DNA from: an uncultured Hungatella sp.
GTDB taxonomy: Bacteria; Bacillota; Clostridia; Lachnospirales; Lachnospiraceae
Direction of reading: 5' to 3'
Length of the DNA: 64,000 bases
Assembly (NCBI GenBank): GCA_947066955.1
Contig: CAMTAF010000003.1
Span: 1 to 64,000, forward strand
The notes below the pieces were generated by a model that saw only the letters and a list, made by a program, of their open reading frames with translations, ran no database searches and was not told where the DNA came from. Shown piece by piece: positions 1-64,000 of the stretch. Both the position numbers and the translations under genes were made by a program. How positions within the stretch are numbered: position 1 is the stretch's first letter; each line of letters opens with the position of its first letter.

Positions 1-24
1 AAGAAAATCGAGGAGAGACGGGTC

Positions 25-1941
25 ATGCCTTATTTGGAAGAGTATTATGATGTGGCAGTGGTGGGAGCGGGGCACGCAGGATGCGAGGCGGCTCTGGCCT
101 GCGCCAGGCTGGGACTGGAAACCATCCTGTTCACGGTGAGCGTGGACAGCATCGCCCTGATGCCCTGCAATCCCAATATAGGAGGAAGCTCCAAGGGGCA
201 CCTGGTGAGGGAACTGGATGCCCTGGGGGGAGAGATGGGAAGGAATATTGATAAAACCTTTATCCAGTCCAAGATGTTAAACGAGTCCAAGGGTCCCGCG
301 GTGCATTCCCTGAGAGCCCAGGCGGACAAGCAGGATTACACCAGAGAGATGAGAAGAACCTTAGAGAACACGGACCATCTGACCATACGCCAGGCAGAGG
401 TGTCGGAGATCCTCACAGAGAAAATCACAGAAGAGATCCCGGACAAAAGGAAGATCACAGGCATTAAGACCTTTTCCGGCGCAGTCTATCATGCCAAGGC
501 GGTTGTGCTGGCAACAGGGACTTACTTAAACGCCAGATGCATATACGGGGATGTGAGCAATGCCACGGGCCCCAACGGTCTTCAGGCAGCAACCCATCTC
601 ACCGACTCCTTAAAGGCTAACGGAGTGGAGATGTTCCGATTTAAGACAGGGACCCCTGCCAGGGTGGACAGACGGAGCATCGATTTTTCCAAGATGGAGG
701 AGCAGTTTGGGGACAAAAGGGTCGTGCCGTTTTCCTTTTCTACGGATCCAAAGACTGTGCAGAAGGATCAGGTGTCATGCTGGCTCACCTACACAAACGA
801 AAAAACTCATGAGATCATAAGGGCCAACTTGGACCGTTCCCCTCTGTTTTCAGGGGCCATAGAGGGCACAGGGCCAAGATACTGTCCTTCTATTGAGGAC
901 AAGGTGGTGAAATTTCCCGACAAGGAGAGGCATCAGGTGTTTATTGAGCCGGAGGGGCTCTACACCAATGAAATGTACCTGGCCGGTATGTCCAGCTCCC
1001 TCCCGGAGGATGTGCAGTACGCCATGTACAAAACCGTGCCTGGGCTTGAGAATGTGAAGATCGTCCGAAATGCCTATGCCATTGAGTATGACTGCATCAA
1101 CTCCAGACAGCTGAAGGCCACTTTGGAGTTTAAGAACATAGAAGGCCTGTTCAGCGGCGGCCAGTTTAACGGAAGCTCCGGCTACGAGGAGGCGGCTGTC
1201 CAGGGATTTATGGCCGGGGTGAACGCGGCCATGAAGATTCTGGGGAGAGAACCCTATGTATTAGACCGTTCCCAGGCTTATATAGGCGTCCTCATCGATG
1301 ATCTGGTGACAAAGGAGAACCATGAACCTTATCGGATGATGACCTCCAGGGCAGAGTACCGCCTTCTCCTGCGCCAGGACAACGCGGACCTGCGCCTTCG
1401 GGCCATTGGCTGGGAGATCGGCCTGGTAAGCCGTGAGGAGTATGAGAAAACCCTGAAAAAAGAGAAGGACATCAAGGCTGAGGCAGACAGGCTTGAACGC
1501 ACCAATGTGGGCGCCAGCGAGAAGGTTCAGAATTTTCTTAAGGTCCACGGCAGCACAGAGCTGAAGACAGGGGCAACCATGGCAGAACTTTTAAGGCGTC
1601 CGGAGCTTGATTATTTTATGCTGGGAGAGATCGACGAAAACAGGCCGGATCTTCCCGCCGACACGGCAGAGCAGGTGAACATCAACATCAAATATCAGGG
1701 CTATATCCGCCGGCAGGAGCAGCAGGTGGCCCAGTTTAAGAAGCTGGAATCTAAAAAGCTGAGCCCGGATTTGGATTACAGCACGGTAAACAGCTTAAGG
1801 AAGGAGGCGGTGCAGAAGCTGAATCTGTACAAGCCCGCCTCCATCGGCCAGGCTTCCAGGATCTCGGGAGTATCGCCGGCAGATATCTCCATGCTGCTGG
1901 TGCACTTAGAGCAGATGAGACATACACAGAAAGGACAGTAA
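25..1941 (+). CDS. mnmG: tRNA uridine-5-carboxymethylaminomethyl(34) synthesis enzyme MnmG (GidA)
   Basis: FAD-dependent subunit that, with MnmE, installs the carboxymethylaminomethyl group on wobble U34 of certain tRNAs. The protein has 638 residues, close to the usual family length. The N-terminal Rossmann motif [10 protein letters not shown] binds FAD, and the conserved stretch [15 protein letters not shown] follows. The middle carries [13 protein letters not shown] and [20 protein letters not shown]-type family signatures, and the C-terminal helical domain ends with [14 protein letters not shown], the MnmE-contact region. A GAGGAGA ribosome site precedes the ATG. It is followed after 9 bases by rsmG, the common origin-proximal arrangement in Firmicutes. 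mnmE would be expected just upstream, outside the window. Confidence 0.97.
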
Positions 1942-1950
1942 AGATCAATT

Positions 1951-2679
1951 ATGACAGATCAATTCGCGGAACAGATGAGACAGGGGCTGGAGGAACTGTC
2001 CATTAGCCTGACAGATGCTCAGATGGATCAGTTTTACCGGTATTATGAGCTTTTGACACAGTGGAACAAGGTGATGAACCTGACGGCGATCACGGAGCTT
2101 GATGAGGTGGTGACAAAACATTTTCTGGACAGCCTGACTCTGGTGAAGGCGGTTCCCGCGGCCATATTGGGGGAGGCAAAGCTTTTAGATTTGGGGACAG
2201 GAGCCGGTTTTCCCGGTCTCCCATTAAAGATCGCCTTTCCCGGCATAAAGGTGACTCTTCTGGATTCCCTGAATAAGCGGATCAAATTCCTTAAAGAGAC
2301 GGCAGGGCAGCTGAAGCTTGAAGGTGTGGAGGCCATCCACGGGAGGGCGGAGGATTACGGGAGGCAGGCGGCCTTTCGTGAACAATATGATCTCTGCGTC
2401 TCAAGGGCTGTGGCCAATTTGCCCACCCTGGCTGAGTACTGTCTGCCATTTGTAAGGCAGGGCGGATATTTTGTGGCCTACAAATCAGGGGATGTGGAAA
2501 AAGAGCTGGAGGATGGGGAAAAGGCCTTCCGGATGTTGGGGGGAAAGCTGGAATCTTCCGGGGAGTTTTGCCTTCCAGGGTCCCAGATCCGCAGGAGCCT
2601 GATCAAGATCAGGAAAGAGAAGAACACACCTGGGAAGTATCCCAGAAAGGCGGGGCTTCCCGGGAGAGAGCCTCTATAA
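1951..2679 (+). CDS. rsmG: 16S rRNA (guanine(527)-N7)-methyltransferase RsmG (GidB)
   Basis: SAM-dependent methyltransferase that modifies G527 of 16S rRNA, next to the streptomycin-binding region. The 242-residue length is normal. The SAM motif LLDLGTGAGFPGLPLKI lies near residues 73-89, followed by LDSLNKRIKFL and by the SRAVANLPTLAEYCLPF motif. The C-terminus is slightly extended and basic. It is co-transcribed with mnmG (9-base gap) and followed by a Rho-independent terminator, so the operon ends here. In Bacillus, noc and then parAB follow directly; here a block of unrelated genes intervenes. Confidence 0.96.
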   Translation: MTDQFAEQMRQGLEELSISLTDAQMDQFYRYYELLTQWNKVMNLTAITELDEVVTKHFLDSLTLVKAVPAAILGEAKLLDLGTGAGFPGLPLKIAFPGIKVTLLDSLNKRIKFLKETAGQLKLEGVEAIHGRAEDYGRQAAFREQYDLCVSRAVANLPTLAEYCLPFVRQGGYFVAYKSGDVEKELEDGEKAFRMLGGKLESSGEFCLPGSQIRRSLIKIRKEKNTPGKYPRKAGLPGREPL

Positions 2680-2692
2680 CGCACCCGAAATA

Positions 2693-2720
2693 GACTGTCG
2701 GATCACGGCGGTCTTTTTTT
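2693..2720 (+). terminator. Rho-independent terminator of mnmG-rsmG
   Basis: An 8-bp stem, GACTGTCG with CGGCGGTC (two G-U pairs), a five-base loop, then seven T residues. It lies 14 bases after the rsmG stop and marks the end of the mnmG operon. Confidence 0.85.
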
Positions 2721-2807
2721 GTTAAAGTTTACCTGCTTGCGTTTATACTCATAAATTGTTAATGTTATGATATCCATTATCATTGTTAAGAAGGGGAATA
2801 TGGGACT

Positions 2808-3755
2808 TTGAACGAAGCAGATAAGATCGTGAATATGGCTCAGGCATGTATGGATTTAAGCAGGGAGAAGAGGCCGGAGGTTCTATGGCTCCAGGAGATT
2901 TATAAACGTTTTCAGAATGAGACTGGAATCATGGAGAAAAGGTTGGCGGACAGCCTTTTATATAGGAAAATGTATTTTTCAGCGCCGTCGCGTCCATCGG
3001 ATACCTTGAAGATCCGTTACTGGAGGACAGGCCAGCATGTGCCTGTGAACAGGTATGACTGCGTTATGCTGGGAAGAGCCCTGGGGATGGACAGGCAGGA
3101 GGAAGAATTTCTCATAAAAGGATATTATGACAAAAGTGACCACAGCTTTGGGGGAGATAAAGAAAGATTTACACTGGAGACAGAGGAACAGCTGTGGAAG
3201 CAGAGAAAAAAGTTTATGTCCGAGCTGGTTATAGAGTATATTAAAAAGATTCACCCGGGAAGAAGAATCCAGATGAGGATTGCCAGAAACTCCATGGACA
3301 GCGGAATACGCCATCTGTACTATACAGATGCCATGAAATATGTAAACATTCATCAGCGGCAGATTGATTTTTCCGTAAGCAGTCATATTACAAGCATCAA
3401 TTACGGCTCTGAATTAGGCCGGAGCCTCCGGTTAGAGGGTGAAATTCCCAGGAAGACCATACTGAGACATCTTTTTATATTCGGAATGCCTTACATAAGC
3501 AGGGAATTGATCAGCCAGCGGCTGGACCGACTGGGATATCTGCCCCTTAAAGAAGACCACACCATGACCGACGGGGGGAGGCTGGACTGGCTTTTGCTGA
3601 GGCTGCTGGAGCTGTACGAGGAGACATGCAGAGGCATGGAGCCGGAAGAGTGCAGCCAGTGGTTTCAGGAAGCATGCCGGATACTGGATAAGTTTTTTGA
3701 GGATAAAGGAGCACAGAGCCTGCGGTTCATGTATTTTAAGGCTTTGAGGGAATAG
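2808..3755 (+). CDS. Unknown protein heading the STAND/TPR gene block
   Basis: A 315-residue protein with no recognised family. I see no signal peptide or membrane segment; it looks helical and charged. Residues of about 60-105 (around DTLKIRYWRTGQ and DCVMLGRALGMDRQEEEFLI) could be a DNA-binding or effector-recognition fold, but this is weak. The only usable start is TTG at 2808, preceded by AAGGGG about 11 bases upstream; the nearer ATG at 2800 runs into a stop after three codons. Thirty bases separate it from the downstream STAND NTPase gene, which also starts with TTG, so both may be kept at low translation. A regulator or partner of the STAND protein is an inference from position only. 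Confidence 0.7.
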   Translation: MNEADKIVNMAQACMDLSREKRPEVLWLQEIYKRFQNETGIMEKRLADSLLYRKMYFSAPSRPSDTLKIRYWRTGQHVPVNRYDCVMLGRALGMDRQEEEFLIKGYYDKSDHSFGGDKERFTLETEEQLWKQRKKFMSELVIEYIKKIHPGRRIQMRIARNSMDSGIRHLYYTDAMKYVNIHQRQIDFSVSSHITSINYGSELGRSLRLEGEIPRKTILRHLFIFGMPYISRELISQRLDRLGYLPLKEDHTMTDGGRLDWLLLRLLELYEETCRGMEPEECSQWFQEACRILDKFFEDKGAQSLRFMYFKALRE

Positions 3756-3785
3756 GATCCGGTTGCGAAGGGAGAGAAATACGGT

Positions 3786-5819
3786 TTGGGATTTCAGAAG
3801 AAAAAAAGTTATGAGCAGGAATATTTGGAATGGCAGTGGGAACAGCTGAGGCTTCGGAGAAAATATAAAAATACTCCCGCGGGTTTTATGAATAAAGAGG
3901 CGGAGAGGATGGCTGTCAGGCAGTGGAGAGAGGCAGTGGACAGGTTTCGAAAGAGCAGCCGCCATTGGCTCACATCCTCTGAGATCTTTTCCAGAGAACC
4001 CTTTGCCGGGAGAGAGGAGGAGCTGGCTCTCCTGAAAAGTGTTCTGGAAGAGGGAAAAGGCCCTGTGATTCTCTACGGGTTGGGCGGGATGGGAAAGAGC
4101 GCTCTGGCCCGGGAGTACATCAGGAGATATGGAAAGCCTTACGCTCACATTCTCTATCTCTCCTTCAGGACAACGATTCAAAATATGATTGAGGATGATT
4201 TTGATGTCCGAATCTCCAATGTTCAGTACAACAGAGAGATGTATGAAAATAAGAGAAAATATTTCCGGTTAAAGTGCGAAGTGCTGCGGGAGATTGTCAG
4301 TAAAGAGAAAACCCTTATTGTTGTGGACAACTGTAATGTGGAATACGACAGGGATATGGAGAGATTGTTTTCCCTCCCATGCCAGGTGGTTGTGACAACC
4401 AGGCGGGCTCCCTCTGCATGGGGAGATTATGCGGGAATCCAGGTGGGGCCTTTAAAAACAGAGGAGGAGTGGGAGGAGTTTGTCAGATGCTACACAACAG
4501 GAGAAATTACGGAAAGCCGGAAGAGGGAGTTTGATGATTACCGGAAAAAAGTGGATGGGCATACCCTTTTGCTTCAGCACAAGATCATAAACCCGGATGA
4601 AGATTTCAGCGGGCTTGAAGATTTTCAGAGAGACCTGTTTAGGAGGATTCCCCTGAAGTCAGAGGAGAAGAAGGCCATAACCTATCTGTCCATCATGCCG
4701 CCCCAGGGAATTTCCAAAAAATTGTTTTTGACAATTACGGATGTAAAGGAGGAGACCCTGGAGCGGCTTAAAGGCTGTATGCTGGCGCAGCAGGCTTACA
4801 GCGGAAGCTGGAAGGATGAGATGATTGTTCTCCACCCCATTATTGCCGGAGCGGCCAGAAATATTTTCAGGCCTTCCGCGGAAAACTGCAGAGTTATGAT
4901 AAGAGGGCTTGGGAGCTATCTGTTTGGGGATGAGAGCGGCCGGGGCGGCATCTGGGACAATACCTACCTGGAGAATCAGAAAATGGAGCCCTATATATTT
5001 GCCTTTATGGAGGCATTTCCAAAACCCGCGGCATGGCTGGCGGAGGCTTTTGATGAGATGGTAAGGCTTCTGTGGGCCCAGGGATACTACAAGGAGGCGG
5101 AGAGGTATTCCATGGCGCTCTATGAGTCGGCAAAAGAATATTATGGGGAATATCATCAGATAACGGGCCAGATGGCCATGACGCTGGCAGCAGTTTATCA
5201 CAACAGCGAATTTTATAAGTCAGCCGAGATGTGGTATAAAAAAAGCGTGGATATCCTTGAAAAAAGCAGCCCTTTTAATCAGATGTATCACATGTGGCTG
5301 TCCCTGGGATATCACAAAGCAGCCGGGCTTTTGTGGCATAACGGGGATATGGAGGGGGCGAAGCTTGCCATTGACAAAGCTTTAGAAAGCCAGATCCGGT
5401 TTCAGGAAACCATCCAAAAAGGACAGGAAAGGCTGGCAGCGAAAAGCCGGAGGGATCAGGCATATATGCTCTTGGAGAAAGGGAGAATCCTGCTGGCTGA
5501 CAGGGAGCTGGGGGAGGCAGAAAAGATTTGCCGGCAGTTGTTTCAGACATACGGCGATACGGAGGTTATGGCCAAGTTCCGGATCAACCAGTTTATGGAC
5601 TTCTATATAAAGATCCTTTTGGAAAAAAAGGATTATGAGAAAGCGGAGATCTGCGCCAAGGACAATATGGAGAGGGCTCTGCTCTACAGGGGGGAGGAGT
5701 GGAAGGATACCATTGTCAGCAGAAAGTGCCTGGCGGACATCCTGATTCTGGAGGGAAAGATGGATGAAGCCAAGCTTCTGTATGACGAGATTATGGGGGC
5801 GGAAGATGAGGATGAATAG
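3786..5819 (+). CDS. NB-ARC type STAND NTPase with C-terminal TPR-like repeats
   Basis: A 677-residue protein. The N-terminal 70 residues are basic and helical. FAGREEEL near residues 73-80 begins an NB-ARC/AAA module with Walker A GLGGMGKS (residues 98-105), Walker B LIVVDN near residue 177, and a sensor-like VVTTRR. The C-terminal half (about 410-670) is helical and repetitive (EAERYSMALYESAKEYYG, AEMWYKKSVDILEK, YEKAEICAKDNM), which fits TPR units. STAND NTPases act as ligand-triggered switches in signalling, regulation or phage defence. No nuclease or protease effector domain is visible, so any output must be in the short N-terminus or a neighbour. Start TTG at 3786. It is co-directional with the next gene (26-base gap). 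Confidence 0.85.
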   Translation: MGFQKKKSYEQEYLEWQWEQLRLRRKYKNTPAGFMNKEAERMAVRQWREAVDRFRKSSRHWLTSSEIFSREPFAGREEELALLKSVLEEGKGPVILYGLGGMGKSALAREYIRRYGKPYAHILYLSFRTTIQNMIEDDFDVRISNVQYNREMYENKRKYFRLKCEVLREIVSKEKTLIVVDNCNVEYDRDMERLFSLPCQVVVTTRRAPSAWGDYAGIQVGPLKTEEEWEEFVRCYTTGEITESRKREFDDYRKKVDGHTLLLQHKIINPDEDFSGLEDFQRDLFRRIPLKSEEKKAITYLSIMPPQGISKKLFLTITDVKEETLERLKGCMLAQQAYSGSWKDEMIVLHPIIAGAARNIFRPSAENCRVMIRGLGSYLFGDESGRGGIWDNTYLENQKMEPYIFAFMEAFPKPAAWLAEAFDEMVRLLWAQGYYKEAERYSMALYESAKEYYGEYHQITGQMAMTLAAVYHNSEFYKSAEMWYKKSVDILEKSSPFNQMYHMWLSLGYHKAAGLLWHNGDMEGAKLAIDKALESQIRFQETIQKGQERLAAKSRRDQAYMLLEKGRILLADRELGEAEKICRQLFQTYGDTEVMAKFRINQFMDFYIKILLEKKDYEKAEICAKDNMERALLYRGEEWKDTIVSRKCLADILILEGKMDEAKLLYDEIMGAEDEDE

Positions 5820-5845
5820 AGTGAGCTTGAAAGAAAGGAGAACCA

Positions 5846-8302
5846 ATGGTATTTCAGCCAAAAGAAAAATTATTTCATGATATTCCCACCAAAAAGGCAA
5901 TCTATAACAGCCGGCATTATCCAAAAGATCAGGAGAGCTTTGTAAAGTTCTACTATGAGGAGGCTCTGCCTGACGCGGACACGGCGGCAAGCAATGAAGT
6001 GCCCTACGGAGTAAAGGACAGAGAGGAGCATCAGAGGTACTGCAGGGACAGTTTTGCCAGCTGCCTTCGGCATAAGATCGACATGTGGCTGGATAAAAAA
6101 GCGCCTGTAATCGCGTTTCCAAAGGCAGGATACGAGAAGATTCTCATGGGCCTTGACATGGAAGATTTTGACGTGTTCCACAGCGATTATTTAAGTTCCC
6201 TGGAGGGGGAGATGAAAAGCGGGATCCGGATGCTGCAGGAGTACAAGTATAAACACAGGGGGAATTTTGAGCGAAGCCAAAAGGGGATTTTAACAGCTCT
6301 GTGGACCCTGGCTCTGTTTATAGCGTTCATTGTCTTTGACGTGCCATACAGTCTGATCCTCAAACCCCTGGAGGCTCTGTGGCAGATGGCGATGCCCCTG
6401 CTTTCTTTAGACCCGGATATGAAGATTTTCTTTTTGCCTACGGAGATCACCTATCTCCCGCTGATTGTGGTGATTTTTGCTTACTGGGCCTTCTGCGCGT
6501 GGATGGTGATTACCCGTATGGGTGGTATGAAGGGTGGTCTGCCTGATACACATTTTAACGGTTTGACTATGGTTGCAGGGATATTTCTAAGTCCCTGTTA
6601 TATTCTTATGAGGGGCACCATAGGCGTGAGTTTTTTTCAGGGAGTGAGGGAAATCTATGAAGCTGTAGCTGACAATCTGGCCAACGGAACATTTGATGTG
6701 GTTATCAGTGTCCTGGAGGTGATTGTATACAAATTATTTGTGACAGCCACGCTGTTTGTCTTTTATTTGGGCAGTTTCATCAGTGGGGTAGTGATCTATC
6801 TGTACAGAAACATCCGCCTGAAAAGGAAAAAAGAAGAGGAAGAGGAAAAAGCAGTTGTCGCTGATATCAGATCTCAGTGGAATTTCTATTTGGAATTTCG
6901 CAGGGAACTGATCAATGCGGACAGGCAGCTGAAATTTATGGACATGTGGAATCAGTCGGCGAAAGGGAAAGGACATTTTCCAGGGTGGTTTGACATTAAT
7001 GAATATGCGCAGCTCACGGAATACTCCCTCCTGGAAGAAAACAGGGCCAGGATCGGGGAGATCGAGAAAAAAGAGCAGGAGACCACCATGAGTCAGGAAT
7101 CAGCGAGAGAGAAACTGATGGCCCAGATACAAAAACTCAAGGAGCAGCAGGAGGAAGAGGCACTAAAATCCAAGGTGACTGACGGGAATAAGAGGAAACA
7201 GGCCATGGTATCTTTTGCCTCGCTTATGGGGGAGGGTCCTGGTAGGAATCTGGAACTTATGTTCGATGATCTGGCCACGGTTCTTGGGTATGAGGATATC
7301 CGGCCAATGTGGTCTTTTGACGAGAAGGGGCCAGGGGCAAAGGAGTATGCTTCGGGGCTGTCCAATGAAAAAGAGGGCAAGTTCTATAGTTATGTGAAGG
7401 ATGATTATGAAAAGGCGGCATGGCAGGGGTCTATCCCGGCTCTGGCCCGCCTTTCCAATGTCTATGACTTAGACTATGATATCAATTCCGAGATCGCCTA
7501 CGGCGAGGATATCGGCCTTCAGCAGTGGTCTCATCCCCTGGAGAGGGAGGCGAAGGAGGCCAGGCTGGTTATGGGGCTCAGCCCCGACGCGCCCTTGTAC
7601 GCTCTTTTGCGGCAGGCGAAAAAAGAGGAGGACGGCTTTGACTGTGAGGCCCTCTATTACCTGGCGGTCCATTGTAAGAAGGACTCTTCCCTGAAAGGGA
7701 AATATAGAGATCTTGTGTACGTATTTGTGAGCATGGAGCTTGACAGGCAGGCAAAGAGGAAGGATTCCGAGAGCCCCAGGGCAGCTTATTATCTGGCAAT
7801 GCTGAATTATCACTGCCTCGGGGATAAGGACGGAGGCAGAGTCTGGGCGGAGATTTCCGCTGAGGAAGAATATGGGGCAGCCATGTATTTCCTCTATGAA
7901 TACCAGAAGGAGCTGGGGCTTAAGAGGAAGGAAGGGGACGGATACTGCTATGAGGCCTGGAGAGTCGGCTACCCGCCGGCCCGTGTCTGCAAGATTTGGG
8001 ATCATCAGAAGCAGGAGAGCCAAAAAGAGAGGGAAAGACAGCTCAACAAGGCCCGGAGCGATGCTGCTTTTGAGAGAAAGCAGGAGGAGAAGAAGGCCAT
8101 GATGGAGGCCTATGAGAAGAAGCTCAGAGAGAGGGAGAAGATGTTTAACGCCTTTGTGTACGACTCCTACATGGATGATGACGGGACTTATCTGTCAGGT
8201 AAAATGTCAACAAAGGAATATCTTGACAGCGGGCTTTACAGGGATGACAAGATGAGAAGTTATGAGCAGAAAGTTGACAGGGAGCTGAGTGAGGAAGAAT
8301 AG
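5846..8302 (+). CDS. Multi-pass membrane protein with coiled coil and Sel1/TPR-like C-terminal region
   Basis: An 818-residue protein of unknown function. Residues 1-145 are soluble, then four to five hydrophobic spans lie between about 148 and 330 (ALWTLALFIAFIVF, YLPLIVVIFAYWAFCAWMVI, VIVYKLFVTATLFVFYLGSF). A basic/acidic stretch RLKRKKEEEEEK follows, then a coiled coil at about 395-460. The last third contains short helical pairs (EALYYLAVHC, RAAYYLAMLNYHCLGDKDGG, GAAMYFLYEYQKEL) resembling Sel1 repeats, and a charged coiled tail. It may anchor the upstream STAND protein to the membrane through repeat-repeat contacts; this is inference. AAGGAG precedes the ATG. Confidence 0.75.
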   Translation: MVFQPKEKLFHDIPTKKAIYNSRHYPKDQESFVKFYYEEALPDADTAASNEVPYGVKDREEHQRYCRDSFASCLRHKIDMWLDKKAPVIAFPKAGYEKILMGLDMEDFDVFHSDYLSSLEGEMKSGIRMLQEYKYKHRGNFERSQKGILTALWTLALFIAFIVFDVPYSLILKPLEALWQMAMPLLSLDPDMKIFFLPTEITYLPLIVVIFAYWAFCAWMVITRMGGMKGGLPDTHFNGLTMVAGIFLSPCYILMRGTIGVSFFQGVREIYEAVADNLANGTFDVVISVLEVIVYKLFVTATLFVFYLGSFISGVVIYLYRNIRLKRKKEEEEEKAVVADIRSQWNFYLEFRRELINADRQLKFMDMWNQSAKGKGHFPGWFDINEYAQLTEYSLLEENRARIGEIEKKEQETTMSQESAREKLMAQIQKLKEQQEEEALKSKVTDGNKRKQAMVSFASLMGEGPGRNLELMFDDLATVLGYEDIRPMWSFDEKGPGAKEYASGLSNEKEGKFYSYVKDDYEKAAWQGSIPALARLSNVYDLDYDINSEIAYGEDIGLQQWSHPLEREAKEARLVMGLSPDAPLYALLRQAKKEEDGFDCEALYYLAVHCKKDSSLKGKYRDLVYVFVSMELDRQAKRKDSESPRAAYYLAMLNYHCLGDKDGGRVWAEISAEEEYGAAMYFLYEYQKELGLKRKEGDGYCYEAWRVGYPPARVCKIWDHQKQESQKERERQLNKARSDAAFERKQEEKKAMMEAYEKKLREREKMFNAFVYDSYMDDDGTYLSGKMSTKEYLDSGLYRDDKMRSYEQKVDRELSEEE

Positions 8303-8320
8303 AAACGCAAGAACAGGGAA

Positions 8321-8365
8321 TGTGGGGAGATTCAGGCAGGCGCCAGGTCTCCCCACAGCTTTTTG
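8321..8365 (+). terminator. Rho-independent terminator
   Basis: A perfect 10-bp stem, TGTGGGGAGA (8321-8330) with TCTCCCCACA (8348-8357), followed by GCTTTTT. It ends the 2808-8302 transcript 18 bases after the stop codon, so the following genes probably have their own promoter. Confidence 0.85.
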
Positions 8366-8417
8366 CGCACATGGACCCTCAGGGGGAGCAGAAAGGCATG
8401 TAATGTTAAATGTTACC

Positions 8418-8447
8418 TTGTTGAAGGGGAAAATTTTTTGTGATAAT
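8418..8447 (+). promoter_or_regulatory. Candidate sigma-A promoter for 8487-11828 genes
   Basis: TTGTTG (8418-8423), an 18-base spacer, and GATAAT (8442-8447), between a terminator and the next start codon. Plausible by position and by fit to the consensus. Confidence 0.45.
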
Positions 8448-8486
8448 CTGTACGGGATTGTGGGAGATTTTTGAAAGAGGAAAAAT

Positions 8487-9023
8487 ATGGGAATTTTTAC
8501 AAAGGACAGAGAACCTGAGAACTTCCAGGAAGCTGTGAAATTGATTATGTCACCTCCGGTGAAATACAAAAATGATCTTTCCTATCGTCTGAAACGGGGC
8601 AGACAGGCATTTGATTTTGGCTGTAAGCTGGCGGATGAAGGAAAGTTGGCAGGGATTGAGGCAGCAATGTGGATGCGCTGCGGCACCATGGTCAGCAGCA
8701 TGTACCGAAGGGGGGAGGGGACCCCGGTGAATGAAAAAGAGTCTTCGGATTGCCTGGCTGTCCTCATAAAGAAAGGCGGAGCCCTGGCCAATGAGAATAA
8801 GATATCTATGGATGATTATGTGATTCTGGTTCAGTGCTGGGAGCAGAGGGCAGATGACCTGATGGCTGGCTACGGTGGAAAAACCGACTACAGCATGGCC
8901 AGGAGCCTGTATCAAATGGTGGAGGTTAATGTCCATCTCTTCGACAAGGCGGAGGAATACGGAAGGAAGATCAAAGAAAAATACAAGCTGGCCAGGAAAA
9001 AAGAGTTAGAGTCTATAATTTAA
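8487..9023 (+). CDS. Small helical Sel1-like protein, function unknown
   Basis: A 178-residue soluble, helical protein. The segment around RRGEGTPVNEKESSDCLAVLIKKGG and TDYSMARSLYQM recalls Sel1 repeats, as in the C-terminal region of the 818-residue membrane protein upstream. There is no signal peptide or membrane span. It starts at ATG behind AGAGGAAAA and is followed after 25 bases by the DUF5685-like gene. A local scaffold or adaptor role would fit, but nothing in the sequence proves it. Confidence 0.65.
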   Translation: MGIFTKDREPENFQEAVKLIMSPPVKYKNDLSYRLKRGRQAFDFGCKLADEGKLAGIEAAMWMRCGTMVSSMYRRGEGTPVNEKESSDCLAVLIKKGGALANENKISMDDYVILVQCWEQRADDLMAGYGGKTDYSMARSLYQMVEVNVHLFDKAEEYGRKIKEKYKLARKKELESII

Positions 9024-9048
9024 ATGGAAAGAGTAGCGGAGGCGAGAG

Positions 9049-9927
9049 ATGTTCGGATACCTGACAATGCAGCGGCGGTTTATGACCTGGCAGATGACCA
9101 GGGCATATAAAAATTATTATTGCGGAACCTGTTTCGCGCTGCAGTACGGTTATGGCCAGGTCAGCCGTTTTTTGCTGAGCTACGACGTGGCCCTTCTTGG
9201 AATCCTGGCCCGGTGCCATGAGAACCCTTTAAGAGATTGTTATCACTGCCATGGGGACAGGGATGAGAAGTACTGCCATTTTTCAAAAGAGCGGTGGAAT
9301 CAACTGGCTGCCTTGAATATTCTTTTGGTGAATGAGAAACTGAAAGATGACATCAATGACGATCATTCCCTGAAAGCCGGGCTGGTCCAGTTTCTTTTGA
9401 GTTCAAAGATCCAAAGGGCTCAGAATCGGTATCCCCAGATGGCAGAAGCGGTCGCTAAAGGATATGAGGATATCTATGAGCTGGAAAAAAGAAAAAGCGG
9501 CGTGCGGAAAATAGGAGAGTGCTTTGCCGATATGATGGAATCCGCCATGTCAGCCTGTACGCCCCTAAAGGAGTGGGAGATCCAATATCTGCGGGGAATA
9601 TCCCGGTGGATTTATTATATTGACGCCCTGGAGGATTATGAAAAAGACTGGAAAGAAAAGAAGTTTAATCCTCTGAGGAGAGAGGATGCGCCTACGTTTT
9701 ATGAGTACCTTCGCCGTTATATGAATACAGTATACAGTGATCTTCAATCTCTTTACGAACCCATCATGAAAGTTTTAGAGACCATGCCAAAAGAGACCGT
9801 GGAGGATCGATTATTGATTTCCATGATCCGTGACAATATTCCTTATACCACATCCAGGATTTTGTCAGGAAAAAGCCTGGGAAAAGTTAAGATCGGCAGT
9901 ATATGGGAGGATCCCAAAAAAGTATGA
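9049..9927 (+). CDS. DUF5685-like family protein
   Basis: A 292-residue protein. It begins MFGYLTMQ and contains the cysteine motif YYCGTCFALQYGYG and then CHxxxxRDCYHCHGDRDEKYC, both characteristic of what I recall as DUF5685. Two acidic motifs, NEKLKDDINDD (residues about 99-109) and YIDALEDYEKDWKEKKFNPL (about 189-208), resemble the two Asp-rich metal sites of isoprenoid-synthase-like helical folds; that comparison is my inference. Its stop overlaps the start of the next gene in an ATGA arrangement, so the two products are translationally coupled. The CxxC plus C-x2-CH cysteine set suggests a metal or thiol site. Confidence 0.7.
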   Translation: MFGYLTMQRRFMTWQMTRAYKNYYCGTCFALQYGYGQVSRFLLSYDVALLGILARCHENPLRDCYHCHGDRDEKYCHFSKERWNQLAALNILLVNEKLKDDINDDHSLKAGLVQFLLSSKIQRAQNRYPQMAEAVAKGYEDIYELEKRKSGVRKIGECFADMMESAMSACTPLKEWEIQYLRGISRWIYYIDALEDYEKDWKEKKFNPLRREDAPTFYEYLRRYMNTVYSDLQSLYEPIMKVLETMPKETVEDRLLISMIRDNIPYTTSRILSGKSLGKVKIGSIWEDPKKV

Positions 9928-10871
9928 AAGAAAAGATATTGATTATAGAAGACTACAGTTCCGCCAATAAAGAACAGGTGGAAGACTGTCTGGACAAAAT
10001 CATTCTCACAGAGGAACTGGATCTGACCATCAGGTGGAAATTCTATGGCCAAAAACTTGATAAAAAGATTCTTTTCAGTCTGGCAGAGCTGATCAGGAAG
10101 AGGGGGATGAAAAAGGAGTTTTCCATCATTGCAGCCATTGAGACGGACCAGTGGAAAGCAGTCGGAAATCTGAAAAATGTATTGAATCAATTGGGTTTTT
10201 CTGTAGACCTTGCAGTTTCTCCTTCCTTAAGAGAGGATATGGTTTTAAGGCTCCAAAAAAAGATGCTCCTGGAGCATGTGATCGTCGATGCTCCGGATTA
10301 CCCATCTCTGAGGAAAATCTGTGATCCCTATTGGAAGGCTGGAGTACCTGTGATCACGAGAGGATGTGAACTCAGCCTGGAGGAATATATTAGTTGGTTT
10401 GATCAATGGACAGAGAATCCCAAAGGAGGCTGGGTGGACCAATTTTTGGATATGGTCAGTTATATCTATACAGGGACCCATATTGCAGACTGTTGTCACG
10501 ATTCATGTCTGGGCAAATATCTGTATATTGATGAGAAGGGCAATCTATATTTTTGTGGTAAGAAAAAAGAAAACAGCTCCATGGGCGGCTCTGCTGGCGG
10601 GAATCTCTATGATGACAGTTATACGGATACCCTGAGACAATCTATACAAAAGAGAAAGAAGTGTAAGGAGGCCTGCCAGGGATTTGACTGCTGTCAGGGG
10701 GGATGTCCTTTAGAGGAAGATTCTCCCGCGGACTGCGGAGATTACCTCAAGAAGCTTTCTTATGTACGGAATTATATATTGGAAAACAGGGAAAATCTTT
10801 TTGCCGACGTGGCGAATCCCGGTCTCCGCCAGTTATTCTTAAGCGCCGCTGCTTTTGGATTTTGTATGTAA
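9924..10871 (+). CDS. SPASM-domain-like protein lacking a radical-SAM core
   Basis: A 315-residue protein starting at the ATG that overlaps the upstream TGA; an alternative start 21 bases upstream is less likely. The C-terminal third matches the SPASM pattern of peptide-modifying radical-SAM enzymes: CCHDSCLGKYLYIDEKGNL, FCGKK, a GNLYDD turn, then CKEACQGFDCCQGGCPLE with seven cysteines. The N-terminal two thirds show alpha/beta alternation like half a TIM barrel, but no CxxxCxxC motif for the SAM [4Fe-4S] cluster is present. It may therefore bind iron-sulfur clusters or a peptide without radical chemistry. The neighbours are a DUF5685-like enzyme upstream and a six-cysteine peptide downstream. 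Confidence 0.7.
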   Translation: MKEKILIIEDYSSANKEQVEDCLDKIILTEELDLTIRWKFYGQKLDKKILFSLAELIRKRGMKKEFSIIAAIETDQWKAVGNLKNVLNQLGFSVDLAVSPSLREDMVLRLQKKMLLEHVIVDAPDYPSLRKICDPYWKAGVPVITRGCELSLEEYISWFDQWTENPKGGWVDQFLDMVSYIYTGTHIADCCHDSCLGKYLYIDEKGNLYFCGKKKENSSMGGSAGGNLYDDSYTDTLRQSIQKRKKCKEACQGFDCCQGGCPLEEDSPADCGDYLKKLSYVRNYILENRENLFADVANPGLRQLFLSAAAFGFCM

Positions 10872-11013
10872 ACCAGAAATTTTTTATGCACACAGGGTGG
10901 AATGGAATATGGCCGCCTGCGCGGCCCTGCCCCGGCGAGTATGGGGAAAGCCCCCACTACTTGAATTTTTCTGGATTATACATAAAATTTTAAGAGAAAG
11001 GGGATGGACAGAT

Positions 11014-11184
11014 ATGGGTAGAAATGATATGCAGAATGAATACGAAGATCAGACAAATCAGCAGCCAGAAGGATTTATGCAGACAGATACGGGAAAAGAC
11101 TGCCGCAAGTGCTTTTCAGCTTATGTAAAGGGAAGCATAAAAATGGCTTGCAGATGTATGGACTGCTTGATCACTCCGTGCTGA
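11014..11184 (+). CDS. 56-residue six-cysteine peptide (possible modified-peptide precursor)
   Basis: A short ORF with a good ribosome site (GAAAGGGG, about 10 bases before the ATG). The first 28 residues are polar and cysteine-free (MGRNDMQNEYEDQTNQQPEG), like a leader. The rest has six cysteines at positions 30, 33, 46, 48, 51 and 56, ending MACRCMDCLITPC. Leader-like N-terminus, cysteine-rich core, and position 143 bases after the SPASM-like gene fit a ribosomally made, post-translationally modified peptide. The spacing differs from the classical SCIFF peptide. A small zinc- or cluster-binding protein is the alternative. The reading frame stays open upstream to 10855, but that part overlaps the previous gene out of frame. 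Confidence 0.55.
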   Translation: MGRNDMQNEYEDQTNQQPEGFMQTDTGKDCRKCFSAYVKGSIKMACRCMDCLITPC

Positions 11185-11192
11185 TGATCCAG

Positions 11193-11237
11193 GGGCAGAG
11201 CACTAAAATTCGGTTTGCCGATTTCGGTGCTTTGCCC
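11193..11237 (+). other. Stem-loop between the Cys-rich peptide gene and the membrane-protein gene
   Basis: An 11-bp imperfect stem, GGGCAGAGCAC (11193-11203) with GTGCTTTGCCC (11227-11237). It lacks a T tract, so it is more likely an mRNA-stabilising or processing hairpin than a strong terminator. It would allow high expression of the upstream peptide relative to the gene behind it. Confidence 0.6.
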
Positions 11238-11303
11238 TGATTTAAAGAGGAGGAAAGCAAACGCGAAGCGTGCCGTTTCCCCAAAAGGAAGGAGGTAATG
11301 ATT

Positions 11304-11828
11304 ATGGTTTCACTGATTTTGTCCTGGGCCTTTACTTTGGCAGGGCTGATAATTGATTCCAAAACGAGTCTTTTGTTTATCGCTGTCATCTTCACCGCTC
11401 TGGGAGCCTTTGGTTCCTGGTTTTGGAATATAAGGAGAGATCTTGGAAAAATCTCTATGCTCTTCACAGAGCTGCCTCATGTGGCTCTTTGGATTATCTA
11501 TAAAGTTTTTCCGGATGTGGGAAATGCCATCACTTACTATATTTTAATAGCTCTGGCGATTGTGGTTCTCATTGTGTTTTTCTCTTTCGCTGATTTTGAC
11601 AGTTCCGGATCAAGCTCGTCGGGCAGCGGTCAAAGAGGAGAGACGGATCTTTCCGATATGCCGGGAGAAATCTTTTCAGGAAATACCTGTTACAGGATGG
11701 TAGGAAATTACGGATGGGGCGTAAAGTACGCAAATCAGAACAATTCCAGTGACGAGATTACCATTACAAATGTATACAGCCGGGGCGGAGGATCCATGTC
11801 AACAAATGCGGGAAGTTTCTTCTATTAG
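11304..11828 (+). CDS. Small integral membrane protein, function unknown
   Basis: About 174 residues. The start at 11304 is preferred over the ATG at 11298 because GGAGG at 11291-11295 sits eight bases from it but only two from the other. Three hydrophobic spans lie in the first 100 residues (VSLILSWAFTLAGLII, LFIAVIFTALGAFGSWFW, YYILIALAIVVLIVFFSF), then a Ser/Gly-rich linker (SSGSSSSGSG) and a C-terminal domain with one cysteine and aromatic/Gly-rich beta-like sequence. It is last in the accessory block, next to the Cys-rich peptide gene, so export or immunity is a possible but unproven role. Confidence 0.65.
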   Translation: MVSLILSWAFTLAGLIIDSKTSLLFIAVIFTALGAFGSWFWNIRRDLGKISMLFTELPHVALWIIYKVFPDVGNAITYYILIALAIVVLIVFFSFADFDSSGSSSSGSGQRGETDLSDMPGEIFSGNTCYRMVGNYGWGVKYANQNNSSDEITITNVYSRGGGSMSTNAGSFFY

Positions 11829-11849
11829 GCTGCAGTATCTTGGTTAAAC

Positions 11850-11906
11850 ATAGTGAGGGTTGCTGTCCAGGGGTTGATTCATTGCCTGCAGGCAGGCCCT
11901 CACTAT
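11850..11906. terminator. Bidirectional stem-loop between convergent genes
   Basis: ATAGTGAGGG (11850-11859) pairs perfectly with CCCTCACTAT (11897-11906). An inner TGCCTGCAGGCA palindrome lies in the loop. It sits between the plus-strand accessory block and the minus-strand hydrolase gene, as expected for a shared terminator. Confidence 0.7.
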
Positions 11907-11925
11907 ATATTTCTCTAAAATTATC

Positions 11926-12873
11926 TCAATTAAGAAACAGATTCACATTGGCCAAAAATTCAGCCGGCTTCTCGATGTGAGGCAAAGCCTTTGTGTTCTT
12001 GATAAAAGAGTACTCAATCGCTGAATTATAGCTGGCATATTCATCAAACAATTCTTTGATATTTTCCTTTTCGTCCCCGCCAATGAGATAAATACTGTTG
12101 TCGATTTTCTCCAATGCGTGAGTGATATTGCATCGGATATAATTACACCGGACACAGGCATATATAGATTTGGGCGAGAGACCCAAATGGGCGGCTTCAT
12201 AGTAGAGATCAATAAGAGATTCTTTTACAGCTTTTGGATTGTGAAAAGCCTTGTTGAAAAAATCTCGGATGGAGGATCTGCTGACCGCCATATGATAGAA
12301 CAGAGTCCCAATGACAGGAAAATCCAAAAGCCTCTTATAGTATTTTGAATAAGGGCCGGGCAGTTGGCTGCACACATCAATGCTGTCAGGATTCACCAGG
12401 ATAAGCCGGTTGAATAGCTCGGGTGAATGATTGCAGGCCATAATCACAAAGGAGCTGGAGGAACCTGAGACAAGAATGTCCGTGCGGTGTCCAATCTCTG
12501 ATTTAATAAAGTCGGAAATAAGCTGCACATACAAGTAATTGGTGTAGGTAAGGCATGGCTTTTCAGACCGTCCGCATCCCAGAAGATCTATAGAATACAC
12601 GGTGTGATTTTTGGAAAGATTGGAAATGGTTCTGTGCCATTCATAGCTGCTGGCAGCAGCGTTTAAGTCATGAATCAGGAGGAGAGGATTGCCTGTTCCG
12701 GCCTTTGTGTAGCAGATATCGCCTAATCGCCAATGGAAACATAACTTGTTCGGATCATTCATCAGATCTTTTGAAACAGCAGAGAGTTTGATCAATTTGT
12801 TAATAAGACTGATGCCGGCGATGGAACTGGTGGATAAAATAGAAGCAGTGATCAATTTATTCTTTGTTGTCAT
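11926..12873 (-). CDS. Alpha/beta-fold hydrolase with N-terminal membrane anchor
   Basis: 315 residues from the ATG at 12873, which follows AAGGAG; a longer frame starting at 12960 has no ribosome site. An N-terminal hydrophobic stretch (LITASILSTSSIAGISLINK) could be a membrane anchor. The alpha/beta hydrolase core begins at LLLIHDLNAAASSYEWH, continues to VYSIDLLGCGRSEKP, and has a nucleophile elbow VSGSSSSFV in place of the canonical GxSxG. An acidic residue follows LIGGDE and the terminal histidine is in LPHIEKPAEF. The substrate is unknown. It is transcribed divergently from parAB and lies between the accessory block and the segregation genes. Confidence 0.85.
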   Translation of the reverse strand: MTTKNKLITASILSTSSIAGISLINKLIKLSAVSKDLMNDPNKLCFHWRLGDICYTKAGTGNPLLLIHDLNAAASSYEWHRTISNLSKNHTVYSIDLLGCGRSEKPCLTYTNYLYVQLISDFIKSEIGHRTDILVSGSSSSFVIMACNHSPELFNRLILVNPDSIDVCSQLPGPYSKYYKRLLDFPVIGTLFYHMAVSRSSIRDFFNKAFHNPKAVKESLIDLYYEAAHLGLSPKSIYACVRCNYIRCNITHALEKIDNSIYLIGGDEKENIKELFDEYASYNSAIEYSFIKNTKALPHIEKPAEFLANVNLFLN

Positions 12874-13062
12874 AATAAAGAAGGCTCCTTCTTGAACAGA
12901 ATTATAATAGAGTTTATGGGAATCATGCTTTTGCTTTCTACAATATAGGTTGCCTGACAAATGGACGACTTTTCAGTATCATTATTATATATGATTCATA
13001 TGGCTATGACAATGATTTCCTATATTAATTTATTCTTAAACTTTTAAGGGACATCTCCGGAA

Positions 13063-13078
13063 TGTTTCACGTGAAACA
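13063..13078. promoter_or_regulatory. parS centromere site 1
   Basis: Perfect 16-bp palindrome TGTTTCACGTGAAACA, matching the Firmicutes parS consensus bound by ParB/Spo0J. It lies 80 bases upstream of parA and supports an origin-proximal location. By family knowledge it nucleates ParB spreading and SMC loading. Confidence 0.95.
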
Positions 13079-13158
13079 TTTTTTACTTTTTTTAGGAAAG
13101 CCATAGGAAAAGAGAAAAAAATATGATATACTAACCACTGTATCGGAAAGGAATTACT

Positions 13159-13929
13159 ATGGGAAGAATAATTGCGATAGCAAATCAAAAGGGCGGAGTG
13201 GGGAAAACTACCACGGCCATTAATTTATCAGCTTGTCTGGCGGAGGCGGATCAGAAGGTTCTTTTAGTGGACTGCGACCCCCAGGGAAACGCTACAAGCG
13301 GTGTGGGATTAGAAAAGGGATACATAGATAAAACAGTGTATGAGCTGATGATCGGAGAGTGTCAGGTGGAGGAATGCCTGATCAGGGATGCTATAGATCA
13401 TCTGGATGTATTGCCCTCGGATGTCAATCTGGCCGGCGCTGAGATTGAACTCCTGGACTTTGACCAGAAGGAGTCCATTTTACGAACATATCTGATGACC
13501 ATTGAGGAGGATTATGATTATGTTATTATTGATTGTCCTCCTTCTCTAAACTTACTTACGATCAACGCCCTCACTGCGGCGGACACGGTATTAATCCCGA
13601 TTCAGTGCGAATACTATGCCTTAGAGGGATTAAATCAGGTTTTAAAGACTGTCAATCTGGTAAAAAAGAAACTAAATCCCAGTCTGGAGACAGAGGGGGT
13701 AGTGTTTACAATGTACGACGCGAGAACAAATCTTTCCCTTGAGGTGGTGGAAAGCGTAAAGAGCAATCTCAATCAGAATATTTATAAAACTATTATTCCG
13801 AGAAATGTAAGGTTGGCTGAGGCACCCAGTCATGGTATGCCCATTAATTTATATGATTCCAGATCCACAGGGGCAGAAAGTTATCGGTTGCTGGCAGCGG
13901 AAGTGATGAGCAGAGGAGAGGATATTTAA
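13159..13929 (+). CDS. parA: Chromosome-partitioning ATPase ParA (Soj)
   Basis: 256 residues, typical for Soj. The deviant Walker A motif KGGVGKTT is at the N-terminus, followed by LLVDCDPQGNATSGVG and VIIDCPPSLNLLT (Walker B), and IPIQCEYYALEGL. It binds DNA as an ATP dimer and, with ParB-parS, segregates origins and modulates DnaA. Its stop codon overlaps the parB start by one base (TAATG), so the two are translationally coupled. A sigma-A type -10 (TATGATATACTAAC region) lies near 13120-13135, downstream of parS. Confidence 0.97.
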   Translation: MGRIIAIANQKGGVGKTTTAINLSACLAEADQKVLLVDCDPQGNATSGVGLEKGYIDKTVYELMIGECQVEECLIRDAIDHLDVLPSDVNLAGAEIELLDFDQKESILRTYLMTIEEDYDYVIIDCPPSLNLLTINALTAADTVLIPIQCEYYALEGLNQVLKTVNLVKKKLNPSLETEGVVFTMYDARTNLSLEVVESVKSNLNQNIYKTIIPRNVRLAEAPSHGMPINLYDSRSTGAESYRLLAAEVMSRGEDI

Positions 13930-14852
13930 TGGCGAAAAAGACTGGTTTGGGAAGAGGATTAGGAGCTATATTTGGGGAAGATGTGGTAGACAATACAGGA
14001 GCGGAAAAAGAGGGAGGCAATGTTTCACGTGAAACATCCACGGACGGCAGAGAAGAGCCTGGAAAAGAGTATATGATAAAAATGTCTCTCATTGAGCCAA
14101 ATCATACACAGCCAAGAAAAGATTTTAATCCGGAACTGATCGGGGAATTGGCGGATTCCATCAAAAAGTATGGAGTGCTCCAGCCTCTTTTGGTTCAGAA
14201 AAATGGGGAAAGATATGAGATCATTGCAGGGGAGAGAAGATGGCGGGCGGCAAAGGAAGCCGGCCTTAAAGAGATCCCTGTGGTAATCAAGGAATACACC
14301 AGACAGCAGGCCATGGAGATCGCTCTGATAGAAAATGTACAGAGAGAGGATTTGAACCCTATAGAGGAGGCACAGGCTTATCAGCAGCTGATGCAGGAAT
14401 TCGAACTGACTCAGGAGGAAATCGCTGAGAGAGTCTCAAGAAGCCGTGTGGCAATTACAAACTGTATGAGGCTTTTGAGACTGGACACCAGGGTTCAGGA
14501 GATGCTGATTCAGGGGCAGCTGTCCAGCGGCCATGCCAGAGCCTTGCTTGCATTGGAAAACGGAGACAGCCAGTATCAGGTAGCGCTGAAGATACGGGAT
14601 CAGAGATTAAGCGTGAGAGAAGTAGAAAAGTTAGTCAAGATTTTGGGCAAGCCTAAAAAGGAGGAAAAACCAAAGGAAGAGGACAAAGACTTAAGCTTTA
14701 TATTCAGGGATCTGGAAGAGCGGATGAAACAAGTAATGGGGACAAAGGTTATTATCAATAAAAAAGATAAGAATAAAGGCCGCGTTGAAATCGAATATTA
14801 CTCGGAAGCGGAACTGGAGAGAATCGTAGAGATGATTGAATCCATAGGATGA
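13929..14852 (+). CDS. parB: Chromosome-partitioning protein ParB (Spo0J), CTPase/parS binder
   Basis: 307 residues. The N-terminal KTGLGRGLGAIFG motif interacts with ParA. The CTP-binding region includes IEPNHTQPRKDF and the arginine patch GERRWRAAKEAG. The helix-turn-helix LTQEEIAERVSRSRVAITN binds parS, and a C-terminal dimerisation domain follows a charged linker (KPKKEEKPKEEDKD). It loads on parS as a sliding clamp. The gene contains a perfect parS site near its own start (14021-14036), so it encodes part of its own target. Confidence 0.97.
   Translation: MAKKTGLGRGLGAIFGEDVVDNTGAEKEGGNVSRETSTDGREEPGKEYMIKMSLIEPNHTQPRKDFNPELIGELADSIKKYGVLQPLLVQKNGERYEIIAGERRWRAAKEAGLKEIPVVIKEYTRQQAMEIALIENVQREDLNPIEEAQAYQQLMQEFELTQEEIAERVSRSRVAITNCMRLLRLDTRVQEMLIQGQLSSGHARALLALENGDSQYQVALKIRDQRLSVREVEKLVKILGKPKKEEKPKEEDKDLSFIFRDLEERMKQVMGTKVIINKKDKNKGRVEIEYYSEAELERIVEMIESIG
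14021..14036. promoter_or_regulatory. parS centromere site 2, inside parB
   Basis: TGTTTCACGTGAAACA, identical to the upstream site, located within the poorly conserved N-terminal linker of parB, where it encodes NVSRET in the frame used. An internal parS in this gene is also known in Bacillus (spo0J). Confidence 0.95.
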
Positions 14853-14941
14853 TGCCGTCGCCCCATTGTTCAGCGCTGACCGCGGAACAATCCGCAGGAC
14901 AGAATATCTATGGATAAAGAGAAATAAGGTGAGGAAACAAG

Positions 14942-15445
14942 ATGACAACAGAAAGCATGCTTAACAGATGGCCCATTGATCCGGCGATTGTGATTTTAAG
15001 CCTGGGCATCATTACGATCCTGCTTCTGATCATGACGATCATATGTGTGGTGCAGACCAACCGCATTTATAGAAAATATGATCGGTTCATGAGAGGAAAA
15101 GACGCAGAGTCCCTGGAAAATATCATAGTAGACGAGATAAAAGAGATCGAGGAACTGAAGGCCCAGGACAAGATCAATAAAGACATTCAGAAAACCTTGA
15201 CGAGGAATGTTAAATCCTCCTTCCAGAAATTCGGAATGGTGAAATATAATGCTTTTAAAGGCATGGGAGGGAACCTAAGTTTCGCCATCGCTCTTCTGGA
15301 TATGAACAATACAGGATTTATCCTGAATTCCGTTCACAGCAGAGAAGGATGTTATTTGTATATAAAGATGATTGAAAAAGGAGAGACAGATATTCTCCTG
15401 GGAAGTGAAGAAAAGGAAGCACTAGAGCAGGCATTGGGATACTGA
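14942..15445 (+). CDS. DUF4446 family membrane-anchored protein
   Basis: 167 residues. One N-terminal transmembrane helix (IVILSLGIITILLLIMTIICVV) is followed by a coiled region and the conserved DUF4446 body, with VKYNAFKGMGGNLSFAIALLD and GFILNSVHSREGCYLYIK. The family commonly follows parB in Clostridia and has no established function. The gene lies 90 bases after parB; the gap holds an inverted repeat TTGTTC...GAACAA around 14867-14891. RBS GGTGAGGA precedes the ATG. Confidence 0.88.
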   Translation: MTTESMLNRWPIDPAIVILSLGIITILLLIMTIICVVQTNRIYRKYDRFMRGKDAESLENIIVDEIKEIEELKAQDKINKDIQKTLTRNVKSSFQKFGMVKYNAFKGMGGNLSFAIALLDMNNTGFILNSVHSREGCYLYIKMIEKGETDILLGSEEKEALEQALGY

Positions 15446-15577
15446 TGTCTGCTTCTTTTTTGCACAGGCCCGTGCAGTGGAAATTTGCCGCTAAAGCGGC
15501 GCACTGGCCGCGGGGCGAGTAGGGGAAAAAGGCCTCCCTCTCCGTCCCATTTTTACAGATGAGAACGCAATTTTTTG

Positions 15578-17040
<1,463 letters not shown>

Positions 17041-17100
17041 TGATCCGAGAAATTGTGTAAGGAAAAATAGCACAGGCAAAAGAATTTGTAAGGAAGGCGA

Positions 17101-17143
17101 AAACAGGCCCTCGGGAAGAAGATTCCGTGAGGCCTGTTTTTCT
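17101..17143 (+). terminator. Rho-independent terminator of gdhA
   Basis: AAACAGGCCCTC (17101-17112) and GAGGCCTGTTTTT (17129-17141) form a long stem followed by a T tract. No other gene is visible between 17041 and 17292. Confidence 0.88.
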
Positions 17144-17292
17144 GCGCACAAGACAGATAACGGTTCAGATAAGCCTTGAACGGATACCAAGACAGGACCT
17201 TTTTTGGAATTATTGATTTTGAGAGTTGCAATATAGAGCGATATAGGATATAATTTCGAGAGAGATCAATCCAGTAGAGAGAAGGTGAAATT

Positions 17293-18174
17293 ATGCATAG
17301 ATTTCTGCGAACTGTGGGATTTAGCACATACAAGAAAAAGCACCAGATAGACCAATTGATGAAAAGCCTGGCCGATCACGCCAGCCCGGAACAGATCCGG
17401 AAGATCCAGTTAGACGAGGAAACCAACCTCTGTGAAGTAAAGGCCGAGATGGCGCCGGGGATGGGAGTAGCGGTCTATGGAGAGATGGATGATACAGGAG
17501 AGATCAGACCAGAATATTATGTCCCTTACCTCATAAGCCAGAACCCTTCTTCCAACGCAGAGTGTTCTATCCAGCGCCACACAGACAGGGAAACCTATGC
17601 CGGCCTTTTGGATGAATACAGGGTGGGGATTTCCCTGATCTATTATCTGGAAAACGCTATGGAATACAGGGAGAAAAGGATGGCAAAGGAATCTACAGAG
17701 GTGGAGTGTGTCAATCTGTCAGGATTATCTGTGAAAGGAAAAATACTCCTCCCTATTGAGAAGACTGCCAGACAGAAGGAGATGGACAGGGCCGCCTCAA
17801 AAGAGAGGAACAATCTCCTGGAAGCAGCGAAAAACGGGAATGAGGATGCCATAGAGACCTTGACGATCGAGGACATCGACTTATACTCCCAGATATCCAG
17901 ACGGGTCATGAAGGAGGATATCTATTCTATTATTGATTCCTGTTTTATGCCCTGCGGCATTGAGTGCGACCAGTACTCGGTGATCGGAACTATCCAGCAG
18001 CTGGAACTTGTGAAGAACCGCCTGACAGACGAGGAAGTCTATAAGATGAGCTTAGAATGCAATGACATGACATTCCAGGTGGCGATCAATAAGCAGGATC
18101 TCATAGGAGAGCCTTTGGTGGGGAGAAGGTTTAAGGGACAGATCTGGATGATGGGGACGGCGAGGTTTGAGTAA
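17293..18174 (+). CDS. DUF3881-like protein
   Basis: 293 residues. It begins MHRFLRTVGFSTYKKK, which I recall as the opening of DUF3881, a family largely confined to Lachnospiraceae. It is soluble with no signal sequence; a repeated-looking central part (EAAKNGNEDAIETLTIEDIDLYSQI) and the C-terminus VGRRFKGQIWMMGTARFE are conserved-type features. The function is unknown. RBS GAAGGTG precedes the ATG. It is the last host gene before the tRNA-Arg integration site. Confidence 0.75.
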   Translation: MHRFLRTVGFSTYKKKHQIDQLMKSLADHASPEQIRKIQLDEETNLCEVKAEMAPGMGVAVYGEMDDTGEIRPEYYVPYLISQNPSSNAECSIQRHTDRETYAGLLDEYRVGISLIYYLENAMEYREKRMAKESTEVECVNLSGLSVKGKILLPIEKTARQKEMDRAASKERNNLLEAAKNGNEDAIETLTIEDIDLYSQISRRVMKEDIYSIIDSCFMPCGIECDQYSVIGTIQQLELVKNRLTDEEVYKMSLECNDMTFQVAINKQDLIGEPLVGRRFKGQIWMMGTARFE

Positions 18175-18268
18175 AAAGATGAAAATCTGGTCTTGACGAA
18201 ACGGGAAAATCTGATATAATATGAGTGTTACAGGTTTGAAAAGTGGAACCTGAAAGTTTATTGTGTGT

Positions 18269-18308
18269 GTTTCCGTAGCTCAGTTGGATAGAGCGACCGC
18301 CTCCTAAG
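18269..18308 (+). tRNA. 5' half of host tRNA-Arg(CCU), split by integration
   Basis: GTTTCCG acceptor strand, D stem GCTC/GAGC with GGA-containing loop, and ACCGC anticodon stem, ending in the anticodon loop CTCCTAA (anticodon CCU) plus G. The sequence then departs into element DNA. The matching 3' half is about 12.8 kb away at 31123-31164; joined, they give a canonical 74-nt cloverleaf with ACCGC/GCGGT and GTTTCCG/CGGGAAC stems. As it stands this copy cannot make a tRNA. Confidence 0.9.
18301..18308. other. Left attachment core (attL) CTCCTAAG
   Basis: Eight-base core in the tRNA anticodon loop, repeated at 27133-27140 and 31123-31130. The three copies delimit two tandem integrated elements. 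Confidence 0.85.
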
Positions 18309-18362
18309 TTTTAGTTTAGTTCGTTACTTTCTGCTAACGAAAGAGGCACAAAAGCAGAATTA

Positions 18363-18434
18363 GTTCCCTTAGTTAAATGGATATAACAGGAGCCTCCTAA
18401 GCCCCAGTTGTGAGTTCGATTCTCGCAGGGAACG
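18363..18434 (+). tRNA. Complete tRNA-Arg(CCU) carried by element 1
   Basis: GTTCCCT/AGGGAAC acceptor stem (perfect 7 bp), GTTA/TAAC D stem with GG in the loop, CTCCTAA anticodon loop with CCU, and GTGAG/CTCGC T stem around TTCGATT. The anticodon stem GGAGC/GCCCC has one A-C mismatch. No CCA is encoded. Its sequence is clearly different from the host tRNA-Arg(CCU) that the element interrupts 55 bases upstream, so it is cargo rather than a duplication. It likely decodes AGG, a common codon here, and may replace the broken host gene. Confidence 0.88.
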
Positions 18435-18440
18435 CTGAAA

Positions 18441-18483
18441 AAGGTTGTAAATTCAAGGATTCTTGGACTTACAGCCTTTTTTC
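18441..18483 (+). terminator. Terminator after the element tRNA-Arg
   Basis: AAGGTTGTAA (18441-18450) with TTACAGCCTT (18469-18478, one G-U) then a T tract. It lies seven bases after the tRNA and indicates a transcription unit with a defined end. Confidence 0.8.
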
Positions 18484-18628
18484 ATTTCTGTTCTTTTATA
18501 AATATGTGGAAATAGATTTTAGAATCTGTCCGGTTACTGCTAACAAAAGATAAACGATTAAAAAATTGCTGTTTTCTCATTCTGCTAACAGAAATCGTGA
18601 AATCTGCTAACAGGACACTTTTTAAGAG

Positions 18629-20020
18629 TTATGTTTCAACGGCAGCAGTACCACCGCTTAACAGGTTCTTCATCACCGCTATCAGTTCGGGAGACTTTTG
18701 TAGCTGCTCTAACAATGCCTTAATATCAGTCTCGGAATTAGTGTTCTCTGTCGGCTTAGCCTTTTTCAAATCAGATACAGAATAAAACTCCTGTTCAAAG
18801 ACTTTAGCATTCTCTTTTCGGTTCTCGTCCAGAACATGGGCATAAACCCTTGTCACCATGTCTGCCGTTGCATGTCCGGTGTCACCCTGTACTGACTTGA
18901 TATCACCTTTTGAGAGCATCAGTTTATAGGTGGTAGAGGAATGACGCAGGCTGTGGAAAACCACATTCGGCAGAGCGGCTTTCTCTTTCAGCTTTTTAAA
19001 GGATTCCTCTAAAAGCCTGTTCTCACATGGATACCCATTGTCTAAGGCAACTACAAGGTCGAAATCATGGTATTCACTTCCTAAGAACGCCTTTGCTTTC
19101 TCTTGTTGTTCTCCCCATTTTCTCAGTATATTGGCAACAGTGACAGGCAACCATACACGCCTTACTGAACTTTTTGTTTTCGGTGCCTTTAAAACCCTTC
19201 TCGTAGTAGATTCTGCCTTTAGTGGCTGAAATACATGGTATACATCTTTATTGTCAAGCGTATTGAGAGCTTTTAAAGAAACCCGTTCCAATTCCCTGTC
19301 TATCTCTATATAGGCATTATCATTTGCAATATCTTTATCGGAGATATGGACACGCTCCCACTGTAACCCTAGAATCTCTCCCACCCTCAAAGAACAGGCA
19401 AAAGCTAAGTGTATGGCTACATACAGTCTTTCGTCCTCGCATTCATCAAGGGCTTTTCGGATTGTATCAGTATCCCAGATAGCTCTCTTTTCATATTCCG
19501 TTTTGGGCGGTGTAGCACCGTCCATAGGGTTCTTGCCTATGATATCCCATTTGACCGCCTGTTTGAAAGCACAGTTGAGAAGTTTGCATATCTTACCTAT
19601 TGTTTTATCTGTGACATATTTTGTTCTTGCCTTATGGGTTTTTGTTGACACCGCAGGCGTGGTCTTTAGCGTCTGGATATACTTGTCTATCATACGGGAA
19701 TTAATTTTCTGTATTTTAACACTCCCGATAAAAGGATTGATATAATTGTCAATCAGGCTTGTATTGCTGTCATAGACAGATAACCCCCATTTCTTCTGTG
19801 CGTATATATCTACAAATTCTTTCAGAAATTCTTCCAGTGTTTCATCTTTGGGAGCGACAAAGGTATTATTTATCTGCTGGTTCTCAACTTCTGCCTTTCT
19901 TGCTTTTGCTGTTTTATGGTCTGAAAAGGATTCCCATTTCTGCTTGGTCTTTCCGTTTTCATCAACATATCGGTATACTACGGAATAACTGCCATTCTCT
20001 CTTTTTACGATTGTTGCCAT
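18629..20020 (-). CDS. int: Tyrosine-type site-specific integrase of element 1
   Basis: 463 residues. The N-terminal arm-binding-type domain (MATIVKRENGSYSVVYRYVD) is followed by a SAM-like core-binding domain (about 60-165) and the catalytic domain. Catalytic residues are visible: Arg212 in SLRVGEILGLQW, His356/Arg359 in HSLRHSS, His383 in TGHATADM and the nucleophile Tyr393 in RVYAHVLDE. The gene ends about 320 bases from attL and reads towards it, with the tRNA and terminator between. RBS GGAGG precedes the ATG, and the Xis-like gene lies two bases upstream, so they are co-transcribed. Element 2 holds a related but broken copy. Confidence 0.96.
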   Translation of the reverse strand: MATIVKRENGSYSVVYRYVDENGKTKQKWESFSDHKTAKARKAEVENQQINNTFVAPKDETLEEFLKEFVDIYAQKKWGLSVYDSNTSLIDNYINPFIGSVKIQKINSRMIDKYIQTLKTTPAVSTKTHKARTKYVTDKTIGKICKLLNCAFKQAVKWDIIGKNPMDGATPPKTEYEKRAIWDTDTIRKALDECEDERLYVAIHLAFACSLRVGEILGLQWERVHISDKDIANDNAYIEIDRELERVSLKALNTLDNKDVYHVFQPLKAESTTRRVLKAPKTKSSVRRVWLPVTVANILRKWGEQQEKAKAFLGSEYHDFDLVVALDNGYPCENRLLEESFKKLKEKAALPNVVFHSLRHSSTTYKLMLSKGDIKSVQGDTGHATADMVTRVYAHVLDENRKENAKVFEQEFYSVSDLKKAKPTENTNSETDIKALLEQLQKSPELIAVMKNLLSGGTAAVET

Positions 20021-20022
20021 GA

Positions 20023-20397
20023 TTAAAACCCTCCGTTCTTCTGTACTGGATTATTGAGCCACCTGTAAAAATCTTCTTTGGAAATCCTTATGGAATTTCC
20101 CACACGGACTACCCGAAAAGGAGCATTTTTGATTAGTGCATATGCGGCGGTTCTTGAAATCTGCAAAATGTTCTGTATGTCTTCCACATGATAGACTTTC
20201 ACTGTATCATCATTAACAGTTGATGGTATGGTAAGTTGAGTAAGTTTATTTTTCTTCTGTTCTTTTAGTTGCTCTAATACTTTTCTCGTATTTTTCATAG
20301 AAAATAATCCGAGTTCCTCCAAGACATCTGCTGAAAGTAAAGTCAATATATCTGCGGTGTCCTTTTGTAAAAATTTAAAAGTATCTGACGTACTCAT
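20023..20397 (-). CDS. Excisionase-like helix-turn-helix protein
   Basis: 124 residues. The C-terminal half (VYHVEDIQNILQISRTAAYALIKN, then FRVVRVGNSIRISKEDFYRWL) is a MerR-like winged HTH of the excisionase/DNA-binding family found next to integrases. The N-terminal 60 residues are helical and unassigned. It ends two bases before the integrase start, so the two are coupled. By family it would bend DNA at the att arms and bias recombination towards excision. GGAGGG precedes the ATG. Confidence 0.85.
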   Translation of the reverse strand: MSTSDTFKFLQKDTADILTLLSADVLEELGLFSMKNTRKVLEQLKEQKKNKLTQLTIPSTVNDDTVKVYHVEDIQNILQISRTAAYALIKNAPFRVVRVGNSIRISKEDFYRWLNNPVQKNGGF

Positions 20398-20431
20398 ATA
20401 AAACCCTCCTAGTCAAAATCTCATGGAAATA

Positions 20432-20647
20432 TCAATAAAACGGTAAACAACATTCTTCATTTTCTTCTAAGGTTGTCTTACTGGAATCATTGGCAAGGAT
20501 TAAAGCCTGTCCGTGCTGAATAAGCATTAACCCCACCTTATTAAGTGCTTTTGGTATACAATCATCTAAAGAAACCTCAAACTCTATTTTGACTTTCACG
20601 CAAGATGAATCTTCTTTTGTTCCCTCAAATTCTTTTTTGATATTCAT
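20432..20647 (-). CDS. Small element protein, unknown
   Basis: 71 residues, acidic, with four cysteines (SSCVKVKIEFEV, LDDCIPKAL, ECCLPFY). An AAGGAG site lies ahead of the ATG. It sits in the same minus-strand series as the integrase and serine recombinase. No family is recognised and no signal or membrane segment is seen. Confidence 0.55.
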   Translation of the reverse strand: MNIKKEFEGTKEDSSCVKVKIEFEVSLDDCIPKALNKVGLMLIQHGQALILANDSSKTTLEENEECCLPFY

Positions 20648-20686
20648 AATGGCTCTCCTTTTTTAAACAAATCTCTCATTGTATCT

Positions 20687-21313
20687 TTATGGTGCCTCTG
20701 CTTCTGTAAGTTCCTTTACAAACGCATAATAAGTATTGGGTTTTAACCCTAACTCTCTCATTGCCTGCCTGTTTGTGATTTCTCTCTTTAAAACTCTGTG
20801 ATAAGCTTCATCAAATCTCTCCGGCTTCGGAATTTTTGCTCTGCCAAACTTTATTCCTTTTGCCTTTGCGGATTCAATGCCCTCTCTCTGTCTCCTCCTT
20901 ATTTCCTCCCTTTCCCGTTCAGCAACATATGATAGAATTTCGAAAGTCAGTTTTGCTATAAAGCGTTTGTCTAAAGTTTTTTCTTCCTGTGCCGTACTTA
21001 GTAGAGGATAATTAATCACTCTTATATCACACTTTCTTTCTTCGGTGATATAATTCCACTCCTTTGCCATTTCTGAATAGTTGCGGCCTAACCTATCGAG
21101 GTCAAGGATAACAACCTCGTCTCCCTCTTGCAGAGATTTAACCATGCTCTGATACGCTGGACGGGAAAAGTCCTTTCCCGACTGCTTGTCAATAAAAATA
21201 TCTCTCTCCATTACGCCCTCAAGCAACAGGGCATCTCTCTGCCGTGCTTCATTTTGCGTCTTGCTTGAAACTCTGATATAGCCGAATCTACGATTCTCTG
21301 TCTGCTCTTTCAT
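20687..21313 (-). CDS. Serine recombinase (resolvase/invertase family)
   Basis: 208 residues from the ATG at 21313, eight bases behind AAGGAG; an upstream GTG at 21322 abuts the ribosome site and is unlikely. The catalytic domain shows RFGYIRVSSKTQNEARQRDAL with the nucleophilic serine (first Ser of RVSS), then DLDRLGRNY and the E-helix EREREEIRRRQREG. The C-terminal HTH is REITNRQAMRELGLKPNTYY. The size fits resolvases/invertases, not the large integrases. It could resolve element multimers or invert DNA, but no obvious inversion site pair was seen. Confidence 0.9.
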   Translation of the reverse strand: MKEQTENRRFGYIRVSSKTQNEARQRDALLLEGVMERDIFIDKQSGKDFSRPAYQSMVKSLQEGDEVVILDLDRLGRNYSEMAKEWNYITEERKCDIRVINYPLLSTAQEEKTLDKRFIAKLTFEILSYVAEREREEIRRRQREGIESAKAKGIKFGRAKIPKPERFDEAYHRVLKREITNRQAMRELGLKPNTYYAFVKELTEAEAP

Positions 21314-21415
21314 GTCAGTCACTCCTTTTCTTTATTTTGACGAAACGATTGAACCACAGAGCATTTGAAAAGTAAAGACGCGATTTAAAATATTTATAAA
21401 TATTGTATAATTCAT

Positions 21416-21456
21416 TTTTCAAACAGGGGAGATTCTTTGTCTCCCTTGTTTGAAAA
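21416..21456. other. Stem-loop in the 21314-21595 intergenic region
   Basis: TTTTCAAACAGGGGAG (21416-21431) pairs with CTCCCTTGTTTGAAAA (21441-21456), a near-perfect 16-bp stem. It may terminate the minus-strand genes from 22455. The rest of the 282-base gap is AT-rich and shows no gene. Confidence 0.65.
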
Positions 21457-21595
21457 TGTGGATAATCATTCGTAAATGGATAATTGAAAAAGTATACTTA
21501 TTCAAACTCTTTTGTATTAGGTGAAAGGTACTCTGTTATTTTGGAAATTATGACAAAATGACAATACCCCATAATTATTTTCATAATTACTAATA

Positions 21596-22000
21596 TTAAA
21601 AGTATCTCGGATTTTGGGAGCATTGAGCAATCTCCTCTCCTGTAATATGTCTTGTAATTGTTCTCTCACAGCAGTTAAAGTAAGCTGATAATTCGCTTAC
21701 AGAAGATATACCATGATTCTGAATCACTTTTTTAATTTCATTTTTGGTAACTTTGGGAGGTCTTCCGCCATTTGCTCCCCCTTTTTTGGCTTTTGTATAT
21801 CTGCGGTCATATTTATCAATAAGCGGAATAACTTGTACAAGAAATACTTCTGCTATAGAATTGATTGGTGGATATGCCCCCATAGTTCCGTACAAAATTA
21901 TTGAAGTTGCGAAGTCTTTAAACTGTTCCTCGGATAAAGCCTTGTAAGCAGGCTTTATATAATCATTGTAAACAAAGAAGCCTTTATTCACTCGTTCCAT
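21596..22000 (-). CDS. DUF6291-like element protein with C-terminal HTH
   Basis: 134 residues. The N-terminal part (GFFVYNDYIKPAYKALSEEQFKDF, AEVFLVQVIPLIDKYDRRY) resembles the DUF6291-type helical domain common in phage and element replication modules. A KKGGANGGRPPK hinge leads to a C-terminal HTH (SSVSELSAYFNCCERTITRHI). The arrangement suggests a DNA-binding replication or regulatory accessory protein. It lies 14 bases downstream of a second protein of similar N-terminal type. Confidence 0.65.
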   Translation of the reverse strand: MERVNKGFFVYNDYIKPAYKALSEEQFKDFATSIILYGTMGAYPPINSIAEVFLVQVIPLIDKYDRRYTKAKKGGANGGRPPKVTKNEIKKVIQNHGISSVSELSAYFNCCERTITRHITGEEIAQCSQNPRYF

Positions 22001-22014
22001 TTGCAGTACACCCC

Positions 22015-22455
22015 TTAAAGTTTAACTCCGTTGGTTGCGTTGATTATCTGCTCAACGGAATTTGCATGGATTCTGTCTTCGGGGTGATTATAATAATTAA
22101 GATTATGCTTGTCTTTGGCGCAGTCCTCCAAATACTTTGCATACTGATTATCAAGGACAGGGGTAATATTCTCCATAACCCCTCTGATAATTGGATTGTT
22201 GGTTATGTGTGTTCCTGCTATTCCGTAGGCGATTAAATCTTCGAGGAATAAAAGAGCAAGGTCAGCGTCTGCTTTTTTAAGCAGTACATATGATTTTAAA
22301 TGGCTTGGGAAAAATACGAACCCTCTGCCACGGTCTGGTATCTCTACTTTACGAATATCTTCCTCTTTAGGTTCACTTTCCAAAATATCACTAAGCATGG
22401 TATCTATTAAAGGTAGTTCCGTTAAACTGTTAAATTCTGTGATTTCATCAAACAT
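22015..22455 (-). CDS. DUF6291-like element protein
   Basis: 146 residues. The central segment (FFPSHLKSYVLLKKADADLALL, LIAYGIAGTHITNN, IIRGVMENITPVLDNQYAKY) parallels the N-terminal domain of the neighbouring 134-residue protein, so the two may be diverged duplicates or partners. There is no HTH at its C-terminus. AAGGAG lies ahead of the ATG. The upstream region holds long inverted repeats, which may regulate it or be an element replication site. Confidence 0.6.
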   Translation of the reverse strand: MFDEITEFNSLTELPLIDTMLSDILESEPKEEDIRKVEIPDRGRGFVFFPSHLKSYVLLKKADADLALLFLEDLIAYGIAGTHITNNPIIRGVMENITPVLDNQYAKYLEDCAKDKHNLNYYNHPEDRIHANSVEQIINATNGVKL

Positions 22456-22506
22456 CTGATTGTCTCCTTATTCTAATATCTGTCGATATGTTATTTTAGA
22501 AGCTTT

Positions 22507-22769
22507 GATTTCTTCACTTCATGTATTCAGATAAAAAGGTGAATCCTCTATCTGAATAAGCATGAAATGAAGAAATCTCTATATCTGTCTTTGATGATAG
22601 ATATAGTCTGAATCTTCCTGCTTCAATAAGGTGGGATTCAGTGGAAACTCTCTCTTCACTTCTTTCTCTTGAACTCAAATGATTTTTAATAATTCCTTAT
22701 ATTATCATTCACTTAAAGTTTATTGTCTATTTTTTTATCGGTGAATAAAAAATAGTCAAAAACTTTAAG
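22507..22769. other. Structured non-coding region with two long inverted repeats
   Basis: Arm 22507-22533 pairs with 22549-22577 (core TTCAGATA with TATCTGAA and GATTTCTTCA with the matching TGAAGAAATC). TATATCT/AGATATA and GAATC/GGATTC form smaller hairpins behind it. A second inverted repeat pairs about 22712-22737 with 22745-22769 (CTTAAAGTTT with AAACTTTAAG, CTATTTTTT with AAAAAATAG). No supported ORF lies in 22456-22929. It could be a leader RNA of the minus-strand gene or an element replication origin. Confidence 0.6.
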
Positions 22770-22929
22770 TTTGTTGAGATTATGAGTGGTTATAAGAGTA
22801 AGAGTGGTTTCAATAGTCGTTTTACTGATATTGTTGGTAATATATTCGCCTTTAAGTCAGTTGCAAAGTTAACCGCCACCGTCTCTAAGGCTAATAAACA
22901 TTATAACTTTATAATGCTTATTAACATTA

Positions 22930-23340
22930 TTATGAATCAGAAACAGCTATATACAGTATGTCTATAATAGAAGTTCTGAAAACCATATGTCTTGGCTTTT
23001 GTATATGAAAGTGCCGTTTCTTTAATTTTTTATAATAATGATTAAACAGCTCTGTTTCTTCTTCGTTCATTGATTCAGGATTTTGTATTTGAACTTTTGC
23101 TACTTGGTAGGTTCTACCATTAGATATACGTATTTTTACTAAGAAGAATTTAGGTTCATTCTTTAATTCTTTTTTTGTTTCGTGAATAGAAAAATCTCCA
23201 TTTTCTTCATCAAACAAAGCGCAAGACCAAGAAGTAATACCTTTAAAGCAATCGTTAACTTCGTCAAAGTAATCATAAAAATCAATTTCTCCGTTTTCAT
23301 ATTTTGTTTTGAGTTCCGCTTTCTTTTCCTCGTTAATCAT
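22930..23340 (-). CDS. Hypothetical element protein
   Basis: 136 residues, charged, starting MINEEKKAELKTKYENGEID behind GAAAGGA. It has an alpha-beta appearance (FFLVKIRISNGRTYQVAKVQI) and a basic C-terminus (YYKKLKKRHFHIQKPRH). No domain is recognised and there is no signal peptide. Codon use is AT-rich like the rest of the element. Confidence 0.55.
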   Translation of the reverse strand: MINEEKKAELKTKYENGEIDFYDYFDEVNDCFKGITSWSCALFDEENGDFSIHETKKELKNEPKFFLVKIRISNGRTYQVAKVQIQNPESMNEEETELFNHYYKKLKKRHFHIQKPRHMVFRTSIIDILYIAVSDS

Positions 23341-23885
23341 TTTCTTTATCCTTTCTTTTTAATGTTGATAATTAAATTAAACCGGCTTGTCTGATTTTAT
23401 ATTATTCACTTAATGTTCTTTTGATGTCATAAAATCTAGAAATTTTTGGATAAATTATATGAATACCATTATAGATTCTTTTTTATGCTTTATTTGTCAT
23501 AATATGTCACCTCTTTTAAAAATATTTCAATTTTAACACTTTCAAATAAATATTAATCTACCTCTGACCCATAAAAATCACCCCCAATCTAAAGGTTTTA
23601 TGCCACATTGTTATATACGATAAAAAGGGAAGTTGTCTCAGACCAAAACCAATGATTAACCAACTTTCTCTCTTTTGCTCAAAAATAAGATAAATTTAGA
23701 GTGGTATCATTGGCTATATTGCACATTAGATATTAACTTTTGAACACGTTTCCACCCACAGGGAACTGTTTTAAGGCTAAAAGACATAGAATAATCCTTT
23801 GCATTTTCTCCAATGTAACAACACCCCTTGAAATGTATTCAAGAGGTGTTCATCAGTACTACCTTATAAGATTATCTGTCTATGA
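23341..23885. other. AT-rich gene-free region
   Basis: 545 bases with no supported ORF. The only clear structure is the inverted repeat 23820-23832 / 23838-23850 (AACACCCCTTGAA with TTCAAGAGGTGTT, one mismatch), placed to terminate the minus-strand gene that ends at 23886. The remainder shows short AT-rich runs without repeats I could define. Confidence 0.6.
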
Positions 23886-24509
23886 TTATTCCAACTGCTC
23901 TTTTAATAAATCTATGAATACTTCCATTCTTGAATATTCACTTTGGGGATAAACATCTATAAGCGTGGCATTATCGCCAGTTATAAGAACCACAGCCGAA
24001 CTTTCATCACTTTTTCCTTTTGAATAAATAAATTTGACAACATAAATCTGCCCCTCGTCATTACCTGTTTCTTTTGTGACAGATTTTATTTCGCAATCAG
24101 AGAATGTTGCTGACACAATATCTTCTGCCATTTTCTCACCTTTGCTTTTTTCACTGAACATAGAACAAAGTATTATTATTGCTATTAGCAGAACAGCAAG
24201 TATCTTTACATTACGGTATTTGTTCTTTGCAAAGAAATTAGATGTGTCCTTGTCTTTTGTTACCTGTTTTATATCATCTGTAAACCCTTTAGTCATTTCT
24301 TTTGCTTTCTCTGCATATTTTTGTGCCTGCTCACCTGTTGCTTCATTAGCACTGTTACCAATCGCTTTCGCTGAATCCATGACTGCTACGGCTGTGTTTT
24401 TTAACGCTTCTTTCGCACTCCCTATATCAGAAGATGAAAGACTGCCCCCACAGTAAGGACAGAATTTGCTGTCGTTTTTAATCTGGTTACCACAATGTGA
24501 ACAATACAT
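23886..24509 (-). CDS. Zinc-ribbon membrane protein
   Basis: 207 residues. The N-terminal double-CxxC zinc ribbon (MYCSHCGNQIKNDSKFCPYCG) is followed by an Ala/Lys-rich helical linker, one transmembrane segment (ILAVLLIAIIILCSMF) and a C-terminal beta-like domain (QIYVVKFIYSKG, SAVVLITGDNATLID). The ribbon would be cytoplasmic and the C-terminal domain extracytoplasmic. The neighbouring gene has the same ribbon-TM-outer-domain plan, so the two are probably functionally linked. The function is unknown. Confidence 0.75.
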   Translation of the reverse strand: MYCSHCGNQIKNDSKFCPYCGGSLSSSDIGSAKEALKNTAVAVMDSAKAIGNSANEATGEQAQKYAEKAKEMTKGFTDDIKQVTKDKDTSNFFAKNKYRNVKILAVLLIAIIILCSMFSEKSKGEKMAEDIVSATFSDCEIKSVTKETGNDEGQIYVVKFIYSKGKSDESSAVVLITGDNATLIDVYPQSEYSRMEVFIDLLKEQLE

Positions 24510-24527
24510 TTCATTTTCTCCTTTCGC

Positions 24528-26054
24528 CTATTCGACACTTACCAGTTCAGAATTATCAAACCAATTACAATATTGTAAATCTGTTGTCGCAAATATATTT
24601 AATACTCTTTTCTCGTCTCCTCTATCCCATACTTCCATTATGTAATATGCATTTTCAAGTTCCCACGTCAGATAATATCTGGAAGTATCATTTATGTCTC
24701 GGCATATACATGGATTTACACTTTGTATTTCTTCCGGTAAATCTATAAATTCAATGCTATTGTATTGTGGAATTGCTGGATTCGCAGAAATAAGCTGCTT
24801 TTCAAAAACTATTATTCCGTCTTTAGTAATTCCATAAACTAAATAATCTACAACGGTTAAATATACATAAAGGTCTTGTGTTGCATCTGGATCAACGCCA
24901 GACATTCCAACATATCTCTCAAAATCACCAGAAGGTACTTTTTTGAGTGTCCCAAAGTTTATTGTACCGAATACATGAGAATCCTTGCCTATAATATCTG
25001 CCGTAAGCGGTACATATGGGATTAGTTCCCCCATTTCTGATAAAATACCACTGTCATAAGCTGTCAATGGTTGTTTAAAGCCAGAATCTGTATCATTCTC
25101 TGATTTCAAGCTTTCATCATCAGATGAAGAACCGCCAAATTGATATGTACCCTGTATTACATTATTCAGTTGAATGTATTGAGCCGATACGGAAAGAGTA
25201 TTTTCATCAATCACTGATATGTCGATTGTCTGATTGCGCATAAAATCATCATCACAGGTAATTATATCGGCTTTATACGTGTCATTACCATTACTATAAA
25301 ATTCACCCTCTCCATATAAAACTGGTACAGTCTTTTCAGTTACACTTATTATAAATGTGCTATCAGAGTAAATGAAAAGCATATACTCTATATCATTACT
25401 TGTGTATCCATAATACCCCTCTTTTAGCAGAGTATCCCCAGTAACATTTGGGCTTACCATATTGTCTGCATCATACCCATTTGTATTGTCCTCTAATGCG
25501 TCAGCTTCGGACATATACTGGTACTCTACACAAAGAAATAGAAGTGAATTATCATCAGAAGAAATGGTTATGCTGTTGCCAGTCGGTATAATTGAAAATT
25601 TCTTATCAATAAAACTTCCCGATTCATCATCTGATATACTCCCGACATAATTACCATTGTCATTATCAATACTTCCTGAAAGAAGAAGAAAATTACCGGA
25701 TTCATCATAGCCAGTCATATTAAAGGTATATTGACCACTAACATCTTTTGCAATCGTGATTCTGTCAAGTTCATTAGCATAAGTTCCTGTATTTAATATA
25801 TTTTCATCTGAAATATCTTCATGTTGTGCAGGCTCCTGTACAGCTGTTTCAATATTTGAACTCTTGCTCGTTTGGTTCTTTGTTATAACAAATATACCAA
25901 CTGCAACACCAAGAATCAGAACACCTATTAACCCTATAATTATAGCTGTTTTCTTTTTTGGTGGGCTTGAAGCTGTATTTTTTACTTTTTTCCCACAGTT
26001 CGGACAAAACTGCGCATCATTCGACAATTTTGCTCCACATTCTTTACAAAACAT
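24528..26054 (-). CDS. Zinc-ribbon membrane protein with large extracytoplasmic domain
   Basis: 508 residues from the ATG at 26054, six bases behind AGGAGGT; the frame extends to 26090 without a ribosome site. Zinc ribbon FCKECGAKLSNDAQFCPNCG, then a Lys-rich stop-transfer region, a transmembrane helix (AIIIGLIGVLILGVAVGIFV), and about 430 residues of beta-rich, Asp/Ser/Asn-rich sequence with recurring GTY and G-Y motifs (NTGTYANELDRI, KEGYYGYTSNDIEYML, IQGTYQFGG) that suggest repeated lipocalin-like or beta-sandwich units. It may sense or display something at the surface. It is 18 bases upstream of the second zinc-ribbon gene in the same orientation. Confidence 0.75.
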   Translation of the reverse strand: MFCKECGAKLSNDAQFCPNCGKKVKNTASSPPKKKTAIIIGLIGVLILGVAVGIFVITKNQTSKSSNIETAVQEPAQHEDISDENILNTGTYANELDRITIAKDVSGQYTFNMTGYDESGNFLLLSGSIDNDNGNYVGSISDDESGSFIDKKFSIIPTGNSITISSDDNSLLFLCVEYQYMSEADALEDNTNGYDADNMVSPNVTGDTLLKEGYYGYTSNDIEYMLFIYSDSTFIISVTEKTVPVLYGEGEFYSNGNDTYKADIITCDDDFMRNQTIDISVIDENTLSVSAQYIQLNNVIQGTYQFGGSSSDDESLKSENDTDSGFKQPLTAYDSGILSEMGELIPYVPLTADIIGKDSHVFGTINFGTLKKVPSGDFERYVGMSGVDPDATQDLYVYLTVVDYLVYGITKDGIIVFEKQLISANPAIPQYNSIEFIDLPEEIQSVNPCICRDINDTSRYYLTWELENAYYIMEVWDRGDEKRVLNIFATTDLQYCNWFDNSELVSVE

Positions 26055-26227
26055 GATTTTACCTCCTATAAACGGTATTTTATAAGTCATTTTTTCTTAA
26101 TGCTATACAAGCCATAGATATATTATAGTGCAACAGGCGTAAATATTCAACGCTATAAGCGCATATATTTTGCGCCCAATGCACATTTTCACAAGTAGAA
26201 TACACAATAAGCACAGGAGGATTTCAC

Positions 26228-26527
26228 ATGATTGAAGGGTTGCCGGACAGGCTGAAAGAAGCACGTATGAGAATAAACCTCTCACGGAAGGAAGTAGCAG
26301 AGCATTTTGACATATCTTCGTCAATCATTGCCGGATATGAAACAGGCTACCGCACACCGTCAACAGAGGTTTTAATCAAGCTGTCGGGGCTGTATCAATG
26401 CTCTCTTGATTATCTGGTGGGAAAGACAAAGGAAAATCAGATTGTTATTGACATAGACGGGCTTAATGAGATTCAAATATCAGCTATTCGCATAATGGTT
26501 GAAGCCATGAAGCAGAAGCATGAATAA
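26228..26527 (+). CDS. XRE-family HTH regulator of element 1
   Basis: 99 residues. The Cro/CI-type HTH is at residues 6-60 (RLKEARMRINLSRKEVAEHF, SSIIAGYETGYRTPS, LSGLYQCSLDYLVGK). A short C-terminal helix follows. AGGAGG sits at a good distance from the ATG. It is divergent from the zinc-ribbon genes, and the 26055-26227 gap between them is the likely operator region. By family it would repress element genes until induced. Confidence 0.88.
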   Translation: MIEGLPDRLKEARMRINLSRKEVAEHFDISSSIIAGYETGYRTPSTEVLIKLSGLYQCSLDYLVGKTKENQIVIDIDGLNEIQISAIRIMVEAMKQKHE

Positions 26528-26531
26528 CTGT

Positions 26532-26771
26532 TCATGCTTTCGTTTGGGTGTCCTCTGCTCCATGAATCTCCTTTAACGCCTTTTCTGTAAATTCATGGAG
26601 TTCATTCACGGAATATAAAAAGCATATGATACAGTCTAAAACCTGCTGTTCTGTATCTTCCCCCATTAGCCCCAAATGCACCGTATTTATGAGGTTAGAT
26701 AGCTCCCTAAGCCGATTTGAGATAGTAGTCATGTTTTCTGTTGCGGTAGTTAATCGTTCTTCTGTGTTCAT
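26532..26771 (-). CDS. Small hypothetical element protein
   Basis: 79 residues from the ATG at 26771, nine bases behind GGAG; a GTG at 26780 directly abuts the ribosome site. It is helical throughout (TATENMTTISNRLRELSNLI, CFLYSVNELHEFTEKALKEI) with two cysteines and no recognised family. It is convergent with the XRE gene (five bases apart). Confidence 0.5.
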   Translation of the reverse strand: MNTEERLTTATENMTTISNRLRELSNLINTVHLGLMGEDTEQQVLDCIICFLYSVNELHEFTEKALKEIHGAEDTQTKA

Positions 26772-27132
26772 CTTTGACACTCCTTCTTTCGAGGAACGAT
26801 TATACCATTCTTTTTGAGATTGTAATACTCTTTTACAAGGAAATATTTAAAAACACCATTTCGTGAAATGTAAGGATTTCAATGTGTTGAAGTAAGTTTC
26901 TGATTCAAAAACTGATATCAGTTCATAATAATTCATAATTGGTAACTTATAAAGCAAAGCATAATTTCTCTTGCTAACAAAATTGCTAACAGGACAGTAT
27001 GATATTGTGTGATATAAGACAAGAATAGTTGATATTTTGTGATAGTGGTATCGTTAAAGAACCTTGTATTCTCTATAACTGTGTGGTATTCTGTATCACA
27101 GAACAGGAGCGGACAGAAGATGTGTTTTAGTA

Positions 27133-27174
27133 CTCCTAAGCGATAGGTCGGACGTTCAAGTCGTCTCGGGGACG
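27133..27174 (+). tRNA. Middle att core followed by a diverged tRNA-Arg 3' half
   Basis: CTCCTAAG then a 34-nt tRNA-Arg(CCU) 3' half with a GACG/CGTC T stem and a CGGGGAC acceptor strand. It differs from the host 3' half at several stem positions. In a tandem arrangement this is the attP arm of element 2, which would restore the tRNA when element 2 alone is integrated (GTTTCCG/CGGGGAC still pairs, with G-U pairs). With element 1 inserted to its left it is cut off from the 5' half. Confidence 0.8.
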
Positions 27175-27179
27175 TTGGA

Positions 27180-27220
27180 AAGCATTGAAAACATTGGATT
27201 TTCAATGCTTTTCTTTTTTT
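27180..27220 (+). terminator. Terminator after the element-borne tRNA half
   Basis: AAGCATTGAAAA (27180-27191) with TTTTCAATGCTT (27199-27210) and a T-rich tail. Like the host tRNA it provides a tRNA terminator, which supports the view that element 2 carries a functional tRNA end. Confidence 0.85.
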
Positions 27221-27242
27221 TGTCTCAAGAGAAAACCAAAAG

Positions 27243-28384
27243 TCAGAGGACTCGGTTTTTTGGATATTTGTTATCACCCATGTTGCTAACAGGGAATCGA
27301 ACACAAAACTGCACTTTCAGAGCCGTTGCTAATAATCTGCTAATAGCATTTCCTTTCAGTGCCTTTGTCAGCATGGCAATCAACTCCGGTGATTGTTCCA
27401 ATGCTGAAATTAAATTTGTCAGGTCTGGGTTTCCATCTTCAGTGCTGGAGTGGCGCAGGGAATGGAATACAACATAAGGCAGCCCTGCCTTCTCCCGGAG
27501 CTTCGAGAACTCTTTTTCCATGATGCGGTTTTCCACAGGTCTTCCATTCGGAAGCGTCAGCACAAGGTTGGTATGGGTATTCGACATGACGGAAGGAAAA
27601 ATAAACAGGATGTCCTTGTCGTCCAAATGCTGTCGGGCCTCCCTTGATACACGGGCAAGCTCCTGTTCAATCCAAAGGTAGGAATCATCATTAGCGATGT
27701 CCTCGTCTGAAATATGTACCTTATCCCATGTCAGCCCGCAGATTTCACCATAGCGCATGGAATAGGCAAAAGCCAGATTCATTGCGACATAGAGTTTCAT
27801 ATCATCGCACTCGTCCAGTGCTTTACTGATCATACCTGCCGTCCATATGTCACGTTTCTTGTAGTTGGTCTTGGGCTTGTTTGCATGGGGGAACGGGTTC
27901 TTGCGATAATCTCCCATTTTACTGCCTGCTCGAAGGCACATCTGAGTACCTTATGGATACTGTGTATAGTGCCGGGTGTAAGATACTCACTCTGCGGCCT
28001 TTTGTTTTTCTTCGCCACAGGCTTTGTCTTCTGCAGCCGGACATAAAACTCATCCACAAACTTCGGGCTGATGTCCTGAACTGCCATATCACTGATTGCG
28101 GGATTAATGTAATTTGCAATCAGGGCACAGTTGGACTCATATGTTGATAAAGCCCAGTGCGACGTGCCGTAGATTTTTGCAAAGTCCCGCAGGAAGTCTT
28201 TTACAGTCAGCTCCTGTGGAGGGATAAAGGTCCCGTTGCCCTGCTGGTTCTCGATCTCAGCCTTCCTGCATTTTGCCTCAGCATGATCCTGACAGGTTTC
28301 CCATTTCTGGTGCTTCTCCCCTTTCTCATCCGTATAATAGTAAACCACTGAGTATTTGCTTTTCCTCTTGATAATAGATGCCAT
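27243..28384 (-). pseudogene. Broken tyrosine integrase of element 2
   Basis: Homologous to the intact element 1 integrase. The N-terminal part (MASIIKRKSKYSVVYYYTDE to EQAVKWEII) reads in one frame from 28384, and the catalytic part (NPFPHANKPKTNYKKRDIW onward) reads in another, with the shift near 27900-27915. There are two further in-frame deletions. One removes the segment before LPNGRPVENR. The other joins HSLRHSST directly to the C-terminal tail, losing the GHxxxDM segment and the catalytic tyrosine. The frame then runs on without a proper end. At least three lesions make it inactive. Confidence 0.9.
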
Positions 28385-28402
28385 CTGTTTCTCCTTCTAC
28401 CC

Positions 28403-28573
28403 TTACAACAGGTTGTTAAGCCAGTTGCCAAAAGATACCTTGGAGATCCTGATTGTCCGTCCAAGCCGGACCACTTTAAAATCCGGCTGCCTGCAAAGCT
28501 CATATGCCTTGCTTTTGCTGATCTGCAGAATATCTGCAATCTCAAGAACGGAATAGATTTTCTTATCTTGTGC
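28403..28573 (-). pseudogene. Truncated excisionase-like gene of element 2
   Basis: About 55 residues matching the HTH half of the element 1 Xis-like protein (KIYSVLEIADILQISKSKAYEL, FKVVRLGRTIRISKVSFGNWL). The N-terminal part is missing: upstream the frame runs into sequence that is coding on the opposite strand. An ORF to 28753 exists only as this fusion. It is located 18 bases before the integrase start, as in element 1. Confidence 0.7.
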
Positions 28574-28757
28574 AGGGACACATTCTGCACCACAGAAGGG
28601 CCGGAGCGCTACTTCAACCGCTCCATGGCAGACGGGACCTGGTATAGGGCCTCGCCTACAGGGAACTACTGTGAGAATGACTGCACGGTCAGGGAGGACG
28701 TCATCTTTGAGGTCATCGCCGGAGGCGAGGTCCACTGCCTGTATGACGGGCATGCCC
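28568..28757 (+). pseudogene. C-terminal fragment of an unknown plus-strand gene
   Basis: An open plus-strand frame reading PERYFNRSMADGTWYRASP, YCENDCTVREDVIFEVIAGG and CLYDG, with protein-like composition and three cysteines. It has no start codon with a ribosome site and abuts truncated Xis on its left and an intron-like sequence on its right. I read it as the 5' exon side of an intron-interrupted gene brought in by rearrangement. The family is not recognised. Confidence 0.45.
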
Positions 28758-29069
28758 GTGTTCTGTGGTGAAAGTCCACATAGGCGTAGCTACCAACGAA
28801 CTTTATAGCGACTCTCAAGGTTTGTATCGTGAGGTGCAGGCGAGAAGAAGAGATAGCAAAACCCGTAGCCCTACGGACAGAAACCTGATATTAAGGCGTA
28901 TATGGCGGGTGAGCTGGCAGGTGACAGCAAAGCCCAAAAGGTAGCCGTAACCCATATGCGTAAATTGGGAGGGTAGACGGGGAAAGAACACGGACATATC
29001 CCGCGAGGTCTCACAGGCGGTCACATTTGCCGTAGCAACAACGAACTGTGAGAAGTCAGCAGAAGCCAT
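28758..29069 (+). other. Group II intron 5' fragment (domain I region)
   Basis: Begins GTGTTCTGTGGTGAAAGTCC and contains phrases typical of group II intron domain I (GAGCTGGCAGGTGACAGC, AAAGCCCAAAAGGTAGCC, GGGAGGGTAGACGGGGAAAG) and the GAGAAGTCAGCAGAAGCC stretch that usually precedes the intron ORF start. It stops there: no reverse transcriptase follows, and the sequence switches to the kinase gene on the other strand. It is a 5' remnant that cannot splice. Confidence 0.7.
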
Positions 29070-29588
29070 AGTGACGATTTCCGCAGCTATTTCGTCCAGA
29101 TCCTTATTTCCAGTGTTGATTCTTACAGCATCAGAATATTCGGTTCCAAGGTACTCTATATGCTGTGAAATTTTAGGTGTCTGCTGTGCCTGCGCGTTCC
29201 TGTCCCGGATTGGGTCGTTTTCTATACGGGATATGATAGTTTCCTTTGTCGCTTCAAGAATGATGTGGTGCATGGGTACATCTTTCTTTTCAAAATAATC
29301 CAGGAGTTCTTTTTCACAGAGTTTCGTCACAAGCGACAAAGATACGATTGGTGTTTTGCCAGCGCCATACATCTTTTCCTCGATTGTTTTTCGGAGTATG
29401 TTGAGGAAAAATCTATTATAATATGGCTCGAACCCAGAGAGGGCTTCGTTAAAGTGGTCATGAATGAAATCTGCCCAATATAGGTCTGATTCTATATATT
29501 CGGCATCTTTTTCTGCCAGGAGTCCAGCCAGCTTTTGGGCAACATGGGACTTCCCTGCACCGACTGTTCCGTTTATCCAGACAATCAT
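28815..29588 (-). CDS. P-loop kinase/TmrB-like ATPase, C-terminus replaced by intron sequence
   Basis: It begins MIVWINGTVGAGKSHVAQKL, a P-loop like that of TmrB or small nucleoside/adenylylate-type kinases, and continues with IESDLYWADFI, PIVSLSLVTKL and IILEATKETIISRIENDP (lid-like). Homology appears to end near EIAAEIVT (29070). The remaining 85 or so residues are the antisense of the group II intron fragment, so the 257-residue ORF is chimeric. Activity is uncertain, since the lost C-terminal helix may be dispensable. There is no strong ribosome site ahead of the ATG. The substrate is unknown. Confidence 0.6.
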   Translation of the reverse strand: MIVWINGTVGAGKSHVAQKLAGLLAEKDAEYIESDLYWADFIHDHFNEALSGFEPYYNRFFLNILRKTIEEKMYGAGKTPIVSLSLVTKLCEKELLDYFEKKDVPMHHIILEATKETIISRIENDPIRDRNAQAQQTPKISQHIEYLGTEYSDAVRINTGNKDLDEIAAEIVTMASADFSQFVVATANVTACETSRDMSVFFPRLPSQFTHMGYGYLLGFAVTCQLTRHIRLNIRFLSVGLRVLLSLLLACTSRYKP

Positions 29589-29654
29589 AATTTGTACCCT
29601 GCCTTATTTAGTTTAGCCTGAAGGCTGAATGAATGGGATTTCTGCGCTGTTTGG

Positions 29655-30239
29655 CTAGTTGCTGCCTTGCGTTGGTTCGCGTTCCATGTCCCCCAGCTCC
29701 TCCATGTTCGGTTCTGAATAAAATGGATCGGGAGAAGCCTCGATGTCAGGCTGGATGGCATCGCTGCCGTTCAGCTCATCAAGCATGATCTTTTCCAGGC
29801 GCGTGATGTCAGGGAATACCACTTTCATGCCCCTTGCATGGAGCTGGCGCAGCCGTTTCATGTTCGTGCTTACCTCGCTGTGGATGGAGTGCTTTACCGG
29901 GACCGGGTTATTGTTTCTGGTATGTATGTGGTCCAGATAGCGTTCAGTGACAGGGAACATATTCTGCAGGAGAAAGGCGGCGCTTTTCCCATCAAACTCT
30001 CCAAGGACAATGGTGAGGCACCTGCCATATTTCCTGACCTGTTTGTCGTGGATTGACCTGAATTTGTCTATCCGGCTGCTTAACGGGACCATCCAGAGCA
30101 GAGAGGTCTTGTCATCTTTTAGGCAGTAGAAAGTAGGGCGGTATGTACCGTTCTCTTTGTTCTGCATGAGCATATCGTCGTTTACTTTTTCAAAATATTC
30201 ATCTTTGATATGATATACATAGCCTTCTTTGTAAAGCAT
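29655..30239 (-). CDS. Type III toxin-antitoxin toxin, ToxN/CptN-like endoribonuclease
   Basis: 194 residues. The N-terminal core (VYHIKDEYFEKVND, LLWMVPLSSRIDKFRSIHDKQ, LTIVLGEFDGKSAAFLLQNMFPVTERYL) has the layout of ToxN/AbiQ/CptN toxins, which are compact RNases that cut at A-rich sites. Basic and polar residues in SSRIDKFRSIHDK fit the catalytic region. The C-terminal 30 residues are acidic. The gene is preceded by two tandem 46-nt repeats, a terminator and a consensus promoter, which is the diagnostic type III arrangement. Subfamily assignment (CptIN versus ToxIN/TenpIN) is uncertain. It may stabilise the element or abort phage infection. Confidence 0.8.
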   Translation of the reverse strand: MLYKEGYVYHIKDEYFEKVNDDMLMQNKENGTYRPTFYCLKDDKTSLLWMVPLSSRIDKFRSIHDKQVRKYGRCLTIVLGEFDGKSAAFLLQNMFPVTERYLDHIHTRNNNPVPVKHSIHSEVSTNMKRLRQLHARGMKVVFPDITRLEKIMLDELNGSDAIQPDIEASPDPFYSEPNMEELGDMEREPTQGSN

Positions 30240-30258
30240 GTGTCACCGCCTATAAAAT

Positions 30259-30282
30259 CAGCCCTACCTTACGATAGGGCTG
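30259..30282 (-). terminator. Attenuator terminator between antitoxin repeats and toxin
   Basis: Read on the minus strand: CAGCCCTA, a short loop, a complementary TAGGGCTG arm and ATTTTAT. In type III systems such a terminator lets most transcripts stop after the antitoxin RNA, with read-through making toxin. It lies 20 bases before the toxin start. Confidence 0.85.
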
Positions 30283-30292
30283 GGAATTTTCG

Positions 30293-30384
30293 GGCCGGAC
30301 ATTTATTAGACGCCTCCGGTGGGCGAGCCATATTTTCGAGCCGGTCATTTATAGGCCGCCAACGGTAAGCGGGCAATATTTTCG
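30293..30384 (-). ncRNA. Type III antitoxin RNA: two 46-nt tandem repeats
   Basis: On the minus strand, unit 1 (30384-30339) and unit 2 (30338-30293) both start CGAAAATAT and end ATAAATG-CCGG-, with differences concentrated in paired-looking GC segments (GCCCGC/GGCGGCC versus CTCGCC/GGAGGCG). A partial third CGAAAAT start (30292) leads into the terminator. The toxin would cut the A-rich junctions to release pseudoknot monomers that hold it inactive. Unit length and layout match known CptI/ToxI-type antitoxins. Confidence 0.82.
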
Positions 30385-30408
30385 ATAGATTTCTCTATCT
30401 TTATTATC

Positions 30409-30437
30409 ATTATACGAAAGAAGCGGAAATATGTCAA
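30409..30437 (-). promoter_or_regulatory. Consensus promoter of the type III TA locus
   Basis: On the minus strand: TTGACA (30437-30432), exactly 17 bases, TATAAT (30414-30409). Both hexamers match the sigma-A consensus fully. Transcription would begin near 30402, about 18 bases before the first repeat, after a small GATAGA...TCTATC hairpin. Confidence 0.92.
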
Positions 30438-30462
30438 TTTGTTCATCAATATTTTATTTCCT

Positions 30463-30984
30463 CTACGCCGAGCAGTAGGGGACACCGGGACGGATCTTAT
30501 GGCCTTTCCCAATCCGGAGCAGGTGTACGCTGCCGTCCTTATCGGTAAGGACGATATCATAGCTGTTCCTGAAAGGCTTCAGCCGGACATCCGTGCAGGT
30601 GCCCTCCAGCACGAAGTAGGACTTTCTTTTGAACCGAAGGGCGAGCAGGTTATTCCTGCCGAGCCGGGTATAGGTGATATAGTTCTGCTTCTGTAGATAG
30701 TCGAGAATGGACAGAGCCTGGTGCTGGAAGCGTGTGCGGAACCACTCTGCCAGCTCCGAGGTTCTGCAGATCCACTCGCCTGGTCCTATCAAGTAGGAGA
30801 TACCCTCTATCCGGCGGTAGGAGGAGCGAAAGTTGGCGTAGGAGCAGAGTGTCATGTAATAAAAAAGATAGGAGCTTCCGTTGGTACGGATGTCCCTATC
30901 TTCCATAAGGCTGCGGAGGAACTCACGGTAGATGCGGCACCGTGGGTAGTCCACGATTTGTTTCACTTCTAATTGATAATCCAT
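30463..30984 (-). CDS. Winged-helix protein, probable element replication/regulatory protein
   Basis: 173 residues from the ATG at 30984, seven bases behind GAGGAG; the frame extends upstream to 31056 without a ribosome site. The central part (SYLFYYMTLCSYANFRSSYRR, GPGEWICRTSELAEWF, HQALSILDYLQKQNYITYTR, NNLLALRFK) reads as a winged helix, as in small replication or plasmid-copy proteins. It is next to the right att site and upstream of the TA locus. The role is inferred from fold and position. Confidence 0.6.
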   Translation of the reverse strand: MDYQLEVKQIVDYPRCRIYREFLRSLMEDRDIRTNGSSYLFYYMTLCSYANFRSSYRRIEGISYLIGPGEWICRTSELAEWFRTRFQHQALSILDYLQKQNYITYTRLGRNNLLALRFKRKSYFVLEGTCTDVRLKPFRNSYDIVLTDKDGSVHLLRIGKGHKIRPGVPYCSA

Positions 30985-31122
30985 AGCTGGTCTCCTCTGA
31001 AATATTTGTTTTATCTTGTACTGCAAATCCGGTTGTGTTATGATATAAAAGAACATTGAAAAAGCGTTGCGAGAGGGATGAGCGCTCTTGGCCTATAAAA
31101 TGAGTCTGCTAACAAAATTTAA

Positions 31123-31164
31123 CTCCTAAGCGGTAGGTCGGGTGTTCAAGTCACCTCGGGAACG
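31123..31164 (+). tRNA. Right att core and 3' half of host tRNA-Arg(CCU)
   Basis: CTCCTAAG followed by GCGGT (anticodon stem), variable AGGTC, a T arm with TTCAAGT loop, and CGGGAAC plus discriminator G. It completes the 5' half at 18269-18308. This is the original chromosomal 3' end, pushed away by two elements. Confidence 0.88.
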
Positions 31165-31174
31165 CTGGAAGTAT

Positions 31175-31213
31175 AGCCGAAAGCCTTGATTTTAGCAGGT
31201 TTTCGGCTTTCTT
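31175..31213 (+). terminator. Host tRNA-Arg terminator
   Basis: AGCCGAAA (31175-31182) with TTTCGGCT (31201-31208), followed by TTCTTC. It lies 10 bases after the tRNA 3' end. Confidence 0.75.
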
Positions 31214-31260
31214 CATTTATGGAAAAGATAATTTGACAGAAGTTGAAAGAAAGGATTTCC

Positions 31261-32523
31261 ATGGAGATCAAAAAGAAATATATTTCGATTATAGCCATAA
31301 TGGCTGCAGGATTCCTGTGTGCCTGTGAAAGAAAAGCGCCAGAGGATTTTCATCAGCTCAGTGCCGGGGAGGGCAGAGAGGGACTTCTTCAGGAAGAAAA
31401 CGGCGAGGACGATGACAGAGAAGAGCATTGGGAAAAGGGGTATGATCTGCCGATCAAGGAGGAGGACAGGAGAAAAGCGGAGGCCGACTGCAGGGCCGCA
31501 TTGAAGCTGACTGAGGAGATTTACGGTAAGGCAGACAAAGGCGAGGCTTCAAATGTGGTTTTATCAGAGGAAGCGCTCCTTCAGATGAAGGAGAAGATAA
31601 AGACTATGGGTATGCCTGTTACAGGAAACAAACCGTACCAGGTTATGGAGAACTGGAAAGAAATGGAGCATTTTCTACTGGACGCCCAAAAGGGAAAGGC
31701 CGGGACGGTACTCTTATATAGGATTCATAGCGATGGGGGAATCGGAAGATTTCAATATCAGTATGACGGAAAAAACATGTATGTACTGGCAGCAAATATG
31801 ACGTGGGGAAGAGAGGGGATGCCAACGCTCGCATATATCTCATATACAAGGATAAAAGAGTGGCGGTATACAGATAAGGGTTATTTGAGCTATGAATTAT
31901 GTGTACCGGAGCCACCGGAAGTATCGGAGCTGATTGACGGAAGCTGTCTGATCAGAGTAAAACCTTTGTCAGAGGAGTGCCGTAAAATGTCTGAAAAATA
32001 CGTGCTTCCTCTGGGATACCAGGGAAATAATTTGTTATGTTCCAACTGGGACAAGGAGAATCTGGAATATTTGGATTACAACGGAGTTTATGAGTATTTT
32101 TATGAGATGAGATCCGGCAGGCGTTTGAAACCGGAAGAGTATCCGGATGGAATACCGGCAGAAGAATTTGAAGATACCATTATGGAATATCTTCCGGTTT
32201 CTCAGGAAAACTTAAGAGAGTGGGCGGTGTTTGATGAAGAGCATCAAAGCTACCTGTGGGAGAGGCTGGGGTGCGGAAATTACGCCCCGAACCTTTTCGG
32301 CACATCTGTCCCCGAAGTGACAGATATCAGAGAAAATGGAGACGGGACATTTACTCTGACTGTGGATGCAGTATGTCAGATGATTCTGTGCGATGACGCA
32401 GTCATTATCCATGAACTTACGGTTCAGTTTTCTGAAGACGATAATATTCAGTATCTGGGAAACCGGATACTGGATAATGGGCTTTTAATGATTCCGGAGT
32501 ATCAGTACCGAGTGGAAAAGTAA
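31261..32523 (+). CDS. Lipoprotein of unknown function
   Basis: 420 residues from the ATG at 31261, eight bases behind AAAGGA; a TTG at 31243 is in frame but poorly placed. Signal peptide and lipobox (IIAIMAAGFLCAC) give a lipid-anchored Cys. An acidic linker (EENGEDDDREEHWEKG) follows, then a mixed alpha-beta domain with FQYQYDGKNMYVLAANMTWG and a C-terminal beta-rich part (NGDGTFTLTVDAVCQMIL, HELTVQFSEDDNIQYLGNRI). DUF6070-like lipoproteins of Lachnospiraceae have this look, but I am not certain. No operon partner is apparent. Confidence 0.75.
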   Translation: MEIKKKYISIIAIMAAGFLCACERKAPEDFHQLSAGEGREGLLQEENGEDDDREEHWEKGYDLPIKEEDRRKAEADCRAALKLTEEIYGKADKGEASNVVLSEEALLQMKEKIKTMGMPVTGNKPYQVMENWKEMEHFLLDAQKGKAGTVLLYRIHSDGGIGRFQYQYDGKNMYVLAANMTWGREGMPTLAYISYTRIKEWRYTDKGYLSYELCVPEPPEVSELIDGSCLIRVKPLSEECRKMSEKYVLPLGYQGNNLLCSNWDKENLEYLDYNGVYEYFYEMRSGRRLKPEEYPDGIPAEEFEDTIMEYLPVSQENLREWAVFDEEHQSYLWERLGCGNYAPNLFGTSVPEVTDIRENGDGTFTLTVDAVCQMILCDDAVIIHELTVQFSEDDNIQYLGNRILDNGLLMIPEYQYRVEK

Positions 32524-32549
32524 AAAAATTATTCCTTTTTCTTTGAGAG

Positions 32550-33011
32550 TCAGAGTTTTCTAATGGGAAAAAACATATAGTTCTTGCCGGTTTGTGGGCA
32601 GGTAAAATCGTGGACAGCCCCTGCCAATGGAATATCATTCTCTTTCAGATATTGTATGATTTTTGGAAAATTATTATCGTTTTCACATTCTACATAGATA
32701 TATTCATAGCCGGGAATCACCCACTTTGTCCAGCCTTCGGGAGCTTCGGCATCATCATTGCATTCTGCGCCTGCAAGATAAAGTCCTTGGCTAAAGTCTT
32801 TCCAAGGCTGGAAGGAATGTGAAAAATCAGACATCGCGCCCCATATTCCTCTGAGGTTTCCGTTTTGGTCTTTCTTTGCCAAATGCTGAATTTCTCCAAA
32901 ATGGGAATTCGCATCATCCCATAGTTTTTGAATAAAGCCTGCTCCGTCTAATGTGGACCCCTCTTTGCCTATTACAACAAAGGATTCTTTTTTGCATTTT
33001 TCGATTTTCAT
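32550..33011 (-). CDS. GyrI-like/AraC effector-binding domain protein
   Basis: 153 residues from the ATG at 33011; a longer frame starting at 33101 overlaps the LysR gene and is not needed. The stand-alone effector-binding fold has ESFVVIGKEGSTLDG, an LYLAGAECNDD strand, PEGWTKWVIPGYEYIYVECE and a C-terminal FTCPQTGKNYMFFPI. Such proteins bind small amphipathic ligands or toxins, or inhibit gyrase; the ligand here is unknown. It is co-directional with lysR, 44 bases downstream. Confidence 0.8.
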   Translation of the reverse strand: MKIEKCKKESFVVIGKEGSTLDGAGFIQKLWDDANSHFGEIQHLAKKDQNGNLRGIWGAMSDFSHSFQPWKDFSQGLYLAGAECNDDAEAPEGWTKWVIPGYEYIYVECENDNNFPKIIQYLKENDIPLAGAVHDFTCPQTGKNYMFFPIRKL

Positions 33012-33054
33012 TGATTGATCTTTCCTTTCGTATACAATGTTTAGTGTTTCCCGG

Positions 33055-33972
33055 TTAAACACCGTCTGTTGAGCGCGAAAGTGTTTCCGGCATTTGAGCA
33101 ACCTGCCTGGTCAGCACCTCCAGGAAATATTGGGCAGCATTGGACAGAGGACGGTGTTTTTTCCAAATGATCTGGAGGCTGATTGGCACGGCGGGAGAAA
33201 GGGGGCGGAAGCACAGGGGGCTGTTATCGCTGAAGTCAAAAAGGTTGTACAGACAGAGGGCATACCCCAGACCTTCACGTACCATCAGGGAAGCATTATA
33301 TAAGAGATTGTAGGTAGCAACGATATTCAATTCCGAGAAATCCCGATACATCCAACTGGCCAGGTCCTGCTGCTCAACCGTCTGGATAGATACAATCAGG
33401 GGCAGTTTCCAGAGATCCTGGGGGGAAATCGCCTCCTTGGCGGCTAAAGGGCTTGTTTTCAGCATAAGTACTCCCCAGGTATCCCGATGGTTGAGTTTAA
33501 GAAAATGATATTGTTGGGTGACAGTAGGTTCGAAGACTACCCCGAAATCCAGAGAATCCTCTTCCAATTTTTTTGTAATTTCCAAAGCATTGCCGCTGAA
33601 AAAGTGAAAGCGGGTTCTGGGATTGGTTTTTTGCATGGTTTTGACAGCAGAGATGACCGTGGTGACGGCTGTTGTCTCGGCAGCGCCAATGGATATATCG
33701 CCCTGAATGTCGTCTTGCGGGGCTAGCAGATCCTGCATGGCCTGCTGACTGAGCCTGACAATGTTCTGCGCATACTGCTGCAGCAATTTACCTTTAGGCG
33801 TAAGAAGCAGTTTATTTTTATCCCGGAAAAAAAGCTGAGTATGAAGCTCATCTTCCAACATTTTCAGCTGCCGGGAGAGAGGAGGCTGAGTCATATGGAG
33901 AACTTCGGCAGCAGCGGAAACACTCCCTTCCCTGGCAATGGTAAGAAAATACTGTAATGCCCGTATATCCAT
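33055..33972 (-). CDS. LysR-family transcriptional regulator
   Basis: 305 residues. The N-terminal winged HTH (MDIRALQYFLTIAREGSVSA, LHMTQPPLSRQLKMLEDEL, LFFRDKNKLLLTPKG) is followed by the periplasmic-binding-like effector domain (DISIGAAETTAVTTVISAV onwards). It is divergent from the flavinylated reductase gene, with tandem TCAACTATATG repeats in between, which is the usual LysR arrangement for controlling the divergent gene. A fragment of a second LysR gene lies beyond the reductase cluster at 37600-37790. Confidence 0.93.
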   Translation of the reverse strand: MDIRALQYFLTIAREGSVSAAAEVLHMTQPPLSRQLKMLEDELHTQLFFRDKNKLLLTPKGKLLQQYAQNIVRLSQQAMQDLLAPQDDIQGDISIGAAETTAVTTVISAVKTMQKTNPRTRFHFFSGNALEITKKLEEDSLDFGVVFEPTVTQQYHFLKLNHRDTWGVLMLKTSPLAAKEAISPQDLWKLPLIVSIQTVEQQDLASWMYRDFSELNIVATYNLLYNASLMVREGLGYALCLYNLFDFSDNSPLCFRPLSPAVPISLQIIWKKHRPLSNAAQYFLEVLTRQVAQMPETLSRSTDGV

Positions 33973-34000
33973 AGGAAAACATTCCTTTCATAATTTTAAA

Positions 34001-34022
34001 TCAACTATATGTCAACTATATG
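34001..34022. promoter_or_regulatory. Tandem 11-bp direct repeat, candidate LysR operator
   Basis: TCAACTATATG occurs twice without a gap (34001-34011, 34012-34022) in the divergent region between lysR and the reductase gene. The 33973-34155 gap shows no other gene. Confidence 0.55.
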
Positions 34023-34155
34023 TTATTTTCATAAGAAAAGCAAGAGAAGAGGGAAACAAAAAAGGTATAGATTGACTTATAAAAAGGGAATTGGACAGAA
34101 AAAATGTAGAAAGTGTACAATAAGGATGAAAAAATCATGTTATGGAGGGAATATG

Positions 34156-36405
34156 ATGAAGAGGACAAAGATTTTTCTGGGGGTTATTCTGTCGGCCAGC
34201 CTTACAGCGGGATGCGGACAGGGTCAATCAAACCAGACAGAGACAACTGCAAGAAAGGATACGCCGGCAGAGACGACAGCGGCAGAGACATCGGCGGCAG
34301 AAACATCGGAGGAGACAGCAGGGAAATATATTCCGGGTACTTATACGGGGATGGCAACAGGTATGGGACCGGTTACGGCAACGGTAACCGTGGATACAGA
34401 CACGATCGTGGACATTGAGCTGGATTTGTCCAATGAGACGGAAAGCATTGGACAGATTATAGGAGATGACCTTATAAAGAGTATCCTGGATTCGCAGGGA
34501 ACCGATATTGACGGGGTAAGCGGAGCTACGGTCACTGCAGATGCGGTCATAGCTGCGGTAAATGAGGCTCTTGATCAGGCTTCCGGAAAGGTTATGGTAT
34601 CTCATGAGATGACGCCGGGGACCTACACAGGTACGGCCTGGGGTTCAAAGAGTGATATTACCGTGGAGATTCAGGTCAGCGAAAATGCCATAGAGGCAGT
34701 TCGGGTAATTGAGTCTGATGACTCCCCTTATATCAGTGAGGCAGCTATCGAAATGATTCCGAAGAGGATCGTGGAAGAACAGTCTTTGGCAGTTGACGCG
34801 GTGACAGGGGCTACGTTTACAAGTTCTGGAATCGTGTCGGCTGCGGGGGAAGCGCTGAGGAGCGCGGGCGCTAATTTGGCGGACTGGACATCGGGTAAAA
34901 AGGAGAAGAGCCAGGGGGAAGATGTGAACACGGATGTATTGGTAGTAGGCGGAGGGGCCTCTGGTTTGGTAGCGGCTTTGGCGGCTAAAACGGATACCCA
35001 GCTTTCCGATACAGACAGCGGTCTGGATGTAATGCTCATTGAATCCAACGGATACGGCGGCGGAAATCTTACTTTGTGCGGAGGTTATATAGCCAGCTAT
35101 TTTGGCACGCCTTTAAATGAAAAGACGGGAAATTCATGGACAACGGATCAGTTGGTGGATGCTCTTGAGGAGGCGAATCCGCAGTATACGGATGTGGTTA
35201 ATGATTATGTATTGCGACAGATCGTGGATTTAAATGATGAGGTAATTAACGGATTGATGGAGAGAGGATTTTATTTGACTGCTGATGACGCGTATCTTGC
35301 CGGTTCAGGAGGCTTGAATAGGGATGGAAGCACGGAGTACTATACGTCTGCTTCTGTAATTGCCAATCCGGAGACAGGAGAGAGGTCCGGTGAACGGGGA
35401 TATGACATTTACGGCGGCGCTGCTTACCTTGGAAGGTCTCTGACAGAGCTGGTGGAAAAGGCAGGGGTTGAGATCCGACTGGAGAACACTGCCACGTCCC
35501 TCATCATGGAGGGGAATGAATGCAAGGGAGTGACGGTAGAAAACCATGATTCTGTTTATCATATCTATGCGAAAAAGGTGATTCTGGCAACAGGATATGC
35601 GGGGCTTGATCAGCAGACTGTGGATCTTTTCCTCCCGGAAAATTATGGAGATATTATAAATGCCCAGAATGCTGCCAACACCAGCTTTGCTCAAAAAGAG
35701 ATCTTTAACATGGGAGGAGATGTGGTAAAGCTTTTGGAAAAAGGCTATATTGTACCAGGGTATAATACGGTACTGGCCCATTATGGGGAAGAAGGACAGC
35801 TGTACCGCAATATGAACGCCGTATGGGTCAACAGCGCAGGGGAACGTTTTATGGATGAAACAGCACCGGAGTCAGGGAGAGGTACCGAGGTAGGAGCCGT
35901 GCTTTTGGAGCAGGACAAAGACAGCGCGTGGATCATATTTGACAGCAGCCATGAGGGTGTCAAGTATATTGATTTTCTCCAGAAGCAGGGACTGGCATGG
36001 GAAGGGGATACGATCAAGGACCTTGCGGATAAAGCGGGACTGCCTTCAGAGGCTTTGGAAGCAACGATTGAGCAGTACAATATGGACAGTGAGGGAGAGG
36101 GCGATACCGTATATGGGACAGCCAAAGAGAATATGGTTCCTGTAGTGACTGCTCCGTTTTATGGGGTAAAGATAGGCGCTGCCTCCACTGCGGGTATTGA
36201 TGTAAGCATTTATAGCGACGAAAATATGAATATTCTGCTGAAAAAAGACGGAGATAAGATTGAAAATCTTTACGGTACCGGAGGTGTTGTATCTAATGGG
36301 TATATTACGTTGGCCACTGTTGGCCTGGGAACCCATGTGAATGCATCGCTGCTTTCGGGAGCCTATGCGGGAAACTGTGTTCGGGAATCGCTTTTGGAGG
36401 AGTGA
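34156..36405 (+). CDS. Extracytoplasmic flavinylated FAD-dependent reductase (fumarate/urocanate reductase-like)
   Basis: About 749 residues from the ATG seven bases behind GGAGG (an ATG three bases earlier is possible). Lipoprotein signal ending LTAGCG. Two FMN-bind domains follow (about 50-140 and 150-240), each with the ApbE flavinylation motif (DGVSGAT, DAVTGAT). The C-terminal FAD-binding-2 domain starts DVLVVGGGASGLVAAL and contains GYGGGNLTLCGGYIASYFG, AKKVILATGYAG and the closing NLYGTGGVVSNGYITLATVG. Such enzymes respire organic acceptors at the cell surface using electrons from membrane flavoproteins. The acceptor is not deducible. It is followed by an FMN reductase gene. Confidence 0.9.
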   Translation: MKRTKIFLGVILSASLTAGCGQGQSNQTETTARKDTPAETTAAETSAAETSEETAGKYIPGTYTGMATGMGPVTATVTVDTDTIVDIELDLSNETESIGQIIGDDLIKSILDSQGTDIDGVSGATVTADAVIAAVNEALDQASGKVMVSHEMTPGTYTGTAWGSKSDITVEIQVSENAIEAVRVIESDDSPYISEAAIEMIPKRIVEEQSLAVDAVTGATFTSSGIVSAAGEALRSAGANLADWTSGKKEKSQGEDVNTDVLVVGGGASGLVAALAAKTDTQLSDTDSGLDVMLIESNGYGGGNLTLCGGYIASYFGTPLNEKTGNSWTTDQLVDALEEANPQYTDVVNDYVLRQIVDLNDEVINGLMERGFYLTADDAYLAGSGGLNRDGSTEYYTSASVIANPETGERSGERGYDIYGGAAYLGRSLTELVEKAGVEIRLENTATSLIMEGNECKGVTVENHDSVYHIYAKKVILATGYAGLDQQTVDLFLPENYGDIINAQNAANTSFAQKEIFNMGGDVVKLLEKGYIVPGYNTVLAHYGEEGQLYRNMNAVWVNSAGERFMDETAPESGRGTEVGAVLLEQDKDSAWIIFDSSHEGVKYIDFLQKQGLAWEGDTIKDLADKAGLPSEALEATIEQYNMDSEGEGDTVYGTAKENMVPVVTAPFYGVKIGAASTAGIDVSIYSDENMNILLKKDGDKIENLYGTGGVVSNGYITLATVGLGTHVNASLLSGAYAGNCVRESLLEE

Positions 36406-36409
36406 GAAG

Positions 36410-36931
36410 ATGAATATTTTAGTTTTAAACGGAAGCCCCCGTCCCCATGGGAATACGGCGGCTATGGTTTCGGCGTTTGCAGAAGGAGCCGGTGAAAGGG
36501 GCCATAAGATTACGGTGGTGCCTGTATGTAAGAAAAAGATAGCAGGCTGTCTGGCCTGTGAATACTGCCATACAAAGGGGAACGGCAAGTGTATTCAGCA
36601 GGATGATATGCAGGAGATTTACCCTGTTTTGGAGGAGGCCGAGATGATCGTGCTGGCGTCTCCCATCTATTATCACAGTTTTACGGGGCAGCTCCAGTGC
36701 GCCATTAACCGGATTTATGCCCTGGATAAGCCGAAAAACTTAAAAAAGGCCGCGCTGATTTTGAGCTCCGGCAGCAATCACATGTACGGCGGGGCAATCT
36801 ATGAGTATGAGCATTCCTTTTTATCTTATCTGAAGCTGGAAGATATGGGAATCTATACGGCTTACGGGAAGGAAAACAAAACAGAGGAGAAGCTTAAGGA
36901 ACTTTACCAGCTTGGGAAGAGTTTGGAATAA
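36410..36931 (+). CDS. NAD(P)H-dependent FMN reductase/iron-sulfur flavoprotein family
   Basis: 173 residues from the ATG at 36410; the frame extends upstream into the reductase gene. A flavodoxin-like fold with FMN phosphate loop LNGSPRPHGNTAAM and cysteine cluster CLACEYCHTKGNGKC, then SPIYYHSFTGQLQ and ALILSSGSNHMYGG. The four-base gap after the reductase stop indicates one operon. It could supply reduced flavin or pass electrons towards the surface reductase; this is inferred from position. Confidence 0.9.
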   Translation: MNILVLNGSPRPHGNTAAMVSAFAEGAGERGHKITVVPVCKKKIAGCLACEYCHTKGNGKCIQQDDMQEIYPVLEEAEMIVLASPIYYHSFTGQLQCAINRIYALDKPKNLKKAALILSSGSNHMYGGAIYEYEHSFLSYLKLEDMGIYTAYGKENKTEEKLKELYQLGKSLE

Positions 36932-36950
36932 GGAAACGGGAGGCAGGAAA

Positions 36951-37571
36951 ATGGCGGGAAAAAAGTGTCTGAAATGTGAGATTTTTCATGAGCTGGCGTC
37001 AATGTCTCATGCATGTGTAAACAAAAAGGCGGAGAGGGTCAGTTTTTGCAATGACAAATATCACGCCTGTGTGGCGTTCCATGAAAACTGTATTGTGGAG
37101 TTGACTGTTACGGATAAGGAGACGGATGAGATTCCTTTTTATCTCCATTTCCAGATGAGGGAGCCGGAAAGCTCCCGAAATAATATCAAGGCTTTCTTTG
37201 ACTTTTTTATGAAAAAGGAGGAGGGGAAAGACGAACTGGATGTCGCGGCCCTGGCGAAAAGCCGGCCCATTAAACTGCTCATAAGCTGCACGTCAGGGAT
37301 GACTTCTTCTTATTTTGCTTATACCCTGCAGAATTCTTTGAGCAGTGAGGGGCTTGTCATGGCCATAGACGCGGTCAGCTATACGCAGATCGATAAGGTT
37401 TGGGAGGAGTACGATTATATCCTCTTAGCTCCGCAGATCGCTTATAAGCTGCCGGAATATCAGAGCAAATATGGGAAAAAGGTCATGACAATTGATGCTA
37501 TGGATTTTGCCAGAGGGAATGTGAACGGGGTGGTAAATCGGATTGTGAGGTTGGATAGAGGGGTAGCATAA
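36951..37571 (+). CDS. Orphan PTS IIB-like protein with Cys/His N-terminal segment
   Basis: 206 residues from the ATG behind GGGAGG. The N-terminal 60 residues have a metal-site-like pattern (KKCLKCEIFHELASMSHAC, FCNDKYHACVAFHENC). The C-terminal 100 residues resemble lactose/cellobiose-type PTS IIB, with the phospho-cysteine loop in ISCTSGMTSSYFAYTL and YDYILLAPQIAYKL plus VMTIDAMDFARGN. No IIA or IIC gene lies nearby, so it may be a regulatory phospho-acceptor rather than a transporter subunit. It lies 19 bases after the FMN reductase gene. Confidence 0.7.
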   Translation: MAGKKCLKCEIFHELASMSHACVNKKAERVSFCNDKYHACVAFHENCIVELTVTDKETDEIPFYLHFQMREPESSRNNIKAFFDFFMKKEEGKDELDVAALAKSRPIKLLISCTSGMTSSYFAYTLQNSLSSEGLVMAIDAVSYTQIDKVWEEYDYILLAPQIAYKLPEYQSKYGKKVMTIDAMDFARGNVNGVVNRIVRLDRGVA

Positions 37572-37599
37572 CATTATATAGTAACACAGCATCCGTCTC

Positions 37600-37790
37600 A
37601 TCGATCTTTCCAGATCAGGCTCATTTCAGCGTCAATGGCGGGGGACAGGAGGCGGACCCCGTCTGTCTCCCCGGAACCGATGAATACGTCTCCGGAGACG
37701 TCATGGTCTGTGACGGATATTTCCTGCTGGGTTTTGTGAATTAAGTCCATGACTTCTTCCGCCCGTTTGCGGAGGAGGAAGTCTTAGGAA
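37600..37790 (-). pseudogene. LysR-family gene remnant
   Basis: On the minus strand the sequence reads LLRKRAEEVMDLIHKTQQEI, then DHDVSGDVFIGSGETDGVRLL, the end of the linker and first strand of a LysR effector domain, and then jumps directly to SPAIDAEMSLIWKD, a LysR C-terminal motif, followed by a stop. The N-terminal HTH is absent and an internal deletion removes most of the effector domain. It occupies the otherwise gene-free interval 37572-37907. Confidence 0.7.
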
Positions 37791-37826
37791 CTAACCTTAG
37801 TAACAGTATAGCGGGAAAGATAAAAG

Positions 37827-37856
37827 GTGACAAATGGGGGAGAGAAGTGGTACAAT
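37827..37856 (+). promoter_or_regulatory. Candidate promoter of the AAA/DUF4276 pair
   Basis: GTGACA (37827-37832), an 18-base spacer and TACAAT (37851-37856), immediately followed by the palindromic GGAAGTGCGCTGATGCACAC repeat. Confidence 0.55.
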
Positions 37857-37907
37857 AGGAAGTGCGCTGATGCACACAATGTATGATGAATGAAAAAGGA
37901 GTTTAAG

Positions 37908-39134
37908 ATGGGGAAAATCGAAGGAATCCGAATCCAGAATTACGGACCGCTGAAAGATGTCGTCATGGGAAAGACCCGTTCGAACCAGAAAGTAGAGGCA
38001 CTGGGCAATCTGGTGGCAATTATAGGCCCAAGCGGGAACGGAAAAAGCACCTTCGCGGATGTCTTTGGCTTTATTGCGGACTGCCTGGATATGGGGGTAG
38101 AGGAGGCCTGTGATGCCAATAATCGGGGAGGCTATGAAAGGCTGATTTCTCAAAACGCGGCTGGCCCCATTTCATTTGAACTGTATTACAGGGAATCCAG
38201 AAAAACACGTCCGATTACTTATGAATTAGACATTGCCCTGGATAAAACAGGCCGCCCATATGTTAAACAGGAGCGGCTTCGCCAAAGAGTAGAACGCTAT
38301 GGCTGGCCGCGCTCCTTTTTATACTTACAAGAGGGAAAAGGATATGTCTTTGAGGGAAGTGAAAATGAAGAAACAGGACAAAACGATGATGGAAGTATTG
38401 TCGGAAAACCAGTGAATGTGGAATTAAACGATATCCGTAAACTGGGGATTGTTACCCTGGGAGCTATGAAGCAGTATGGAAGAGTGGAAAAATTTCTGAA
38501 CTTCTTAAGAAGCTGGTTTTTGTGCTATTTTTCTCCGGATTCTGCCAGGATAATACAGTCCGCCGCCCCTCAGGCTTATTTAAACAGAACAGGAAGTAAT
38601 ATTAATAATGTCGCCCAATATATGTTTCGGGAAAACCCAAAAGATTTTAAAAAGGTATTGGAGGAGATCCAGGATAAACTTCCAGGAATAGAAAGAGTGG
38701 AGCCGATCCGTTTTGAAAACGGACAGATGATGTTAAAATTTTGGGAATCCGGTTTCAAAGAAGCTTTTTATTCACAGAAGATGTCCGATGGGACCTTAAA
38801 ATTATTTGCTTACTATCTGTTATTGCATGAAAAGAATCCCAGACAGCTGGTGTTCATTGAGGAACCGGAAAATGGTCTTTATCACCAGTATTTGAGTACA
38901 CTTGCTGATGAAATGATAGAAAATGTGGGAAGCGGTTTTGCGAAGCAGATTTTTGTAACTACCCACAGTCCGTTTTTTGTAAACGCTCTTGTTCCGGAGA
39001 ATGTATGGGTTCTGACAAAAGGGAAAGATGGTTTTTCTACGGTACAGAAAGCTTCCGCATACCCGTTTGTAAAAGAACTTTCCGACGAGGGGGTGGAAGT
39101 GGGAGATATGTGGTATAGCAAGTACTTCGGGTAA
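37908..39134 (+). CDS. AAA ATPase (RecF/OLD-like), defence-module type
   Basis: 408 residues from the ATG at 37908, seven to eight bases behind AAGGAG. SMC/ABC-type ATPase: IRIQNYGPLKD strand, Walker A GPSGNGKS, signature-like MSDGTLKLFAYY, Walker B LVFIEEPENGLYHQ and H-loop FVTTHSPFFVNAL. The family (AAA_15/AAA_21) powers OLD-type and PARIS-type defence proteins. The following gene supplies a Toprim-like partner nine bases downstream, so the two probably form one complex. The Toprim domain is separate here, unlike in OLD. Confidence 0.9.
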   Translation: MGKIEGIRIQNYGPLKDVVMGKTRSNQKVEALGNLVAIIGPSGNGKSTFADVFGFIADCLDMGVEEACDANNRGGYERLISQNAAGPISFELYYRESRKTRPITYELDIALDKTGRPYVKQERLRQRVERYGWPRSFLYLQEGKGYVFEGSENEETGQNDDGSIVGKPVNVELNDIRKLGIVTLGAMKQYGRVEKFLNFLRSWFLCYFSPDSARIIQSAAPQAYLNRTGSNINNVAQYMFRENPKDFKKVLEEIQDKLPGIERVEPIRFENGQMMLKFWESGFKEAFYSQKMSDGTLKLFAYYLLLHEKNPRQLVFIEEPENGLYHQYLSTLADEMIENVGSGFAKQIFVTTHSPFFVNALVPENVWVLTKGKDGFSTVQKASAYPFVKELSDEGVEVGDMWYSKYFG

Positions 39135-39143
39135 GGAGGACAC

Positions 39144-39824
39144 ATGTATTTTCAATTTTTGATTGAGGATGAATCCACAGAAGTATTGATCCGCCATATT
39201 ATGGAAAAGTTAAAAGAGAATTATCGTGAAAAGGAGATTTACTATGACAGTAAATCGTTCCATGGCCTGGGCCATCTAAAAAGAACAGGAGGTTTGCAGG
39301 AGAGGAAAACAGGAAATCTTCTGAACGATTTGAGAATGTATTTGCGGGCATTCGACAGAAAGCTGTCAGGTATGAAAAATACTTCTATTGTGGTGGTGTT
39401 GGATAATGATATGAATGAGACAAAAATATTTCGGGAAAAATTAGAGAAATTGGCCATAGAGAACATGATTTTTACGGATCATGTGTTTTGTATCGCGGTA
39501 AAAGAAATGGAAGCATGGCTGCTTGGAGATATGAACGCGATAGAAGCGGCGTATCCTAAAGTTAGAAAAAACGCTATAAAAAATTATACTCAGGATGAAA
39601 TTGGCGACACATGGGAAGTACTGGCCAATGCCGTGTATAAAAGCGGGTTAAGCGGTCTGCGTAAAAAAGCCGGCAACGCCTATACGGAAATTGGGAAAGC
39701 GAAGAAAGAATGGGCAGACAGGATAGGAATTTTTATGGATTTAGAGAATAATCGTTCTCCCAGCTTTCAGTATTTTATAACAAGTCTGAAAGACAGAATT
39801 GAGAAAAGCAGCCAGTATGGGTAA
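39144..39824 (+). CDS. DUF4276/Toprim-like protein, partner of the AAA ATPase
   Basis: 226 residues. FLIEDESTEVLIRHIM carries the first acidic residue of a Toprim-like fold, VVVLDNDMNETK the D-x-D pair, and IAVKEMEAWLLGDMNAI the conserved E-x-E/W-L element of DUF4276. In defence pairs this is the putative nuclease, activated by the ATPase. It overlaps nothing and ends the operon; the 39825-39948 gap shows no gene. Confidence 0.85.
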   Translation: MYFQFLIEDESTEVLIRHIMEKLKENYREKEIYYDSKSFHGLGHLKRTGGLQERKTGNLLNDLRMYLRAFDRKLSGMKNTSIVVVLDNDMNETKIFREKLEKLAIENMIFTDHVFCIAVKEMEAWLLGDMNAIEAAYPKVRKNAIKNYTQDEIGDTWEVLANAVYKSGLSGLRKKAGNAYTEIGKAKKEWADRIGIFMDLENNRSPSFQYFITSLKDRIEKSSQYG

Positions 39825-39948
39825 ATCAGGATATACGGAGAATAACCGGAGAGGGCGACACTCTGGTTCTTCCCCGTTAGAGGCGATTATCTTTTGAACC
39901 GTCTGGACATTTTTCTTCGATGGGCATCTGTGGAAATCAAGATCGTAG

Positions 39949-40218
39949 TTATTGGCAGCGGCTCCCATACTCATACATCTTCATAGCAATTACCCTGGTG
40001 ATTTTCTCCATGCCGTTCAGGATGGTCTCCACATCCTTATCTTCATCCTCCCCCAGTCTCTCGCAGAGATTCCGCCCTGCCTGGTAGACGCCTTCATACA
40101 GGAGGCAGCATTCTTTCCCGTCGGCAAATTCATCCTCGATAAGGGACTGGTCCTGCAGGGAGGGGTTTTCCTCTGCCAAAAATCCGTTTATTTTATCAAA
40201 AATCTGTTCCTTCTGCAT
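39949..40218 (-). CDS. Small DUF6809-like protein
   Basis: 89 residues from the ATG at 40218, eight bases behind GGAG; the frame extends further upstream without a ribosome site. Helical and acidic (KINGFLAEENPSLQDQSLI, CCLLYEGVYQAGRNLCERL, MEKITRVIAMKMYEYG). I recall similar small Clostridial proteins as DUF6809, without certainty. The function is unknown. The 40219-40455 gap shows no further gene. Confidence 0.6.
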   Translation of the reverse strand: MQKEQIFDKINGFLAEENPSLQDQSLIEDEFADGKECCLLYEGVYQAGRNLCERLGEDEDKDVETILNGMEKITRVIAMKMYEYGSRCQ

Positions 40219-40455
40219 ATTGTGTTCTCCTTTTGTATCATTTTTGGTATCACTTTTACAGCTGATTTTAATACATAATTCGACTAAAATCAATAGCAGC
40301 GGCACAAAAATTGATAGTAACATTTCGACATATTTCGACGGAAGAGAGTTTTCTTTTTTAGAAATCCGTTCTTTTTTGCAGACAGATTGAAAATGAGGGG
40401 GGTCTATGTTAGAATTGAATCAGACGGAAAACCACTGAGAAGGAAGGTATGGTAT

Positions 40456-41916
40456 ATGAAGGTTATGAAAAGATCAGCAAAAACTTTATGCATGACAGCG
40501 GTTCTGATCCTGGCGCTTACAGGGTGCGGAAAGAAAAGTCCCCTGGACCCGGGAGATCCGGTGTCATTGACCGTATGGCATTATTACAACGGTTCCCAGC
40601 AGGCCGCGTTTGATACCCTGGTGGAGGAATTCAATGACACCGTGGGGAGGGAAAAGGGAATTTTTGTGCAGAGCTACAGCCAGGGATCGGTGCCGGATCT
40701 GGAGACAGCGGTGAGGGATGCCATCAACGGTAAGGTGGGGGCCGACGATATGCCGGATATTTTCTCCTCCTACGCGGATACGGCCTATGAGGTGGAGCAG
40801 GCAGGCGCTCTGGCGGACCTGTCGGCCTATCTTGAAAAAGAAGATCTGGAAAAATATGTGGACTCCTATATTGAGGAGGGCCGCATTGCCGCTGACGGCA
40901 CTTTAAGAATCTTCCCCACTGCCAAGTCCACGGAGATCATGATGATCAATAAGACGGACTGGGAACCCTTTGCTCAGGCAGCGGGCATTTCCCTGGATGA
41001 CTTAAAGACCATGGAGGGGGTGACCGCTGCGGCCCAGGCCTATTATGAGTGGACGGACAGCCAGACTCCCGATGTGCCCGGGGATGGCAAGGCCTTTTAC
41101 GGCAGGGATGCCATGGCAAACTACTTTATCATCGGCTTACAGCAGCTTGGAACAGAGATCTTCCAGGTGGAGAACGGACAGATGACCTTGAATCTTCCCA
41201 AGGATCAGCTGCGCCGCCTGTGGGAGAACTATTATGTGCCCATGGTGAAGGGGTATTTCGGCGCCTACGGGTCTTTCCGGTCTGATGATGTGAAGACAGG
41301 GGATCTTCTGGCTTATACAGGCTCCACAACCTCGGCCATGTATTTTCCCGATCAGGTGGAGCTGGAGGACAGCAGCTACCCCATTGATTATATTGTCCTG
41401 ACGCCCCCTGTGTTTGAGGGGGGACGGCCCTACGCGGTGCAGCAGGGCGCCGGCATGGTGGTGAGCAAGACAGATGAAAAACATGAGTACGCGGCAGTGG
41501 AATTTTTAAAATGGTTTACACAGGCAGAGAACAATCTCCAGTTCGGCAGTGTGTCAGGTTATCTTCCCGTTATGAAGGAGGCCAGCAGCATCAGCAAGCT
41601 GGACCAGGTGATCGCGGACAGGAATCTCACCGTAGCGCCCAAGACCTATGACTGCCTGACAACGATTCTGGGAGAACTGGATAACATGACCCTCTACACC
41701 AACAAGAGTTTTGAAAACGGTTCTTCTGCCAGAAAGGTGCTGGAGTATAACCTTGCGGATCAGGCGGCCCAGGACAGGGAGGCGATTGTCCTGGCCATGG
41801 AACAGGGAAAAAGCCTTGAGGAGGCGTCGGCGGATTATGTGACGGAGGAGGCTTTTGAAGAGTGGTATGATTCATTTTGTGAGGCGCTGAAGAATACGGC
41901 GGGCAAGCAGGGATAA
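40456..41916 (+). CDS. Extracellular solute-binding lipoprotein (family 1), likely sensor partner
   Basis: 486 residues from the ATG behind AAGGAAGG. Lipobox LILALTGCG, then the MalE-type binding fold (SLTVWHYYNGSQQAAFDTLVEEFN, DMPDIFSSYADTAYEVEQ, EIMMINKTDWEPF, GYLPVMKEAS). It is followed three bases later by a very large hybrid sensor kinase and not by ABC permeases. That spacing suggests the binding protein presents a sugar to the kinase sensor domain rather than serving uptake. The ligand is unknown; the sucrose/fructan context downstream is suggestive. Confidence 0.88.
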   Translation: MKVMKRSAKTLCMTAVLILALTGCGKKSPLDPGDPVSLTVWHYYNGSQQAAFDTLVEEFNDTVGREKGIFVQSYSQGSVPDLETAVRDAINGKVGADDMPDIFSSYADTAYEVEQAGALADLSAYLEKEDLEKYVDSYIEEGRIAADGTLRIFPTAKSTEIMMINKTDWEPFAQAAGISLDDLKTMEGVTAAAQAYYEWTDSQTPDVPGDGKAFYGRDAMANYFIIGLQQLGTEIFQVENGQMTLNLPKDQLRRLWENYYVPMVKGYFGAYGSFRSDDVKTGDLLAYTGSTTSAMYFPDQVELEDSSYPIDYIVLTPPVFEGGRPYAVQQGAGMVVSKTDEKHEYAAVEFLKWFTQAENNLQFGSVSGYLPVMKEASSISKLDQVIADRNLTVAPKTYDCLTTILGELDNMTLYTNKSFENGSSARKVLEYNLADQAAQDREAIVLAMEQGKSLEEASADYVTEEAFEEWYDSFCEALKNTAGKQG

Positions 41917-41919
41917 TAA

Positions 41920-44900
41920 ATGAAGGATAAGAGTAAGAAAAGAAAAAAGTCAACCATATTCAGGATCTTTATCGTTCCCCTGACCGCGATTATGCTGATC
42001 CAGAGCGTTGTCACCATCAGTACATTAGTGGTCCGAAGGACTACCAGGATGCTTGAGGAGTACTCAAGCGGCATGATGATCCGCCTGGTGGAAAACAGGA
42101 TGGTGATTCTGCAGAATGATATGAACCAGAGGTGGGCGGCAGTTCACGAACAGGAAGTGGTCATGAACCAGCTTCTGGAACAGTTCCTGGAAGAGAAGAA
42201 CCTGGGGGTGGAGGAGTTCCTGGGATCCGATGAGTTGAAAAACCGTTTTTTGGAGGTGCTTTTTCCAAAATGTGTTGAAATCCTGCAGAATAATTTCACC
42301 ACAGGTGTTTTCGCGGTTATGGCAGGAGATGACAGGATGTCTGCCGGCGAATTTGACGGATTTTTCATCAGGGACTCGGATCCCAACACGAACCCTGCAA
42401 ACCGCGCGGATCTTCTGCTGGAGAGGGGAAGCAAGAATCTGTCCAGAGAGTGGAACATCCCCCTGGATACATCCTGGACTACCCGTTTCCGCATGTCCGG
42501 CCAGGGAAAAGATTCTTCTGAAAACTATTTTTATGAGCCGTGGAGGACCGGGGAGGAGTATCCGGACGTGGAGGCCGTGAATCTGGGCTACTGGTCCATG
42601 CCGTTTTTTATGGACAAGGATGGGGCGGACTCCTATGAGATGATCACCTACTCCATCCCCCTGCGGCTGGATGGAAAAGTGTACGGCGTGCTGGGGGTGG
42701 AGATCTCCAGCAGAAACCTGTATAATTATTTCCCGGTGTCCGAATTGAACGACTCCCAACAGTCAGGCTACATGCTGGCAGTCAAAAACAGCGACAGCAG
42801 CTACAGCCCCATGGTGGGCAAAGGGGTTCTCTATAACCTGGTCCGCGCTGCGGGTGAACGGTTTCGGCTGGCTGACACCAGCTACGACGATCTTTCGGTG
42901 GTGGAAGATATCCGGATGGATCAGCAGGGGATCTTTGCCGTGGCATGCCCTCTGAGGATTTACAGCAACAACGCACCTTATGAAAATACGGAGTGGGTCC
43001 TTGTGGGACTGGATACTGAAGAAGATTTGTTCGGTATGAGTCATCAGATCTATATCTGGATTGTGGTCTCGATTTTAGTGGGACTGGCGTTTGGCGTGAT
43101 TGGAATCTATGTTCTGGTGCGGCATTTAACCAGTCCCGTTCAGCGCCTTATGCAGTGTATCAGCAGAGGAAAGGCAGGGCTGGAAGAATTCAAGCCTTCC
43201 AATATTCTGGAGATCGATGCCCTGTACGATGTGGTCAATGATCTCACTGACCGCCAGAAGGAGGCGGAGAATATCCTTCTGGAGGAAAAGGAACGGTATA
43301 AGGTGGCTCTGGAATCCTCAAAGGATATCTTTTTTTCCTATGACTTTGACAGCCAGGTGCTGGATATTGTCAATCACGAGACCATGAGCGGGCAGTGGAA
43401 GTGCGATGAATATGACGGATGCTTTATTGACCCTGTGTGTATCTATGAGGGAGACCGGCGGGAAGTCATGGAGGCCATGAGGAGCACAGAGGACAGGAGG
43501 TCCGTGGAATTTCGGCTGAGGTGGCCGGAGGATACGGATTTCACATGGGTGGCTCTTTCGGGAAAAACCGTGTACGATACTGAGGGACAGCGGAGAAAGC
43601 TGGTGGGAAGCATCCGGAATATCCAGGAGCAGAAGGACAGAGAGGCCAGGCAGAGGAAAAAGAACATAACGGACGGCGTCACCGGACTGTATGTGTTCAG
43701 CGCGGGGATGGAACTTGTGAGACAGCGCCGCGAGACATGCCAGAGGGGAGTCATGATTAACCTGTGTCTGGATGAACTGAAGGAGACCAATGAGAAGAAC
43801 GGGATTGTGTTCGGAGACATGGTTCTGGAGGAGATCGGCAGCCTGATTGGCGCTCGCGGCGAGGCAGCGTCTTTTCGCCTCAATGGGGCTGAATTTGTCA
43901 TGTGGCTGGAGGGCTGCACTAAGGGGCAGGCACGGATTTTCACGGAGGATTTTCTGAAAGAGATCCACAAGATTTTTTCGTCTGACGTGTTCAGCATCCA
44001 TATGTCCGCGGGGCTTGTGTGCGCTAAGGAGGGCCAGACGGAGGAAGACCTGATCCGCATGGCAAGGCAGGCCAGGTTCCATGTTTCGCCGGGAGGCGCC
44101 TCTAAGCCGTATATGTTTTATGAGGATCTCCCAAAAGAAAAGCAGGCAGACTTGCCGGAGGTGCAGGGGAGGGAGATCAATACCCTGGATTACAGCGAGG
44201 ATGTGAGCCTGGTCTCAGTGGCGTTAAACCTCTTTGGCAAGGGCGTTGATTTTCCTGCGCAGATGATGCTGATGATCCGCAAAATCGGCAGGTTCTATGA
44301 GGCAGACGATGTGCTGGTGTCGATTCTCAGGCCGGACTTTAACTCCAACTATCTCAGCTACCAATGGCACAGGGAGGGAGAGACGTCCGGTGAAAATGTA
44401 AGGAAATACAGAGAAGAGGACAGAGAGAGATTCCGCCGCTGGCTGGGAGAAAAGGAGGTCCGGTATTTTTCCCGGTCAGACAGCAGGGACAGGGTGATCC
44501 GGTGTTTTCTGAGCATTGAGGAAGGGCAGCAGGGAGTGGTTCTCCCCATGTACGACAACGGAAGCTATATGGGAAATATCTGTATCTTGGGCATAAACCC
44601 CGGCCTTGCGGAGGATATGGAGGAGTACCAGAATCTGGCGGAGTTGGGAAGCGTGGTCCAGGCCCAGCTGAACCAGCAGCAGCATGACATAGCCAGCAAG
44701 GCCAAGTCGGAATTTTTGTCCCGCATGAGCCATGAGATCCGCACCCCCATGAACGGAATCATAGGGATGACAGCGATCGCCCTGCAGCCGGATCAGGGAC
44801 AGGAGAGAATCATGGACTGCCTCCAGAAGATCCGGTCTTCTTCCAATTATCTGCTGGGGCTGATTAATGATATTCTTGACATGTCCAAGATTGAGAGCGG

Positions 44901-45834
44901 CAAGATGAAGCTGGAACCGGTGAACTTCCATATGCCTGAGATGCTGGACACCATCAGGGAACTGATAACGCCTCAGATTACCGCGAAAAATATTGATTTT
45001 GTCCAGGATATCCAGCTGACCCACCAGTGGTTTTACGCGGACAGGATGAGGATCAGCCAGGTGCTGATCAATCTTCTGGGAAACGCGGTAAAATTTACTC
45101 CGGAGAAGGGGAGGATCACTCTCACCGTACATGAGACCGTTATGGACGAAGGGAGCGGATATGTCTATTTCGCGGTGCAGGATACCGGGATCGGCATTGC
45201 CAGCGAGGATCAGGAGCGGGTGTTCCGGTCCTTTGAGCAATCCTCGGGGCCGAACCCAGCAAAGCAGCAGGGAACCGGTCTGGGGCTTTCCATCAGCAGC
45301 CGTTTAGTGCAGATGATGGGGAGCAATATTCAGCTGAACAGCTGCCTTGGGGAAGGAAGCACATTCAGTTTTGCCATCCCCCTAAGTCTTGGCGAGAGCA
45401 TGGAGCAGGAGGCGGATGAGGAGGAGATCTCCTTCGAGGGCCTCCATGTGCTGGTGGTGGAGGACAACGAGCTTAACGCCGAGATCGCCCAGAGCCTTCT
45501 GGAGGTGAGGGATTTCAAGGTGGACTGTGTGTACGACGGAGCCCAGGCAGTGGAGCGGATCAAAAACACAGAGCCGGGAACCTATGATGTGATTCTCATG
45601 GATATCATGATGCCTGTGATGAACGGGCTGGATGCCACCAGGGCCATCCGGAGCATGGACCGGGAGGACTGCCACACCATCCCCATCGTGGCCATGTCCG
45701 CCAATGCCTTTGACGACGACCTAAAGAAATCTGTGGAATGCGGCATGAACGGCCATCTGTCCAAGCCTGTGGAGGTGGATAAGCTGTACCGGACACTGAA
45801 CGAGGTGATCGGGGGGAAGAAAAAGGCAAAGTGA
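41920..45834 (+). CDS. Hybrid sensor histidine kinase with receiver and degenerate GGDEF domain
   Basis: 1304 residues. First membrane span near 15-38, an extracytoplasmic Cache-like domain (about 40-370), second span (IYIWIVVSILVGLAFGVIGI) and HAMP-like linker. Then a PAS-like region (about 460-570), a GGDEF-type domain whose signature is degenerate (RLNGAEF in place of GGDEF, about residue 650), a GAF-like region, HisKA with His938 in MSHEIRTPMNG, HATPase (NAVKFTPEKG, DTGIGIA, GTGLGLSIS) and a receiver with Asp1228 in ILMDIMMP. It lacks a DNA-binding output and no separate response regulator lies nearby. It is coupled to the upstream binding protein. Confidence 0.93.
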   Translation: MKDKSKKRKKSTIFRIFIVPLTAIMLIQSVVTISTLVVRRTTRMLEEYSSGMMIRLVENRMVILQNDMNQRWAAVHEQEVVMNQLLEQFLEEKNLGVEEFLGSDELKNRFLEVLFPKCVEILQNNFTTGVFAVMAGDDRMSAGEFDGFFIRDSDPNTNPANRADLLLERGSKNLSREWNIPLDTSWTTRFRMSGQGKDSSENYFYEPWRTGEEYPDVEAVNLGYWSMPFFMDKDGADSYEMITYSIPLRLDGKVYGVLGVEISSRNLYNYFPVSELNDSQQSGYMLAVKNSDSSYSPMVGKGVLYNLVRAAGERFRLADTSYDDLSVVEDIRMDQQGIFAVACPLRIYSNNAPYENTEWVLVGLDTEEDLFGMSHQIYIWIVVSILVGLAFGVIGIYVLVRHLTSPVQRLMQCISRGKAGLEEFKPSNILEIDALYDVVNDLTDRQKEAENILLEEKERYKVALESSKDIFFSYDFDSQVLDIVNHETMSGQWKCDEYDGCFIDPVCIYEGDRREVMEAMRSTEDRRSVEFRLRWPEDTDFTWVALSGKTVYDTEGQRRKLVGSIRNIQEQKDREARQRKKNITDGVTGLYVFSAGMELVRQRRETCQRGVMINLCLDELKETNEKNGIVFGDMVLEEIGSLIGARGEAASFRLNGAEFVMWLEGCTKGQARIFTEDFLKEIHKIFSSDVFSIHMSAGLVCAKEGQTEEDLIRMARQARFHVSPGGASKPYMFYEDLPKEKQADLPEVQGREINTLDYSEDVSLVSVALNLFGKGVDFPAQMMLMIRKIGRFYEADDVLVSILRPDFNSNYLSYQWHREGETSGENVRKYREEDRERFRRWLGEKEVRYFSRSDSRDRVIRCFLSIEEGQQGVVLPMYDNGSYMGNICILGINPGLAEDMEEYQNLAELGSVVQAQLNQQQHDIASKAKSEFLSRMSHEIRTPMNGIIGMTAIALQPDQGQERIMDCLQKIRSSSNYLLGLINDILDMSKIESGKMKLEPVNFHMPEMLDTIRELITPQITAKNIDFVQDIQLTHQWFYADRMRISQVLINLLGNAVKFTPEKGRITLTVHETVMDEGSGYVYFAVQDTGIGIASEDQERVFRSFEQSSGPNPAKQQGTGLGLSISSRLVQMMGSNIQLNSCLGEGSTFSFAIPLSLGESMEQEADEEEISFEGLHVLVVEDNELNAEIAQSLLEVRDFKVDCVYDGAQAVERIKNTEPGTYDVILMDIMMPVMNGLDATRAIRSMDREDCHTIPIVAMSANAFDDDLKKSVECGMNGHLSKPVEVDKLYRTLNEVIGGKKKAK

Positions 45835-45852
45835 GATTTGGGGAAAAATCAG

Positions 45853-45911
45853 AAAAATCCCCGTCACGGTCAGGACTTTATAGGTCCTTGGCTGTGGCGG
45901 GGATTTTTTTT
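45853..45911 (+). terminator. Rho-independent terminator after the hybrid kinase
   Basis: AAAAATCCCCG (45853-45863) with CGGGGATTTTT (45898-45908) plus extra T residues; an inner AGGACTTTATAGGTCCT hairpin extends the structure. Confidence 0.88.
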
Positions 45912-45931
45912 GATATTTTGTGAATCATGTA

Positions 45932-45960
45932 TTGACAATTCTTTTCCACATGGTTATAAT
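45932..45960 (+). promoter_or_regulatory. Consensus promoter of the ABC sugar operon
   Basis: TTGACA (45932-45937), a 17-base spacer, TATAAT (45955-45960): a full sigma-A match. Such a strong promoter just ahead of a LacI-type operator implies tight repression. Confidence 0.92.
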
Positions 45961-45972
45961 GAAATCACAAGT

Positions 45973-45984
45973 TGAATCGTTTCA
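45973..45984. promoter_or_regulatory. LacI-type operator O1 of the ABC operon
   Basis: TGAATCGTTTCA, an 11-of-12 match to the perfect palindrome TGAAACGTTTCA found at 46069-46080. It lies directly over the expected transcription start. Confidence 0.7.
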
Positions 45985-46068
45985 TATTTTTCCGAATTGT
46001 GCATCTTATTCAATGCGTCAGAGCCGTTTGCCTCTTTTGCAGGAGATGCATTTAAAAATTTACAAAAA

Positions 46069-46080
46069 TGAAACGTTTCA
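46069..46080. promoter_or_regulatory. LacI-type operator O2 of the ABC operon
   Basis: Perfect 12-bp palindrome TGAAACGTTTCA, 96 bases (about nine helical turns) from O1, a spacing that allows looping. The likely binder is the LacI protein encoded at 50939, in the same direction at the end of this gene set. Confidence 0.75.
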
Positions 46081-46096
46081 AGCAGTCGGTTTAGGA

Positions 46097-46147
46097 GGAC
46101 GCCTTCCGACGACCTGGCAGGTGGCGCTTGTGCCGCGTGCCGATACC
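46097..46147 (+). repeat. Dispersed RBS-adjacent repeat, copy A
   Basis: About 50 bases (GGACGCCTTCCGACGACCTG through GCGTGCCGATACC) nearly identical to a segment at 54723-54774. It forms a stem around GGCAGGTGGCGC / GCCGCGTGCC and ends five bases before the AAGGAGG ribosome site of the binding-protein gene. Confidence 0.8.
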
Positions 46148-46166
46148 AAACAAGGAGGAAAGAGAA

Positions 46167-47471
46167 ATGAAGAAAAGTGTAGTAAGCCTATTGTTAGCAG
46201 GAAGCCTGGCGGTTTCGGCCATTGCCGGATGCGGCGGAAGCCAAAGCGCCCCCACCCAGGCGGAGACAGCGGCGGACGGTTCCATGGAGCTGACCATCTG
46301 GGTTCACGAGACGGAGAGTTCCGACGAGGGAAAGCTTTACGCCCGGCTGGTGGAAGAGTTTAACCAAAAGTATGCCGGAAAATACCATGCCAATCTTTCC
46401 CAGATTGCCCGCTCCGGCGACGCCGGCGGTTATGACGACAAGATCAACGCGGCGATCTCCAACGGCGGCCTTCCCGACGTGTTTACGGTAGACGGGGTCA
46501 CGGTGGCCCAGTACGCGGATGCGGGGGCGATTATCCCCATTGACCAGTATTTTACCAGTGAGGAGCTGTCTGATTTTAACCCGTCCATTATCCAGCAGGG
46601 GACTTATGACGGAAAGCTGTACACATTGGGAGCCATGGACTCCTCTGTAGGTATTTTTTACAATAAAGATATGTTTCAGGCAGCGGGGATCACTCCGGCT
46701 ACGGCAGAAAATCCGTGGACGCTGGAGGAGCTGACCGACGCGGCCAGGAAGCTGACCACAGACGACTGCTTCGGCATCACCATGTCTTTAGACGCCAAAG
46801 ACGAGACCATTATTTACTTCTTCCTCCCCCTGATTCAGTCCCAGGGCAGCAATATTGTTTCCGATGACGGGCTGATCACAGACGGGTACATGAACGGGGA
46901 GGCGGCTGTCAATGTCCTTACCTGGATTAAGGATATGGCGGACAACGGCTATGCCAGCGCCACGCCGGCTGAGAACAGCTTTGAGTTAAAGCAGGCGGCC
47001 ATGGCTCTGACAGGAGCGTGGGAGCCGGCCAATCTGGCAAAATTCCCGGATGTCAACTGGGGACTGATGCCCATGGCTAAGTATGACAGCAATTCCAAGG
47101 CAGTGTCCGCCTGCGGTTCCTGGACCTTTGCCGTCTCCGGGCAGTGCGCGGAAGAGAAAAAGGAGGGCGCGGCAGAGCTTGTCCGCTTTATGACCAGCAC
47201 AGAGGCCGCAGCCGGGATGTTCGCGGCCAACTCCATGCCTCCCTCCAGACAGTCCGCTTTTTCCCAGATCGCCCAGTTTGGCGAGGAGCCTTTAAGCGTG
47301 TTCCAGTATCAGCTCACCAACACGGCCCAGGCCCGTCCGGTATCCGTAAACTACGCTGTGGCCAGCAACCAGTTCGCCACCGCGGTTCAGAATGTCCTCA
47401 CCGGGATGGATGTAAAGGAAGCCTTAGACCAGGCGGTTACCCAGTATAATTTCCAGACAGACACAGAATAA
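46167..47471 (+). CDS. ABC sugar transporter substrate-binding lipoprotein
   Basis: 434 residues from the ATG eight bases behind AAGGAGG. Lipobox SAIAGCG, then the family 1 binding fold (MELTIWVHETESSDEGKLYARL, GLPDVFTVDGVTVAQYADAG, VGIFYNKDMFQAAGI, NPWTLEELTDAARKL). It captures an oligosaccharide outside the cell for the two downstream permeases. The gene set (GH32-like enzyme, LacI) suggests a fructose-containing substrate. No MsmK-type ATPase is encoded here; a shared ATPase elsewhere would be needed. Confidence 0.93.
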   Translation: MKKSVVSLLLAGSLAVSAIAGCGGSQSAPTQAETAADGSMELTIWVHETESSDEGKLYARLVEEFNQKYAGKYHANLSQIARSGDAGGYDDKINAAISNGGLPDVFTVDGVTVAQYADAGAIIPIDQYFTSEELSDFNPSIIQQGTYDGKLYTLGAMDSSVGIFYNKDMFQAAGITPATAENPWTLEELTDAARKLTTDDCFGITMSLDAKDETIIYFFLPLIQSQGSNIVSDDGLITDGYMNGEAAVNVLTWIKDMADNGYASATPAENSFELKQAAMALTGAWEPANLAKFPDVNWGLMPMAKYDSNSKAVSACGSWTFAVSGQCAEEKKEGAAELVRFMTSTEAAAGMFAANSMPPSRQSAFSQIAQFGEEPLSVFQYQLTNTAQARPVSVNYAVASNQFATAVQNVLTGMDVKEALDQAVTQYNFQTDTE

Positions 47472-47487
47472 CGAGAGTCGCGGCGCA

Positions 47488-47548
47488 GCTGCCCGCAGGG
47501 AAATCCGGCCCCGCGGGCAGCCGGCGAAACCAGGGCGGCCTGCCCTGG
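47488..47548 (+). other. Two GC-rich stem-loops between binding protein and permease genes
   Basis: GCTGCCCGC (47488-47496) with GCGGGCAGC (47513-47521), and CCAGGGC (47530-47536) with GCCCTGG (47542-47548). No T tract follows. Such hairpins commonly protect the upstream binding-protein message and lower permease expression. Confidence 0.75.
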
Positions 47549-47585
47549 CGACCATAAACATCAAAAAAGAAAGAGGGGGTATATC

Positions 47586-48485
47586 ATGTCCGCGAACACA
47601 GCGAAAAAGAAATCATTGAGCAAGGAAAGCCTGACGGGCCTGGCCTTTATTGCCCCGGCAGTGGTTCTTTTATTCGTTTTCCTGCTTGTGCCGTTTATGC
47701 TGACCATTGGAAACAGTTTTACGAATTACAATATTTTAAAGCCAGGCCAGACAGAATTTGTGGGGCTGAAAAACTTTGTGAAGCTCACAAAGGATACGGT
47801 ATTTATGAAGAGTATTGTGAACACCTTTGTATTTGTCATCATGGTTGTGCCGCTGCAGGTCTGCCTTGCCCTGGGGCTGGCGCTGCTGATCAACCGGAAG
47901 CTGAAGGGCATCTCCATCTACCGGCTGGCCTTCTTCGCTCCAACGGTTTTGTCCCTGGTTGTTGTCTCGATTTTGTGGTCCTATATCTACAATCCCAACA
48001 ACGGCCTTTTGAACTCCCTTTTGGGGAGCTTGGGACTTGGGCCCTATAAGTTTTTAAATGACCCCAAGACGGCCATGTTCTGTATCGTTGTTCTGTCGGC
48101 ATGGCAGGGCTGCGGTTTTCAGATGATGATCTTCCTCTCCGGCCTCCAGGATATCCCCCTTTACCTGTACGAGGCGGCGGAGGTGGACGGAGCCACCAAG
48201 TTCCAGCAGTTTGTCAACATCACCCTTCCCGGCCTAAGCAATATCGCCGTATTTGTCTCCCTGAACATTGTTGTGGCCGCCTTCCAGCTGATTATCCAGC
48301 CCATGATGATGACCGGAGGAGGCCCCCAGAACGCCACCATGACCATTGTCTATGAGATCTACCAGACCGGTTTCAAGTACAACCAGATGGGTTACGGTTC
48401 TGCCATGGCACTGGTGTTCACGGTTATGGTGCTGATCATCACCCTGGTTCAGAACAAGATCACTTCAAAATTAAATGAAGAGTAG
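47586..48485 (+). CDS. ABC sugar transporter permease (MalF-like)
   Basis: 299 residues with six hydrophobic spans (LTGLAFIAPAVVLLFVFLLV, VIMVVPLQVCLALGLALLI, LAFFAPTVLSLVVVSILW and others). The cytoplasmic EAA loop is LYEAAEVDGATKFQQF, followed by ITLPGL, which contacts the ATPase. It forms the channel with the MalG-like protein downstream. GAGGGGG precedes the ATG. Confidence 0.95.
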   Translation: MSANTAKKKSLSKESLTGLAFIAPAVVLLFVFLLVPFMLTIGNSFTNYNILKPGQTEFVGLKNFVKLTKDTVFMKSIVNTFVFVIMVVPLQVCLALGLALLINRKLKGISIYRLAFFAPTVLSLVVVSILWSYIYNPNNGLLNSLLGSLGLGPYKFLNDPKTAMFCIVVLSAWQGCGFQMMIFLSGLQDIPLYLYEAAEVDGATKFQQFVNITLPGLSNIAVFVSLNIVVAAFQLIIQPMMMTGGGPQNATMTIVYEIYQTGFKYNQMGYGSAMALVFTVMVLIITLVQNKITSKLNEE

Positions 48486-48502
48486 AGGAGGAGATGAAGG
48501 AA

Positions 48503-49345
48503 ATGAAAAATAAACGTTTATCGGGGACTGTCCTGATGTATGTCATGCTGACCGTTATTGCCCTGGTCTTTATGTTTCCTCTGATCTGGATGCTGGTCAG
48601 CTCCTTTAAAGATGACGCGGGGATCTTCTCGGACATTACGGGGGTAAGCGCCTTCCTGCCCTCATTTAAGGCAGATGTCTTTTTCAATTATAAAGAAGTT
48701 CTGGGCAGGATTCCGCTGATCAGGGCCATGGTGAACTCCTTTTCCTATATTGTCGTTGTGATCGTGCTGGGGCTGGTGGTCAACTCCATGGCAGGCTATG
48801 CCTTTGCCCGCCTGAAGTTTCCGGGGAAGAATCTCATCTTTTCCCTGCTGCTGGCTGTTATGGTGATCCCGGCCCAGACCGTCATGCTGCCCCAGTTCTC
48901 CATCATTTACAAGATGGGGCTTTCCAACTCCTACTTAGCCCTGATTTTGCCCGCCATCGCCAGCCCCATGTACATCTTCCTTTTCCGCCAGAATTTCCTT
49001 GGAATCCCGGAGAGCATCGAGGAGGCGGCAAAGCTGGACGGCGCCAGCGCCCTGCGGATCTTTTTCCAGCTGATCATGCCGCTGGCCAAGCCCATCTACG
49101 CCACGGTTACCATACTGGTCTTCATCGCTCTGTGGAATGACTTCGTGTGGCCGGTTATGGTGATTTCCGACACTTCAAAGCAGACCATCCAGATGGCGCT
49201 GAGCAGTCTGTTCAGCATCTCGCCTGTGAACTACGGAAATGTCATGGCAGGACTTACCATTGTTACTATCCCGGTATTGGCCATCTTTTTATCTTTACAG
49301 AAATACTATGTGGCGGGAATCGCCTCTACCGGGGCAAAGAATTAA
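48503..49345 (+). CDS. ABC sugar transporter permease (MalG-like)
   Basis: 280 residues from the ATG at 48503, nine bases behind GGAGGAG; an ATG at 48494 sits too close to it but cannot be excluded. Six spans; the EAA loop is SIEEAAKLDGASALRIFFQL followed by IMPLAKP. The C-terminus AGIASTGAKN is typical of the family. It is in one operon with the MalF-like gene (17-base gap) and the GH32-like gene. Confidence 0.95.
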   Translation: MKNKRLSGTVLMYVMLTVIALVFMFPLIWMLVSSFKDDAGIFSDITGVSAFLPSFKADVFFNYKEVLGRIPLIRAMVNSFSYIVVVIVLGLVVNSMAGYAFARLKFPGKNLIFSLLLAVMVIPAQTVMLPQFSIIYKMGLSNSYLALILPAIASPMYIFLFRQNFLGIPESIEEAAKLDGASALRIFFQLIMPLAKPIYATVTILVFIALWNDFVWPVMVISDTSKQTIQMALSSLFSISPVNYGNVMAGLTIVTIPVLAIFLSLQKYYVAGIASTGAKN

Positions 49346-49361
49346 ACCAAAGGAGACGGAA

Positions 49362-50789
49362 ATGAATTTATTTTTTACACCCGGGGATGCCAAAGCAGGT
49401 GATGTGATCCCGTTCTTTAACGAAGAATCAAAGGTGTTTGACAATTACTATCTGAAGCACTGGAACCCGGGAACGCCAAAAGAGGAGGATAAACTCCGGT
49501 GGCACAGGATTACCACTGAGGACCACCGGACCTTCATTGAGACGCCCACCAATATCCAGGGAGGCACAGGCACCATCCTGCGGTCGGGCGGGCTGTATCA
49601 TATGTTTTACTGCACCTTCGACGACAAGCCCCAGGCCCAGTGGATCAGGCATGCTGTAAGCCGGGACCTGTCCCAATGGGAGGAGATTGAGGAAGATCGA
49701 TTTGGTCCGGACGGGATCATTTACCGCATGACGGACTGGCGGGACCCCTTTGTGTTCTGGAATGAGGAGGTGGGAGAATGGTGGATGCTGGTGGCTGCCC
49801 GGGAGAATCTGAAGACAGAGCGAAACGGCTGCGTGGGGCTGTGCGTTTCCCAGGACCTCTCCAAATGGGAGTATGAGAAACCGCTGTATTCGCCGAAAAC
49901 TTATCCTGCTGCCAACGAGTGCGCGGACTTATTCAAGATGGGGGAGTGGTATTACCTGGTGTATTCCAATTACTGCGACGGCTTTGGAACCTACTACCGG
50001 ATGAGCCGGAGTCCCGGGGGCCCGTGGATACGCCCGGCAGAGGATACCTTTGACGGGAGGGCGTTTTACGCGGGAAAGACGGTCAGCGACGGCGTCAACC
50101 GCTATATCTATGGATGGAATCCCACCAGGGGGGAAGACCAGTGGAAGTTTGATCCCAGCAAAGATTATGGGAAGGATTACACCTGCTGGAACTGGGGAGG
50201 CTCCATCATCGTCCACAAACTGACACAGCATGAGGACGGCACCCTGGGCGTGTGCCCGGCGGAAAGCGTGGCAGGCGCCTTTGGGCCGGGAAAAAAGACG
50301 GCCTGGAGGCCGTTGGAGGGAAATTGGAAGCTGGATGGCAGCGCCGCAATGTGCGGTTCCGATGAGGGATATTCATCGATTCTGTGCGAAAAGCTGCCAA
50401 AGCATGGCGTTGTGCGGGCCAAAATCAGATATGAGGGAGGGCCTGAGCGGTTCGGCATGGCTCTCCAGGTAGATGAAAAGTTTGATAAGGGTTATTATCT
50501 AATGTTCGAGCCCGGATATCAGAGGATCCAGTTTCGCTCCGGGCTGCGGACCTATGAGAGCGGTGGTCAGATGTTCCCCTATGGGGTGGAGATGGAACGG
50601 CCCCTGAGGCTGGAGCCGGGAAAGGAGTATGAGCTGGAATTATATATTGAGGATACCATCGGCCTTTTGTATGTGAACAATGATGTAGCCTTTGGATTCC
50701 GCATGTACAATGAGAAGGGGAAAAACCTTGGCTGGTTCGTATCCGGCGGCAGCATCGAACTCCGGGATGTGGAGATTGCCAGCAATTAG
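49362..50789 (+). CDS. GH32-clan glycoside hydrolase-like protein (divergent beta-fructosidase)
   Basis: 475 residues from the ATG behind AAAGGAG. Five-bladed propeller features: GDVIPFF near the N-terminus in the place of the GH32 NDPNG motif, GGLYHMFYC, the RDP motif TDWRDPFVF and the EC-type motif ANECADLFKMGEWYYLVYS. A C-terminal beta-sandwich (GVVRAKIRYEGGPERFGMAL, LLYVNNDVAFGFRMY) follows. The canonical nucleophile motif is altered, so substrate or activity may differ from sucrose/levan. There is no signal peptide, so it acts in the cytoplasm on sugars imported by the adjacent ABC transporter. Confidence 0.82.
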   Translation: MNLFFTPGDAKAGDVIPFFNEESKVFDNYYLKHWNPGTPKEEDKLRWHRITTEDHRTFIETPTNIQGGTGTILRSGGLYHMFYCTFDDKPQAQWIRHAVSRDLSQWEEIEEDRFGPDGIIYRMTDWRDPFVFWNEEVGEWWMLVAARENLKTERNGCVGLCVSQDLSKWEYEKPLYSPKTYPAANECADLFKMGEWYYLVYSNYCDGFGTYYRMSRSPGGPWIRPAEDTFDGRAFYAGKTVSDGVNRYIYGWNPTRGEDQWKFDPSKDYGKDYTCWNWGGSIIVHKLTQHEDGTLGVCPAESVAGAFGPGKKTAWRPLEGNWKLDGSAAMCGSDEGYSSILCEKLPKHGVVRAKIRYEGGPERFGMALQVDEKFDKGYYLMFEPGYQRIQFRSGLRTYESGGQMFPYGVEMERPLRLEPGKEYELELYIEDTIGLLYVNNDVAFGFRMYNEKGKNLGWFVSGGSIELRDVEIASN

Positions 50790-50815
50790 CAGGCAGGCGT
50801 GGGGTCAGGAAGACT

Positions 50816-50843
50816 TTGAATTTTTTGTAAATGGTGGTATAAT
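50816..50843 (+). promoter_or_regulatory. Candidate promoter of the plus-strand lacI gene
   Basis: TTGAAT (50816-50821), a 16-base spacer, TATAAT (50838-50843), followed at once by GGAAGTGCGCTGATG, the same 15-mer that follows the promoter at 37827-37856. Confidence 0.65.
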
Positions 50844-50845
50844 AC

Positions 50846-50865
50846 GGAAGTGCGCTGATGTGCGC
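50846..50865. repeat. Promoter-proximal palindromic repeat, copy 2
   Basis: GGAAGTGCGCTGATGTGCGC. Copy 1, GGAAGTGCGCTGATGCACAC, is at 37858-37877. Each starts three to five bases after a -10 box, at or near the transcription start. Confidence 0.7.
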
Positions 50866-50938
50866 GGCGCAGTCCGTAGGCATCAGGGGTCAAGACATCT
50901 TTTGGCCCCAACATCATAAGTTTTTTGGAGTGTAAGTT

Positions 50939-51922
50939 ATGGTGACAATCAAAGATGTAGCAAGTGACGCGGGTGTAGCGGTGGGAACCGTATCCAAGGT
51001 GCTCAACGGCCATTATGTGAGCGCGGAAAATAAGCGCAAGGTGGAGGAGTCTGTGGAGCGGCTGGGCTATCAGATGAACTACTACGCCCGGGGACTGAAA
51101 ACCCAATATACCTATACGGTAGCTGTGATTGTACCCGATATCCTGACCCCGTTTTTCGCGTGTTTGGTCTATTATATCGAAAAGGAGCTGTACCGATACG
51201 GCTACAGGACTTTTCTGTGCCAGTCCATGCACGACGCGGAAAAAGATGTCTATTACCTGCAGCTGGCCCGCCAGAACAAGGTGGATGGAATCCTGGGAAT
51301 TACATTTAACACAACCGAGCTTTCCAAGGCAGGGGACATTCCGGTGGTCATGATCGACAGGCATCTTGAGAACAGCATCTGCGTCACCTCCGACAATTTC
51401 AACGGAGGAGAACTGGCGGCGGGGCAGCTCATTGACAGGGGAAGCAGGAATCTGCTGTTTATCCGTTCCGGTTCTCTTTTAAGCAGCGAGACGCTCAAGC
51501 GCGGCGACGGATTTGCCGCCGCCTGCAGGGAGAGGAAGATTCCCTGCCAGGTACTGGACTCGGGGGACGACGCGGGGGGCTATAACGTGGAGGGAATCTA
51601 CGGTTATCTGCGGGAGCACATGTCCGGCGGGAAGCTGGAATTTGACGGCATCTACACAAGCACCGACGGCCTGGGCCTGGCTGTGCTGGATCAGCTGAGG
51701 CGGCTGGGGATTCAGGTGCCGCAGGAGGTGCAGCTGATCGGCCATGACGGGATGAGACAGATGAACCGGGGAGCTTACCTTCTTTCCTCTATTGCCCAGC
51801 CAATCGAGGCCATGGCCCGGGCGGCGGTGGAAAATGTGATCCACCTTATCCGCAAGGAGCCTGTGGAGGAGCTTACCATCCTCCCGGTTAAGTTTGTAGA
51901 GGGCGGGACAACGCGGGAGTGA
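50939..51922 (+). CDS. LacI-family repressor, probably of the ABC/GH32-like operon
   Basis: 327 residues. HTH MVTIKDVASDAGVAVGTVSK with hinge helix YYARGLKTQ, then the sugar-binding core (VAVIVPDILTPFFACLVYYIE, VDGILGITFN, VTSDNFNGGELAAGQLIDRG, FDGIYTSTDGLGLAVL, VQLIGHDGMRQM). It is read in the same direction as the ABC operon, 149 bases after it, with its own promoter. The TGAAACGTTTCA operators at the head of that operon are the likely targets. It is convergent with the second lacI gene. Confidence 0.93.
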   Translation: MVTIKDVASDAGVAVGTVSKVLNGHYVSAENKRKVEESVERLGYQMNYYARGLKTQYTYTVAVIVPDILTPFFACLVYYIEKELYRYGYRTFLCQSMHDAEKDVYYLQLARQNKVDGILGITFNTTELSKAGDIPVVMIDRHLENSICVTSDNFNGGELAAGQLIDRGSRNLLFIRSGSLLSSETLKRGDGFAAACRERKIPCQVLDSGDDAGGYNVEGIYGYLREHMSGGKLEFDGIYTSTDGLGLAVLDQLRRLGIQVPQEVQLIGHDGMRQMNRGAYLLSSIAQPIEAMARAAVENVIHLIRKEPVEELTILPVKFVEGGTTRE

Positions 51923-51926
51923 TCGG

Positions 51927-52952
51927 TCAGTCCGTGGTCTCCCGGCGTATCAGAACAGGAGTCACTACCTGGTGGATCGGTTCCTTTAAGGGAACCGGTC
52001 TTCTTTTTTTCCGTTCATTCATCTGCGCCACCAGAAGTTCCATGGCCTGGAAGGCGATGGTTCCGATCTGCTGCCCCACAGTGCTGATGGGGATGATGGC
52101 GGAGCCGGCAATGGGGGAGTCGTCAAAGCCTACGATCCGGTACTCCTCCGGGAGGGCGCCGTACCTGCGCACGATCAGGTTTAGGAGGATATTGGCGTGA
52201 GTGTCATTGGAGACAAAGATCCCTTTCTTTTTGCCTTTATAGTCTGCTTCCAGTTCTTCAAAGATTTCTCTGAGCCGCTTTTCATTTTCCCTGTAGGTTT
52301 TGCCGAAAGAGTCCAGGATGAGTCTGTGGGGCCGGCTGTGTTCCTGGCAGGTGTCCAAAAATCCCCGGATCCTCTCATAGCCGGGGGTGGTCTCGGATAC
52401 CTTCTGGTTGAGATGAAACAGGATATCACAGTTGTTCCTGCACAGCAGGCTGGTGGCCTGGACAGCGCCCATGTAATTGTCCGTATTGACGCTGCAGGTA
52501 AATTGATCTTCCCGCTCAATGGTGACTATGGGGATATTGTAGGAGGCCAGCTCCTTTGAGGCGATGGTGTGGCTCAAAACGATGAGCCCCTCGATCTTGT
52601 AGGCCAGCAGTTCCTGGATGTACTGCCGCTCAATGTCCTTGTCTTTGTTCCCCTCAAACACCAGAAACTTGTATCCGAATTTTTCGTAGGTGGCCAGGAT
52701 CTCGGAGAGCATCTGGGCATAGTAGTGCATGTACAAATCCGGGATAATGATGCCCACAAACTCGGTTTTTCCGTTGGCCAGGATCCTGGCTACTTTATTT
52801 TCTTTATAGTTCAGAGCTTCTAAGGCCTGGGCGATGATCTGCTGGTTCTCTAAGGTCAGGGAATCCGGGTTGTTGAAATACCTGGAAATGGTTGTCTTGG
52901 AGAAATTGGTGTATTTGGCGATATCGTCAAAAGTGACATTCTTTTTTCCCAT
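51927..52952 (-). CDS. LacI-family repressor, probably of the sacA-PTS operon
   Basis: 341 residues. HTH VTFDDIAKYTNFSKTTISRY, hinge ENKVARILANGKTEFVG, then the core (IIIPDLYMHYYAQMLSEIL, IEGLIVLSH, VNTDNYMGAVQATSLL, FVSNDTHANILLNL, YRIVGFDDSPIAGSAI). The HTH belongs to the ScrR/TreR-like group that reads a CGG half-site, in keeping with the GTAACCGGTTAC palindrome between it and sacA. It is divergent from sacA. Confidence 0.92.
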   Translation of the reverse strand: MGKKNVTFDDIAKYTNFSKTTISRYFNNPDSLTLENQQIIAQALEALNYKENKVARILANGKTEFVGIIIPDLYMHYYAQMLSEILATYEKFGYKFLVFEGNKDKDIERQYIQELLAYKIEGLIVLSHTIASKELASYNIPIVTIEREDQFTCSVNTDNYMGAVQATSLLCRNNCDILFHLNQKVSETTPGYERIRGFLDTCQEHSRPHRLILDSFGKTYRENEKRLREIFEELEADYKGKKKGIFVSNDTHANILLNLIVRRYGALPEEYRIVGFDDSPIAGSAIIPISTVGQQIGTIAFQAMELLVAQMNERKKRRPVPLKEPIHQVVTPVLIRRETTD

Positions 52953-53022
52953 GTTTCATTGATTTCCTTTTCTTTGATTGATCCTGGTATTAGTTTATCA
53001 CATATAGAAGAAAAATGTAAGA

Positions 53023-53034
53023 GTAACCGGTAAT
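53023..53034. promoter_or_regulatory. Auxiliary LacI operator near the divergent lacI start
   Basis: GTAACCGGTAAT, 10 of 12 positions identical to the perfect operator at 53148-53159 and 125 bases from it. It would allow autoregulation or looping. Confidence 0.6.
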
Positions 53035-53107
53035 GTTACGGGTTTTGTGACATTTGTACAGAAAATATCAGAGACTTTATAGGTTATGACGAAACATAAA
53101 TACAGCA

Positions 53108-53159
53108 TTGACAAGTACTGAGGGGAGTGATAAGATATCAACATAAAGTAACCGGTTAC
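53108..53159 (+). promoter_or_regulatory. sacA promoter with overlapping LacI operator
   Basis: TTGACA (53108-53113), a 17-base spacer, TAAGAT (53131-53136), then the perfect palindrome GTAACCGGTTAC (53148-53159) just after the expected start site. A further GTAAC half-site follows near 53168. This is a typical repressor-controlled sugar promoter. Confidence 0.85.
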
Positions 53160-53199
53160 TTAACTAGTAACGTAACAGGTTTCAGACGGAGGAAAGAAC

Positions 53200-54687
53200 A
53201 TGACAAAACCAGTGAGCGCACAACTTTTAAAGGTCCGGAGAATGGAGAAAATGCAGATCCATGATATTCCGAAGGAAGAAAGGCCGGTTTTTCACATGTC
53301 ATCCCCCACAGGCTGGATCAATGATCCCAATGGATTTTCGGTATTCCAGGGTCAGTACCACTTGTTTTTCCAGTATCACCCGTTTAGCAAAAAGTGGGGG
53401 CCCATGCACTGGGGGCACTGTGTGAGCAGGGATCTGGTGAAGTGGGAGTACCTTCCGGCCGCCATGGCCCCGGATGAATCTTATGATGAGGGGGGATGCT
53501 ATTCGGGAAGCGCCATTGAGGCGGACGGGGAGCATGTGCTGGTCTACACAGGAGTTATGGACCGGTATCTGGATGACGGGTTCCATTATTACAGGCAGGT
53601 TCAATGTATGGCAAGGGGAGACGGTATCGATTATGTAAAGAATCGGGAGAACCCCGTCATTACAGGGGAGACCACTCCGGAGGGAAGCAGCCTGGAAGAT
53701 TTCCGGGATCCTAAGGTCTGGAAAGAGGACGACGGATATTACCTGGTGGTGGGAAGCCGGGCGGATGACGGAAGCGGGCAGATTCTGATGTACCGCTCCT
53801 TGGATCTGAATCAGTGGGAGTATGTGACGGTTCTGGATCAGAGTAAAAACAGATATGGAAAGATGTGGGAGTGTCCAGACTTCTTTCCCCTTGGGGACAA
53901 GCAGATCCTCGTGGTTTCACCTCAGGATATGCGGGCCGAGGGCCTGGAGTTCCACAACGGCAACAACTCCATCTTTATCTACGGACAGTATGATAAAGAG
54001 TCCCACGAATTTAAGCGGGAAAAGGTGATGTCTGCCGACTATGGCCTTGATTTCTACGCTCCTCAGACCTTGCTGGCCCCGGATGGACGCCGGATCCTGA
54101 TCGGCTGGATGCAGTCCTGGGACTCCAATATCACACCGGCCCATTTCCAGTGGTCCGGTATGATGACAGTGCCCAGAGAACTGACACTGGAGGGGGGACG
54201 GATTTATCAGAGGCCTGTCAGGGAACTGGAAGCGTACCGAAAGGAAATGGTTCGATATGAGGATGTGACCGTCACAGGCTCCACCTCGCTGGAGAATATC
54301 CGGGGCAGGGTTCTGGAACTTTTGGTGGAGATCACCGGATTTGAATTCGAGCATTTCCGAATTCAGTTCGGAAAAAATGACGTCTATGAGACCTTTGTGC
54401 AGTTCAGCCGCAAAAAAAGGTGCCTTACCATAGACAGAACTCATTCGGGGATCTACCGGGACGTTGTCTGCTGCCGAAAGATGGAGATCTCTCCCATGGC
54501 CAAAGACAATGGCGGGGAGGTATTAAAGCTCAGGATCCTGCTGGATAAGTATTCGGCGGAGGTGTTTGCCAATGACGGGGAGAAGGTGATGTCGTCCCTG
54601 TTCTATACCCCACTTGAGGCTGACGGGATCGTGTTTGACTGTGACGGGACGGCGCGGATGAATGTCGTGAAGTATGATCTTCAATAA
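53200..54687 (+). CDS. sacA: Sucrose-6-phosphate hydrolase / beta-fructofuranosidase (GH32)
   Basis: 495 residues. All three GH32 catalytic motifs are present: WINDPNG with nucleophile Asp42, FRDPK with Asp170, and WECPDFF with acid/base Glu224. The C-terminal beta-sandwich (LDKYSAEVFANDGEKVMSS) is typical. There is no signal peptide, so the enzyme is cytoplasmic and would split sucrose-6-phosphate from the adjacent PTS into glucose-6-phosphate and fructose. GGAGG precedes the ATG. It is first in an operon with PTS IIBCA, a metallo-hydrolase and a fructokinase. Confidence 0.95.
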   Translation: MTKPVSAQLLKVRRMEKMQIHDIPKEERPVFHMSSPTGWINDPNGFSVFQGQYHLFFQYHPFSKKWGPMHWGHCVSRDLVKWEYLPAAMAPDESYDEGGCYSGSAIEADGEHVLVYTGVMDRYLDDGFHYYRQVQCMARGDGIDYVKNRENPVITGETTPEGSSLEDFRDPKVWKEDDGYYLVVGSRADDGSGQILMYRSLDLNQWEYVTVLDQSKNRYGKMWECPDFFPLGDKQILVVSPQDMRAEGLEFHNGNNSIFIYGQYDKESHEFKREKVMSADYGLDFYAPQTLLAPDGRRILIGWMQSWDSNITPAHFQWSGMMTVPRELTLEGGRIYQRPVRELEAYRKEMVRYEDVTVTGSTSLENIRGRVLELLVEITGFEFEHFRIQFGKNDVYETFVQFSRKKRCLTIDRTHSGIYRDVVCCRKMEISPMAKDNGGEVLKLRILLDKYSAEVFANDGEKVMSSLFYTPLEADGIVFDCDGTARMNVVKYDLQ

Positions 54688-54693
54688 AATACA

Positions 54694-56747
<2,054 letters not shown>

Positions 56748-56758
56748 GGGCAGCCGGA

Positions 56759-56787
56759 CCCGCCGCCGGACATTTCCCCGCGGCGGG
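56759..56787 (+). other. GC-rich stem-loop between PTS and metallo-hydrolase genes
   Basis: CCCGCCGC (56759-56766) pairs with GCGGCGGG (56780-56787). No T tract follows, so it is more likely an mRNA processing or stability element than a terminator. Confidence 0.65.
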
Positions 56788-56835
56788 CCGGATGACGGGC
56801 CAAAAAAGATTTCGCAGGAAAGGAAGAAAAAGGTT

Positions 56836-57669
56836 ATGGAGATTCAGTACTTGGGAACAGCGGCAGCAGAAGGGTGGCCGGCTCTTTTCTGCGATTGCCC
56901 CATCTGCCACAACGCGCGGAAGGAAGGGGGCAGGGAGCTTCGGACCAGGACCCAGTCCATAGTTGACGGAAAGATTTTGATTGATTTTCCGCCAGATACC
57001 TATGCCCACGCCCTGAAAAATTCCTTAAATCTGGGACAGATTCAGCACCTGCTGATCACACACTCCCACATGGATCATTTTTTCCCGGTGGAGCTGATTC
57101 ACCGCCATGAGCATTTCGGCCACAACTCTAAGGGCATGCTCTATGTGTATGGAAACGAGACAGTGGAGAAAGGGTTTTATGACGCAGTGCTCATTGACCG
57201 GTTTAAGGTTCATCCGCTGGATGACAGCGTAAAGTTTATTCGCGTGAAACCCTTTGAGGATTTTGAGGCAGAAGGGTATCACATTGTCCCCGTGGCCGCG
57301 GACCATGACAAGAGGGAGACCTGCCTGATCTATATTATTGAGAAGGATGGAAAATGTCTGCTGTACGGCCACGACACAGGGCTGAACTTAAGCGCGGAGG
57401 CGTGGGAACGGATTTTCAGCTATCAGTATGATCTGGTTTCCATGGATGCCACTATGGGACAGCAGAAGACCAGCGGCTATCACATGGGCCTTAGGGACGA
57501 TGTGGAGTTTGTGGGGCTGTTGGAGGAAAAGGGATGCATTCACAAAGATACCGTGAAAGTGATCAACCATTTTTCCCACAATGGGGGGATGACCCACAGG
57601 GAGCTGGAGAGGTTTGCCGGGGAGCACGGGATGATCGCTGCCTACGACGGCATGAGAATAAATTTTTAA
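56836..57669 (+). CDS. Metallo-beta-lactamase-fold hydrolase (PhnP-like)
   Basis: 277 residues. LGTAAAEGWPALFCDCPICHNA resembles the PhnP N-terminus with its structural zinc cysteines. The metal motif is LITHSHMDHFFP, with further ligands in VPVAADHDKRE, LLYGHDTG and the closing INHFSHNGG. PhnP is a phosphodiesterase acting on cyclic phosphosugars, so hydrolysis of a phosphorylated sugar by-product is possible here. It lies inside the sucrose operon, 12 bases before fructokinase. Confidence 0.85.
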   Translation: MEIQYLGTAAAEGWPALFCDCPICHNARKEGGRELRTRTQSIVDGKILIDFPPDTYAHALKNSLNLGQIQHLLITHSHMDHFFPVELIHRHEHFGHNSKGMLYVYGNETVEKGFYDAVLIDRFKVHPLDDSVKFIRVKPFEDFEAEGYHIVPVAADHDKRETCLIYIIEKDGKCLLYGHDTGLNLSAEAWERIFSYQYDLVSMDATMGQQKTSGYHMGLRDDVEFVGLLEEKGCIHKDTVKVINHFSHNGGMTHRELERFAGEHGMIAAYDGMRINF

Positions 57670-57681
57670 GGGGGACGTGAA

Positions 57682-58662
57682 ATGAAATCCTATGATGTTG
57701 TGGCTCTGGGAGAGCTGTTGATTGATTTTACGGAAAATGGCGTCAGCGGCCAGGGAAATCCGATTATGGAGGCAAATCCCGGGGGAGCGCCCTGCAATGT
57801 CCTGTCCATGCTAAGCCGCCTTGGGCACAAAACCGGGTTTATCGGAAAGGTAGGGCGCGACGGCTTCGGAGATCAGCTGCGCAAGGCCTTGGTTGAGGTA
57901 GGAATCGGGACAGAAGGGCTCGTCCAGGATGAGCATGTGCATACCACGCTGGCATTTGTCCACAGGAGAGAAGACGGGGACCGTGAATTCTCCTTTTACC
58001 GGAACCCGGGGGCGGACATGATGTTAAGTGAGGAGGATTTGAAGGCAGATATGATCCAGGACTGCCGGATCTTTCACTTCGGAACTCTCTCCATGACCCA
58101 CGAGGGGTGCAGGAAGGCCACCAGAAAGGCCGTGGAGATGGCTCAGGCAGGGGGAGCGATGTTGTCCTTTGACCCGAATCTGAGGGAGGCTTTGTGGGAG
58201 AGTTTAGAGGATGCCAGGGCCCAGGTTTCCTACGGGCTGGAGCACTGCCAGATCTTAAAGATATCAGACAATGAGCTCCAGTGGTTTACAGGCGCGGAGG
58301 ATTTTGACGAGGGAATCAAAATCCTCCGGCAAAGATATGAGATACCGCTGATCCTGCTGTCCCTTGGAAAGGACGGGAGCCGGGCTTACACCAGAGAGTG
58401 CCGGGTGGAGGTGCCGGCGGTGATCCAGGAAAATACCGTTGAGACCACAGGCGCGGGGGACACCTTCGGAGGTTGCGCGCTCCACTACGTTCTTTCCCGC
58501 GGGTGGCGCAGGTACGGGGAGGAGGAGCTGAGGGAAATGCTCCGGTTCGCCAACGGGGCGGCCTCCATTGTCACCACGCGCAAAGGCGCTCTCCGGGTTA
58601 TGCCGGGGCCGGAGGAGATCGAAGCCTTAGTGAAGGACCGCTTCCACCACCTCGAAGTCTAA
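57682..58662 (+). CDS. Fructokinase (PfkB family)
   Basis: 326 residues. It opens with YDVVALGELLIDFTENG and NPGGAPCNVLSMLSRLG (sugar site), with the mid-signature LSFDPNLREALW and the ATP/anion-hole motif TTGAGDTFGGCALHYV containing the catalytic Asp. It phosphorylates the fructose released by SacA to fructose-6-phosphate. GGGGG precedes the ATG. Its last 36 bases overlap the 3' end of the convergent minus-strand gene, and no terminator is seen between them. Confidence 0.93.
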   Translation: MKSYDVVALGELLIDFTENGVSGQGNPIMEANPGGAPCNVLSMLSRLGHKTGFIGKVGRDGFGDQLRKALVEVGIGTEGLVQDEHVHTTLAFVHRREDGDREFSFYRNPGADMMLSEEDLKADMIQDCRIFHFGTLSMTHEGCRKATRKAVEMAQAGGAMLSFDPNLREALWESLEDARAQVSYGLEHCQILKISDNELQWFTGAEDFDEGIKILRQRYEIPLILLSLGKDGSRAYTRECRVEVPAVIQENTVETTGAGDTFGGCALHYVLSRGWRRYGEEELREMLRFANGAASIVTTRKGALRVMPGPEEIEALVKDRFHHLEV

Positions 58663-59688
58663 GGGCGTCAAGTGGGCCAGATCGTTCCGGGCCTTGCGGA
58701 ATAGGTCCAGCTCCTGGTATGCCTGGGGAGTCACGGAGATGTTCCCCGCGCCCACCAGCCGGACCAGCTGCCCCAGCTCCACCTCCTGGGGGCTGACGAT
58801 CACCTCCCCCAGGGCGTTGGAGATGGGGAGGGCGGCCGAGATCTCCTTGTGGTGCTGGCCTACAAAGCGGCTCCGGTATTTTTCAATAACCGGAAAGATC
58901 AGCTTGATCTGGCACTCCCACAGGAGGCTGTCAATGCGGCTCTTGTCTAGGTCCATGACAAAAGGCGAACCGTCGCTGTGGCATTCCGATTCCATCACCA
59001 GGGCCAGGACCTTTGCCGGGTCACGCAGAAAGGCGAGACCGCGGCGGAGGCACTGGGCGCACAGCTCCATGTCGTCGCTGCAGATGGTGGAGACCATCTC
59101 CGCCAGATAGGGGCGCAGGGACGACCGGATGGCGATGTCTGTGCTGGCAAGGGCGCAGAAGGTGAATTTATCGTAGGCGTCTATGTTGTCGGAAAAGCTG
59201 ATGTGCTGGATCCCTTTCACGGCTTTTGGTTTTTTGACGCTGTCCCTTGTCTCCAGGATAAACACGGCAGGAGACATGTGGGAGGGCACGTTCTTGTTGT
59301 AGTCCGCGATAAAGCGGCTCCACTCCTCCAGCTTCTTCTGGGACACCTCCTTTACCCAGATGTAGGAGGAATTCAGCACAATATCCTCGCTCTTTGCCAG
59401 GAAGGAGGCATAGGACATCCCGTACCGGTAGGATGCCCTTTTTTCTTTTTTGCAGTAATTTTCCAGAAGGTACTGTCCCACGTCGCCTTCCGGGCAGTCG
59501 ATCGAAACCAGACGGTTTAAAGAGTTCTCCCCGTTTAGGATCTCCGCGATCATCTCATACATGGTCTCATGCCAGGGGACAAAAGCAGGCATGCTCAAGA
59601 TGACGCTTTTGTTGCCCAGGATGGCATCCGTGACCATATCGATAAAGTGTTTTGCCTTGGTTATCTGTTTCCACCAGATCTGTTCCAT
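58627..59688 (-). CDS. Unknown protein with C-terminal HEPN-like RNxxxH motif; partner of the giant ATPase
   Basis: 353 residues. The N-terminal region (AKHFIDMVTDAILGNKSVIL, VSIDCPEGDVGQYLLENYC) looks like a degenerate nucleotide-binding fold without a Walker A lysine. The middle has many charged helices. The C-terminus LFRKARNDLAHLTPLDFEVV contains R334-N-D-L-A-H339, the Rx4H catalytic signature of HEPN ribonucleases, in the usual Asn-after-Arg form, followed by the common TPLDFEVVE helix. It starts three bases after the stop of the large ATPase gene, so the two are coupled. An RNase effector in a two-gene conflict system is the inference. Confidence 0.7.
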   Translation of the reverse strand: MEQIWWKQITKAKHFIDMVTDAILGNKSVILSMPAFVPWHETMYEMIAEILNGENSLNRLVSIDCPEGDVGQYLLENYCKKEKRASYRYGMSYASFLAKSEDIVLNSSYIWVKEVSQKKLEEWSRFIADYNKNVPSHMSPAVFILETRDSVKKPKAVKGIQHISFSDNIDAYDKFTFCALASTDIAIRSSLRPYLAEMVSTICSDDMELCAQCLRRGLAFLRDPAKVLALVMESECHSDGSPFVMDLDKSRIDSLLWECQIKLIFPVIEKYRSRFVGQHHKEISAALPISNALGEVIVSPQEVELGQLVRLVGAGNISVTPQAYQELDLFRKARNDLAHLTPLDFEVVEAVLH

Positions 59689-59691
59689 AGT

Positions 59692-62600
59692 TTAATCCTC
59701 CTGACGGGTGGCATAGTCCAGAATCTCGTCGTCGATCTTCTGCATGCTCCCCATCATCTGACAGAAATTGTGCCTGGCGAACCGGTAGCGCCCGTCGCCC
59801 GCGTACTGAAGCACATTCAGCTCCCGCATCTCCTCCATGAGGGCCGCCACCTTCTCCTTGGTGAGGGAGGAGATCCTGGTGATGCCGTAGCCGTCGGCAG
59901 TGGAGAGGATATCCGCCGCGCCGCACCCGTTCTGTCCCTTGTTGTTGTGATAGTTGTAGGCTGTGAGAAGGGCGATGAGATAGTAGTAATCGTCGTCGCC
60001 GTATTTCAGGGTGATGAAAAATTTCTCCCTGATCTGCTCTTCCAAAGTTTTGTCGGAGAGAGCCTTCTTGATGTGCTCCTCCCTGACAATGTAGGGCGGC
60101 GTCTCGGTCTCCGAGTATCCGGCGTAATCCCGCCTCATGGCCTCCACAAGCTTGGCGCAGTACAACTGGAGGAGACCTGGAAAATAGTTTGTGGTGCCGA
60201 AGATGGTGGAGATGAGCATCTGGGTCTTGCTGTCATCGGGGAACCGGAAGCCAAGGTAGAACAGGGGAATCTCCAAAAGCTCTCTGGCCTCCGTGGACTT
60301 AAAGGGAGTCACTGTCAGGGAGCTTAGGTGGGTGAGAACCCTGTTGTTGCTCAATGCGGTATTTTTCTTAAAGCGCACAATGTTGCGGAGTCCGGCCACC
60401 ACGAATTTGAACCGCCCGGCGCCCACGCTCTGGATATCTTTCAGAGAGTCAAAGGGCCTGTAATCCACGGCCTCGCAGCTCTCGATAAACACGTCCGCCT
60501 CGTCCATCAGCAGCAGGAGGTAGGGGATATGGTCCGGGCCGGAGGTGTCCCGCAGCCGGTTCTTCACATCCCGGGACAGCTCATCCCAGTCCTCTGTGAT
60601 ATGCTCGGTTTTTAAGATCCCCTCGTCGTACAGGGCTCCCGAGATCTTCCTGGCAGCAGCCCGGTAATCTAAGCCTTTTAAGTCAACCAGGATAGCCCTG
60701 TCCCCGTTCTCGTCCATATTGATGTCGCTGCAGGCCATGCGCAGGAGAGCGGACTTGCCCAGCTGGCGCCCGCCGTAGACAATATTCACCCCTGAGGCTG
60801 ACTCGATCTTTTCCAGCTCATGTTTCCTTCCCATAAAGATCTCAGGGGGCATGATCTTGGCGGAGTCGGACACATAGGGCTGGCAGGCGGCAAATGGGAT
60901 GGTCACGGCCATGAGCATCCGGTTGACTGCGGTCTCCGAGTAGTGGTTGGCTAAGTAGACCAGCACCACCCGGTCGATGACCAGAAAGGTCTTGGCGCTG
61001 AATTCGGTTTTCGTCTTTCTGGCAAGCTCCCTTCTGTCCGGAAGGGTCAGGGTGTGGTCCAAGAGAATCAGGGTGTTTTTCGCTGTGCCGATCTCCTTAA
61101 AGGTATCGATGAGCCGCCCCGCATCCATTTTTCCGAAAATATTCACCACCCGGAAGCCCTTTTCCTCTGCCTCTGAGCCAAAGACAGAGACAGGGTGCTT
61201 GTAATTGCTCTTCCGGCCGTTGACAGGGCGCTTGAGAGTCACCTGGTAGTGGTCCTTGCCCTGGATCGGGGCGTGCACTGTCACATTCTCCACGGCAAAA
61301 CCAAGGGCCATGAGAAGGTTCTGGATCTTGAGGGCAGGAGTTCCGCTGCCTTTTGGCCAGTTCTCCACCAGGCGGCCCGCGCCCCTGGCATCTTTATTGT
61401 GTCCCTTTAACAGGCGGGACTGGAGGGTGGCCCGGGCGGTTCCGGCCTGGCTGGAATTTAAGGCATATTCCCGCAGGAATTCATCCAGATAGTCGTGCTG
61501 GATAAAATTGAAGTCAGATTCCAAGTCATTGGCCATGAGGCGGTTTAAAAGGTCCTCGGCGGCAGCGTAGTTCTGGGAGTCGATCCTGGAGCGAATCTGG
61601 GCCACTGCGTCAGAGACAAGGTCACTGTCCGCCCAGCCCGGATTCTCCTTCTGGTAGGACGACAAACTGGCCATCAAGTCCACGCCCCTGACCTGGGCGT
61701 CGTCCTTGATCTTCTTGCGGATGGAGGCCAGAATCTTGTAGAAAAATCCGTAATTGTCTGTTTCCATGGCCCACTCATACCAGAAATTCATGATCTGTAT
61801 CAGGGCCTCTTTCCGGTCTTCGGTTGTGTTGTCGATCTGGCCGTAGCTCTGGGCGAGCTCTAAGTCCTCTATAAATCCCCTGCGCTTGTTCTCCATGTCC
61901 TTCCTGGGGTAGAGGAGAGCATTTTCAATGCTGCTGTCTAAGAGTTCCCGGTTCTTCACTGTGCCGGGATATTTCCGGAGAACCTGGAGGATCAGGGCAG
62001 CGGAGCCATAGTCATCCCCGCCTTTAAAGATCTCTGTGAGTCTGGACTCTAAGTCCCTCTCCGGCGAGGAAAAATGGTCCTCGATCCTGGAGAGGACGGA
62101 CAGTTCCGGAATCTCATTGACATCATCAAGGACAGGGAGATAGTCGTCATCCAGCAGAACCTTGTCGTTTTTGAGAAATCCCAGGTAAAAATATTGGCTG
62201 GAATCCTCATCGTAGGTTCCCTCCAGACGGGCCGCAAGCTCTGTCAGGGTGGCTCCGAGAACCGCCTGCCCTGCCCGGTCCTTCGCCGAGGATGGGGGAT
62301 TCTTTTTAAATTGGGAGACAGCGTCCCTGATATTTTTCAAAAGATTGTCTCTTGTGCGCCTGTAGCTGATAAAGGCCGGGTCATTTTCATCAATGGAATT
62401 GTCCTCAAGGGCGGACACGTAGTTGCACAGGATCACCACCACCTTCTTCACCAGCTTAAAGAGATTCATGCGCAGGCTGCTCATAAGGTCCGAGGACCGC
62501 TTCACAAGGCGCATATTGGCGGCAGCCAGATCCCAGTTAGTGTCCAAGACGTGGTCGATCTTGGAGGGATCGATGTTGTCCGCCGTGACGTCGGCCCCGT

Positions 62601-64000
62601 CTTTTATGTAATTGGCGGTGAGAAAATCTTTGATAATGCTTAAGTAATCCCGGTTGTCATCCTTCACCGCCTCAAGGCACACCACAAGATCCGAGTCCTT
62701 GGCAAAGATCAGCTTTTTCGTCTCCAGCACCCGCCGGTGGGAGGCATTTTCCTTGATAATGCCGCCGGCGTTGTTGTCATACAATTCCGCGGCCTCGGAG
62801 AGGACAGAGGCCAGATTTTTCTCAAAAGCCTCCCGCTTTTTCTGGCGGTAATCCGCGTAGAAATCCATCCCCCTGTGATAGGTGGATTTGAAGGTCTGGA
62901 GAGTGTAGAGGATCTGGTTGAGGCAGGGGCTGTCCTCCAAAAGCCCCACAGAGGCTATGGAACCCTGAAGCTGCTGCAGGGTATAGTCGTAGCTGGTGTG
63001 GTCCAGAAAATAGTTGCGGAGCACGGCGGAGAGCAGGTAATAATCATTGTCCGCCCCGCTTTTTCCGTAATAGATCTGGAAAATGCGGTGGGAACTGTAG
63101 CTGCACTGGGCCAGAGGGTCGTTTAAGGCGTAGGCCAGCTGTGTGTAGGGCAAAACATAATCCGGATATTTTTCTGACAGCGACCGCAGATAGGCGGCAG
63201 CGCAGTAGTGCCTGCCATCCGAGAGCATCTGAAAGATCATGTCCCGGAAGTGAGCCCGCTGGGAGTCTGTCAGGACCTTTCCCGAGGCGGGGTCCGCGGG
63301 GGCGGTGTTCAGCGCGTTTAGGGAGTCCGGGGCGCCCGGGGGCGCTGCGGTGGGGCCGTCTAGAGTGCCCGGGTTCGCTGTGGCGGGGATGTCCGGGTCC
63401 GCGGTGCTGGGGTTTGCGGCGCCTTCGGCTGTCGGGCCGCGGGTGTTCAAGGTGCTGGGGTTTACGGTGCCTGGATCCGCGGTGTGGATGGAGTCCGGGG
63501 AGTCCGGGCTCGCAGCGGTAGGAGTGTCCGGGGAGTCTGGACTCGCATCAGTGTGGGAGTCCGGGGAGTCCGGGCTCACAGCGGTAAGAGCGTCCGGGGC
63601 GTCTGGGCTCGCAGCAGTGTGGGAGTCCGGGGCGTCTGGGCTCGCAGCAGTGTGGGAGTCCGGGGCGTCTGGGCTCGCAGCAGTGTGGGCGTCCGGGGAG
63701 CCCGGGTTCGCAGCGTTGGGGGAGTCCGAGGTGCCTGGGTTCGTTGGGCTGAGGGTGCCTGGGGCGCCGAGGTTCACAGCGCCGCGGGTATCTGAGGCGC
63801 CGAGATCCGCAGCGCTGAGAGTGTCCGCTGAGCCGGGGGCGTTTGCATCGCCAGGCACTGCGCAGGCCTCCTCAGCGGTGGCCGCGGTTGGGGAGGCGAG
63901 GGCAGATGCCGCGTCTGCACCGCCGTTTTCAGGAGATTCCAGATCGTCAGATTCTTCTGCTTCATCGGACGTCTCAAAGGAGATCACGGAATCATCGTCA
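59692..64000 (-). CDS. Giant STAND-type P-loop ATPase with Pro/Ser-rich repeat N-terminus (partial)
   Basis: At least 1431 residues. The frame stays open to the window edge (a GTG at 63987 is preceded by in-frame acidic codons), so the N-terminus is probably missing. The acidic start (DEAEESDDLESPENGG) is followed by about 230 residues of Ala/Pro/Ser/Asp low complexity, including an eleven-residue tandem repeat. Then come about 700 helical residues of unknown fold and a C-terminal ATPase beginning FMGRKHELEKIE, with Walker A GGRQLGKS near residue 1071, Walker B LLLLMDEAD near 1160, and arginine-rich sensor VVAGLRNIVRF. A winged-helix end (ITRISSLTKEKVAALMEEMREL) closes it. Confidence 0.8.
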   Translation of the reverse strand, partial: DDDSVISFETSDEAEESDDLESPENGGADAASALASPTAATAEEACAVPGDANAPGSADTLSAADLGASDTRGAVNLGAPGTLSPTNPGTSDSPNAANPGSPDAHTAASPDAPDSHTAASPDAPDSHTAASPDAPDALTAVSPDSPDSHTDASPDSPDTPTAASPDSPDSIHTADPGTVNPSTLNTRGPTAEGAANPSTADPDIPATANPGTLDGPTAAPPGAPDSLNALNTAPADPASGKVLTDSQRAHFRDMIFQMLSDGRHYCAAAYLRSLSEKYPDYVLPYTQLAYALNDPLAQCSYSSHRIFQIYYGKSGADNDYYLLSAVLRNYFLDHTSYDYTLQQLQGSIASVGLLEDSPCLNQILYTLQTFKSTYHRGMDFYADYRQKKREAFEKNLASVLSEAAELYDNNAGGIIKENASHRRVLETKKLIFAKDSDLVVCLEAVKDDNRDYLSIIKDFLTANYIKDGADVTADNIDPSKIDHVLDTNWDLAAANMRLVKRSSDLMSSLRMNLFKLVKKVVVILCNYVSALEDNSIDENDPAFISYRRTRDNLLKNIRDAVSQFKKNPPSSAKDRAGQAVLGATLTELAARLEGTYDEDSSQYFYLGFLKNDKVLLDDDYLPVLDDVNEIPELSVLSRIEDHFSSPERDLESRLTEIFKGGDDYGSAALILQVLRKYPGTVKNRELLDSSIENALLYPRKDMENKRRGFIEDLELAQSYGQIDNTTEDRKEALIQIMNFWYEWAMETDNYGFFYKILASIRKKIKDDAQVRGVDLMASLSSYQKENPGWADSDLVSDAVAQIRSRIDSQNYAAAEDLLNRLMANDLESDFNFIQHDYLDEFLREYALNSSQAGTARATLQSRLLKGHNKDARGAGRLVENWPKGSGTPALKIQNLLMALGFAVENVTVHAPIQGKDHYQVTLKRPVNGRKSNYKHPVSVFGSEAEEKGFRVVNIFGKMDAGRLIDTFKEIGTAKNTLILLDHTLTLPDRRELARKTKTEFSAKTFLVIDRVVLVYLANHYSETAVNRMLMAVTIPFAACQPYVSDSAKIMPPEIFMGRKHELEKIESASGVNIVYGGRQLGKSALLRMACSDINMDENGDRAILVDLKGLDYRAAARKISGALYDEGILKTEHITEDWDELSRDVKNRLRDTSGPDHIPYLLLLMDEADVFIESCEAVDYRPFDSLKDIQSVGAGRFKFVVAGLRNIVRFKKNTALSNNRVLTHLSSLTVTPFKSTEARELLEIPLFYLGFRFPDDSKTQMLISTIFGTTNYFPGLLQLYCAKLVEAMRRDYAGYSETETPPYIVREEHIKKALSDKTLEEQIREKFFITLKYGDDDYYYLIALLTAYNYHNNKGQNGCGAADILSTADGYGITRISSLTKEKVAALMEEMRELNVLQYAGDGRYRFARHNFCQMMGSMQKIDDEILDYATRQED
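63470..63720 (-). repeat. 33-bp tandem repeat encoding SPDAPDSHTAA units
   Basis: About seven to eight copies of a 33-base unit in frame with the giant ATPase gene, encoding SPDAPDSHTAA and variants (SPDSPDSHTDA, SPDAPDALTAV). The middle three copies are almost identical at the DNA level, so recent expansion or slippage is likely and copy number may vary between strains. Confidence 0.85.

Follow-up and report, generated by a model that had tools for sequence, protein, structure and literature searches.

A tRNA-Arg(CCU) gene carried by integrative elements of gut Clostridia that interrupt the host copy

The window analyzed here, a stretch of 64,000 nucleotides from an uncultured Hungatella sp. 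(Lachnospiraceae), contains a tyrosine-integrase element that appears to destroy the host tRNA-Arg(CCU) gene, to bring a complete substitute and to be itself open to later insertion; on the strength of sequence comparison, we assign this reading a probability of about 0.88. The integrase of the element (hereinafter element 1) would recombine within the anticodon loop of tRNA-Arg(CCU), at the 8-bp core CTCCTAAG, and, given that the attachment site of the element lacks a tRNA 3' end, insertion would destroy the host gene. The complete tRNA-Arg(CCU) located just inside the left end of element 1 would serve as the substitute. Because this gene has no promoter of its own in the window, the host tRNA promoter would read through the broken half, with RNase P freeing the substitute tRNA from the read-through transcript and a downstream hairpin presumably terminating that transcript. 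Given that every incoming element is able to split the tRNA of its predecessor, the working copy would be that of the newest element, and loss of an element without restoration of the tRNA should cost AGG decoding.

Split host gene and tandem elements in the window

The host tRNA-Arg(CCU) gene is cut at the core in its anticodon loop (18301-18308), and the core is present four times in the window (at 18301, 18394, 27133 and 31123). The features are as follows, with pairing scores out of 12 referring to the acceptor and anticodon-stem positions.

18193-18220, plus strand: promoter-like site of the host tRNA, TTGACG-16-TATAAT, preceding the broken half (11/12 matches)
18269-18308, plus strand: host tRNA-Arg(CCU), 5' half, ending at the break in the anticodon loop (pairs 12/12 with the 3' half at 31123)
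18301-18308, plus strand: core, left junction of element 1
18301-27140, no strand: element 1, core to core, 8.8 kb
18309-18362, plus strand: leader of element 1, with no restoration of the host tRNA and no promoter-like site
18363-18434, plus strand: complete element-borne tRNA-Arg(CCU) (ARAGORN, 18363-18435; Rfam, 18363-18434)
18437-18482, plus strand: terminator-like hairpin and T run that follow the element tRNA (z -6.3)
18629-20020, minus strand: element 1 tyrosine integrase, oriented convergently with the tRNA (PF00589, E 3.2e-15)
20023-20397, minus strand: HTH_17 protein, probable excisionase by prediction (PF12728)
27133-27174, plus strand: 3' half of the element 2 tRNA, which element 1 has split (11/12 pairs with the remaining 5' half)
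27141-31130, no strand: element 2, 4 kb, degenerate
27243-28384, minus strand: element 2 integrase, disrupted and spanning two overlapping frames
28403-28753, minus strand: HTH_17 protein of element 2
31123-31164, plus strand: host tRNA-Arg(CCU), 3' half, lying 12.8 kb away from the 5' half

ARAGORN found no tRNA in 18151-18360, which implies that the host gene is not rebuilt at the left end, and detected no tRNA at the element junctions besides the element copy, i.e., the host tRNA is not reconstructed there. When the outer flanks are joined in silico, the product is recognized by ARAGORN as tRNA-Arg(CCU), and the joined site matches that of a relative from the same genus (G001) at 95.3% over 128 bp, spanning the junction. 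The tRNA site lies downstream of a DUF3881 gene (17293-18174 in the window), and this position is a recurrent insertion spot in the genus (loci L030-L045), with a single intact tRNA in seven relatives and broken halves in others.

Past 27133, the order of parts seen in element 1 recurs: the 3' half of a tRNA is followed by an inverted repeat rich in T and then by an integrase and an HTH_17 gene, and the half at 27133 opens with the right core of element 1. Element 1 (18301-27140) thus sits within the tRNA of the older, degenerate element 2. The sequence-only reading of this DNA had recognized element 1 but overlooked this second, tandem one (27141-31130). The left side has a single 5' half to match the two 3' halves, since element 2 lacks both its 5' half and its leader; a lost intermediate must be assumed for these missing parts, with recombination between cores as a likely cause. 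A Pfam scan of 10 ORFs of element 1 recognized no virion gene. Element 1 also contains a long hairpin (22507-22577) that weakly resembles a microRNA family (34.9 bits, short of the gathering score) but is most likely just a hairpin, and element 2 contains a Group II intron D1-D4 domain (RF02001, 115.6 bits, 28823-28991) adjoining its HTH_17 gene.

The element-borne tRNA and its counterparts in other genomes

The tRNA-Arg(CCU) at 18363-18435 is the only tRNA identified by ARAGORN in the whole window; its Rfam match (18363-18434) scores 58 bits (E 1.7e-10), and it begins after a 54-nt gap from the left core (18301-18308). The hairpin that follows has a fold of -21.8 kcal/mol (z -6.3). The sequence-only reading had proposed that the host tRNA is not rebuilt at the left end, that a complete, diverged tRNA with the same anticodon and its own terminator lies just inside the element and, accordingly, that the strategy is whole-gene replacement instead of 3'-end mimicry. 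The first two of these propositions agree with the ARAGORN and Rfam results, the terminator holds as well, although a simple terminator scan did not list the hairpin at 18437-18482, and whole-gene replacement is well supported both in the window and in many relatives.

The layout pattern matched 46 of the 397 genomes of the family, with no reversed-control hits among the matches listed, and 10 of the 295 genomes at the order level (three of these, G000, G052 and G053, already matched at the family level), where the reversed control gave one match. Treating all pattern matches as confirmed arrangements was rejected: an arrangement could be parsed in 73 of the 91 sources, yielding 45 distinct ones, and the other 18 sources, which represent contig ends or parser misses, gave none. 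The tRNA is located 53-85 nt from the core in 44 of the 45 distinct arrangements, and 14 of the 45 include at least two broken halves. Among the 37 arrangements with at least 1400 nt of downstream sequence, 25 have the integrase family beside the tRNA, in all 25 cases convergent to it and 179-354 bp away. Among the remaining arrangements, some have a ParA-type ATPase in this position; of six proteins scanned from five loci of this kind, four are ParA-like, one each in four of the loci, near the tRNA end. In two genomes (G106 and G097), the integrase is found at the far end, adjoining a 3' half, which suggests that larger elements follow the same plan. Displaced 3' halves that show 12/12 pairing with a broken 5' half in their own genome number 16 in 12 genomes, the window pair included, whereas none was present in the stretches fetched for G050 and G102.

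A protein scan of viral contigs yielded no confirmed relative. In one IMG/VR sequence (L238, positions 3950-4120; IMGVR_UViG_2853978868_000001), the core follows non-tRNA sequence, and a complete tRNA-Arg(CCU) with an encoded CCA lies tens of nucleotides further on, with a ParA-like gene after the tRNA and a probable lysin gene before it (names assigned by eye); judging by its sequence, this stretch resembles the attP of a phage built on the same plan. One genome, G162, carries a second arrangement (C1:1583624-1632227; L172-L175) in which the full tRNA has only 5/7 acceptor pairs, a state that recombination between two tRNAs at the core could have produced.

The leaders that separate the core from the element tRNA do not complete the host half. 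The mean pairing, out of 17 positions, is 9.5 for the host half joined to the leader, 16.9 for the full tRNAs and 8.0 (sd 1.7) for random places, so that the host half and leader pair little better than random places do. The idea that the leaders are vestigial mimics of the 3' half was examined and rejected: a T-loop motif 12-18 nt past the core was found in 0 of the 27 leader clusters, and its occurrence at 11 nt in three clusters, noticed post hoc, leaves the decayed-mimic idea unsupported.

Searching the window leader (18309-18362) revealed no promoter-like site. Across the 45 arrangements, with 110 nt upstream tested, a near-consensus promoter precedes the outermost broken half in 29 (3% in shuffled sequences) and is lacking in 16; inside the leader, such a promoter occurs in 4 (2% in shuffled sequences). 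As judged from these sites, the substitute tRNA is probably read from the host promoter.

Copy number, AGG decoding and ownership of the tRNA

A pattern for the full tRNA detected one tRNA-Arg(CCU) in 29 of 33 genomes, two in three genomes and none in one. A looser pattern, applied to 15 genomes, added 3' halves and non-tRNA strings, the latter judged by their letters, with patterns that would miss unusual anticodon or T loops. Eight of these additional 3' halves were examined; ARAGORN recognized a tRNA in none of the eight, and all eight showed 12/12 pairing with a broken 5' half from the same genome. Each of the seven closed or nearly closed genomes (G060, G071, G215, G256, G295, G347 and G441) contains one intact tRNA-Arg(CCU) by these patterns and, in six of the seven, this sole copy adjoins a parsed broken half, G295 having no parsed arrangement. 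A second intact host tRNA-Arg(CCU), which would have spoken against reliance on the element copy, was sought in the assembly that includes the window (fragmentary, about 92% complete), and none was found by the patterns; the other matches in this assembly are two 3' halves and one non-tRNA string.

The tRNA-Arg(UCU), which may read AGG by wobble, was found by match letters in 18 of 19 genomes, the exception being the window's own fragmentary assembly, and ARAGORN confirmed it at 16 of the 17 loci given, the miss being in G000. Furthermore, in the window copy of the element tRNA, the third position of the anticodon stem is an A-C mismatch (4/5 paired), and the minimum-free-energy fold of this copy differs from the cloverleaf. 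Both the near-ubiquity of tRNA-Arg(UCU) and the mismatch would be compatible with the element tRNA being a functionless remnant, with AGG read by tRNA-Arg(UCU), but such a role appears improbable. Across 28 distinct full element tRNAs, 584 of the 588 stem pairs are kept, with many compensatory changes, even if this figure is biased upward because the parser pre-selected on pairing (at least 10/12 acceptor and anticodon pairs and at least 4/5 T-stem pairs). In addition, in the 17 host genes examined in the window, arginine is most often encoded by AGG (143 of 443 codons), and an intact CCU copy is present in 32 of the 33 genomes.

The sequence-only reading had proposed an addiction mechanism. 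Host dependence on the element tRNA is plausible, but addiction is unproven because tRNA-Arg(UCU) is usually present. Moreover, excision of element 1 would leave behind a hybrid that ARAGORN still calls tRNA-Arg(CCU), so that loss of the element need not deprive the cell of this tRNA.

Even less probable, in our estimate, is that the element tRNA mainly counters a host defense that cuts tRNA-Arg, or tunes codon supply, with repair being secondary. Phage tRNAs have been proposed to act against tRNA-cutting defense (PMC10865867). However, AGG is rarer in the genes of element 1 than in host genes (7.0 vs. 17.1 per 1000 codons), and the tRNAs identified by ARAGORN at integrase-anchored loci have, in every case, the anticodon of the gene that was cut.

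Several comparisons assign the substitute tRNA to the element. The leader and tRNA of element 1 are identical to those at another locus (L026) in 124 of 126 positions, while the flanks of the two loci show no relationship: immediately upstream, 23 of 100 bases agree, and blastn found no match in the compared flank. In Mantel tests on the 25 arrangements with a long integrase, integrase distances correlate with element tRNA distances (r 0.48, 0/5000 permutations) but not with those of the broken host half (r 0.02, 1827/5000 permutations); by this measure, the element tRNAs go with the integrase rather than with the broken half of the host gene. In G060 and G129, the elements have their left and right ends in common, but the host tRNAs that they broke differ. 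The two genes in the window have the same anticodon loop and orientation, and their starts are less than 100 bp apart, as could be expected of two neighboring host tRNA-Arg(CCU) genes of which the element broke one and left the other, but this is the least credible of the alternatives given the recurrence of the leader and tRNA in a different host background, the element tRNAs following the integrase, the shared ends in G060 and G129, the single intact tRNA at the site in seven genus relatives and the fact that no uninserted relative with a tandem tRNA pair was seen.

Serial reuse and relation to known systems

The fate of the substitute tRNA can be traced in two genomes that share an element. 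In G173, element C adjoins element B, the tRNA of which is intact, and in G071, the same element C is located inside the tRNA of B, the halves of which pair 12/12 across C; taken together, these loci indicate that element tRNAs come to serve as attachment sites. The 5' halves in G071 are in the order A, B and the 3' halves in the order B, a middle one, A; the middle 3' half (6765249) pairs only 11/12 with A and the last one pairs 12/12 with A. From this order, the array reads as a last-in, first-out nest. In this closed genome, about 183 kb of stacked elements lie between the outermost halves of one tRNA (C1:6695900-6878591). In the genus of the window, the resident tRNA and terminator (G001; L031, 2551-2680) closely match an element-borne tRNA and terminator from another genus (G307, L075), and this similarity of sequence would fit repeated takeover and domestication. 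It is a possible, albeit doubtful, extension that, in Lachnospirales and their neighbors, tRNA-Arg(CCU) is element-owned in general, such that every working copy is, or descends from, the tRNA brought by the most recent invader and earlier owners have left their remains stacked at the site.

The principle itself is already known; what is new are the non-phage elements of gut Clostridia, the placement of the tRNA near the core and the serial reuse. According to Guerrero-Bustamante and Hatfull (mBio, 2024; PMC10865867), tRNA-dependent lysogeny is established in mycobacteriophages, with experimental proof in phages of Actinobacteria; the tRNA of the phage Fionnbharth has its own promoter, and the authors speculate that a second plasmid may use a plasmid tRNA as attB. 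As in tRNA-dependent lysogeny, element 1 has a tyrosine integrase (PF00589), an attB within a tRNA gene and a short (8-bp) common core, and the host tRNA is not reconstructed. Unlike those phages, element 1 has no recognized virion gene among the 10 ORFs scanned against Pfam. Thus, element 1 works like tRNA-dependent lysogeny but is not filed as a member, since it does not qualify as a temperate phage. The present elements differ further in their gut Clostridia hosts, the near-core tRNA, the apparent reading from the host promoter and the natural reuse of the tRNA as attB.

Replacement has also been described for Lo5R7ANS-like prophages in tRNA-Leu(UAG) of Sinorhizobium meliloti (2 of 88 elements; PMC11476347), where the gene is disrupted centrally and a diverged prophage tRNA takes its place; the authors state that there is no evidence of such prophage tRNAs becoming new integration sites. 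The replacement plan is common to both systems and, of the two, reuse as an integration site is seen only here. The prophage Lj965 of Lactobacillus johnsonii, as cited in PMC10865867, similarly fails to rebuild the tRNA and codes for a cognate one. In canonical tRNA-site genomic islands (Islander; PMC4383910), attP holds a tRNA end that restores the gene; the elements described here share with such islands the tyrosine integrase, the anticodon-loop subsite and the displaced 3' fragment downstream but lack the gene-restoring tRNA end in attP. The literature searched yielded no description of this layout in Lachnospiraceae and none of element tRNAs nested in stacks.

The layout suggests why island finders that seek a reconstructed tRNA would set the boundaries of such elements in the wrong place. 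The findings extend a phage strategy that was described only recently beyond the phages of Actinobacteria, on a large scale, to non-phage elements of gut Clostridia. The G173 and G071 loci provide natural evidence that a replacement tRNA can become the next attachment site, as speculated in PMC10865867 and reported to be without evidence in PMC11476347. The supply of tRNA-Arg(CCU) would pass from one invader to the next, offering a testable case of a core translation gene that is handed between mobile elements.

Follow-up and report, generated by a model that had tools for sequence, protein, structure and literature searches.

An intact-looking type III toxin-antitoxin locus of the CptIN family, with two classes of antitoxin repeat, in a broken, tRNA-bounded element

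Organization of the cptIN locus

The window, the whole 64-kb stretch of DNA analysed here, carries a cptIN locus on its minus strand, with the following features in the order in which that strand is read.

30409-30437, minus strand: cptI promoter of the sigma-70 type (TTGACA, 17-nt spacer, TATAAT; 12/12 consensus positions)
30383-30399, minus strand: 5′ leader hairpin immediately ahead of unit 1 (GATAG...CTATC)
30339-30384, minus strand: cptI unit 1 (class 1), CGAAAATATTGCC...CCGGCT (TRF, pseudoknot counts, class analysis)
30293-30338, minus strand: cptI unit 2 (class 2), CGAAAATATGGCT...CCGGCC (TRF, pseudoknot counts, class analysis)
30286-30292, minus strand: third-unit start CGAAAAT (sequence; relatives carry one too)
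30259-30282, minus strand: intrinsic terminator hairpin in the antitoxin/toxin gap (10 pairs, z -3.7, then ATTTTA)
29655-30239, minus strand: cptN toxin ORF, 194 aa (NF047359, 190.7 bits; PDB 4rmo, E 1.3e-20)

A preliminary description of this DNA had reported a full-consensus promoter, two 46-nt tandem repeats, a partial third repeat start, a terminator before the toxin and a 194-residue ToxN/CptN-like protein, together forming a type III toxin-antitoxin locus. All of these features were recovered, and the family could be narrowed to CptIN. The span of 30236-30437 given there covers the promoter to the toxin start but omits the toxin itself.

The tandem repeats 5′ of the toxin were detected by TRF as 2.2 copies of period 46 at 30286-30385. 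Units 1 and 2 are identical at 35 of 46 positions. At lags 30-74, the highest-scoring match over 46 bases was 36/46, a value equalled by none of 2000 dinucleotide shuffles (shuffle best 29), and at lag 46 the cptI repeats were the top-scoring place in the whole window. The third-unit start is predicted to supply the 3′ cleavage site for unit 2. Most close relatives share the order promoter, repeats, terminator and toxin, and a promoter at the position seen in the window recurs in relatives. Among full-length relatives with more than 58% identity, most have two 46-nt units 5′ of the toxin. The leader hairpin is kept at the same place in most relatives, with both-sided changes in three of its four consensus pairs.

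The CptN toxin

The profile search assigned the protein to the NCBIfam CptIN equivalog NF047359 (190.7 bits against a cut-off of 90), with all 150 profile positions (1-150) aligned. NCBIfam alone names the protein, as neither Pfam nor PADLOC gave a match. Its sole PDB match was the CptN of Eubacterium rectale (4rmo, over 143 residues). In the alignment of this match, the catalytic residues S51, S52 and R53 of E. rectale CptN (numbered as in PMC4627078) correspond to S54, S55 and R56 of the window's protein. Among the residues that contact adenine, Asp81 is kept as D83, but Ala87 stands in place of Ser85 and His106 in place of Tyr104. Both replacements are constant across an eight-sequence alignment of the clade and are therefore probably a feature of the clade rather than a sign of decay. 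Residues 1-155 form the conserved domain, and residues 156-194 form an acidic tail of 39 residues found in the closest relatives only. Compared with close relatives, the toxin gene showed dN/dS values of 0.04-0.08 (about 0.07) where these could be estimated; CptN evolves under purifying selection. The locus is almost certainly a complete, intact-looking and ordinary CptIN type III toxin-antitoxin system and a new member of that family.

Support for the cptI pseudoknot

The stems were taken from the crystal structure of CptI (PMC4627078), with positions 13-17 pairing with 25-29 (S1) and positions 20-24 pairing with 40-44 (S2), and 51 distinct repeat units were aligned without gaps for the counts. 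Across these units, 89.8% of the S1 and S2 cells were paired, compared to 79.7% in shuffled controls and 20-54% when the partners were slid, and 57 cells were changed on both sides, compared to 16 in shuffles. The shuffle control is inflated by the kinship of the sequences, which the slid control preserves. The latter was also used in place of a raw mutual-information ranking, which is inflated by the presence of two repeat classes. A putative H-type pseudoknot like that of CptI, which the preliminary description had proposed to look for by folding the 46-nt units, is thus supported by compensatory changes across the 51 units. Plain secondary-structure folding of single units, a method that cannot draw pseudoknots, gave no signal (z above 0), and no Rfam family matched the repeats even at E 1. 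The A-rich second loop has A33, A35, A36 and U38 invariant in the aligned units. The loop AAUAAAUG aligns with A27-G35 of CptI, in which A29 and U30, equivalent to positions 33 and 34 here, are required for antitoxicity (PMC4627078).

The two units of the window differ at 11 positions. The preliminary description had placed most of these differences in segments able to pair; this is partly right, as 6 of the 11 lie in stem positions (stems make up 20 of the 46 positions). From unit 1 to unit 2, one pair changes on both sides with full compensation (U24-A40 to A24-U40) and another changes on one side with pairing kept (U17-G25 to C17-G25). Positions 13 and 29 pair in unit 1 only and positions 23 and 41 in unit 2 only, leaving a U-C mismatch within S2 of unit 1 and a U-U mismatch within S1 of unit 2. 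The repeat alignments are deep enough to serve as a covariation test of the CptI pseudoknot.

Two classes of antitoxin repeat

Comparison of 40 distinct two-unit loci revealed that, for 78 of the 80 units, the nearest unit from another locus sits at the same position in its array. Units of the same locus are hardly more alike (mean 36.2/46) than a unit 1 and a unit 2 taken from separate loci (36.0). Judged by sequence, units 1 and 2 are separate classes, held apart in nearly all of the 40 loci. Class 1 units have five S1 pairs (33/35) and an imperfect S2 (32/35); class 2 units have U-U at 13-29 (32/34) and a full S2 (32/34). Both units of the window fit this pattern, the single unusual feature of an otherwise ordinary locus. 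Non-identical unit pairs are present in the E. rectale-like and 48-nt groups as well, and in the E. rectale-like group some of the unit differences preserve pairing by compensation (A-U to G-C in S1, G-C to A-U in S2).

It is tempting, and at present speculative, to propose that neither repeat can stand in for the other in this CptIN subfamily, each perhaps serving a separate purpose. Each 2:2 toxin-RNA complex might, for instance, hypothetically take up one RNA of each class, or the two might behave as if one were a fast-releasing and the other a tight-binding antitoxin. Two unit classes would likewise be expected from a simple duplication at an early stage, with later drift limited by structural constraint. 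The conserved non-identity of the antitoxin units is invisible to structures built from a single RNA sequence.

The carrying element and its tRNA-Arg site

The cptIN locus sits in an element of roughly 4 kb with a broken integrase and fragments of tRNA-Arg at both ends, as follows.

27130-27180, plus strand: tRNA-Arg(CCU) 3′-half fragment, left end of the small element (42/49 identical to 31122-31170)
27243-28384, minus strand: broken tyrosine integrase (two overlapping ORFs, frameshifted, without the tyrosine box)
28403-28753, minus strand: excisionase-like HTH_17 protein (PF12728, 33.9 bits)
31122-31170, plus strand: right end of the small element, the host tRNA-Arg(CCU) 3′ half in displaced position (the match runs on at 96% identity into the empty site in L116, a genome of the same genus)

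These results bear out the earlier view of a degraded integrative element. The next-best place in the window for the left-end fragment matches at 25/49. The inner 4-kb part holds the broken integrase, which has an intact 461-aa relative in another genome (L110), the excisionase-like gene, an AAA gene that runs into a piece of a group II intron, cptIN and one more ORF. The intron-related piece at the end of the AAA gene extends over 28741-29072 (RF02001 at 28823-28991); similar pieces are present on further contigs of the same genome and among relatives.

The anticodon loop is the point at which the host tRNA-Arg(CCU) gene is split, with the 5′ half at 18269-18308 and the 3′ half at 31123-31182, and no second copy of this gene was found across the assembly. 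In L116 the tRNA gene is unbroken and the flanks match on both sides. The outer part of this 12.8-kb tandem insert carries an intact integrase and, at 18363-18435, a whole tRNA-Arg(CCU) of its own that differs from the host's, placed next to the integrase as if replacing the broken host gene. Outside the element, an AAA ATPase (AAA_21) and a DUF4276 protein at 37890-39824 scored 543 and 315 bits as HEC-01A and HEC-01B in PADLOC and form a candidate defence pair.

Relatives and distribution

A total of 70 cptN relatives were found in genome contigs, and 67 of the 397 genomes from the same family contained a match to the CptIN model. At genus level a match was present in 5 of 26 genomes, and the window's copy alone was both full-length and close; this patchy distribution suggests horizontal spread. 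In the closest relatives the neighbours of cptN are different genes, except for a shared C-terminal piece of the upstream ORF (L002, L003 and L015), indicating that the toxin-antitoxin pair moves between contexts. A prophage-borne locus was considered and dropped, as phage records and viral contigs yielded no relative; the plasmid search returned distant relatives only (under 40%). With the window's locus comes a large and well-sampled CptIN subfamily, found mainly in gut Lachnospiraceae, and the small tRNA-bounded setting of the locus lends support to the view that CptIN travels with mobile DNA and may help to retain it.

Variation among the relatives was also noted. In three relatives of the toxin gene (L012:3780-4110, L033:3464-3794 and L079:1156-1486), the repeats are replaced by unrelated sequence and a remnant of the terminator region is left; these are possible toxins without antitoxin. 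In L008, L009 and L051, roughly 70-125 nt of extra sequence with another hairpin separates the cptI terminator from the toxin start.

Proposed mechanism and role

By analogy with the E. rectale system, a single promoter would give rise to an RNA in which two units of 46 nt each form a pseudoknot, and read-through of the terminator would yield the CptN mRNA. CptN, a putative endoribonuclease of the Kid/ToxN fold, would cut RNA at CGA|AAA junctions; the released pseudoknots would form a complex with CptN and keep the toxin inactive. If the locus were lost, or the short-lived RNA were no longer supplied, free CptN would cut cellular RNA, and the likeliest benefit would be the keeping of the small element that carries cptIN. 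This scheme joins what was read from the window and its relatives (sequence, architecture, homology, pseudoknot covariation, purifying selection and element boundaries) to cleavage, complex formation, toxicity and retention as modelled on the E. rectale system. In E. rectale, CptI is cut between GA and AA (PMC4627078), and cleavage at the A-rich junction of the window's repeats, as proposed here, would be consistent with this.

Could the locus instead be a decayed remnant in a dying element, homologous to CptIN and no longer toxic or no longer neutralised? The state of the element invites this reading: its integrase is frameshifted and has lost the tyrosine box, its AAA gene runs into a group II intron piece, each repeat contains one mismatch, and some other relatives have truncated toxins or, as in L012, L033 and L079, toxins without repeats. 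However, the window has an intact promoter, intact repeats, an intact terminator and an intact ORF, the S-S-R active-site residues are kept and the toxin shows a dN/dS of about 0.07. The mismatches themselves follow a pattern that intact relatives conserve. Decay is therefore very unlikely, and an intact CptIN system is much the better reading.

For such an intact system, holding the element is probably a likelier role than phage defence, because the E. rectale CptIN stabilised plasmids and, in E. coli, gave no protection against any of the more than 200 coliphages tried (PMC4627078). That cptIN is chiefly an anti-phage abortive infection system rather than a means of holding the element seems doubtful on the same grounds, even though abortion of phage infection is established for its ToxIN relatives (PMC5086642) and the HEC-01-like candidate defence pair is located 7 kb away; that pair lies outside the element, and CptN itself was unmatched in PADLOC. 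Phage defence is a possible role, unsupported for the CptIN family.

Comparison with known type III systems

Compared to other type III systems, the window's locus shares its architecture with both ToxIN/AbiQ and TenpIN and, by analogy, may share its mode of action with ToxIN/AbiQ. Its toxin has no match to ToxN/AbiQ or to TenpN in Pfam, NCBIfam or PDB. ToxIN/AbiQ differs further in its shorter repeats (34-36 nt), which are more numerous, in its heterohexamers and in its proven phage abortion.

The closest known system is the E. rectale CptIN (PDB 4RMO; PMC4627078). The two have in common the toxin homology with its S-S-R active site, a two-unit array with a terminator ahead of the toxin, the GA|AA junction and, as predicted for the window, an H-type pseudoknot with a one-base first loop and a second loop of the AAUAAAUG type. 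The window's system differs in its unit length (46 nt compared to 45 nt), in the Ala and His that stand for Ser85 and Tyr104, in the acidic tail of about 40 residues on its toxin, and in its units, which fall into two classes and are non-identical at 11 positions.
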